This document shows positions 1 to 33,481 of a stretch of DNA of 33,481 bases, piece after piece. A model generated the notes under the pieces. It had not been told where the DNA came from. It worked only from the letters and a program-made list of their open reading frames with translations, and did not search any database. This DNA is from Planctomycetota bacterium (GTDB lineage Bacteria; JAJVIF01; JAPKYR01), in assembly GCA_030614715.1 (NCBI GenBank), contig JAUWTM010000023.1:1-33481 (forward strand), in the 5' to 3' direction. Both the position numbers and the translations under genes were made by a program. The stretch's first letter is position 1, and each line of letters opens with the position of its first letter.

Positions 1-100
1 CTGCGCCGATCAGCTGCTGGACCTTAACAAGCACTACAAGCTTGGAATTGAAGTCCAGGCGGTTTGCGAGCTTGTTTTCAATGCGCTTGTGATGGAGTAG
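1..100 (+). CDS. C-terminal end of an unrecognised protein (partial)
   Basis: Reading frame 2 is open from the window edge to a TAG at 98-100 and encodes the last 32 residues of a protein. The fragment contains LLDLNKHYKLGIEVQ and ends in NALVME. It has no membrane segment and no motif I recognise, so no function is offered. The call rests on the open frame and on ordinary-looking amino-acid content. The rest of the gene lies left of the window. Confidence 0.5.
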   Translation, partial: CADQLLDLNKHYKLGIEVQAVCELVFNALVME

Positions 101-348
101 GTAGCCCCTCAATTTATTAAATGAAATGGTTTCAGGAATCACCGACGGGCCGTCGCCGATCCGGCGGACCAGCGGTCCCCCCTCCCAGTTAACTGAGACT
201 GAGACTAAATCTCAATTATCCTGTCAAATTGAGAGATTTGTAATCGCCAACCCCCCTTAATACCATGTGTCGCAAAATGGACCAGCCTCTAAGCCCCTTG
301 TTTACCGGGTTATACCAACGTAAATAATTTTTGGCTTAATTTGAGTTA
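101..348. other. Intergenic region with small hairpins
   Basis: No gene is seen here. The region holds a short hairpin GGACC-agc-GGTCC at 166-178. It also holds an AT-rich imperfect hairpin built on CTCAATT (211-217) and AATTGAG (227-233), which can be lengthened by flanking AAATC/GATTT. The second hairpin has only a weak T-run, so it is a poor terminator candidate for the upstream gene. I did not find a convincing promoter for the gene at 349. Confidence 0.3.
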
Positions 349-2457
349 ATGGTACAGCGGGTGCATTATAGACCTCTGCAGGGGCACAAGTCTAAGCCCC
401 AAGCAAATTTAGGACGGCGGTCCGACCTGAAATCTACAATAAATACTCTACTATTAAGTCTTGGCATCATGGCGATGCTTCTTGGAATCGGGTGTACAGG
501 CAACTCATCCGATCCATTAACCCCCACAGCCGACAACCAGATGCTGTCGAGTGCAGAAACCGAGACAGGAAGTCACGGTTTACTCAATGTTTACGACCTG
601 GTTTTCGACGAGGAAAGTTCTGAACTGGCTGCAATCGAAGCCAGGGGAGCGGACACGCATTACGATATCACACCCTTTATCGCTCCACACGTGAGCGCAA
701 GCATCATCACATGGGATCCGATCACAAGGATTCTCGTGTTCAAGCTCGAGATCACAAATCCATCAATACTGGACGTCTTCGATGTGAGGACACTGTTCAT
801 CACAGATGCTGCGTCCGGTTATGAACTTCTGAATCCTGACGATTTCACTAAGCTGTTCAGTCCATTCAGTCCGGCCGAAGTCGCCCCTTTCCGCGCATAT
901 GCGAAATCGACCCTTAACCGCATTTTTGCCGCGGGACCTACGCATGCTGAAACTTTCGAAGTACTGATTCCCCCGCCACCCGGTGGATCCGCGAGACTGC
1001 TTGTAGAGTGCTCGTGGCCGGGCAACTGCGAAGAAGCATACGAGATTTCCAACCAGGCGGTCTCAAATAAGATCACGTCGACTGTTTCCGCGACAATATC
1101 ACTTGATGCTTACGATCATCAGAACAACATCAGCGCAATATCAGTCGACACGACTCCCATCACCGGCGGTCTTACATGGCTCACGAATATCGGCGGTTCC
1201 CTGTGGGAAGGCACTGTGATCAACTTACTCGGTGCTGCACCCGGAGATTATCTCTGCTGGATCGCCGCTCAAGACACCACAGATCCGTGGGAGCTCTACG
1301 ATTATGTCATGGTCGAGATCGATATCCCGTCATCAGGCCCCGACTGGACAAGTGCGGACTATCCGATTCCATCCGGAGGATGCACCTTCGACCTAGGAGT
1401 CATTGCCGATCCCGGCGGACTGCGTGACAGCGAAATCCTGATGGTCGACCCCAACGACGATAACTGCAGTAATGTAATCAAGTACGAACCCTACTACGTT
1501 GCGTCGGCTGATTACGTTGACATGCAGGATTACGATGCATCCAATCCCTTCTATCAGCCGTACCCGATACTGCGTCTTGATGCAGCAGACGACGGTGCGT
1601 TCAGCTTCACGAATGATAACTACACGCTTCCCTGGCCGGGTCTTGGCGCACCGGGCACCAATGACCAGGTCTGGAGTGTTCTCGATAACACACCGAAGCT
1701 TCACCTGGGTCCGTCACCCGATGACGGCAGGTACTACTTCGAATACGGTTCATACGACGTGGAGACACGGCCGATCGATGTGTGCGATGACTTCACACTC
1801 GGCCAGTATGCCATCTTCAGCACATTCGAAGAGTTCTCACCAATAGACCTTCTGGTCATCGGCACGATGCCAGATTCCTACACACATGACAAGGTCAAGT
1901 ATGTTGGCAACCTTGACGCGTGGGCAGATTGTGGAGAAGGAACTGTGGATCCCGATCACATTCTTGGAATCGATGTTATCGAAACCCTGGATACATCCGG
2001 TGGAGCCGATTTCTGCACAGTTTACATCCTCGAATTATCTGGCAGCACGTATGAGATCGAAGTATTTAACATCTTTGACACGGCTCCGATGTGGATCGAG
2101 GATTTTGTCAAGCATGTTATGACGATCAGCGTGCATATCCCAGGCTCAATGGGCTTCGAGCTCACCGCTCATGATATCGAGTTGCTCCCGATCAACATTG
2201 ATTATGAGTTAAATCCCACGCACATCAGTGCGACAGTGCTGATCAGCTACGAGGTTGGCGGTATCACTCATGGTGAAGTACTTATATTCGATGCTGTCAC
2301 AGGTGCTACCCTTGAGTCAATCGGGGAATTTGGAGAACCGGCAATGCCCCAGAGCATAGTTTTCTTCCTCGACAATGATGACGATGACTGGGAGATTCAC
2401 GTGACGAGAGAAAATTCCGGTGGAAACACTGTCGCTACCGTCTTTACATACCTTTGA
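349..2457 (+). CDS. Large secreted lipoprotein with Ig-like region
   Basis: This 702-residue protein has a hydrophobic segment at about residues 31-48 ending in LLGIGC, so Cys49 is the likely lipidation site. The hydrophilic stretch before it is unusually long, so the true start may lie downstream; the only nearby ATG (469) is too close to the hydrophobic core. Residues about 75-235 resemble the N-terminal module of the lipoproteins at 14689 and 21360: a leading strand region, then a Cys-Ser-Trp near its end. Residues about 245-325 look like an Ig-type beta domain. The rest is aromatic and acidic beta-type sequence with no named family. It is probably exported and anchored to a membrane by lipid. 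No enzyme motif is seen. It converges on the next gene across a shared terminator. Confidence 0.75.
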   Translation: MVQRVHYRPLQGHKSKPQANLGRRSDLKSTINTLLLSLGIMAMLLGIGCTGNSSDPLTPTADNQMLSSAETETGSHGLLNVYDLVFDEESSELAAIEARGADTHYDITPFIAPHVSASIITWDPITRILVFKLEITNPSILDVFDVRTLFITDAASGYELLNPDDFTKLFSPFSPAEVAPFRAYAKSTLNRIFAAGPTHAETFEVLIPPPPGGSARLLVECSWPGNCEEAYEISNQAVSNKITSTVSATISLDAYDHQNNISAISVDTTPITGGLTWLTNIGGSLWEGTVINLLGAAPGDYLCWIAAQDTTDPWELYDYVMVEIDIPSSGPDWTSADYPIPSGGCTFDLGVIADPGGLRDSEILMVDPNDDNCSNVIKYEPYYVASADYVDMQDYDASNPFYQPYPILRLDAADDGAFSFTNDNYTLPWPGLGAPGTNDQVWSVLDNTPKLHLGPSPDDGRYYFEYGSYDVETRPIDVCDDFTLGQYAIFSTFEEFSPIDLLVIGTMPDSYTHDKVKYVGNLDAWADCGEGTVDPDHILGIDVIETLDTSGGADFCTVYILELSGSTYEIEVFNIFDTAPMWIEDFVKHVMTISVHIPGSMGFELTAHDIELLPINIDYELNPTHISATVLISYEVGGITHGEVLIFDAVTGATLESIGEFGEPAMPQSIVFFLDNDDDDWEIHVTRENSGGNTVATVFTYL

Positions 2458-2509
2458 TCGTGATTGCCCTGCCTGAAGTTAATGTAACGCGGGATTAAGT
2501 CCGAAAAAT

Positions 2510-2543
2510 AACGACCCCTCAGTGTAATTGCTGAGGGGTTGTT
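2510..2543. terminator. Bidirectional intrinsic terminator
   Basis: The perfect stem CCCCTCAG (2515-2522) / CTGAGGGG (2531-2538) has an 8-base loop. Its lower part extends to 13 pairs with one G-T pair. T-rich sequence follows on the plus strand (TTGTTTTATT), and an A-rich stretch precedes it, which gives T's on the minus strand. It lies between two convergent genes and can serve both. Confidence 0.85.
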
Positions 2544-2546
2544 TTA

Positions 2547-4232
2547 TTAAACGATAAGTTTGGCCAGTTCGACAAGGAGTCGTGTAATCAGAAGGAAGGA
2601 TAGCGAGAACAGTATGATAAAACCGATTTTGGAGTTTGCTACTGGCCCAACGATCCATATGGGCACACCTTTCTCCTTTAATTCAGCGAAGATGCTTCGA
2701 TCTTCCGGTTCGACTTTCATCAGATCAACTGCACGTATAAGCGACCAGGTCGGCAGCAAGTATAAAGCCAGTACAAGCATCAGCCAGTACCAAAACTCGA
2801 TAGTATGCCAGTCCTGAAAGAGCTGGGGCAGGATGAACAATCCGAATAACAGCGCAGGGACTGCATAGATAAACAGCCATACGGCAATGGTGCGCCTTGA
2901 GTAATAGCCCTTCTGATGTAATTTCTGTATTTTAGAGGTTGCAGCATCAGTGACTGCCGAAGTGGTTGCAAGAATCGTTGCTATGATAACAGCAATCAGA
3001 GTGAGGCAATTCGAAAGCCCGATTAACATCAAAGTCTGCGGTTTTTTTCTTAGGTCAGGGAACATGAACCATCCGGCAAGCAGCGCAGCGAGTATCGAGC
3101 CCAGGAGAAACAGGGCGATACCAGGCAGGACCGGATATTTTGCTACAAATAGAGCGGGAAATATGCCGACTGGTGCGGTCGGACGGATCCAAAGGTCCTC
3201 GGTGAAGCTGCTTGAGGGTGCATTGATGACGAGCCTGGTATATGCAAAACCGCTACGTCCCCCGTGATAGAAATCGTCAGGATTGGCGGTCGAGGTGTAA
3301 TATCCGTTGATGAAATACTCCGTTGTGACGTATTTCCGGATGTTATCGAAGACCATCGGTGTTACGTGGCCAAAGATCCTGAGTGTTGCAGGTACTGTGC
3401 GGTCACCGTAGACGCTGGTAGGCAGTAGAGGATAATAGATGTCATCCGTGGGGAAAGTTACGAACACACCGCGCTGCATGCGGGTGGTGACAGGTGGCTC
3501 ATAATCCCATCGAGGTGCTGATGCGTACCCCGCACGGTACTCGGATATCCACGACACAATGAACGAAAATGTCTTGCCTACGTACTGGTCAAAGACTGGG
3601 ATTGCGCCTGTTTCGATGTGGAGACCTCTACCCCTGAGGTAGTCGTACAGTCCATTGGCTGTCCTTGCAGTAATTATCTCGGACGTAACGCCTTCTTTAT
3701 CTATGTGCTCGTGTACGACAACGTCGCGATTAACACCGGGTGTTCCATCGCTGATCCCGAACGACAGATTGCCCTCTCCGAGGGTGGAATATCCAGCCTT
3801 GGACATCATGCCAAGCCCCAGGATCGGATAAATTTGCGTAGCCGCAAGGAGTTCCCAGATGGATGACAGGTTGGATTTAGCCCGGCCGGATATTTCCTCT
3901 CCATGTAATTCAGGCAGACCGGTCAGGATGTCGAGAGTGATCCTTCCGGGATCGGACGGAACAGGAAAAATCCAGACGAGATCGCTGTCTGAGGCCTCGT
4001 CGATACCGACATTGAGGATCATTCTCTGCATGCCGTCTTCGTAGTTAATGTAGGCGTCCTGGTTGTTCTCGTTCGAATAGTCGAAACGATTACCGTACGG
4101 GTCCACACGGATAACGCAGCCATCCGCGAACGTCGGAGTGGGAGTCGCGACGGTCAGAAAAGTAAAAAGCAGGATGGGGACAGCCAGCATACGAAGGAAT
4201 CGGCGGGTGGTGATGGTATTTAATGATTTCAT
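2547..4232 (-). CDS. DUF2330-like exported membrane protein
   Basis: This 561-residue protein has a cleavable signal peptide (about residues 1-36, ending TFA|DG) followed by DGCVIRVDP. It then has the pattern of DUF2330 proteins: a short segment in which the protein 'sees' tyrosine, acidic residues and ILNVG, followed by DLVWIFPVPSDP. The large middle part (about 37-360) is therefore extracytoplasmic. The last 200 residues contain about five membrane helices, roughly at 362-388, 396-418, 443-465, 472-495 and 535-557. DUF2330 has no known biochemical role; members are exported proteins of unknown function. The gene stands alone, converging on the lipoprotein gene at 349. A candidate promoter lies at 4361-4389, which leaves a leader of about 120 bases. 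Only a weak AAGGG lies before the ATG. Confidence 0.7.
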   Translation of the reverse strand: MKSLNTITTRRFLRMLAVPILLFTFLTVATPTPTFADGCVIRVDPYGNRFDYSNENNQDAYINYEDGMQRMILNVGIDEASDSDLVWIFPVPSDPGRITLDILTGLPELHGEEISGRAKSNLSSIWELLAATQIYPILGLGMMSKAGYSTLGEGNLSFGISDGTPGVNRDVVVHEHIDKEGVTSEIITARTANGLYDYLRGRGLHIETGAIPVFDQYVGKTFSFIVSWISEYRAGYASAPRWDYEPPVTTRMQRGVFVTFPTDDIYYPLLPTSVYGDRTVPATLRIFGHVTPMVFDNIRKYVTTEYFINGYYTSTANPDDFYHGGRSGFAYTRLVINAPSSSFTEDLWIRPTAPVGIFPALFVAKYPVLPGIALFLLGSILAALLAGWFMFPDLRKKPQTLMLIGLSNCLTLIAVIIATILATTSAVTDAATSKIQKLHQKGYYSRRTIAVWLFIYAVPALLFGLFILPQLFQDWHTIEFWYWLMLVLALYLLPTWSLIRAVDLMKVEPEDRSIFAELKEKGVPIWIVGPVANSKIGFIILFSLSFLLITRLLVELAKLIV

Positions 4233-4360
4233 TGCACACCCTTGTTCACATTGGGAGGTTAATCAGTACTATTCATACCTGATGGAAGCCTCACGATGGT
4301 TACTACCTCAAACTAAAACGACAAAGTAATGCAAGCAATCAGCGATTAAGACCAATGTAA

Positions 4361-4389
4361 ATTATAAAGGTTCGATGGCAGTAATACAA
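4361..4389 (-). promoter_or_regulatory. Candidate promoter of the DUF2330-like gene
   Basis: On the minus strand TTGTAT (4389-4384) and TATAAT (4366-4361) are separated by 17 bases. The -10 is a perfect match and the -35 only keeps TTG. It points towards the gene starting at 4232. Confidence 0.4.
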
Positions 4390-4425
4390 AATGATGTATG
4401 AGTGCACGAGTGGGAATGGAAATAT

Positions 4426-4469
4426 GAAGCCAGGATGGCTTCGTCCCCTCCGACCGCCGCTACAGGCGG
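4426..4469. other. Two adjacent hairpins in the divergent intergenic region
   Basis: The 397-base gap between the divergent genes at 4232 and 4630 contains GAAGCC (4426-4431) / GGCTTC (4437-4442) and CCGCC (4454-4458) / GGCGG (4465-4469). Neither is followed by a T-run. They could be a small structured element or a repeat fragment. Nothing else is recognised in the gap apart from the promoters listed separately. Confidence 0.3.
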
Positions 4470-4531
4470 ACTGCAGGTATCACATGGGTGAAGGTTAGTT
4501 TCATGTATATGAAAGTTTTCCTACAATTTCC

Positions 4532-4558
4532 TTGACGTTTGATACATTGATCTATAAT
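4532..4558 (+). promoter_or_regulatory. Candidate promoter of the small membrane-protein pair
   Basis: TTGACG (4532-4537) and a perfect TATAAT (4553-4558) are 15 bases apart, shorter than the ideal 17. It sits about 70 bases before the start at 4630. Confidence 0.45.
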
Positions 4559-4629
4559 AATCTCCAAGACCTGTAAACCGTGTACAATATTTGCATTGGA
4601 TAAGAATCATATTAAGGGGAAGTGAATCC

Positions 4630-5094
4630 ATGACAAATCAACAGGAAAGGGTAATACCATCGCAAGAAACATTACGTCAGCAGTTGGATATTCAATGGCG
4701 TGACCATTTTCAAACCAGAACCCAGACATGGTGGGCCCTGCAGATTGTGACAGCGATGCTGGTTGGGATAATCGCAGCCGATTTCAAGCTGAACAATCCG
4801 CTGGCATTAATTCCGCTTGGGGGAATAATGTTCGCGGCAACCGCTTTTGGAATAGCCATAACGATACATCACAGAAGAATCCAGATACTGAAATTCAGTT
4901 TTATTCACATGCTGGAGGAAAAGCTGGATTTGCATAAACCTACGTATATGGACAAAGTTAAGCCGCCGGAACCCTTCAGTGTGAAAGGTATTTTTGATCT
5001 CAGAAATATGCCATCGCCAACATTTCTCCTATTATGTCATATACTGCTCTTCATATTCGCCGGAGTGTACATCCTGATTAGATTAACAAGTTAA
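4630..5094 (+). CDS. Small three-helix membrane protein of unknown function
   Basis: I chose the ATG at 4630 rather than an upstream start because AAGGGGA (4614-4620) sits nine bases before it. The 154-residue product has a charged N-terminal helix (about 1-30). Two closely spaced membrane helices follow (about 32-50 and 57-79), then a basic turn HHRR, an amphipathic helix FSFIHMLEEKL, and a third membrane helix near the C-terminus (about 130-150). A helix pair followed by an amphipathic cytoplasmic segment resembles the plan of small 2TM/3TM proteins such as SLATT, but I cannot assign a family. A second small membrane protein follows 55 bases downstream, very probably in the same transcript. 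Confidence 0.65.
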   Translation: MTNQQERVIPSQETLRQQLDIQWRDHFQTRTQTWWALQIVTAMLVGIIAADFKLNNPLALIPLGGIMFAATAFGIAITIHHRRIQILKFSFIHMLEEKLDLHKPTYMDKVKPPEPFSVKGIFDLRNMPSPTFLLLCHILLFIFAGVYILIRLTS

Positions 5095-5149
5095 AAAAAT
5101 CAGGCAGAGCTCAAACTCGCCTAAACAACAATATCAGAGTGGGTATAAG

Positions 5150-5572
5150 ATGAATGATACAAAGACCCCAACATCATTTATGAAGAAGCTGGAAACCGAA
5201 ATAGCTCACGAGTTTCGGTGGCAGATGTTTAACCGTCGATGGTGCACAATAATTTTGTGGGGACAATGGGTGGTCGTCCTGCTCCTGCTGGCATTTGCTA
5301 TCTTACAAGTAAACCTCGGAGACAGGATTATCGATTTTCTATGGACGGTATCTGCAATAGCAATTCTGTCCGCGCTTAACATAGCGATACCTCTTTTGTC
5401 ATTAACCGGGAAATTTCAGCAACGTCAGCAGGTGCACGACAGCAATTGGAGAAAATTGGACTTCATTAAGACCGGCTTAACTGCAGGTACTCTAAACCTG
5501 GACAATGCTATCAAGCGTTACAAGAACATAGCCACCAAGCCTACCGAAGCAACGATTCGTAAAACCCCTTGA
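5150..5572 (+). CDS. Small SLATT-like two-helix membrane protein
   Basis: The 140-residue product has an amphipathic N-terminus (about 1-30) and two membrane helices (about 31-53 and 60-85). A charged cytoplasmic tail follows, with QQRQQVHDSNWRKLDFIKTG and a conserved-looking LNLDNAIKRYKNI. This order is like SLATT proteins, which are two-helix membrane proteins often paired with nucleotide-signalling or defence genes. The match is by general plan only, and no nucleotidyltransferase or SLOG gene is nearby. It is likely co-transcribed with the gene at 4630, and both may form one membrane complex. A GAGTGGG precedes the ATG. Confidence 0.6.
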   Translation: MNDTKTPTSFMKKLETEIAHEFRWQMFNRRWCTIILWGQWVVVLLLLAFAILQVNLGDRIIDFLWTVSAIAILSALNIAIPLLSLTGKFQQRQQVHDSNWRKLDFIKTGLTAGTLNLDNAIKRYKNIATKPTEATIRKTP

Positions 5573-5614
5573 AAGTGCCAGATCTTCAATGAAGCATGCC
5601 GAGTGATTAAGTTT

Positions 5615-7927
5615 TCACTCGACCAGCACCATGTCCGACCAGACGGGGAGGGTATCGTAGGGGATGGTTGCGCCTTCGATGGTCAGGTTTTTATAAGTGT
5701 CTATTGAAACGTAGAGGAATGAACCCGGATCAATGTCGGGATCGAGGTTGCCGAAAATGAAGAGTATTACAGGTGAGTCAGACGAAAGGTCGAGAGCGAG
5801 TTCCGTGAACCATGTGTGAGTAAAGTTTGGTCCCGAGTCGGTCCCGATTAGTTCGTCACCCGGTGTGTAATCACCACTCTCGTCGGAGTCGATGTAAAGA
5901 TCGAGCGTACCGAATCGTGCGAGGGGATCGGATGAATGCTTGCTGACGAGGAGATTTAGCAATCTTGCAGGGCACTCAGCGCTGAGCTCAAGCTGGAGGA
6001 AAGGAACGTCAGGTGTGCCTGCGGGAACGGTGTCAGGGGTAATGTCCTCATGGTAGAGATCGAGTTCATTATCGATGTAATTGATTTTCAGGCCGTAGGT
6101 GGATGAGTCGCCGACAGCGGCAGGCCAGACCAGCAGGTAGTACGGCACACCAGCATACATGTTTGCAGTTAAAATCTCGAAGGATGAATCGGCGTGGTTC
6201 TCGATAGCAGAGATATCAATCAGCAGACTGCCCTGTGGATCCTCGAACAGGGCCATATGGAGATCCTCGCCCCAGGTGAATATATCAAGGTAAATCTCGA
6301 TACATCCAGTTGAGTCAGGGGTGAATTTATACGCATCACCCATGTCGCTGAAGGGATTATCAAAGGTAACGCCGTGCAGGCTGTCGTAGATCTCGATTCC
6401 TTCCTGTGTGAGTTCAAGCGGAACGAAACCGTTCTCGTCTTCGAAATCTTCAAAGCGATCGGAGCCGTAGACCGCGCGGAATGCATTGACACGTCCCGCG
6501 CCGGTGTGGATGTCATAACCAACTTCGTGCAGGTCGTCCGCTGTTTGTTCGAGACGTTCACGATACCAGTTGCCGTTGTGTCCCGGATGATACGACATCA
6601 TCAGCGCGGTTACACCCGCGACGGTCGGGCACGCGCAGGACGTTCCGTTGAACTGCGGGCGACTCACACCGTCCCAGTATTGATCATCACCGGAGCCGAA
6701 AGTCGTGTAGTATTTTTCGCCGTAACCCGCGACGGTGATCTGGCTGCCGTAGGTTGATCCCCAGGTCCAGTTGCCCCATGTCGGTGAGACACGCTGTTCA
6801 TCGTGTGGGGTCCCATTCCTGGTAAACGGCACGACTGCTGAAACGGCAATGACGCAATCGTATCCTGCGGGATATTTAACGACCGTATCGTTGTTGTTAC
6901 CTGCAGCGGCGATCATCATGGGGCCGTTGCCGTCGTCCCACGTGGCGTAGGCTGCGGTTTCGAGGATTTCAGTTGGAGTGCCGACGTAAAATGACATCGA
7001 TATGATGTCGGCACCGTTGGTTACAGCGTAATCCCAGCCCTCGACAACGTTCTCGACCGCACCGAGGTACAAAATTCCACAGTCGGCCCGGATTGCCATG
7101 ACGCTGACGTCCGGAGCGAGTCCGCTGACGCCAATATTGTTGTCCTGAACACCCGCGATGACCCCTGCGCAGCCGGTTCCGTGATACCAGTTGGAGCCGT
7201 CGGTGTCGAACGGGATATTGTTGCCCTCCCAGCAGTTCCAGCCCCACCAGTCATCGATCCAGCCGTTGTCGTCGTTGTCGATACCGTCGTCCGGGACTTC
7301 ATCGATGTTGATCCAGATGTTATCGGTGAGGTCCTCGTGGGTGAAGCGTATGCCGGTGTCAAGAACCGCGACAACAAGGTCCTCATCACCTTTCGTGTCG
7401 TTCCAGACGAGAGATGCACCGAGCTTTGCAGGTCCCCACTGCTCCCAGATGGAAGTGCGCGGGTCGTCGTCCCCGTCGGCATCGGATTCCCACATCGGAT
7501 CGTTCGGGATGTATGGTGCCTCGGCGAAGTGGATGTAGTAATTCGGCTCAGCGAACCTTATGCGCAGATCGGACTTAAGCCGTTCGCACATCGATTCGAC
7601 AGAGGTTTCGTTGGAGATGAGCATGCGGTGCAGGAATCCCCATGAGTAATTCTTCTCTCGGACGAGTGTCAGGGGGAGGTCATCGAAGAACCTGCTGCCG
7701 ATCGTGGCTTCAGCTTCGTCGGTGAGCACGATCAGGACTTCGTCGGGGACGTAGAGAGGTTCTTCGGTAATTTCGGATTCGGTCTGGGTGCCCGAAGTTA
7801 GCCCTTCGGAGCCTGTGGATCGGGGGAGCAAGGGATCGTTTGATTTTGAACATCCAAATATTGTAAAAGCTGCAAGTAAAACGAGGCAGGAAAACCTGAC
7901 AACGTGAAACCGATTGGGCTTATACAT
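5615..7927 (-). CDS. Lipid-anchored subtilisin-family (S8) serine protease
   Basis: The start at 7927 is supported by AGGTGG five bases upstream, and by a promoter -10 at 7964-7959 that would lie inside any longer version. The 770-residue protein has a lipoprotein signal (TIFGC, Cys26). A propeptide-like domain follows (about 58-135, ending RFAEPNYY), then an S8 catalytic domain. The triad is visible: Asp190 in VAVLDTGI, His249 in YHGTGCAGVIAG and Ser430 in NGTSCACPTVAG, with oxyanion Asn344 in AAAGNNND. The usual MAAPH after the serine is replaced by CACPT. A PPC-type beta domain (about 520-620) and an unassigned beta domain follow. It should cut proteins outside the cytoplasm, perhaps for nutrition or for maturing neighbouring surface proteins. 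Confidence 0.9.
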   Translation of the reverse strand: MYKPNRFHVVRFSCLVLLAAFTIFGCSKSNDPLLPRSTGSEGLTSGTQTESEITEEPLYVPDEVLIVLTDEAEATIGSRFFDDLPLTLVREKNYSWGFLHRMLISNETSVESMCERLKSDLRIRFAEPNYYIHFAEAPYIPNDPMWESDADGDDDPRTSIWEQWGPAKLGASLVWNDTKGDEDLVVAVLDTGIRFTHEDLTDNIWINIDEVPDDGIDNDDNGWIDDWWGWNCWEGNNIPFDTDGSNWYHGTGCAGVIAGVQDNNIGVSGLAPDVSVMAIRADCGILYLGAVENVVEGWDYAVTNGADIISMSFYVGTPTEILETAAYATWDDGNGPMMIAAAGNNNDTVVKYPAGYDCVIAVSAVVPFTRNGTPHDEQRVSPTWGNWTWGSTYGSQITVAGYGEKYYTTFGSGDDQYWDGVSRPQFNGTSCACPTVAGVTALMMSYHPGHNGNWYRERLEQTADDLHEVGYDIHTGAGRVNAFRAVYGSDRFEDFEDENGFVPLELTQEGIEIYDSLHGVTFDNPFSDMGDAYKFTPDSTGCIEIYLDIFTWGEDLHMALFEDPQGSLLIDISAIENHADSSFEILTANMYAGVPYYLLVWPAAVGDSSTYGLKINYIDNELDLYHEDITPDTVPAGTPDVPFLQLELSAECPARLLNLLVSKHSSDPLARFGTLDLYIDSDESGDYTPGDELIGTDSGPNFTHTWFTELALDLSSDSPVILFIFGNLDPDIDPGSFLYVSIDTYKNLTIEGATIPYDTLPVWSDMVLVE

Positions 7928-7958
7928 GACAACCACCTGATAACGTCCGCTGGGGGGA

Positions 7959-7967
7959 ATTATAGCA
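7959..7967 (-). promoter_or_regulatory. Extended -10 promoter of the subtilase gene
   Basis: The minus strand reads TGCTATAAT here, a perfect -10 preceded by the TGN extension. No good -35 lies at the right distance. Transcription would begin near 7952, about 25 bases before the chosen ATG. Confidence 0.55.
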
Positions 7968-7994
7968 CATGGAATATTTAACAAGCGTTATTTG

Positions 7995-8285
7995 GACCAG
8001 CGGTGACAGGCACAAAAATTTACCTCAATATGCTCGTGTGAATATTTCCGGGCAGACGTATCGGTAAATTTTTCCGCCAGTCCCCTGTATGCTGGAAATT
8101 TACATGCTGAGTCCTTATACACTCGGACTTATGTTTGATTTTAGAGTCAGTCGGTTGATTATGTACAGGGCACTGGCGGATGGATCGGGCGTACAGGGGA
8201 CTGGCGGACGGATTTGGCGAAACGATGAACTTGAATTTTTACAGACGTGTATGGAGCCAGATCCGGGTGCCTGTCACCGCTGGTC
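7995..8285. repeat. Nested inverted-repeat element (REP/MITE-like)
   Basis: The outer arms GACCAGCGGTGACAGGCAC (7995-8013) and its exact complement (8267-8285) match over 19 bases. Inside them AAAAATTTACC (8014-8024) pairs with 8063-8073. TCCGCCAGTCCCCTGTA (8073-8089) is the exact complement of 8192-8208, and of 8164-8180 with one mismatch. No transposase is present, and the open frames across it are not gene-like. The nested arrangement suggests a non-autonomous mobile element or a cluster of REP-type palindromes; clear target-site duplications are not seen. Confidence 0.6.
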
Positions 8286-8297
8286 AAAAATACAAAA

Positions 8298-8331
8298 ATC
8301 CCTCCAGTCATTCGACTGAAGGGATGTTTTT
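8298..8331. terminator. Intrinsic terminator, usable in both directions
   Basis: ATCCCT-c-CAGTC (8298-8309) pairs with GACTG-a-AGGGAT (8314-8325) around a 4-base loop, with one mismatch. A T-run follows on both strands (GTTTTTT on plus, ATTTTTG on minus). It ends the leftward gene that stops at 8381. Confidence 0.75.
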
Positions 8332-8380
8332 TCCCTCAAAAGTTACAGGATTCCAGATGGCTTACGTAATTACCGAATAA

Positions 8381-9412
8381 TTATTCGCAGCCCATCTCGA
8401 CTTCAATGAAGATCATCTGGACGTTATCAGCAACGTAGATGATCACTGCCATTAAGTCTCCGGGACCCGGATAATATCCTTCGGAATTATCGTCAGCATC
8501 CTGGATCATTGCCAGCGCTTCAGGATCGGTGGGATTGAACCCATCGGTGTAATGCCAGATGGCGTGCTGGATGTCCATGTTAGTCGCGTCCGGATGCTTG
8601 TGGTTCAGGATCCATGCGATCGCTTCCCAGTTGATATCCTGGGCTTCCAGTGGCAGCTCATCCCAGTAGGTGGAGAGCAGGCAAATGTCGTACATGGTGT
8701 TCGGATAGGCGAACACGGTTTGCTGAATACACCATGCCGGCCACATTCCGTTGTACACGTCGAATCCGGGGGGCACGTTGTATAGCTCTACGTCCCAGTA
8801 ACCAAGTGTTCCGGGATAGAAATACTTCGCCTGGTAGTCCTCAACGCAGCCAGGAAGATCGATTTCGCATTCGTCGAACTCGTACTCGCACCAGTAACCC
8901 CAGCGGTTACCGTCGAACTCATAGCATCCTGCCCATGCAGTTTCATTCTGACCCCAGTCAGCAGTTACGACCAGGTGAAGCGCGAAAGCGACAACGTCGC
9001 CGGCTTCCCAGTCGCCGATGTCGATTGAATAGACATCGCCGTTGACGGCCGGGTCATAGCTGAAGTGATGGTCGAAATTCCCGACCTTCGGATTTCCCTT
9101 CTTTGTCAGGGGAAAATCATTTAGAGAATCCGCCACGTGGAGATGGGACTCATTCATCCACCAACCATCGTCCAGGGCAACCACGAAATAAAGATAGTCG
9201 TAATCATTGGAGACCGTTACGGTACCGATATCGTAGTTTTGTCCTGCGATGATGGGTACCACAAGGTCTGCACCGAAGCTCCATTCGTTGGAACGAAGCA
9301 AGTCGGTAGCCTGGTCGGACTGATCTGTCAGGATCGGGTTGTTCCCGCCTGAGCAGCTCACCGAGACCAGTAACACTAACAATGATAGAGCGACAAGAAA
9401 ATTTCTTGCCAT
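8381..9412 (-). CDS. Lipoprotein with thioester-domain-like C-terminus
   Basis: This 343-residue protein has a clear lipoprotein signal (VSVSC, Cys20) and AGGAGG nine bases before its ATG. Residues about 40-165 form a beta-rich domain with many aromatic and acidic residues (DDGWWMNESHLHV, DHHFSYD). Residues about 205-343 resemble the bacterial thioester domain (TED): AWCIQQ carries Cys228 and MDIQHAIWHYTDG carries Gln282, the two residues that form the Cys-Gln thioester in known members. In those, the bond captures amines on host or partner proteins covalently. Whether this protein makes the bond is inference. It could act in covalent attachment to surfaces or cells. The gene has its own promoter and terminator. 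Confidence 0.8.
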   Translation of the reverse strand: MARNFLVALSLLVLLVSVSCSGGNNPILTDQSDQATDLLRSNEWSFGADLVVPIIAGQNYDIGTVTVSNDYDYLYFVVALDDGWWMNESHLHVADSLNDFPLTKKGNPKVGNFDHHFSYDPAVNGDVYSIDIGDWEAGDVVAFALHLVVTADWGQNETAWAGCYEFDGNRWGYWCEYEFDECEIDLPGCVEDYQAKYFYPGTLGYWDVELYNVPPGFDVYNGMWPAWCIQQTVFAYPNTMYDICLLSTYWDELPLEAQDINWEAIAWILNHKHPDATNMDIQHAIWHYTDGFNPTDPEALAMIQDADDNSEGYYPGPGDLMAVIIYVADNVQMIFIEVEMGCE

Positions 9413-9491
9413 GATTAAAGACCTCCTAGTCTTTGTATTTTTGGTAAAAGCCAGCCTTGTTACTAAGGTAACTTGTGTCAGCTACGTGTGA

Positions 9492-9520
9492 AATATAGCA
9501 TCTTATTTTATGAACGTCAA
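9492..9520 (-). promoter_or_regulatory. Sigma-70-type promoter of the thioester-like lipoprotein
   Basis: On the minus strand TTGACG (9520-9515) and TATATT (9497-9492) are exactly 17 bases apart. Transcription should begin near 9485, giving a leader of about 70 bases before the ATG at 9412. Confidence 0.75.
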
Positions 9521-9599
9521 GTAATACAATAATTACTATTATGTGTAAGTGAGTATAACAGGCAGGCGAGGGGATAGCTGTGCATTTTCAGTTTCTGTT

Positions 9600-9884
9600 T
9601 CACATCACTTTCATCCAGGATTCCGACATGTCGAGATCTGTGAAGCCGACCGATTCGTAAAGCGCGTGGGCTGCCTCGGTGAACGAGCCGACAGTTGCGA
9701 GCGTTGCACCAAGCCGCTTCAGACGCCTGAGCCCCTCGGTCATCACGGCCTTGCCGAGACCGCGTTTCTGGTGATCGGGATGCGTCCCGACCGGCTCGAA
9801 TGACGCGGTACGTGTAACATCGTCGAACCAGACCGTGCAGAACGCCGCATGAGAGTCGCATGAAAAAGCAGACTCGAAAGTCTG
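9600..9884 (-). pseudogene. GNAT acetyltransferase remnant, 5' truncated
   Basis: The minus strand is open for 94 codons between an in-frame TGA (9887-9885) and the TGA at 9602-9600, with no usable start codon. From about 9848 it reads as the C-terminal half of a GNAT acetyltransferase: AAFCTVWFDDV, FEPVGTHPDHQKRGLGKAVM (the acetyl-CoA-binding loop QKRGLG), and then ALYESVGF. The N-terminal half is missing, and the sequence upstream of the fragment does not look like protein. It is therefore a decayed gene. Open frames on other registers here are shadows of this remnant. Confidence 0.65.
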
Positions 9885-9989
9885 TCAACACAACATAACA
9901 AGCAATGGATTTGCAATTAGTGTCAAAGGTGACTAGATTACAGGTCAACTAACGGGTCTATTTCAGGCCGTTTACGTGGAGGAGCACGT

Positions 9990-10787
9990 TTGGCGATACT
10001 TGAGACGGAATCCCTTGTAAAACGTTTCGGATCACTGACCGCGGTCGATGATTTCACGATCTCGCTCGAAACCGGGAATGTTTTCGGCCTGCTCGGACCC
10101 AACGGAGCGGGAAAATCGACGGTTATCAAGATCCTGACGACGTTGATACCGCCCACGTCGGGACGTGGATTCATCGCCGGGTACGATGTCGTTCGACGCG
10201 CGTCGGAGGTGCGGCGTCACATCGGTTACGTACCGCAGCTGATCTCCGCGGACGGCCACCTGACCGGATACGAGAACCTTCTGATCACGGCGAAGCTGTA
10301 CGATCTGCCAGCCGGGACGCGCGATCAGGAGCTCCGCGACGCGCTTGATTTCATGGGGCTTTCGGACGCAGCGGGGAAACTGGTCAGGTACTATTCCGGG
10401 GGCATGATCAGGAGGCTTGAGATCGCGCAATCGATGCTTCACCGTCCCAGCATGCTTTTCCTCGATGAGCCCACGATCGGGCTCGATCCGCTGGCGCGAA
10501 AAATGGTCTGGGAGCACGTGCAACAGCTCAAGTCGAAATACAACACGACGATTCTGCTGACAACCCACCTTATGGAGGAAGCTGAGCGCCTCTGCGACCT
10601 TATCGCGATCATGCATCTCGGGAAAGTGGTCGCGATCGGTACGCCCGACGAGTTGAAAACGGCGATCGGGACCGAAAATCCGACGCTGGATGACGTATTC
10701 ATCCATTTCACGGGAGATTCGCTCGAGTCGGGAGGTGGGTACCGTGACACAGCCAGGACACGTCGAACAGCCCGTCGGCTTGGCTAA
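9990..10787 (+). CDS. ABC-2-type exporter, ATP-binding subunit
   Basis: The gene uses a TTG start preceded by GGAGGAG. The 265-residue product is a complete ABC ATPase: Walker A GPNGAGKST (36-44), Q-loop Gln83 in YVPQ, signature YSGGM (135-139), Walker B MLFLDE (155-160) and switch His193 in TTH. The sequence after Walker B (PTIGLDPLAR) and the C-terminal TLDDVF are typical of DrrA-type subunits that power ABC-2 permeases. It should drive export of a hydrophobic compound, drug or glycan; the substrate cannot be told. The last 44 bases overlap the permease gene, so the two are translationally linked. Confidence 0.92.
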   Translation: MAILETESLVKRFGSLTAVDDFTISLETGNVFGLLGPNGAGKSTVIKILTTLIPPTSGRGFIAGYDVVRRASEVRRHIGYVPQLISADGHLTGYENLLITAKLYDLPAGTRDQELRDALDFMGLSDAAGKLVRYYSGGMIRRLEIAQSMLHRPSMLFLDEPTIGLDPLARKMVWEHVQQLKSKYNTTILLTTHLMEEAERLCDLIAIMHLGKVVAIGTPDELKTAIGTENPTLDDVFIHFTGDSLESGGGYRDTARTRRTARRLG

Positions 10788-11571
10788 CCTGCCCGGAGCG
10801 GTTCTGAATTATATCCGCAAGACGTTCGTGATTGTCGAGCTTGAGACGCGCAAGCTCGTGCACGATCCGATAATCCTGCTTACGCGTGCGGTGCAGCCCG
10901 CGCTCTGGCTCCTGATTTTCGGGCAGGTGATCGGACGGCTGCGCGCGTTTCCGACAGGCGAGATGGACTATGTCACTTTCATGACCCCCGGCATACTCGC
11001 GCAGAGCGTGCTGTTTATCTCGATCTTCTTCGGCATTTCGGTGCTGTGGGAACGCGATCTCGGGATCACTCACAAGCTGCTTGTGTCGCCGACACCGAGG
11101 ACCGCGCTGGTTCTGGGTAAGGCACTGTCGGCGGGAGTGAGGGGAATCGCGCAGGCGGTCGTGGTGTATATAATCGCGCTCCTGACCGGTGTGAAGATGA
11201 ACTGGAATCCGATGGCGATACTGGGAGTAATTACCACGATAATCATCGCGGCGTCATTTTTCTCCACGTTCTCAATGATAATCGCGTGCCTTGTGAAGAC
11301 GAGGGAGCGGTTCATGGGTATCGGGCAGGTGATGACGATGCCGCTGTTCTTCGCGAGCAACGCGATTTACCCGATATCGGTCATGCCGTCATGGCTGCAG
11401 GTAGTGTCGAAGGTAAATCCGCTGACGTACGTGGTGGACGCACTGAGGGCGTTGATGGTGCAGGGAGGTGAGAGCATGTTCGGGCTGGGAATGGATTACG
11501 GGATCATGCTGGCGTGGACGGTAGTGCTTGTGCTTATTGGCGGGAGAGTGTATCCGAATGTCGTGAGGTAG
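10744..11571 (+). CDS. ABC-2-type exporter, permease subunit
   Basis: The GTG at 10744 is chosen because GGAGGT (10731-10736) lies just upstream; a longer frame from 10690 would run deep into the ATPase gene. The 275-residue product has about six membrane helices, starting near LTRAVQPALWLLIFGQVI. It contains the ABC-2 hallmarks MTPGILAQSVLF, a cytoplasmic ERDLG...LLVSPTPR segment, and PLFFASNAIYP followed by VNPLTYVVDALR. It is the DrrB-type partner of the preceding ATPase and forms the transmembrane channel. The following 80 bases show no strong terminator. Confidence 0.92.
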   Translation: MTQPGHVEQPVGLANLPGAVLNYIRKTFVIVELETRKLVHDPIILLTRAVQPALWLLIFGQVIGRLRAFPTGEMDYVTFMTPGILAQSVLFISIFFGISVLWERDLGITHKLLVSPTPRTALVLGKALSAGVRGIAQAVVVYIIALLTGVKMNWNPMAILGVITTIIIAASFFSTFSMIIACLVKTRERFMGIGQVMTMPLFFASNAIYPISVMPSWLQVVSKVNPLTYVVDALRALMVQGGESMFGLGMDYGIMLAWTVVLVLIGGRVYPNVVR

Positions 11572-11653
11572 GATCAATTGTTTAGTTTTAGGCAGGCTCC
11601 TTAATATTCAATATACTCAAGATACTGGTTTCCAATATTCCAATTAATTTACA

Positions 11654-12511
11654 CTATTCTGACTCCCTTATTTTAATTGGTGTGTACTGAGTAACTGGTG
11701 CTGGCGTAAAGTCTTTTATAAGTAGCTTATAAACAGATTGATTAAGAGTATTTTCTAGAGTATTACGAAGGTAGTCACGCGCGTTTTCTTCTACCACAAA
11801 TGTCAAATTGGAAGTAGTGCTCTTATTAATAGATATTGGTAAAAACTTATATTTCTGTCTATAATGTATTGTTATACATAATTTATAGTTACCAGGTTCA
11901 ATTTGAAGATTATCGATCACCTTAGTGGTTGCTTTATTGATTATCGGTTTTGTGTCAGCAGCAAATTTCATTACAATCTCTTTATCATCCCCAATATTGG
12001 GGTAAACTTGGTACGCTTTAATAATTTCCTCAATTTCTCGAGAGAATTCGAGAAATGCTTGTCGTGTAAGATCAGCGTAAGATTCATATTCGCATACGTA
12101 TACCATGCGTTGCATGTTATTTTCAGGAACATAGCATTTCGGGCTTGAACTATAAAAATACCATTCGAAGCCTTTACCTTCGATTCTTTGCTTTTCTCCA
12201 GTCTGAGCTACTCTCAATTTAAATTTTTTCTTGGCTGGATCATTTGTTTTTTCCAGGGAAGCTGTAATTTTTTGTATAAGCGCACCACAATCATAGGCTA
12301 CGAAAATGCAGTTGATATAAAGTGATTCACCAGTTGCTAATATTCTCAAGAATAATTCACGTGTGATTGATAACTCAAGTGACGGTGATCGCCAGAACCT
12401 TAAGGCAATTTCGATGATGACTAGAAAACTGACAATAAAACCTAAGTATACGGAAAGGAGAACGAGTCCGTAAGGAATTTGTTTTGTGGCTGTCTCGGCA
12501 AGTTCCTCCAT
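11654..12511 (-). CDS. Single-pass membrane protein of unknown function (AT-rich cassette)
   Basis: The 285-residue product has one strong membrane helix near the N-terminus (about 14-40, LVLLSVYLGFIVSFLVIIEI). A large lysine-, isoleucine- and glutamate-rich domain follows and includes a beta-type segment GNYKLCITIHYRQKYKF. I recognise no family. Its ATG overlaps the stop of the upstream frame (TAATG at 12513-12509), so the two are translationally coupled. Base composition and codon use (many A/T-ending codons) differ sharply from the GC-richer exporter genes to the left and the dehalogenase-like gene to the right. This is consistent with a recently acquired cassette. Confidence 0.6.
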   Translation of the reverse strand: MEELAETATKQIPYGLVLLSVYLGFIVSFLVIIEIALRFWRSPSLELSITRELFLRILATGESLYINCIFVAYDCGALIQKITASLEKTNDPAKKKFKLRVAQTGEKQRIEGKGFEWYFYSSSPKCYVPENNMQRMVYVCEYESYADLTRQAFLEFSREIEEIIKAYQVYPNIGDDKEIVMKFAADTKPIINKATTKVIDNLQIEPGNYKLCITIHYRQKYKFLPISINKSTTSNLTFVVEENARDYLRNTLENTLNQSVYKLLIKDFTPAPVTQYTPIKIRESE

Positions 12512-12939
12512 TATAGCCTCCCAACCGGGTCTCCAACTTGGACCTCTTTTGGTAAGTCTATACCAAGCGATTGGGCGGTTTCGAGTTCTGCTGACCAGGG
12601 CCCTGGTATTTCCACAATGATTTCCTTGGTTGTACCCTGCACTCGTCCAATAGTACCAAGAAACATGCGTTCTAAATCACTAGATTGATAAACAGTTTTT
12701 TTCTCAGTTTTAACGTCACGAAATCTCTCAACCAAATAAATTCCCTGACCTTGAGCACAAACAACCCGTAATTCACCTTTTGGGTAATAAATATCTGGTA
12801 TATCACCTGATTCTTTAAATTGCTCAGCTTCGATTTTAGAAAATACACTTATTTTTTAGTTAGGGTTTAGCGACTTGCAGGAATCAATAAGTAGGTGACG
12901 ATCATTTATTATGACTTTTACGCTTCCTAACAGCTCCAA
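12511..12939 (-). pseudogene. Small protein gene interrupted by an in-frame TAA
   Basis: A TTG at 12939 has an excellent GGAGGTG (complement of 12945-12951) six bases upstream and opens MELLGSVKVIINDRHLLIDS. After 27 codons it meets a TAA at 12858-12856. The same frame then continues without another stop for 114 codons to 12511. The continuation is plausible protein (KGELRVVCAQGQGIYLVERF, EIIVEIPGPW) ending GDPVGRL. The simplest reading is one 142-codon gene with a nonsense mutation. Restart at the TTG 12735, readthrough or an assembly error are alternatives. The beta-rich pattern slightly recalls FlgT-C-like folds, but no family is assigned. It overlaps the membrane-protein gene by one base. 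Confidence 0.55.
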
Positions 12940-12984
12940 TCTCGCACCTCCGGTTTACGTAAATTTATCACAACCAGATCTTAT

Positions 12985-13011
12985 ATTATAATGAATAACT
13001 ACAGATGTCCA
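12985..13011 (-). promoter_or_regulatory. Possible promoter of the AT-rich cassette
   Basis: On the minus strand TGGACA (13011-13006) and a perfect TATAAT (12990-12985) are 15 bases apart, about 45 bases before the TTG start at 12939. The short spacer and general AT-richness lower confidence. Confidence 0.35.
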
Positions 13012-13065
13012 TATAAAAAATATTAAAATGGTACCCATAGATATTTTTAAAAAAAAGTTAGCAAC

Positions 13066-14481
13066 TCAATCAATCAAATCGTCGGATACGCCGATGTTTT
13101 CGCCTGCGTGGAATCCGGCCCAGGCGGGTGGGGACTTAACCGGGGGCTTTACACCATAGAAAAGATCGTCCATCCTCGCGAAGAGGGTCCGTGAAATGGA
13201 ATTCCGGCTGACCGCCTCTGTGATGAGTTTGTGGGGAAGGGTTTTTGCGTGGCTCCACGGGCACACTCTCATGCAGATCGCGCAGTCGGTGCCGATCTTA
13301 TGCCAGTATTCGTGGCATGTATCGGTGTCGATGACCCATCTGAGCGACCCGTTGACCTCAGTTCGTTTGTCGAGCGGGATTGAGTTCGACGGGCAGCAGT
13401 GAGCGCACTTCAGGCATTTACCGCAGAAATCGACAATCCCGATATCGACTGGTTTATCAGGAATGAGTGGGATATTGGTCGTTACCGCACCAAGCCTGAC
13501 CCTCGGACCGTACTCCTTCGTGATGAGGTATCCCATCCTGCTTAACTCGCCGAGCCCCGCGTCGATGGCAAGCGGAACGACCATCGTGTCGTATCGCGCC
13601 ATCTGGTTCGACTTCGCCTGCCAGCCCATGTTGGCGATGAACTGGGCGAGATGTCCTGAAATGTACGCGCCTTTTGCGTATTTCTGAAGGGACTCCATGA
13701 TGGTCGGACTGAGAGGGCTAGCTCCGATTATGTCGAAGTCCATTTCAACTGCAAAAACGATGGCGTACCTGTGGTCGAGTTGAATGTCCGCGCCCCAGTC
13801 GCCGGATCGGACGCCACTTTTACCCCTGTGGGAGTAGATCCAGAGTGGATTCAGCTCGGTTATCCCGACGAGAACCGCCCCGAGCCTTTTTGCGAAGCCC
13901 TTGACGCGCACAGTTGCATCCTCCGGGCTGATATCTGTCCTTACATCTGAAACAGGAGGGAGTATCGTGTCAGGTCCGGCCAGTTTGCTGGCAATCGTGT
14001 CCGACGCGCGTGCCATCGCGAGATTCGGTGACCGTCCGGCACGGGCAGACTTGCTCACAGGCTTACTACTCACCCCAGGCTCAGCAGGTTTCTCCTCCAC
14101 AGCTTCTATTTTTTGCCTGTAGATCCTTGAGAACACGGTGTCACGTTCGTCGACGCGTTTGATGTCACCGATAATCAGGCCCTGAGTACCCTTGAGGGCG
14201 TCGGGATTCCCACCGACAGGCAGCAGCAGGAGCAGTGTCAGTACCGGGATCGAAATTAGACCGAGGATCAGGATCCAGAAGCCAATGCCTGCATCGAAGA
14301 AGTGGATCCGGTTGAGAATCAGGAAGGCAGTGAACAGGATCAGGGTGATCGCGAAGAGTATGCCAGCGTAGAGACTTGCACGTTTCTCCTTTTCCCAGAT
14401 GCTGGAGATGAGAAAGCTCAAGGCAAGGAGCGTAATGAGAACAAATGCAGCTTCCAATATGATTACTAAGAATTTGACCAT
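13066..14481 (-). CDS. Reductive-dehalogenase-like protein with N-terminal membrane anchor
   Basis: The 471-residue product begins with three membrane helices (about 2-28, 36-56, 64-90) and then a basic, disordered linker (about 105-190). A catalytic domain of the RdhA type follows: DAGLGELSRMGYLITKEYGP (308-325), then RVRLGAV, and two ferredoxin-like motifs. The first is C353-xx-C356-xx-C359-xxx-C363-P; the second is Cys389 plus C400-xx-C403-xxx-C407-P. RdhA proteins use cobalamin and two 4Fe-4S clusters to remove halogens from organic compounds. Typical respiratory members have a Tat signal and a separate RdhB anchor. Here there is no twin-arginine motif and no RdhB gene; the helices are fused on. 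A QueG-type role is less likely given the iron-sulfur spacing. The natural substrate is unknown. Confidence 0.85.
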   Translation of the reverse strand: MVKFLVIILEAAFVLITLLALSFLISSIWEKEKRASLYAGILFAITLILFTAFLILNRIHFFDAGIGFWILILGLISIPVLTLLLLLPVGGNPDALKGTQGLIIGDIKRVDERDTVFSRIYRQKIEAVEEKPAEPGVSSKPVSKSARAGRSPNLAMARASDTIASKLAGPDTILPPVSDVRTDISPEDATVRVKGFAKRLGAVLVGITELNPLWIYSHRGKSGVRSGDWGADIQLDHRYAIVFAVEMDFDIIGASPLSPTIMESLQKYAKGAYISGHLAQFIANMGWQAKSNQMARYDTMVVPLAIDAGLGELSRMGYLITKEYGPRVRLGAVTTNIPLIPDKPVDIGIVDFCGKCLKCAHCCPSNSIPLDKRTEVNGSLRWVIDTDTCHEYWHKIGTDCAICMRVCPWSHAKTLPHKLITEAVSRNSISRTLFARMDDLFYGVKPPVKSPPAWAGFHAGENIGVSDDLID

Positions 14482-14528
14482 TGAGGTGGTGCCTTTGATC
14501 GAGGGATCGGAACCCGATTCAGAGGCTA

Positions 14529-14557
14529 ACTTTAGCCTTGATGGTTGTGTGATTCAA
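14529..14557 (-). promoter_or_regulatory. Candidate promoter of the dehalogenase-like gene
   Basis: On the minus strand TTGAAT (14557-14552) and TAAAGT (14534-14529) are 17 bases apart, roughly 50 bases before the ATG at 14481. No cobalamin-riboswitch-like sequence is seen in the short leader. Confidence 0.4.
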
Positions 14558-14647
14558 GGTGCAGGCTTGTAGAAGCATGTTCCATAGCGGCTGGCGATTA
14601 TCCAGAGGAAAAAAATGTCAGTATTAATCGGTGATACCGGCGGTTAA

Positions 14648-14656
14648 TGCTATACT
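14648..14656 (+). promoter_or_regulatory. Extended -10 promoter of the beta-propeller lipoprotein
   Basis: TGCTATACT is a near-consensus -10 with the TGN extension, 33 bases before the ATG at 14689. No good -35 is seen at the usual distance. Confidence 0.5.
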
Positions 14657-14688
14657 ATCATCGATCATATTCATAGGAGAGTGCCTGC

Positions 14689-17600
14689 ATGAATCGACTT
14701 TCGATCCTCCTGATTACATTACTAATCCTGGTGTTATTATCGTCTGGCTGCCAGGGCTCAGGATCGGACCCAGTTACAGCGGGTCTGCCGGGAAACAGTG
14801 TCGCGCTGAACAACGATGCATCGGTCCATCAGTGCCTTGGATACTACAGCCTGATTGTAGATAAAATTAATATGACCGCCGAGGTGCTGCCGCTCAGGGC
14901 AGGGACGTGGCATTTCAACCTGACCGGGGTCCTTAACAGCACGATGGGCATTGGTGTTGTAGGTGTACCGGGTGAAGCTGATCCCCTTAACGGCCTGTTC
15001 GTTTTCGACATAACACTAACTCACCCGTTTGAGACCAGTCCGCAGCTTGCCGGATTTGACGTAAAGGGAATATTGATGGCTCCCGGAACACTGGGGGTCG
15101 GTGCCCTGATGTTCTCAGACGCAGACGAAACACGATTGGAAAATGCAGATGGGTTTACGCGATGGTGGAATCCGACGGAGTTCACCACACCGGGAATGTT
15201 CGGGTACACGGAGGGCAGTATTCCTCATTCAGCAGCAGGACTTCTGACTGCGACGGTGAATCCGTACAAGCTGCACTGTGACATCCTTGAGGCATTGGAT
15301 TCGCTTGCTTTTCCTGCCGCTGAACCGCTCGACAGCGATACGGGCAGGGCAGTTTTCACCGCCGGTAGCGCGAATACACGAAGATATTACATCAGATTCC
15401 CGCTGGATCCCGGGCCACAGGCAATTTTCGGATACGCAGTCGACTGCTCGTGGAATCCTCCTGTTCCGAACCCTCCCGCTGAAGTGCCGGATGATTTCCC
15501 GATGAACGCGAATCAACCGGAACCGTGGAGGGTAAGTTTTCAACCCGTGGTGAATACACTCTATTACGACGCAGATGCTGTTCCCGGTGGAGTCGGAGGA
15601 GGCGTTCTCAGGCTGCAGGCAAATATCCATGACTGGCAGGGTCAGGCCGCCGGAAACAATGAGGCTGAGATAGCCGCGGTGCAGATCTATGCTCCTGATT
15701 TAATGGCGAGTGGCGTTGACGCGGTTTTCGTTAACGAAACCGAGACAAAAGCAAGGTATTCAGTTGACCTGACAGGCCTTGCCGAGCCTTCTGATGCGGG
15801 GGAGGTCCAGGTAATCTGTCGCGTGGAATCTGCGGAAGGAAATTACACGCAGGCAGCGGCTGTTGCACCGGATGAACCGATATCCTCGTTCATGGTACTG
15901 ACGCTGGACATTCCCGATCCTGAGTGCGCGGTCGATGCTAACAACGACTGGCTCGAAGCAGTTGACGTTGCGTCAGGTGATGTGGTCACGGATCAGGTCT
16001 GCCTGCCGGACGACTACAGGGACTTCTTCGCGTACGACGTGCCGATCGGCAATGAAGTTGAGGGCTCCTTCGACCTCTATTGTGACGCTGAACCTACCAC
16101 CCTTGGGCTTTACACGTCTGATCAGACCCTTATTGCAGAGGCGGACGTGGCTGCCGGGTATGCAACCATATCTGTTGATTCGCTCGACCTGGTGCCCGAT
16201 GATTATTATCTGCGAGTGCTGACCTCAAATTCGTCGCAGGTCGCACCGTATCTGCTCGAGATAAATGCAGCGCTGGTCAGTGTCAGTCCGAACCTTGTCG
16301 ATGTCACCCCTGCTGACTTGTATATCGAACCGCAATGGCCCTGGTTGCACGAAGATATCCTTTACCTCGTGGGCAGGGGCATATGGACGTTCGATATGTC
16401 CGATCCGTCGAATCCTGTATACCTCGGGGGGCAAATCTTTCGTGAATTCAATTACATGGACGATGCTGCCTTCAATTATCCGTACTGTTATTTCGCATAT
16501 CACCTGTCTATGGAATACAGCAACCTGTGTTTAATTGATTTCAGTGATCCGTCGGATCCGATAATGACCACTGATCTTTATACATTCCACGAAGAAGCAC
16601 GCGAATTAACGATGAACTCAACACATATCTACGCTGCGATGGACCTCTCCATCGATCCTAACCTGCGTTTCCTCGACTATTCATCCGATCCTTTGTCTCC
16701 GGTTGAGGTCGGGAGTTATCTTCTTGATGAACAGGTAAATGACCTTGAATTGATAGATCCTGAGGGTCCTGATACGCAGCTCGTTGTTGGTATTGTTGAC
16801 AGACTTCTGTTCCTGGGTGTTGAAGATCCGTCATCGGTGACTCATGAAGGAACGGTCTCCCTATTTCTAGACTTCCTGCTGAACGATCTGGTTGTCGATG
16901 GTAATTTCATATATGTTGTCGATGATAACGGATCGGCCGGATGGCTTGATATCTTCGAGCAGACCGATACCGGTCCGATCGCACGTGGTTCGGAATTACT
17001 GCTGGGAACTGCTGAGTACATTGATGTAGCATATCCGTATGCTTACGTGGGTGACGATATTGAAGGTCTGGCAGTCGTTGATGTCAGCATTCCGGATACC
17101 CCAAACCATATTGCCTCAGCTCCAACGGTCAACTATGCTGAAAGGGTGGCAACTGGTGACGACTATGTGTGTGTCCTTCCAAACCAGGGAACGGTCCAGA
17201 CGTTCGATGTAACAGTACCTGCAGCTCCAACGGCGATTTCAAGGATATGGTCGGTAAACGATGCCAACACCCTGTTAGGGTTTAGTGGTGATTACCTGTA
17301 TGTCGCGGATAGTTCCCCACCCCCAGCGATCGACCTCATAGATATCTCCGATCCGGCAAGTGCTGAGATAATCTCTGAATTCCTTTTGCCCGACTGGCCG
17401 AATAAAATGGCGCTAGGCGGGGATGTGCTTGCTTACTCACACTATGACTGGGTTCGCTGTGTGGATGTTAGCGATCCCTTTGACATGCAGATCGGAGCTG
17501 GTGAATATAACACACCTGATAACGTTGACCTGATTGTGACCTACGACCATTACGCATACGCTATGTACAATGATGTCGGTGATAACTATCTCCAGACCAT

Positions 17601-18129
17601 TGATATTGCGGATTACAATGCACCGACGTACGTGACCACCAGATCCTGGGACGACAGCAAAGTACGTGATGTAGCCTTCTATGGTGAGGTGATGTACATA
17701 CCGACAGCTGACGCTGTCAGGATATACGAGTTGACATCACCGGGATATCCTAATTACCTGGGATCGTATGCTGTTGCCGACCAGATAAATGACGTGGAAA
17801 TTCAGGGTCACTACCTTTACATTTTCATGTATATGTCAAGTCTTGTGGAAGTACTGGACCTGACTGTCCCGATTAATCCTACTCTGGCAGGCTCAGGTCT
17901 CAACGGGACAACGAACTCCAGGTATATGGCTCTAGACGGGCAATACGCGTATTTTGCTGGGAATTTAATTAATGATATCCACGCTGCATTAATTTACCCA
18001 CCCGGAACAGTGTCGCCTCTTGGTGTCGTATATTCTGAGGCATTTCAGTGCAATAACATATATATAGACGATGGTTACCTGTACCAGGAGACTCAGGGTC
18101 GGGGTGTTTCTATTTTTGACCTGTATTGA
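14689..18129 (+). CDS. Giant lipoprotein with PPC-like domain and LVIVD beta-propeller
   Basis: AGGAGAG precedes the ATG. The 1146-residue product has a lipoprotein signal ending LSSGC (Cys21). Residues about 45-260 form a module shared with the lipoprotein at 21360: a GYY opening, ITLTHPF, GFDVKGI, DGFTRWWNPTEF, SANTRRYYIRFP, then VDCSW. A PPC-like beta domain follows (about 415-535). The C-terminal half (about 545-1146) contains at least nine LVIVD-type repeats, for example FDMSDPSNPVYLGG, LIDFSDPSDPI, VVDVSIPDTPNHIAS and LIDISDPASAE. These repeats build beta-propellers and occur in surface or secreted proteins. It is probably a binding or adhesion protein, with no catalytic motif seen. It ends three bases before the convergent Lgt-like gene. 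Confidence 0.85.
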   Translation: MNRLSILLITLLILVLLSSGCQGSGSDPVTAGLPGNSVALNNDASVHQCLGYYSLIVDKINMTAEVLPLRAGTWHFNLTGVLNSTMGIGVVGVPGEADPLNGLFVFDITLTHPFETSPQLAGFDVKGILMAPGTLGVGALMFSDADETRLENADGFTRWWNPTEFTTPGMFGYTEGSIPHSAAGLLTATVNPYKLHCDILEALDSLAFPAAEPLDSDTGRAVFTAGSANTRRYYIRFPLDPGPQAIFGYAVDCSWNPPVPNPPAEVPDDFPMNANQPEPWRVSFQPVVNTLYYDADAVPGGVGGGVLRLQANIHDWQGQAAGNNEAEIAAVQIYAPDLMASGVDAVFVNETETKARYSVDLTGLAEPSDAGEVQVICRVESAEGNYTQAAAVAPDEPISSFMVLTLDIPDPECAVDANNDWLEAVDVASGDVVTDQVCLPDDYRDFFAYDVPIGNEVEGSFDLYCDAEPTTLGLYTSDQTLIAEADVAAGYATISVDSLDLVPDDYYLRVLTSNSSQVAPYLLEINAALVSVSPNLVDVTPADLYIEPQWPWLHEDILYLVGRGIWTFDMSDPSNPVYLGGQIFREFNYMDDAAFNYPYCYFAYHLSMEYSNLCLIDFSDPSDPIMTTDLYTFHEEARELTMNSTHIYAAMDLSIDPNLRFLDYSSDPLSPVEVGSYLLDEQVNDLELIDPEGPDTQLVVGIVDRLLFLGVEDPSSVTHEGTVSLFLDFLLNDLVVDGNFIYVVDDNGSAGWLDIFEQTDTGPIARGSELLLGTAEYIDVAYPYAYVGDDIEGLAVVDVSIPDTPNHIASAPTVNYAERVATGDDYVCVLPNQGTVQTFDVTVPAAPTAISRIWSVNDANTLLGFSGDYLYVADSSPPPAIDLIDISDPASAEIISEFLLPDWPNKMALGGDVLAYSHYDWVRCVDVSDPFDMQIGAGEYNTPDNVDLIVTYDHYAYAMYNDVGDNYLQTIDIADYNAPTYVTTRSWDDSKVRDVAFYGEVMYIPTADAVRIYELTSPGYPNYLGSYAVADQINDVEIQGHYLYIFMYMSSLVEVLDLTVPINPTLAGSGLNGTTNSRYMALDGQYAYFAGNLINDIHAALIYPPGTVSPLGVVYSEAFQCNNIYIDDGYLYQETQGRGVSIFDLY

Positions 18130-18132
18130 TGT

Positions 18133-18885
18133 TCAGCTGTTGGGGTGCCGTTTAATAAGGAACACGGTTAAAACAGCCGTTATTATTGACACGGTGAGGG
18201 TTACAAGCTGGGTGGACGACATCCCCAGGATTGCTATCCGGGTCGTGCCGCCTATTCGGAAAAATTCGAGGATGAATCTTTCGGTTGCGTACAGGAACAT
18301 GCACATCGCGACGACGATGCCTGTCCCGGGATTAATTCCTTTCCTGTAAATGAACAATGGTAGAGCAATGAGCACGGCAAAGCTGAGTGCCGCTTCGTAA
18401 AGCTGTACCGGATGGCTTGGAGGGGTGGTAATCACCGGTCCCTCAATCAACATGAACCTGACACCCCAGGGAAGGGAGGTTGGAGCGCCGTAGCAGCAGC
18501 CGTCAATGAAACAATCGATCCTCCAGATAATGCTGGTGGCGAAAGCACCCGGGGAGTAAAGGTCCAGAAGCTCCAATGGAGGCAGTCGATGCACTACCGA
18601 TGCAAGATAGACTGTCAATACTGCCCCGAAAGGCAGACCCAGGGAAGCGTAACCGGTTTTCCAGCCGTCAAGGGTGAGAAAAAATCCCTGCCAGACAGCA
18701 GGTGGGACACCTTTGGTCAGGAAATAAGCCAGGTGGCACGAAAACATCACGAGGGGTGTACCGACGAGGATCACGAATGACAGAACGGGTTTCCAGCTGA
18801 GGTGTTTTGAGTACCACAGTCGCCATAGGCGGATCAGTACGAGGCCAATCGGGATATACAGCATGTAAAGCCAGAATGTCTGCAT
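18133..18885 (-). CDS. lgt: Prolipoprotein diacylglyceryl transferase (Lgt) family protein
   Basis: The ATG at 18885 gives 250 residues; a TTG at 18897 would add four, and neither has a clear ribosome site. The protein has about seven membrane helices and the Lgt core. RIDCFIDGCCYGAPTSLPWGV corresponds to the phosphatidylglycerol-binding signature, followed by SHPVQLYEA and ERFILEFFR. Lgt moves diacylglycerol from phosphatidylglycerol to the lipobox cysteine of prolipoproteins, the first step of lipoprotein maturation. The Cys-rich version of the signature is common outside Proteobacteria. Whether this is the main Lgt of the cell or a paralogue cannot be told. The surrounding window is full of predicted substrates. 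The short sequence after its start is the left edge of the local duplication. Confidence 0.75.
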   Translation of the reverse strand: MQTFWLYMLYIPIGLVLIRLWRLWYSKHLSWKPVLSFVILVGTPLVMFSCHLAYFLTKGVPPAVWQGFFLTLDGWKTGYASLGLPFGAVLTVYLASVVHRLPPLELLDLYSPGAFATSIIWRIDCFIDGCCYGAPTSLPWGVRFMLIEGPVITTPPSHPVQLYEAALSFAVLIALPLFIYRKGINPGTGIVVAMCMFLYATERFILEFFRIGGTTRIAILGMSSTQLVTLTVSIITAVLTVFLIKRHPNS

Positions 18886-18927
18886 GGGATCAGGCAACAG
18901 AACCGCTCAAGCGAGGTTCTTTACCGG

Positions 18928-19548
18928 TTACTCGTCAGATATGGAGTCTTCGTCAGTATCATCCAGACGGCTGTAGGTTACCGGATCACCATAAGCACCT
19001 TCGGTCCCGATGTGCTCAATCAGGAAAGCCTGTAAATCCTCGGTGGATGCGGTAACGATCAGGCGTCCCTGGTCCGAAGGATCGTAATTCGCGTACTCGT
19101 GCTTCAGAGCGTCCGGATTATCCTCAAGATAATCTGCGAGCCATTCTTCGTCCATTACCACGAAAATAAAATCAGGTTCGATCTGTGTAACCATCACATT
19201 CCCATGAGTCGGGATAAGTAAATATTGGCTATGGTCATCTTCGCTCTGTTCGTTCGGTATCGGGTAGACATCGAGGAACGTGTAACCCTCTATGTCAACC
19301 AGTCTGGCATCGAATTCCCCGATGTCACCATCGGAGTCGGTATAGGTCATAAGGTAGGCGTTATCAAGAGCATCATGCTGCCTGATTGCCAGGATTTCAT
19401 CGTCCTCACCCAGCCATGTGCCGATCAAAGCGGGGTCGTAGATAATGTCATCCTCTGTATAGATAGGATGAAGTGACGGAGCACAGCAGACCGTGATCGC
19501 GAAGTAGATCGGGATGATTAGCAGGATCCATGGGGCATATTTTTTCAT
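18928..19548 (-). CDS. Small lipoprotein, tandem paralogue A
   Basis: GAGGAG precedes the ATG. The 206-residue product starts with a lipoprotein signal (YFAITVCC, two adjacent cysteines at about 21-22). The mature part begins SLHPIYTEDDIIYDPALIGTW and is strongly acidic. It contains a lipocalin-like opening (ALIGTW followed by a strand LAIRQHD) and a second strand region IEGYTFLDVYPIP. I recognise no named family; a small beta-barrel or beta-sandwich is likely by pattern only. It is about half identical, judged by eye, to the neighbour at 19714. It lies downstream of that gene on the same strand, with its own -10 box. Confidence 0.75.
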   Translation of the reverse strand: MKKYAPWILLIIPIYFAITVCCAPSLHPIYTEDDIIYDPALIGTWLGEDDEILAIRQHDALDNAYLMTYTDSDGDIGEFDARLVDIEGYTFLDVYPIPNEQSEDDHSQYLLIPTHGNVMVTQIEPDFIFVVMDEEWLADYLEDNPDALKHEYANYDPSDQGRLIVTASTEDLQAFLIEHIGTEGAYGDPVTYSRLDDTDEDSISDE

Positions 19549-19713
19549 TGTGGTCTCCTCTCGACTGCGTATCGGGACAGTATATATGAATTCGATGAAA
19601 AATACCCGGTATTGCGATGAAAGTGATATACCGCTGAAGATGTCCTTAGTGTAAAGCCATTATGTCTGTATGGAATCAGGATTCAGGACCGCTCGAGTGA
19701 GTTTCTTTATTTG

Positions 19714-20331
19714 TTACTCGTCAGTTATGGATTCTTCGTCAGTATCAACCAGACGGCTGTAGATTAACGGATCACCATAAGCACCTTCGGTGTCGATGTG
19801 CTCAACGATGAAAGCCTGATATTCCTCAGTGGATGCGGTAATGATCGGTGGTTCATCCGGCCAGTCAGATTGCCGGAACACGTGCTCCAGGGCATTTGGA
19901 TTATTTTGAAGATAATCTGTAAGCCATTCAACGTCCATCGATCTGAGAATCAAGTCAGGCTCGATTTGATCAACCCTCAAAAACCCGTGGGTAGGTAGAC
20001 TTAAATATTGGCTAAGGTCTTCACCGGTCTGTTCGTTCGGTATCGGGTAGAAATCGAGGAACATGTAACCCTCGATGTCAACAAGCACGATCACGAATTC
20101 CCCGCTGTAGCCATCGGAGTTGGTAAGGGTCAAAACGTAGGTGGTCTCAAGACTATCATGCTGCCTGAATGCCATGATTGCTTCATCCTCATCCTGGAAA
20201 GTGCCGATCAGTGCGGGGTCGTAGATGATGTCATCCTCTGTATAAATCGGATTAAGTGACTGAGCACAGCAAACGGTGATCGCGAAGTAGATCGGGATGA
20301 TTAACAGTATCCATGGGGTATATTTACTCAT
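19714..20331 (-). CDS. Small lipoprotein, tandem paralogue B
   Basis: The start at 20331 is chosen because AAGGAG lies six bases before it; the longer frame to 20445 would include the promoter region. The 205-residue product repeats the layout of paralogue A: signal ending ITVCC, then QSLNPIYTEDDIIYDPALIGTF, IEGYMFLDFYPIP, and a C-terminus rich in aspartate and glutamate ending TDEESITDE. The shared positions include the signal peptide, the acidic PALIGT segment and the TASTE segment. The divergence is spread evenly, so both copies look functional. Role unknown; exported and lipid-anchored. Confidence 0.75.
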   Translation of the reverse strand: MSKYTPWILLIIPIYFAITVCCAQSLNPIYTEDDIIYDPALIGTFQDEDEAIMAFRQHDSLETTYVLTLTNSDGYSGEFVIVLVDIEGYMFLDFYPIPNEQTGEDLSQYLSLPTHGFLRVDQIEPDLILRSMDVEWLTDYLQNNPNALEHVFRQSDWPDEPPIITASTEEYQAFIVEHIDTEGAYGDPLIYSRLVDTDEESITDE

Positions 20332-20569
20332 CGTGGACTCCTTTCGACTGCTTAGCAGGGTAGTATAAATGAATTCGTTGAAAAATTCCGGGGAATGCGA
20401 CGAAAGTGAAGGTAAAAAAATACATTCTCCAAAAACTACCACCAAGTTATGTCGCTGTCACGAATAACTGATTTCATTTTCCGGTCAGCCATGGTAAAAT
20501 CCCCGATCCTGAGATCTGTTCTCACATGCTTAAATCAGAGAAGTCATTTCAGCTGGCATGTGAAATTAC

Positions 20570-20575
20570 TATAAT
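20570..20575 (+). promoter_or_regulatory. -10 box before the DUF4405 gene
   Basis: A perfect TATAAT lies 27 bases before the ATG at 20603. The -35 position holds only a weak TTTCAG (20547-20552), and no strong ribosome site is seen. Confidence 0.4.
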
Positions 20576-20602
20576 AATGAAACCAAACACGGACCCACCA
20601 TC

Positions 20603-21310
20603 ATGAAAATCAGAAGAGTAATATCCCTGACAATTCTATTTGCATTTATAGTCACTCTTTACACTGGAATAATGTTGTTTATCTGTCCACACGGACGTAT
20701 CGCCGAATGGACCGGCTGGAGAATGCTGGGGATGTCCAAAGGGGATTACGGCGTTGTACATGCAACTTTCATGATCATTTTTATCATCGCCGGAATCTGG
20801 CATATCGTCCTGAACTGGAATCCGATACTGAATTACATGAAGGATAAATCCAGGAAGCTGAGAATCTTCACACCTGAATTCACGCTGGCATTGGTTATTT
20901 GTGTCGTTTTCTTCGTGGGAGCTTTAATGGGACTCCCCCCGTTCAAACAATACATTGACGCCGAGGAAAACATCAAGAACTACTGGGAGGCCAGGGACGG
21001 ATCTCCCCCGTGGGGGCATGCGGAGCTTAACTCGATCGATAAATTCTGCAGAAGTATGGTGGATTACCAGGAAACCGAGAAAGGGATTTTCATAACGCTC
21101 GATCCCCGGGAAGCATTGGCAAAGCTTCAGGAAGCGGGTATCGAAGTGGATGGAGTGAATGAAACTCTCTTCGATGTAGCTGAAGCGAACCGCACGTCCG
21201 CACAGGCTCTGTCAGAGATTATCATGACAGCTGCTGTACCAGTCGAGACCGAAAACATAAGCACCAGCAATCCGGACCCACATGGCAACGACCACATAAC
21301 TGATGAGTAG
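20603..21310 (+). CDS. DUF4405 membrane protein (b-type cytochrome-like)
   Basis: The 235-residue product has the typical DUF4405 order. The first membrane helix (about 7-28) ends GIMLFICPHGRIAEWTGWRMLG. A second helix carries two histidines, HATFMIIFIIAGIWHIVLNW (about 53-72), well placed to bind heme. A third helix (about 94-112) ends GLPPFKQYIDAEENIK. PPWGHAEL and a C-terminal segment TLFDVAEANRTSAQALSEII follow, as in relatives. DUF4405 members are thought to be membrane heme proteins of respiratory or sulfur-related electron transfer; their exact reactions are not established. The acidic tail lies outside the membrane. The gene stands alone, converging on the lipoprotein gene at 21360. 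Confidence 0.8.
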   Translation: MKIRRVISLTILFAFIVTLYTGIMLFICPHGRIAEWTGWRMLGMSKGDYGVVHATFMIIFIIAGIWHIVLNWNPILNYMKDKSRKLRIFTPEFTLALVICVVFFVGALMGLPPFKQYIDAEENIKNYWEARDGSPPWGHAELNSIDKFCRSMVDYQETEKGIFITLDPREALAKLQEAGIEVDGVNETLFDVAEANRTSAQALSEIIMTAAVPVETENISTSNPDPHGNDHITDE

Positions 21311-21359
21311 CCTGGGTCAAAGGCAGATCACTCGTAACTATTCAATCTCTTAATTTTTT

Positions 21360-24164
21360 CTACTCAGGGCTCAGCAATCCGATTACTTCACCTGGACCGA
21401 GGTTGCCGTAGCAACCCATGTCACCACCATTTAATCCGGTTCCTATTGCCGGGGAACCAGCCTGAAGGTGATAGTTGTATGGAGCAGTTGTATTGTTTAC
21501 GTACATCGGGTCGAGGTAAATATTATCAACACCTTCATCATCAGGGTCCTTCCATGGAAAATCCCATATACCCCTCATACAGTGCCAGATACAAGAGTTG
21601 TCGGACAGATTATTGTCACCGATCCCGCTAACTATCTGATACAACGATCCCGTCATTTCTGTAACAATGTTGTTGTAAAGATCATAAGCAGAACTCCATG
21701 TCCCCGAGGTCCTGGTATTAACGATGCCCGTCAGCCGTGAGTGGTTTGTGGGAGGTGAGTTCTCCAGCGATATGCTGTCAACAGTGTTGTTTGAGCATAC
21801 CCCTGTTCCGTTTTCAGGATTGCCATATGGCTGCGGCCACAGGAGGTTGATCCCTTCGGTGAATTGATACCATATGCCTGTTACTGTGGGCGCGAAGTGA
21901 TGAACCAGGTTATTGTGAACGTTTACTCCACCCAGATCGAACACTACGTGGATGCCAATGACCCTGATATTTATACCGGTAGTGGTGTCAGGCTGGAGTC
22001 GTGTAATTTCGTTCCTTGCCACCTCAAAATTAATATTTCGCCAGCTGAAGATGGCAAAAAGCCGGGAGTCAGTATCAGGTACATTGGTGCCAATATTGAT
22101 GTCTTTGAAAAGGCAGTTTGTAATCGATGAGTTTTGTGTAATAGACGCAGTGAACGGAAATGTACGGTTGTCGGTATCGGATGCGGTGTCACCTGTAAAG
22201 AAACAGTCGATGAAATGAACATTCTCACACCCAATCACACCGACCATTGAAATTCCGTCGGGGTTTGAGCCGCCCCAGGTAATTTTAAATCCCTGGACGG
22301 TGATGTCGTCGGCATAGGATAGCCTGATAGTTGCCTGCCCACTGTCATCGGGGCCGTCAAGGAGTGGACGTCCACCGTCAGCTGTATGCCAGTTATTGGC
22401 GCGGAGTGTAAAATGTTTCTGGTTCTGCCATACAATGATAGTTTCCGAATAAGTACCAGTCCCATAGTCGACAAGAATAAGGTCATCGGTGATCGAGACG
22501 TCAATCGCCGCGTTGATTGTATGATACGGATTTGTCATTGTGCCTGACTCGGGGAGCCCGTCAAAATCGGGATGGTTGGATACATAGAGATCCCCGGTGA
22601 GAATTTCCTGGACGAAAAACAAAGGAGCAGGACTGGCGCCGGTTTCCCCGCAGGAATTTGATACGACAACATGGTAATGGCCAAATGGCACACCTTCAAG
22701 ATCGAAATCTGCATCAAATGTTCCCGCTACGACATTCACATTGTTGATGTTGGTTCCGGCAATGTCATACGACCCATCTATTACTCCGGCCAGATCAAGA
22801 TAAACCGATAACCCGGTTTCGCTGATGAGATTGGTTGATGTTACGGTCTCTGTATGAGCTCCTTCGTTAAATTGTGGACTACCTGTAATCGCGGATGGAT
22901 CAGGTATTGGACAGTTTGACGATTCTTCAAGAATATCAAGAGGATATCTAAAATACGATGAAAGCGGATTGGTGCCCGCAAGGTTCGGAACACCATATTC
23001 ATTAGTGTAGTCATAGTTGTTCTGTTGGATGATAACCCAGTACTCAGTGTCGTCGGAGTCAAAAAGGGAATCCGGGGTGATATTCAAAATGTAGGTCGCA
23101 TAATTTTCACCCCAGGCGACAGGGGTCATTTCTTCCGGCGATGCGTAATACTTATTGTATAGAATATCTGATTCAACGATAATCGTGTAGTCTTCCGTTA
23201 CATCACCAGAGACCTCAGCGTCCCAGTCCCAGACATCGATTTCAAGATTGAGAATTCCTCCCTTTGACTCTTCAGTTTCATAAAAGACTGTTGAGTTTTC
23301 TGCCACTTTAATCGCAACAGCCTCGGGTGTGTTTGCCGGATGATCATCTTCACTTATCCAACTCGCGATAATCGCGTAGCCAAATTTTACTCCCTTTGAA
23401 TTCGGGAATCTCAGGTAGTAGTTTCGCGTATTTGATGAACCGGAGGTGAACTCTCCATTGAGTTCAGAGTTGTCATTCAGGTAAGTCCATAAATCTTCGT
23501 TAGTTCCAAGTGAATCGGCAAAATACAAATACGGATTAATCTTCGATGTTCCTGCAAACCCATTTGATGAAATCAAACCTGGTTCATACTGAAGCAGGGA
23601 TAATCCGCCTTCGGAAAATTCCGTAAAGTTGAACCAGCGACTGTACCCGTCAGGACCGCCACCATCCGGATCCCCACCACCTGCATCGGGATCGTTCAGC
23701 ATATACTGATCAATTCCAGGGACGGGATACTTAAGTCCTCCATCAAGTGAATCCGAGCCATCACCCATGAAGATACCGCGTACATCGTAGCCGTTGTACT
23801 GGGGAATACCCGGGAACGGATGACTCAAGGTAACATCAATATCAATATCAATGTAGTCTCCGCCAACCAGGGTCTCTATTATTATAAAACTCAAACTGGC
23901 TGGGCTGGCGTTCAGGAACGTGACTACATTCGCAGTGAACATCGCGTTCCGGGATGTAATTACGTCGACAACCTGGTTCTCAATATCAACAGTAACCTCG
24001 TAATATCCCCAAAGGTGTGTCTGCGAAGGCTCATTCACAGTCTTTTGCCCTGGGGATTCATCAAGTATCTCTGGTACCAGGGGTGATGAACCACCGCCTG
24101 AGCATCCAGGGAGAATGCTAAATAATAATATTAATAACCCCAGAGAGAACGCCGTGTGCCGCAT
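21360..24164 (-). CDS. Giant lipoprotein with parallel beta-helix C-terminus
   Basis: The ATG at 24164 is chosen: GGAG (24177-24174) lies nine bases before it, whereas the ATG at 24179 has no ribosome site. The 934-residue product has a lipoprotein signal ending SILPGC (Cys21). Residues about 45-260 are the module shared with 14689: LWGYYEVTVD, VTLSHPFPG, GYDVRGIFMG, GYSRWFNFTEF, SSNTRNYYLRFP, then IASW. A middle beta region follows. From about residue 525 to the end is a DUF1565-like right-handed parallel beta-helix, opening LYVSNHPDFDGLPESGTMTN and continuing with coils such as VHFIDCFF and NSSITNCLF. Such helices bind or cleave polysaccharides, but no catalytic residues are recognisable. 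A surface role on glycans is inference. Confidence 0.82.
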   Translation of the reverse strand: MRHTAFSLGLLILLFSILPGCSGGGSSPLVPEILDESPGQKTVNEPSQTHLWGYYEVTVDIENQVVDVITSRNAMFTANVVTFLNASPASLSFIIIETLVGGDYIDIDIDVTLSHPFPGIPQYNGYDVRGIFMGDGSDSLDGGLKYPVPGIDQYMLNDPDAGGGDPDGGGPDGYSRWFNFTEFSEGGLSLLQYEPGLISSNGFAGTSKINPYLYFADSLGTNEDLWTYLNDNSELNGEFTSGSSNTRNYYLRFPNSKGVKFGYAIIASWISEDDHPANTPEAVAIKVAENSTVFYETEESKGGILNLEIDVWDWDAEVSGDVTEDYTIIVESDILYNKYYASPEEMTPVAWGENYATYILNITPDSLFDSDDTEYWVIIQQNNYDYTNEYGVPNLAGTNPLSSYFRYPLDILEESSNCPIPDPSAITGSPQFNEGAHTETVTSTNLISETGLSVYLDLAGVIDGSYDIAGTNINNVNVVAGTFDADFDLEGVPFGHYHVVVSNSCGETGASPAPLFFVQEILTGDLYVSNHPDFDGLPESGTMTNPYHTINAAIDVSITDDLILVDYGTGTYSETIIVWQNQKHFTLRANNWHTADGGRPLLDGPDDSGQATIRLSYADDITVQGFKITWGGSNPDGISMVGVIGCENVHFIDCFFTGDTASDTDNRTFPFTASITQNSSITNCLFKDINIGTNVPDTDSRLFAIFSWRNINFEVARNEITRLQPDTTTGINIRVIGIHVVFDLGGVNVHNNLVHHFAPTVTGIWYQFTEGINLLWPQPYGNPENGTGVCSNNTVDSISLENSPPTNHSRLTGIVNTRTSGTWSSAYDLYNNIVTEMTGSLYQIVSGIGDNNLSDNSCIWHCMRGIWDFPWKDPDDEGVDNIYLDPMYVNNTTAPYNYHLQAGSPAIGTGLNGGDMGCYGNLGPGEVIGLLSPE

Positions 24165-24323
24165 CGTAAAAAGCTCCATTAGGTGTTGCTTAATGAATCT
24201 ACCTCGTTAATAGTCTCGCAAACAATTTTACCAATATCCGGGATGGGGCGCAAATGGTTACCTGACCTGGGCGCTCTGAGGATATTTGGATGAGAAAAAT
24301 CTGGAAACCTGCATTATGACTAC

Positions 24324-24354
24324 AAAAAACCCTTTGACATACTCGCCAAAGGGT
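24324..24354 (-). terminator. Intrinsic terminator of the tRNA-Asn gene
   Basis: On the minus strand the stem ACCCTTTG/CAAAGGGT (24354-24347 with 24336-24329) is followed by TTTTTT (24329-24324). It lies about 15 bases beyond the CCA end of the tRNA. Confidence 0.85.
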
Positions 24355-24368
24355 CTGATTCTGCAAAT

Positions 24369-24443
24369 TGGCTCCGCGCCTCGGATTTGAACCAAGAACC
24401 TAACGGTTAACAGCCGTTTGCTCTACCATTGAGCTAGCGCGGA
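24369..24443 (-). tRNA. trnN: tRNA-Asn (GTT)
   Basis: The minus strand folds into a full cloverleaf. The acceptor is TCCGCGC/GCGCGGA, the anticodon loop is CTGTTAA with anticodon GTT between AACGG and CCGTT, and the T arm is CTTGG-TTCAAAT-CCGAG. The discriminator base is G, and the 3' CCA is encoded in the DNA (24371-24369). It reads the asparagine codons AAC and AAU. A terminator follows. Confidence 0.95.
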
Positions 24444-24603
24444 TCGCTAGTATATTATCGCAGAAACAATACGCCTTATGCAAAAAGGCAGCACCGGAAT
24501 ATACTCCATCCAACGTTAAAAATCAAGACCGTGACGCTCCCCGATCCCGCTGGACCGCCTGTCAGAACACTGGTGCGCTGGATTACCGGATATCGATCAG
24601 TGA

Positions 24604-24632
24604 TTGAATTCACTTACTAATACCTTTAATAT
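24604..24632 (+). promoter_or_regulatory. Promoter of the GT-C-type glycosyltransferase gene
   Basis: TTGAAT (24604-24609) and TAATAT (24627-24632) are exactly 17 bases apart. The start codon at 24651 lies only about 12 bases beyond the predicted transcription start, and no ribosome site is seen, so translation may be almost leaderless. Confidence 0.5.
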
Positions 24633-24650
24633 AAAACTCATAAATACCGT

Positions 24651-26537
24651 ATGGACCTTCTTCCCGGATACGTAAGCTCATCTCTCCACAGCCTTCTCTG
24701 GGCATTCTCCTGCCTCGGGCTGGGATCCTTCGTCAACCGATGGCTGCCGAACGCAACCCGTCTCGAAAAAACCCTCATTAATTTTCTGACCGGCTGTATC
24801 GTCTGGATCATGCTGGCGCTCGTACTGGCGATATGGCACGCGTTCAAACCCGAACTGGTCAGGGTGATGGTGTATGTTGCGGGATTCGGGTCACTCATCG
24901 CTCACGGCAAAACGTGGTGGGTGTGGTCAAGGGAAGGACTGAGATTCGACTGGAAAATCCTGACCCTATTGATAATTTTCGTTACTCATGGCATTTACTC
25001 GCTGATGCCGGTGATCAGCTTCGATGCAACCTGTTACCATCTACCACTGGCGTCCCATATCCTGGAGCACGGCAGCATCATTTACACACCTTTCATTTTC
25101 AATTCATCTTTTCCCAAAAATTACGAAATTCTCCAGGCGATCGCTCTCGCTATTGGTGGGGATGTATCCGCATCCATGGTGAGCTGGTGGTTTTCTACGT
25201 GGACCGTACTGTGCCTGGCGGCTCTTGGTAACCGTATCGGGAACTTGTCGCTGGGCTTGTGGGCGGGGATCGCGATCAGCCTGACGCCGCTTTGGTTTCA
25301 ACTGGGTGCGAGCCCGAAAAATGAAGTCGGAATGGCGTTCGGAATTACACTTCTGGTCCTGGCAATCGTGATGAGAGCTCCCGGATGGGTGTTCGGGCTG
25401 GTTATCGGGTGGCTGGGGGGATGCAAATATTATGGATTCGAGATCGGCGGTATTGCATTCATCGCCTGGATCATTCAGAATCGTCCCGGATGGCGCAGCG
25501 TTCTGACGTGTATCGGAGTGATAATTATCGCCGCCGGTTTCTGGTATGCGAGAAATGCCTGGCTGTTCGCCGACCCGGTTTATCCATATTATTTCAGCTT
25601 AATCAGCAGTTTCGGTGAACCGAGGGTCGCGGATGCGGGTGAGTACGCATTCGATGTCTACTCTCAGTTCGACCAATTCGCGAGTCCAACCACGTTGATC
25701 GGATGGATCACTGTGCCGTTCAGAATGTTACTCAATTCCGAACCGAATTTCAGCGAACGTGCTGAATACTGCTGGAAATATATCGGGTGGCTCGCAATCC
25801 TCTGGCCGTTTGCCGTAATTCCGATCGTAAAACGTCACAGGAACCTGGTCGGACCATTCGTCATGATTCTCCTCAGCACGTTACTCTGGGTATTTGTCCA
25901 TGGGATTATATATCTCAGGTTCCTTACGCCGCTGCTTGTGCTGATGTACTTCTTTTCATTCCTCGTGATCTCGGATCTGTTACCAGGGCTGAACGCGAAA
26001 CCCGTTGTGAGTAAAATCGCAACCATCCTGCTTTGTCTCCTGGCCGTTCTCCACCTGATCGGCCCTACAGCACCTTTCCGCTTAATTGACATGCCACTGT
26101 CATCCGATGAAAGGGATTATTTTCTAACCCATGCGATAGCGGGATACCCGATTATTCAAGAGTTGAATCGACTCGACCCACCGCCAACCGTTTATTATCT
26201 CTATGGTGAACATGCACGTCATTATTGCGATTTCCCAGTGTATTCAGGATGGCGAACTCCCTACGGTTTCGGGAAATTTCAGGAGCATGCAGAATCCGGA
26301 ACCGAACTTGCCAGATGGCTCGAGGAGATAGAAGTCGACATCCTGATTATTAATTACCTACGTGGCTCGGCATTACCTCAGGAGGTGTCAGATGCTCTTA
26401 TCAGTGAAGAATTTACTGGAATCTACAACCTGAAAATACCGATGTACATCTCCAATGCAGTCTACGTGCACAGGGATCTTGAGATCGAATTTCCACTGCA
26501 GGTCGATGATTCAGCCCTGAGCGACCCCACAGACTGA
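24651..26537 (+). CDS. GT-C-type integral membrane glycosyltransferase
   Basis: The 628-residue product has about eleven to thirteen membrane helices and a soluble C-terminal tail. After the third or fourth helix it has ISFDATCYHLPLASHIL (Asp125, Tyr129-His130) followed by EHGSI. This is the typical acidic first-loop motif of PMT/ArnT-like GT-C glycosyltransferases, which take a lipid-phosphate-linked sugar and transfer it to a lipid or protein on the outer face of the membrane. Asp125 would be the metal- or acceptor-binding acid. The tail (about 490-628) contains a nucleotide-free alpha/beta region with PTVYYLYGEHARHYCD. Sugar donor and acceptor are unknown. The gene sits alone between a tRNA gene and the sulfur operon. 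Confidence 0.75.
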   Translation: MDLLPGYVSSSLHSLLWAFSCLGLGSFVNRWLPNATRLEKTLINFLTGCIVWIMLALVLAIWHAFKPELVRVMVYVAGFGSLIAHGKTWWVWSREGLRFDWKILTLLIIFVTHGIYSLMPVISFDATCYHLPLASHILEHGSIIYTPFIFNSSFPKNYEILQAIALAIGGDVSASMVSWWFSTWTVLCLAALGNRIGNLSLGLWAGIAISLTPLWFQLGASPKNEVGMAFGITLLVLAIVMRAPGWVFGLVIGWLGGCKYYGFEIGGIAFIAWIIQNRPGWRSVLTCIGVIIIAAGFWYARNAWLFADPVYPYYFSLISSFGEPRVADAGEYAFDVYSQFDQFASPTTLIGWITVPFRMLLNSEPNFSERAEYCWKYIGWLAILWPFAVIPIVKRHRNLVGPFVMILLSTLLWVFVHGIIYLRFLTPLLVLMYFFSFLVISDLLPGLNAKPVVSKIATILLCLLAVLHLIGPTAPFRLIDMPLSSDERDYFLTHAIAGYPIIQELNRLDPPPTVYYLYGEHARHYCDFPVYSGWRTPYGFGKFQEHAESGTELARWLEEIEVDILIINYLRGSALPQEVSDALISEEFTGIYNLKIPMYISNAVYVHRDLEIEFPLQVDDSALSDPTD

Positions 26538-26607
26538 AATTCAAACAAATTCCAGCCTCCATCAATACTTTCCTGCCTTAAAATCGTACTCAATTCCGAA
26601 ATTAGAC

Positions 26608-26636
26608 TTGACAGACTCACTTGCATAGTTTATAAT
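26608..26636 (+). promoter_or_regulatory. Consensus sigma-70 promoter of the sulfur operon
   Basis: TTGACA (26608-26613) and TATAAT (26631-26636) are perfect matches separated by exactly 17 bases, about 35 bases before the regulator's ATG. A promoter this strong suggests that the operon depends on repression, in agreement with the repressor gene in first position. Confidence 0.85.
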
Positions 26637-26653
26637 CTGCGCAACTTTGCAGA
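26636..26653 (+). promoter_or_regulatory. Candidate repressor operator overlapping the -10 box
   Basis: TCTGC-gcaacttt-GCAGA is an inverted repeat that begins in the -10 box and covers the expected transcription start. An ArsR-type dimer bound here would block the promoter. It is a short repeat, so the call is tentative. Confidence 0.45.
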
Positions 26654-26670
26654 TATGCAGGGATTACCGA

Positions 26671-27000
26671 ATGGAAGATAAAATACCCGAAATCTGCAGA
26701 CGTCACTCCGACTTCTGCTCGATCTTCACAAATCCCAGGCGACTCATGATCCTGAAGGCGCTTGGTGACGGCGAGAGAAGCGTCGGGGATATAGCAAAAG
26801 AGGTCGGGATCCCCGATTACACGGTCTCGCAGCACTTGCGGATAATGAAGGATCGAGGCGCGGTCCGTGCCCGTAAGGAAGGCCGCATGGTGTACTACAG
26901 GGTCGCAAGCCAGAAGTTTATCGAAGGCGCCAGCCTTATACGTGAAGGCCTGCTGGATGTCATAGAGGAAACAAGTCAGTTGATAGGTAAAGGGGATTAA
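26671..27000 (+). CDS. ArsR-family transcriptional regulator (candidate sulfur-operon repressor)
   Basis: The ATG at 26671 is chosen because AGGGA (26659-26663) lies seven bases upstream; a TTG at 26647 would add eight residues. The 109-residue product has the ArsR winged-helix fold: FTNPRRLMILKAL (19-31), a recognition helix region TVSQHLRIMKDRGAV (51-65), and the wing RKEGRMVYYRV (68-78). The usual metal site in the third helix (ELCVC) is absent. Two N-terminal cysteines, Cys9 and Cys16, are present instead and could respond to persulfide, as cysteine pairs do in SqrR/BigR-type regulators, although at other positions. First in the sulfur operon, so probably a self-regulating repressor. Confidence 0.85.
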   Translation: MEDKIPEICRRHSDFCSIFTNPRRLMILKALGDGERSVGDIAKEVGIPDYTVSQHLRIMKDRGAVRARKEGRMVYYRVASQKFIEGASLIREGLLDVIEETSQLIGKGD

Positions 27001-27078
27001 TTTTTTTTAAGGACAGGATATTTATTTTCGGTTAAATAACTAATTTTACTAACGAATGAGAGCAGAAGGAGCTCCATA

Positions 27079-28308
27079 GTGAAGAAACTGGTGATACTCG
27101 GAGGCGGGACCGCTGGAACGATAATGGCCACAAGGCTGAACGATGCACTAGATTCAGGCGAGTGGCACATTACGGTGGTCGACCAGTTTGAAACACATTA
27201 CTACCAGCCGGGATTCCTGTTCATTCCGTTCGGAATTTACAGCCGGTCGGATGTAATGAAGCCGAAGCGGGACTTCATCCCGTCGGGTGTCGAGGTCATT
27301 TTCTCACCGATCGAGGTTATCGAGCCGAATGAGAACCGTGTGAAGCTCGATAACGGCACGATTCTCAACTACGACTGGTTAATAATTGCTACCGGAGCGA
27401 AAGTGGTTCCGGGGGAGACGGAAGGGCTGGCCGATCAGGGCTGGTTCAAAGATATTTTCGATTTCTATACGATCGAGGGTGCATCGGCGCTGCAGAGACA
27501 CCTGAAATTCTGGGAAGGCGGGCGCCTTGTAATCAACATATCCGAGATGCCTATCAAGTGTCCGGTCGCACCGCTGGAATTCGCATTCCTTGCCGACTGG
27601 TGGTTCACGGAGCAGGGGATTCGGGACAAGGTGGAGATCGATTTTGTAACACCGCTGCCCGGTGCGTTCACCAGGCCAAGGGCATCGAGTGTACTTGGTG
27701 ACATCCTGCAGAAGAAGAACGTCAATCTTACACCGGACTTTTCAATAGCCAGGGTCGACAACGACAGGAAGAAGATAATCGACTGGGAAGAGAAGGAAAT
27801 CGATTACGATCTCCTTGTTACGATTCCAGTTAACATGGGTGATGCGGTTATCGCGAGGTCGGGAATGGGCGACGATCTGAATTTCGTGCCGACCGACAAG
27901 CAGACGCTTCAATCGCTCAAGTACGAGAACATTTTTGTCATCGGCGACGCAACAAATCTGCCAAGTTCGAAGGCCGGGTCGGTTGCGCATTTTGAATCGG
28001 ATATCCTTTTTGAAAATTTCCTCGCGGCTGTTGAAGACCGTCCGATGCGTGCTGCATTCGACGGTCACGCGAACTGTTATATTGAATCGGGCTTTGGAAA
28101 GGGAATCCTGATTGATTTCAACTATGACACGGAGCCGCTGCCCGGCAAGTACCCGCTACCCGGAATCGGGCCGTTTTCCCTGCTCGAAGAGACCAAGATG
28201 AACCATTACGGGAAGGTGATGTTCCGCTGGATGTACTGGCACCTGCTGCTTCGAGGCGTGGAGCTCCCGATTGAATCCCAGATGCTGATGGCAGGCAAGA
28301 GGTTGTGA
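27079..28308 (+). CDS. Sulfide:quinone oxidoreductase-type flavoprotein
   Basis: The GTG start follows AAGGAG by seven bases. The 409-residue product is a two-dinucleotide-domain flavoprotein. The FAD site LGGGTAG lies at 7-13, YYQPGFLFIPFG at 41-52, IIATGA at 102-107, and the second FAD contact FVIGDAT at 286-292. It carries Cys161 (IKCPVAP) and Cys333 (NCYIESG), matching the positions of the two cysteines that form the polysulfide bridge in SQR; the third, less conserved cysteine is missing. SQR oxidises sulfide to sulfane sulfur at the membrane and passes electrons to quinone. The C-terminus (MFRWMYWHLLLRG) is amphipathic and may touch the membrane. It is followed after one base by DUF1641. 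Confidence 0.85.
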   Translation: MKKLVILGGGTAGTIMATRLNDALDSGEWHITVVDQFETHYYQPGFLFIPFGIYSRSDVMKPKRDFIPSGVEVIFSPIEVIEPNENRVKLDNGTILNYDWLIIATGAKVVPGETEGLADQGWFKDIFDFYTIEGASALQRHLKFWEGGRLVINISEMPIKCPVAPLEFAFLADWWFTEQGIRDKVEIDFVTPLPGAFTRPRASSVLGDILQKKNVNLTPDFSIARVDNDRKKIIDWEEKEIDYDLLVTIPVNMGDAVIARSGMGDDLNFVPTDKQTLQSLKYENIFVIGDATNLPSSKAGSVAHFESDILFENFLAAVEDRPMRAAFDGHANCYIESGFGKGILIDFNYDTEPLPGKYPLPGIGPFSLLEETKMNHYGKVMFRWMYWHLLLRGVELPIESQMLMAGKRL

Positions 28309-28309
28309 C

Positions 28310-29005
28310 ATGGACACGACTACAGTAAATACAGAACTGGCCGGCATCAACGCAAAGCTCGACGTAATCCTGGAGGAGGTCGATGCGCTCAAACGTCAGC
28401 GACTTGCACTGGCAGAGTTGAGAGACGACCTGTCGCTGATCGCGCGGGACATGTTCAATTCAGCGGTTGTGGAGCTCGAGGACGTAGCACCGTTCGTAAA
28501 TTCCGGGGATTTCATACATCTTGTCAAGAAACTCCTCAGGAACACGGCATCGATTACTGAATCAATTACGCGCTTCGAGGCTGCACTCGATATTGTCGAG
28601 ACAGCGAGTCCGATCGGGAAGGACCTGTTCAGGGACACGCTGCACAAACTCGATGACATGGATCAGAAGGGGTACTTCGAGCTTGCAGGATCAGTGGTAG
28701 AGACAGTCGATACGGTCGTTGAGAACATGTGCCGCGAGGACTGCAGTCAATTTGGCAACAAGGTAGTAATACCGATGGTGGATGTCATGAAATCGGTGGC
28801 ATGTTCCGATGTAATACCCGCATTGCAGCGTACAGTAAGTGAAATTGAGACAAAGGATCCAGAGGATTTTGAGATATCACCGTTGAAGGCATTACAGATT
28901 CTGAACTCACCGGAAGTCCGGGGTCTCCTGGGCTTCATGGTGATGTTCCTGCAGACCTTAGCTGTAGAGATAAAGAAAAACACAGAAACCAAGGAGAATT
29001 CATAG
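28310..29005 (+). CDS. DUF1641 protein, sulfur-operon partner
   Basis: The ATG lies one base after the flavoprotein's stop, with AAGAGG in the end of that gene. The 231-residue product is almost entirely helical and soluble. An N-terminal coiled coil (about 8-45, LDVILEEVDALKRQRLALAE) is followed by several amphipathic helices and the C-terminal hallmark of DUF1641, LNSPEVRGLLGFMVMFLQTL (about 200-220). DUF1641 genes are frequently next to SQR-type flavoproteins, and a role as membrane-binding or electron-transfer partner has been proposed but not proven. Cysteines in MCREDCSQ and VACSD are available for sulfur chemistry. Tight spacing on both sides marks it as part of the same transcript. 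Confidence 0.85.
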   Translation: MDTTTVNTELAGINAKLDVILEEVDALKRQRLALAELRDDLSLIARDMFNSAVVELEDVAPFVNSGDFIHLVKKLLRNTASITESITRFEAALDIVETASPIGKDLFRDTLHKLDDMDQKGYFELAGSVVETVDTVVENMCREDCSQFGNKVVIPMVDVMKSVACSDVIPALQRTVSEIETKDPEDFEISPLKALQILNSPEVRGLLGFMVMFLQTLAVEIKKNTETKENS

Positions 29006-29006
29006 G

Positions 29007-29324
29007 ATGGCAACTGAAGAGATCGCAGGACACTCAGTAGAGTTCGACACAGAGGGTTTCATGGTCGATCACACCTTATGGAATGAAGATATCGCCCGTG
29101 AAATAGCACAGAAGGAAGGTATTGGTGAACTCACTGAACGTCATTTTGACGTACTGAAATTCATGAGGCAGGAGTTCAAGGAGAAAGGCGACGGTCCATC
29201 CATCCGGGCATTAAAAAACCGTGGTGGAATACCAACCAGGGAACTGTACGAACTTTTCCCGGGGGGCCCGGCCAAGAAAGCAGCGCGAATCGCCGGAATC
29301 AAGAAGCCGACGGGTTGTGTGTGA
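29007..29324 (+). CDS. DsrC/TusE-family sulfur carrier with a single C-terminal cysteine
   Basis: AAGGAG precedes the ATG. The 105-residue product is a full DsrC-fold protein with DTEGFMVDHTLWNEDIAREIA, LTERHFDVLKFMRQEF and the C-terminal arm PGGPAKKAARIAGIKKPTGCV. DsrC itself has two cysteines in the arm, CysA (second-last residue) and CysB eleven residues earlier; these form a trisulfide. Here CysA is present (Cys104) but the CysB position is alanine (Ala93), so the cysteine pattern is that of TusE-like single-cysteine carriers. It would hold a persulfide on Cys104. The SQR and DsrE neighbours argue for sulfur trafficking in energy metabolism rather than tRNA thiolation; this is inference. 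Confidence 0.88.
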   Translation: MATEEIAGHSVEFDTEGFMVDHTLWNEDIAREIAQKEGIGELTERHFDVLKFMRQEFKEKGDGPSIRALKNRGGIPTRELYELFPGGPAKKAARIAGIKKPTGCV

Positions 29325-29340
29325 TAGAAGGAGTTACATG

Positions 29341-29838
29341 ATGGAACCTGAACCAATCAAAAAAGTATCAATTGTTGTATCGAAGGGATCACTTGACGGT
29401 ATCTATCCCGGCCTGATAATGGCCAACGGTGCGCGTATGGCGGGCATCGAAGCAATGATGTTCTTCACGTTCTTCGGACTTGAGGGAATCATGAAGGAGA
29501 CGATGGACCACTTGAAGGTCGCGACAGTCGGGAATCCCGCGATGAGAGCTCCGAAGGACTGGGGCGGATGGCGTATTCCCACCGTTCTCGGTGGAGTTCC
29601 GGGAATGTCCACGTTCGCGACCCACATGATGAAGCAGGAGATGGAAAACCTCGATATCCCGCCGGTAGGTGAGTTTATCGAGATGATCCACGACTCCAGC
29701 GGTGAGATCTACGCATGTAAAGCCGCCATGGACATGTTCAAATTCAAGCCTGAGGACCTTTGCGACGATGTCGACGGCATTCTCACTGTCGGGGATTTCT
29801 ATGAGAAATCCGCCGGTGCGCAGATAATTTTCACGTGA
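29341..29838 (+). CDS. DsrE/DsrF-like sulfur-transfer protein
   Basis: Two ATGs stand in tandem (29338 and 29341). The second is seven bases from AAGGAG and is chosen; an earlier frame start at 29221 overlaps the DsrC-like gene and is not real. The 165-residue product has the DsrE-like opening IKKVSIVVSKGSLDGIYPGL, AGIEAMMFFTFFG, and the conserved cysteine in GEIYACKAAMDMF (Cys126), which carries sulfane sulfur in family members. Cys141 is additional. A small domain of this type usually hands sulfur to DsrC or TusA-like carriers. It is the last gene of the operon; a strong terminator follows. Confidence 0.87.
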   Translation: MEPEPIKKVSIVVSKGSLDGIYPGLIMANGARMAGIEAMMFFTFFGLEGIMKETMDHLKVATVGNPAMRAPKDWGGWRIPTVLGGVPGMSTFATHMMKQEMENLDIPPVGEFIEMIHDSSGEIYACKAAMDMFKFKPEDLCDDVDGILTVGDFYEKSAGAQIIFT

Positions 29839-29937
29839 TAGACCGTCAGTTTCCCCGAGCAGTACGGCAAACTTCTGTTTTGCATGTCGGGGATGACAAT
29901 GACATATACTAAGTACGTTAATCAGTAGACTTCAGGA

Positions 29938-29967
29938 AATCCCCCGGTTACCTTGCCGGGGGATTTT
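29938..29967 (+). terminator. Intrinsic terminator of the sulfur operon
   Basis: AATCCCCCGG (29938-29947) pairs perfectly with CCGGGGGATT (29956-29965) around an 8-base loop, and TTTT (29964-29967) overlaps its end. It lies 100 bases after the DsrE-like stop. Confidence 0.88.
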
Positions 29968-30018
29968 CATATTATCAGGATGACTCAGACTAAAATTTAT
30001 TCAGGAACTTAATGACTC

Positions 30019-30027
30019 TGGTATAAT
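30019..30027 (+). promoter_or_regulatory. Extended -10 promoter of the DOMON-b561 gene
   Basis: TGGTATAAT is a perfect -10 box with the TGN extension, 33 bases before the ATG at 30060. The -35 is weak (TTCAGG at 30000-30005). It shows that this gene is transcribed separately from the sulfur operon. Confidence 0.6.
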
Positions 30028-30059
30028 GATCTGCAACATATTTTGTCTGTGGGGGAGTT

Positions 30060-31154
30060 ATGAGAAAGCTGCCTGTAGTCCTTCCCATGCTGCTACTGCT
30101 CGTTCTGGGAGTCGCGTTCCTTCAGCACCTGCCGATTGAAAAGTCGCGCGCCCAGGAAACTCCACAGGACGATTCAAACGATGCTGAAATCCAGGATGTT
30201 GAAACAGTCACAGGTATTGACGGTAATATCTCCGAAGGAGAGTATGAGTCAGGTGCGACCTTCCTCGATGGTACATTCGAGCTCTCCTGGAGTACAGACG
30301 GTGAATACATTTTAATCAGCATGGCTGCGGAGACGACGGGATGGGTGGCGATCGGTTTCGATCCGGACAACCGTATGGAAGGCGCTGATATGGTCATAGG
30401 ATGGGTAGCAGATTCCGGTGAAGCTCAGTGCGTTGATGCGTACGCGACTGGTCCGACCGGTCCGCATCCACCGGATACAGAACTCGGAGGGGAGGATTCA
30501 ATACTTGAATATTCTGGTGCTGAGGGTGAGGGCAGAACGGTAATAGAGTTTATGCGCCCGCTTGCAGGTGACGATGAGTTTGACAAGTCGATACCCTTGA
30601 CAGGCGAACTGGTGGTGATTGTCGCGTTTGGCTCGGATGACGAGTTCAGCCAGCGGCACACGTCGAGGGAAACAGGCGTGATTGTGGTGAGTCCGGATGA
30701 GGATGTCGGGGCGGAAACCACAACAGATGCTGAAGAGATCACGGCGCCTGGCGCCGTTTCCATTAAATGGCAATTCCACGCGGGACTGATGGGGCTAGCT
30801 GTTTGTCTGATAGCATTAACTGTGTATCTGGCTAAACGCAGGCGAAGCTTCAGCGGATGGATAACAATGCACAGAAGCGCGGGAGTGTCTGCTGCAACAG
30901 TTGCCATACTTGGTTTGCTATCGGCAATTGTGATGATCAACAGCAGGGGAAGCGGTCACTTTGCGATCCCGCACACGTGGCTTGGTGCAATCGGGATTAT
31001 CCTGATTGTCGCAACGCCGGTGATCGGGACAGTCGCGGTGAATCTGATGGAAAAGGGAAAGCACATGAGAATCATACACAGGTGGTTCGGATGGTGTACG
31101 GCAGTGATCGTGGTGCTGACGCTTTTGATCGGGATCAGTATGGTTGCAGGATAG
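30060..31154 (+). CDS. DOMON domain-cytochrome b561-like fusion protein
   Basis: GGGGGAG lies close to the ATG. The 364-residue product has an N-terminal signal or anchor helix (about 4-22). An extracytoplasmic DOMON domain (about 50-210) follows, with ETTGWVAIGFDPDNRMEGADM and the ATGPTGPHPPDTELGG strand-loop typical of the family. The rest is a four-helix cytochrome b561-like domain (about 237-258, 275-293, 305-327, 341-361). His240, His271, His305 and His340 are placed for two hemes. DOMON domains bind heme or sugar, and b561 domains carry electrons across the membrane. The fusion should pass electrons between periplasm and cytoplasmic or quinone side. The direction and partners are unknown. 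An array of tandem repeats starts directly at its stop codon. Confidence 0.8.
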   Translation: MRKLPVVLPMLLLLVLGVAFLQHLPIEKSRAQETPQDDSNDAEIQDVETVTGIDGNISEGEYESGATFLDGTFELSWSTDGEYILISMAAETTGWVAIGFDPDNRMEGADMVIGWVADSGEAQCVDAYATGPTGPHPPDTELGGEDSILEYSGAEGEGRTVIEFMRPLAGDDEFDKSIPLTGELVVIVAFGSDDEFSQRHTSRETGVIVVSPDEDVGAETTTDAEEITAPGAVSIKWQFHAGLMGLAVCLIALTVYLAKRRRSFSGWITMHRSAGVSAATVAILGLLSAIVMINSRGSGHFAIPHTWLGAIGIILIVATPVIGTVAVNLMEKGKHMRIIHRWFGWCTAVIVVLTLLIGISMVAG

Positions 31155-31412
31155 GTGAAGATGCGGACGAGACGTCCACGAGACGGCCGGCGGGACGCCC
31201 GCGCTACGTCCGAGCTACGTCCGCGTTACGAAGTAGTTAAGTGAAGATGCAGACGAGACGTCCACGAGACGGCCGGCGGGACGCCCGCGCTACGTCCGAG
31301 CTACATCTGCGTTACGAAGTAGTTAAGTGAAGATGCAGACGGGACGTCCACGAGACGGCCGGCGGGACGCCCGCGCTACGGCTGCGCTACGTCAGCGCTA
31401 CGGCAGAGCTAC
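31155..31412. repeat. Three 86-bp GC-rich tandem repeats
   Basis: Units start with GTGAAGATG at 31155, 31241 and 31327, each 86 bases long; the first two differ at a few positions and the third diverges after about 55 bases. Each contains the hairpin GCGGG-acg-CCCGC (31190-31202 in unit 1) and runs of the submotif GCTACGTCC. Units 1 and 2 each carry a 27-codon ATG frame closed by the TGA of the next unit's GTGAAG. There are no unique spacers, so this is not a CRISPR array. It sits in the 3' flank of the DOMON-b561 gene, just before a terminator. Confidence 0.85.
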
Positions 31413-31437
31413 GAGCCAGTTTGTGGACTGGAAAATG

Positions 31438-31466
31438 AAAAACCCCCTCGATATGAGGGGGTTTGT
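31438..31466. terminator. Bidirectional intrinsic terminator
   Basis: AAACCCCCTC (31440-31449) pairs with GAGGGGGTTT (31455-31464) around a 5-base loop. T's follow on the plus strand (GTGTTTT), and an A-run lies before it for the minus strand. It separates two convergent genes. Confidence 0.88.
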
Positions 31467-31487
31467 GTTTTCGTTTGTTCTGACTTC

Positions 31488-32903
31488 TTACTGAATGAAC
31501 ATGGTCGCGAAGTCAACGCGGATCGGTGCATTGACGTAAACCGTTCCGACATCCTCATCTTCCGGTGTGATCCTGTAGAACAGCTGGGCTGTGATGTACA
31601 GGCTGTCATCGGTCTCGGGGAGGATTGTCGAGAAGCTCTCCGTGCGGATTTCACCCGGCAGGAGGGTCGTGTCGCGAAGGACCTGTGAGGCTTCCCAGTT
31701 AGCAAATGTCGGCTCACCGAACCTGTCACCAAGGACCCTCTCGTAGACACGACTGCCTTCCCATAGTGTCTCGCCCTCGGAACCCTTCAGCCTGACGACC
31801 AGGACAAGCTGCCTCATTCCGTTGGATGACGGGTAGTTGTGACCAGCGCGTGCATTTGCCACATCGACGTCGATGAAGATCTCGTCACCCTGGATGTCAG
31901 TTGCTACTTCAACCGTGGCTGATTCAAGCATGAAGTCGTAGTTATGACCGCCGCCGAGGTCGTGGCTCCTGATGTCAGGCCGCCAGTCACCGCGAAGGCT
32001 CGATCGTCCTGAGTAAGCAGGCATGTGGCAGTCCTGGCACATGACCCTGTTGGCAGGGCTTGCGTACGCACTTGCATACCATTCATTGTAAGTATTGTAA
32101 ACGTTAAAGCCCCAGGGATTTTCATACTGGTGGCAGCCCTTGCAGAACATGCTGTCCTGGCTAAGCCGGCTGTACTCGATAGCATGGGACGAGGTCGTTG
32201 CGAACGGTCTCGGTCCCTGCTTGATGTGACCCCAGTAGATTACGTAGCCCTCGGTGTCCGTATAATCCACAATCGTGTGGCAGTAATCACAGAATATCCC
32301 GTCGATATTGTTTTCGAGGAAAAGGTCCTCATCGCGCATGAAATCAGCGCCCGGAGCATGACAGCGCATGCAGTTAACATGGATCTTGCCGTCGTAGATT
32401 CCATCAGCCATCAGGCCGTCACCGTGGATCTGGACTGATATCTCCTGCTCCCTGTCTTCAACTGTGAAGACGGGGATTTGAATATCCTCCGGTTCTACGA
32501 CACGGGCTTCCCGCCATCGATAGCGTCGAAGCTCCCGTCCTGTCAACCCCTCTATCTCTTCGATTTCTTCCTCTTCGAAGTAGTAATCCTCGTTGTTCAG
32601 ATAACGCTGGTACTCGCCATACTGTGCCTGGAAAATGGGTTCACGCCAGGCCTGGGCATGCATCGAGCGGGACCACTGTCCGAAGAACTCCATGTGACAA
32701 GAGGAGCACAGACTGTTGGGCTGAAAATGAGACTCATTGGAAAGGACCATAATCATCCTCTCATCGATCGCCGCGACAGCGTCTACATAAAGAGGACTTA
32801 TCCTGGTGGCCGGTCGAGCCATCAGTGTTGAAACTCCCAGGACGAGAAGTAACAGGATTACTAGGCTCATCCATACGGTTTTAATGCGAGTTGGCTGAGT
32901 CAT
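31488..32903 (-). CDS. Pentaheme cytochrome c, exported
   Basis: The 471-residue product has an N-terminal hydrophobic segment (about 10-29) that acts as signal or anchor. It has five CxxCH heme sites: CSSCH (66-70), CMRCH (178-182), CDYCH (205-209), CKGCH (254-258) and CQDCH (289-293). Distal histidines such as MHAQAW, SSHAIEYSR and GGGHNYDF can serve as axial ligands. The heme region (about 60-300) is followed by a beta-sandwich-like C-terminal domain (about 320-471, beginning ATVEVATD). The layout resembles the cytochrome c554/multiheme family that shuttles electrons for respiratory oxidoreductases. It lacks the CxxCK active site of NrfA. Electron partners might be the DOMON-b561 protein opposite, which is inference. 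The bidirectional terminator is shared. Confidence 0.85.
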   Translation of the reverse strand: MTQPTRIKTVWMSLVILLLLVLGVSTLMARPATRISPLYVDAVAAIDERMIMVLSNESHFQPNSLCSSCHMEFFGQWSRSMHAQAWREPIFQAQYGEYQRYLNNEDYYFEEEEIEEIEGLTGRELRRYRWREARVVEPEDIQIPVFTVEDREQEISVQIHGDGLMADGIYDGKIHVNCMRCHAPGADFMRDEDLFLENNIDGIFCDYCHTIVDYTDTEGYVIYWGHIKQGPRPFATTSSHAIEYSRLSQDSMFCKGCHQYENPWGFNVYNTYNEWYASAYASPANRVMCQDCHMPAYSGRSSLRGDWRPDIRSHDLGGGHNYDFMLESATVEVATDIQGDEIFIDVDVANARAGHNYPSSNGMRQLVLVVRLKGSEGETLWEGSRVYERVLGDRFGEPTFANWEASQVLRDTTLLPGEIRTESFSTILPETDDSLYITAQLFYRITPEDEDVGTVYVNAPIRVDFATMFIQ

Positions 32904-33104
32904 AATTTAACTTGCCTCTGCTGGTATCATTAGTTATAAATATTGTTAAAGAAACACAAGCACGCAGCCTGCATACACAGGTACGATTTGGACACTATAC
33001 CGGAGTTGATAACGTCTGTCAACGTTGATTGGTTGAAATCGCTTATGGTTACACACCATCAGGTTTATCGTAATTTTCGACGAGTTCTGCAGGAGGAAGC
33101 CATC

Positions 33105-33251
33105 ATGAATGTCCATCCCGATTGTACTTTTTATAACAGTGGAGTCGTGACAAGTCCGGGCTGTCATACTGAGGGACAAAATGGCTCCAGCCGGACACCT
33201 CGCCGCATGCTGCGTCTCCTGGTATCCGATCTCAACGCTCAATCGTATTAA
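33105..33251 (+). CDS. Candidate 48-residue small protein
   Basis: AGGAGG (33091-33096) lies eight bases before an ATG opening MNVHPDCTFYNSGVVTS, and the frame ends at TAA 33249-33251. The product is short, with a Cys/His pair (HPDC and PGCH) and an arginine-rich middle (SRTPRRMLRLL). It has no membrane helix and no recognised family. The ribosome site is the main support. The open frame on the opposite strand (33242-32946) lacks one. The rest of the 32904-33413 interval, about 510 bases, shows nothing else I can support. Confidence 0.35.
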   Translation: MNVHPDCTFYNSGVVTSPGCHTEGQNGSSRTPRRMLRLLVSDLNAQSY

Positions 33252-33413
33252 TCCGCATCAATCCGTGCCTCCAGTTGCTTGTTAAAACGTGTAATACGTA
33301 ACGGGTAATATAGCATTATTAGTGTTATAGTGATATTTTATACTATATTCTACTAATTCGGCACAAATGTCGCCTGTAATAAGCCCAGTGTTCAGAACTT
33401 CAAGGAGCTGATT

Positions 33414-33481
33414 ATGCTTCTGCGTTTTATCACAGCTTTAATTGTCATTTTAATGACGTTTGCAGCCTGCTCGCGGTCGGC
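33414..33481 (+). CDS. Lipoprotein N-terminus (partial)
   Basis: AAGGAG lies six bases before an ATG opening MLLRFITALIVILMTFAAC, a short lipoprotein signal with lipobox FAAC at Cys19. Only 22 codons are inside the window, so nothing can be said about the mature protein beyond SRS. Confidence 0.7.
   Translation, partial: MLLRFITALIVILMTFAACSRS

Follow-up and report, generated by a model that had tools for sequence, protein, structure and literature searches.

The locus and its encoded protein

The window, i.e. the whole stretch of 33,481 nucleotides of the Planctomycetota contig analysed here, carries on its minus strand a gene for a predicted hybrid protein, in which a reductive dehalogenase (RDase) catalytic domain is fused to three N-terminal membrane helices. 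The features of the gene and its product are as follows.

13066..14481, minus strand: hybrid reductive dehalogenase gene, 471 aa, ATG start (open reading frame; TIGR02486 match of 174.9 bits against a cut-off of 160.35)
14395..14478, minus strand: transmembrane helix 1, residues 2-29 (hydropathy and AlphaFold model; aligns with RdhB TM2)
14386..14394, minus strand: EXE motif, E30-K31-E32, in the loop joining helices 1 and 2 (aligned with the EXE loop of RdhB)
14308..14385, minus strand: transmembrane helix 2, residues 33-58 (hydropathy and model; aligned over its first part with the beginning of RdhB TM3)
14224..14289, minus strand: transmembrane helix 3, residues 65-86 (hydropathy and model; RdhB counterpart not found)
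14125..14151, minus strand: DERDTVFSR motif after helix 3, residues 111-119 (pattern in 80 of 81 hybrids)
13930..14124, minus strand: diverged linker, residues 120-184, without the Y..YY..PE segment (alignment and model)
13147..13929, minus strand: RDase catalytic domain, residues 185-445 (profile and structure matches)
13678..13680, minus strand: Tyr268, predicted catalytic tyrosine (aligned with SmPceA Tyr246 and DhPceA Tyr337)
13495..13497, minus strand: Arg329 (aligned with SmPceA Arg305 and DhPceA Arg396)
13390..13425, minus strand: 4Fe-4S motif 1, CxxCxxCxxxCP, residues 353-364, CGKCLKCAHCCP (sequence)
13258..13317, minus strand: 4Fe-4S motif 2, C389 plus CxxCxxxCP, CAICMRVCP, residues 400-408 (sequence)
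13156..13233, minus strand: His417, Asp438 and Tyr442, counterparts of DhPceA H495, D515 and Y520 (His417 by alignment, the other two by spacing only)

A sequence-only reading of this DNA had described a protein with both 4Fe-4S motifs and the RdhA region, no Tat signal, no separate RdhB and three membrane helices fused to the catalytic domain, and this description stands. The RdhA region, GLGELSRMGYLITKEYGP, lies at residues 309-326, hydropathy and the model agree on the three N-terminal helices, as in the hybrids of Atashgahi 2019, and E30 of the EXE motif is invariant in alignment A2, with E32 nearly so. No RR dipeptide, and hence no Tat motif, occurs anywhere in the 471 residues. By a filter on motif and hydropathy, the window contains no small open reading frame of RdhB type. 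The same reading had called the linker long and basic; a linker is indeed there, but it is only slightly basic, with 15 K/R and 13 D/E at residues 88-185 (nine and five at residues 121-170). Its residues 131-148 have a pLDDT below 50 in the AlphaFold model, and the Y..YY..PE segment that follows the DERD motif elsewhere is absent. The strict form of this pattern matches 76 of 85 proteins and eight other misses keep a related segment by eye; by this alignment the window protein is the sole clear loss among the 85. A frameshift was rejected as the origin of the odd linker, since translation of this stretch in the other two frames meets stop codons and gives no motif that can be recognised. Despite the diverged linker, the catalytic part is intact.

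Assignment to the reductive dehalogenases

The similarity of the protein to reductive dehalogenases is far beyond chance: it matches the superfamily profile TIGR02486 (NCBIfam) with an E-value of 3.5e-51 and a score above the curated cut-off, and phmmer against the PDB gives 1.9e-40 to NpRdhA. Its closest relatives of solved structure are dehalogenases. The epoxyqueuosine reductase QueG carries two 4Fe-4S clusters and cobalamin, and is a distant fold relative of the window protein. A QueG-type enzyme could draw on the weak similarity to TIGR00276, but this reaches 54 bits against a cut-off of 200 and QueG forms a separate branch from the window protein in both of our trees; we regard the probability of this alternative as next to nil. 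The choice of an RDase-like domain over QueG in the sequence-only reading is thus upheld by profile cut-offs, trees and fold. The catalytic residues Tyr268 and Arg329 are in place, as is the full set of eight cluster cysteines.

The 83 distinct domains of the hybrid group (the window protein included, and with the rows L007, L063, L094 and L106) share an invariant Tyr268, Arg329, Trp393 and all eight cluster cysteines, and keep His417 in 81, Asp438 in 79 and Tyr442 in 81 cases. The SmPceA numbers Tyr246 and Arg305 are consistent with the chain numbering in the alignment. In the six catabolic references, Lys replaces Arg329 (6/6) and Arg replaces Trp393 (6/6), and neither His417 nor Tyr442 occurs (0/6 each), whereas the five Tat references carry Arg, Trp and His at the positions of Arg329, Trp393 and His417 (5/5 each). 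By this pattern, the hybrids bear the respiratory residue set and not the catabolic one. In DhPceA, Y337 and R396 are described as essential residues, and His495 as lying 2.5 A from the menaquinone head (PMC10624902); the numbering of that paper and that of the chain differ by an offset of 48, checked on Arg396. The catabolic NpRdhA/BhbA type (4ras; Comamonas, Ruegeria, Jannaschia, Nitratireductor), with references of 1013-1072 aa in four plasmid records, forms its own clade and has the active-site Lys488 where the hybrids have Arg329. The window protein is probably a B12-dependent RDase-type enzyme, for which we infer dehalogenation as the reaction.

The hybrid class and its phylogeny

Hybrid putative RDases with three helices, an EXE motif and both FeS motifs, but no Tat signal and no RdhB, were described by Atashgahi 2019 in a table that holds 69 rows by our own count, from pure cultures and MAGs (PMC6797604). 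There, TMHMM placed the C-termini of hybrids both on the cytoplasmic and on the exoplasmic side, and export, substrate and function were left as open questions (PMC6797604); the cryo-EM paper on PceA2B2 also refers to these fused enzymes, as unassessed (PMC10624902). As the window protein shows all features of these hybrids, it is a member of the published class and not a new kind. With the 2019 hybrids it shares a separate clade and a class with hosts in Desulfobacterota and candidate phyla; it differs in that its copy is without the conserved linker segment and that the searched relatives of its lineage lack the gene. What is new here, as far as we infer, is the cytoplasmic orientation, read as uniform where the 2019 study had it mixed, and the inversion of a membrane hairpin. 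Unlike classical respiratory RdhA, the window protein has neither a Tat signal nor a separate RdhB.

The class is not confined to the few genomes that the sequence-only reading had supposed: alongside the 69 rows of the 2019 table (PMC6797604), our scan of species genomes gave at least 586 pattern matches and at least 495 relatives of the alignment, fused and unfused proteins counted together. We analysed the loci of the best 80 of these at least 495 relatives, a sample biased toward close relatives of the query, in which nearly all are hybrids by motif or helices. By record titles, the best 80 come from Desulfobacterota, Aminicenantes, Zixibacteria, KSB1, Chloroflexota and others, and among the matches listed the window protein shares up to 53% identity with homologues from Desulfobacteraceae and other Deltaproteobacteria. 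The window protein falls within a deltaproteobacterial subclade, with an SH-aLRT of 98 in a quick tree (38 rows) and 98/97 in a careful tree (12 rows). Among rows that comprise few classical references and none of the accessions of the 2019 table, the hybrids stand apart from classical RDases, with an SH-aLRT of 97 in the quick tree and UFboot/SH-aLRT of 98/97 in the careful tree, where soluble relatives lie inside the clade.

The quick tree has 116 rows and the careful tree 81, with the hybrids thinned by hand; the latter leaves out EX_L003_1, EX_L133_1 and COMP_L035 (long or partial rows), and L009 was never included. Its hybrid label includes L007, which has one helix only. Several Tat-group rows were labelled by kinship or by a nearby RdhB, as their frames end at contig edges, and start codons were set by a distance rule. 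A tree-type search of 386 genomes gained few classical RDases. The RDase-like frames of L010 (G035) and L007 (G010) are seemingly truncated or without helices 1 and 2.

The host genome gives no further RDase match; its two other hits are weak, one of them grouping with QueG. No RDase match at E<=1e-30 was found in two same-family and two same-class genomes, three of which have weak matches with QueG-like scores. The divergent neighbour of the RDase gene is one of a family of lipoprotein paralogues expanded in the host and in the two same-family genomes. A misbinned contig is therefore unlikely: the contig is probably native, and the RDase gene probably came in by transfer. This neighbour (14689-18126, plus strand) is a 1146-aa lipoprotein with LVIVD repeats, with at least 17 matches in the genome (itself included), many near full-length, and others in both same-family genomes; by these matches the family is a lineage-specific expansion.

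Membrane orientation and the RdhB hairpin

In all 81 hybrids examined (79 distinct N-termini), the EXE loop and the 25 residues after helix 3 are together richer in K/R than the N-terminal tail and loop 2, with densities of 0.208 and 0.067 per residue, respectively. Seven of 88 proteins (L007, L008, L009, L010, L063, L094 and L106) were dropped as truncated or having no called helices. The result remains 81/81 with a 12-residue tail and with helix windows of 17, 19 or 21, net charge points the same way for 77 to 79 hybrids, and the EXE loop alone has the higher K/R in 79. An RR dipeptide is found in the N-terminal tail or loop 2 of none of the 81; within the first 90 residues, 23 have one, in the EXE loop or just past helix 3. 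By the positive-inside rule, this bias would place the catalytic domain in the cytoplasm, which agrees with the sequence-only reading of a probably cytoplasmic active site; the bias is a statistical one among related sequences, and the positive-inside principle is a rule and not a measurement.

The first two helices resemble a part of RdhB. The TM2-EXE-TM3 region of six RdhBs (from Sulfurospirillum and Dehalococcoides plasmids, and three from further genomes; about three lineages in all) aligns with TM1-EXE-TM2 of the hybrids with an hhalign probability of 92.0% (P 6.5e-07), compared with 2.9% for RdhB against the helix 2-3 region and 6.5% for a reversed alignment. RdhBs and hybrids have in common a hairpin centred on E-x-E, with Ala three residues later in most. 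By this profile comparison, the hairpin of hybrid helices 1-2 is homologous to the RdhB EXE hairpin. A PDB search with a Dehalococcoides RdhB returned weak rhodopsin matches only. The EXE loop of PceA2B2 is on the outer (P) side (PMC10624902), and the K/R count puts the EXE loop outside in all six RdhBs of this small control, from about three lineages; the hybrid bias is the reverse, and the hybrid EXE loop, being rich in K/R, is predicted to lie inside. Hairpin and catalytic domain appear to have turned over together, with helix 3 holding both on one side. Compared with PceA2B2 (8q4h, PMC10624902), the window protein shares the RDase fold, the Tyr/Arg pair, His417 (H495), probable counterparts of D515 and Y520, and the EXE hairpin, but it is one chain and not two, has no Tat signal, contains an extra helix 3 without RdhB counterpart, and its EXE hairpin and catalytic domain are apparently on the cytoplasmic side.

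The phylogeny points in the same direction. The hybrid clade (98/97) has 47 rows, i.e. all 40 hybrid-labelled rows, five soluble RDases and two contig-edge fragments, and no Tat-group row of the 81-row careful tree falls inside it. The soluble members have no Tat motif and carry the DERD motif close to the N-terminus, no more than about 30 residues from a possible start; they branch at three places, two of which depend on weak forks (83/74 and 95/65). Were the hybrid domain on the outside, every gain or loss of the helices would imply a change of compartment.

Gene neighbourhoods of the relatives

Genes of a TRAP transporter occur in the same-strand run of the hybrid gene at 12 of the 80 loci (the best 80 of at least 495), in both gene orders, and are absent from this run at the other 68 and at the window locus; the figure stands without a control for background frequency. 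Encoded beside the enzyme, an importer speaks for an active site in the cytoplasm and for a substrate that is soluble and probably anionic. Other same-strand neighbours in these best 80 loci are a GntR-type regulator (10), AMP-binding or CoA-ligase-like proteins (five) and a molybdopterin oxidoreductase (four). One representative of each gene type, TRAP included, was checked with Pfam, or two in the case of the molybdopterin oxidoreductase. For 15 of the 80 hybrid genes, as for the one in the window, no gene on the same strand comes within 400 bases, a count that takes in contig ends.

L039, L043, L045 and L049 each encode two types of RDase in one locus: the hybrid and, upstream of it, a soluble protein of the NpRdhA type with 395-402 aa (98-1282, 3459-4664, 2814-3998 and 1534-2724, respectively); two of the four were confirmed as TIGR02486. 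Another RDase-like gene lies upstream of the hybrid in L035 (507-1806), in two overlapping frames of 252 and 210 aa.

The K/R bias, the contrast with the RdhB hairpin, the soluble Tat-less kin and the TRAP importers favour a cytoplasmic side for the sampled hybrid family. Taken together, these four results make the hybrid resemble a fusion of RdhA and RdhB that has been turned inside out. Neither an inverted hairpin nor a linkage of hybrids to TRAP genes is stated in the passages of the literature consulted.

Electron donor

Among the proteins of the host are some of the MqnA/MqnD type, UbiA-type prenyltransferases, TatC and proteins with B12-binding domains. In a survey by two markers only (MqnA/D and MenD), seven of 32 hybrid-bearing genomes, the host included, have a match (MqnA/D in four, MenD above cut-off in three), and a further 20 have MenD matches below cut-off only. 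The 25 genomes (of G387-G417) with neither MqnA/D nor above-cut-off MenD include those of L047 and L052 (titled chromosome), and may have a divergent menaquinone pathway or no quinone. The residues of the quinone pocket are also reported as conserved in organisms without quinones (PMC10624902). Quinone use by the hybrids is plausible from the conserved residues; given the few menaquinone markers and a pocket conserved without quinones, there are two candidates, quinol on the one hand and a low-potential donor such as cytoplasmic ferredoxin on the other. With markers in seven of 32 hosts, menaquinone is a candidate and no more as the donor of the whole family.

Proposed model and its alternatives

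We propose, as the reading that we consider rather probable, that the window protein is a membrane-tethered corrinoid and two-4Fe-4S RDase of the hybrid class, with a cytoplasmic active site and an inverted RdhB hairpin. Helices 1-2 and the EXE loop would descend from the RdhB hairpin that touches RdhA and encloses the quinone, now the other way up, and helix 3 would hold the fused catalytic domain on the side of the EXE loop, so that the contact of RdhA and RdhB could be kept with the whole unit facing inward. The catalytic domain would fold and gain its cofactors in the cytoplasm, which would explain the lack of a Tat signal. Electrons may come from menaquinol via the inverted pocket, or else from a reductant in the cytoplasm, ferredoxin for example, and would pass through the two clusters to cobalt. 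Co(I), Tyr268 and Arg329 would then split the carbon-halogen bond in an organohalide taken up by the cell; for some relatives this is probably an organic acid delivered by the TRAP transporter. No assayed member of the hybrid class is known to us, and the passages of the literature consulted do not demonstrate dehalogenation by a hybrid. A bolder form of the model, which we hold to be doubtful, makes the whole clade an inverted menaquinol:organohalide oxidoreductase, in which a cytosolic RDase captured the RdhB hairpin and the hairpin flipped in the membrane. It would now pass electrons to an inward-facing active site fed by importers such as TRAP, so that organohalides would be reduced in the cytoplasm with no proton release outside.

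The opposite arrangement, in which the catalytic domain faces outward as in PceA2B2, with the hairpin in the RdhB orientation and export without a Tat signal, is the one that the homology of the hairpin predicts if taken alone, since the EXE loop of RdhB is on the P-side; moreover, TMHMM gives an exoplasmic side for many members (PMC6797604), and the host has TatC. However, the K/R bias is opposite in 81/81 hybrids, soluble Tat-less relatives lie inside the clade and importers accompany the hybrid at 12 of the best 80 loci. Moreover, none of the 81 hybrids has, in loop 2 or the N-terminal tail, the RR ahead of helix 3 that a dual Sec/Tat protein would need. We therefore judge an outward domain to be quite improbable. 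Less improbable, though still unlikely, is an enzyme with the proposed fold and location that catalyses another corrinoid-dependent reductive cleavage. The neighbouring genes of relatives include CoA-ligase-like and molybdopterin enzymes. No substrate was known for any hybrid in 2019, and the hosts are metabolically diverse (PMC6797604). Yet the Tyr and Arg of respiratory RDases are invariant, the nearest solved relatives are dehalogenases and the four soluble companions group beside the NpRdhA type. The window copy itself could also be a transferred gene in decay or changed in function, as a lone gene without operon partner and without the linker segment, in a lineage whose two same-family and two same-class genomes searched have no RDase; against this, the 471-codon frame is open, the catalytic and cluster residues are present and the AlphaFold model is confident, and we give this possibility very little weight.

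If the cytoplasmic orientation is uniform, as proposed, the export problem disappears, uptake of soluble organohalides is indicated, and the expected energy yield differs from that of classical organohalide respiration. The hybrids would also allow a direct test of an apparent flip in which a membrane hairpin and its partner domain changed orientation together, and their spread over taxa bears on natural halogen cycling.

Other genes of the window

The sequence-only reading had drawn on the redox genes of the window for a respiratory or detoxifying role of the RDase; this support falls away, as the RDase gene is alone: the lipoprotein gene on its upstream side is divergent, and downstream the next gene on its own strand is 554 bases away. 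A redox operon with the RDase was rejected, since the sulfur and cytochrome genes lie more than 12 kb away (SQR-like at 27079, DsrC at 29007, DsrE-like at 29221, DOMON/b561 at 30060 and multihaem cytochrome at 31491). A DUF4405 gene is closer, at 20603, but on the opposite strand and not adjacent to the RDase. The region 26647-32903 may be a sulfur-oxidation cluster, as it includes an ArsR-type regulator, DsrC, DsrE-like, DOMON/b561 and multihaem cytochrome c genes; its type III sulfide:quinone reductase-like protein matches the full profile of the selenoprotein subtype NF049943 with 658.8 bits in an open frame. At 9990-11568 (plus strand), the window encodes an ABC-2 type exporter pair (ATPase and permease, in overlapping frames), which is apparently unrelated to the RDase.
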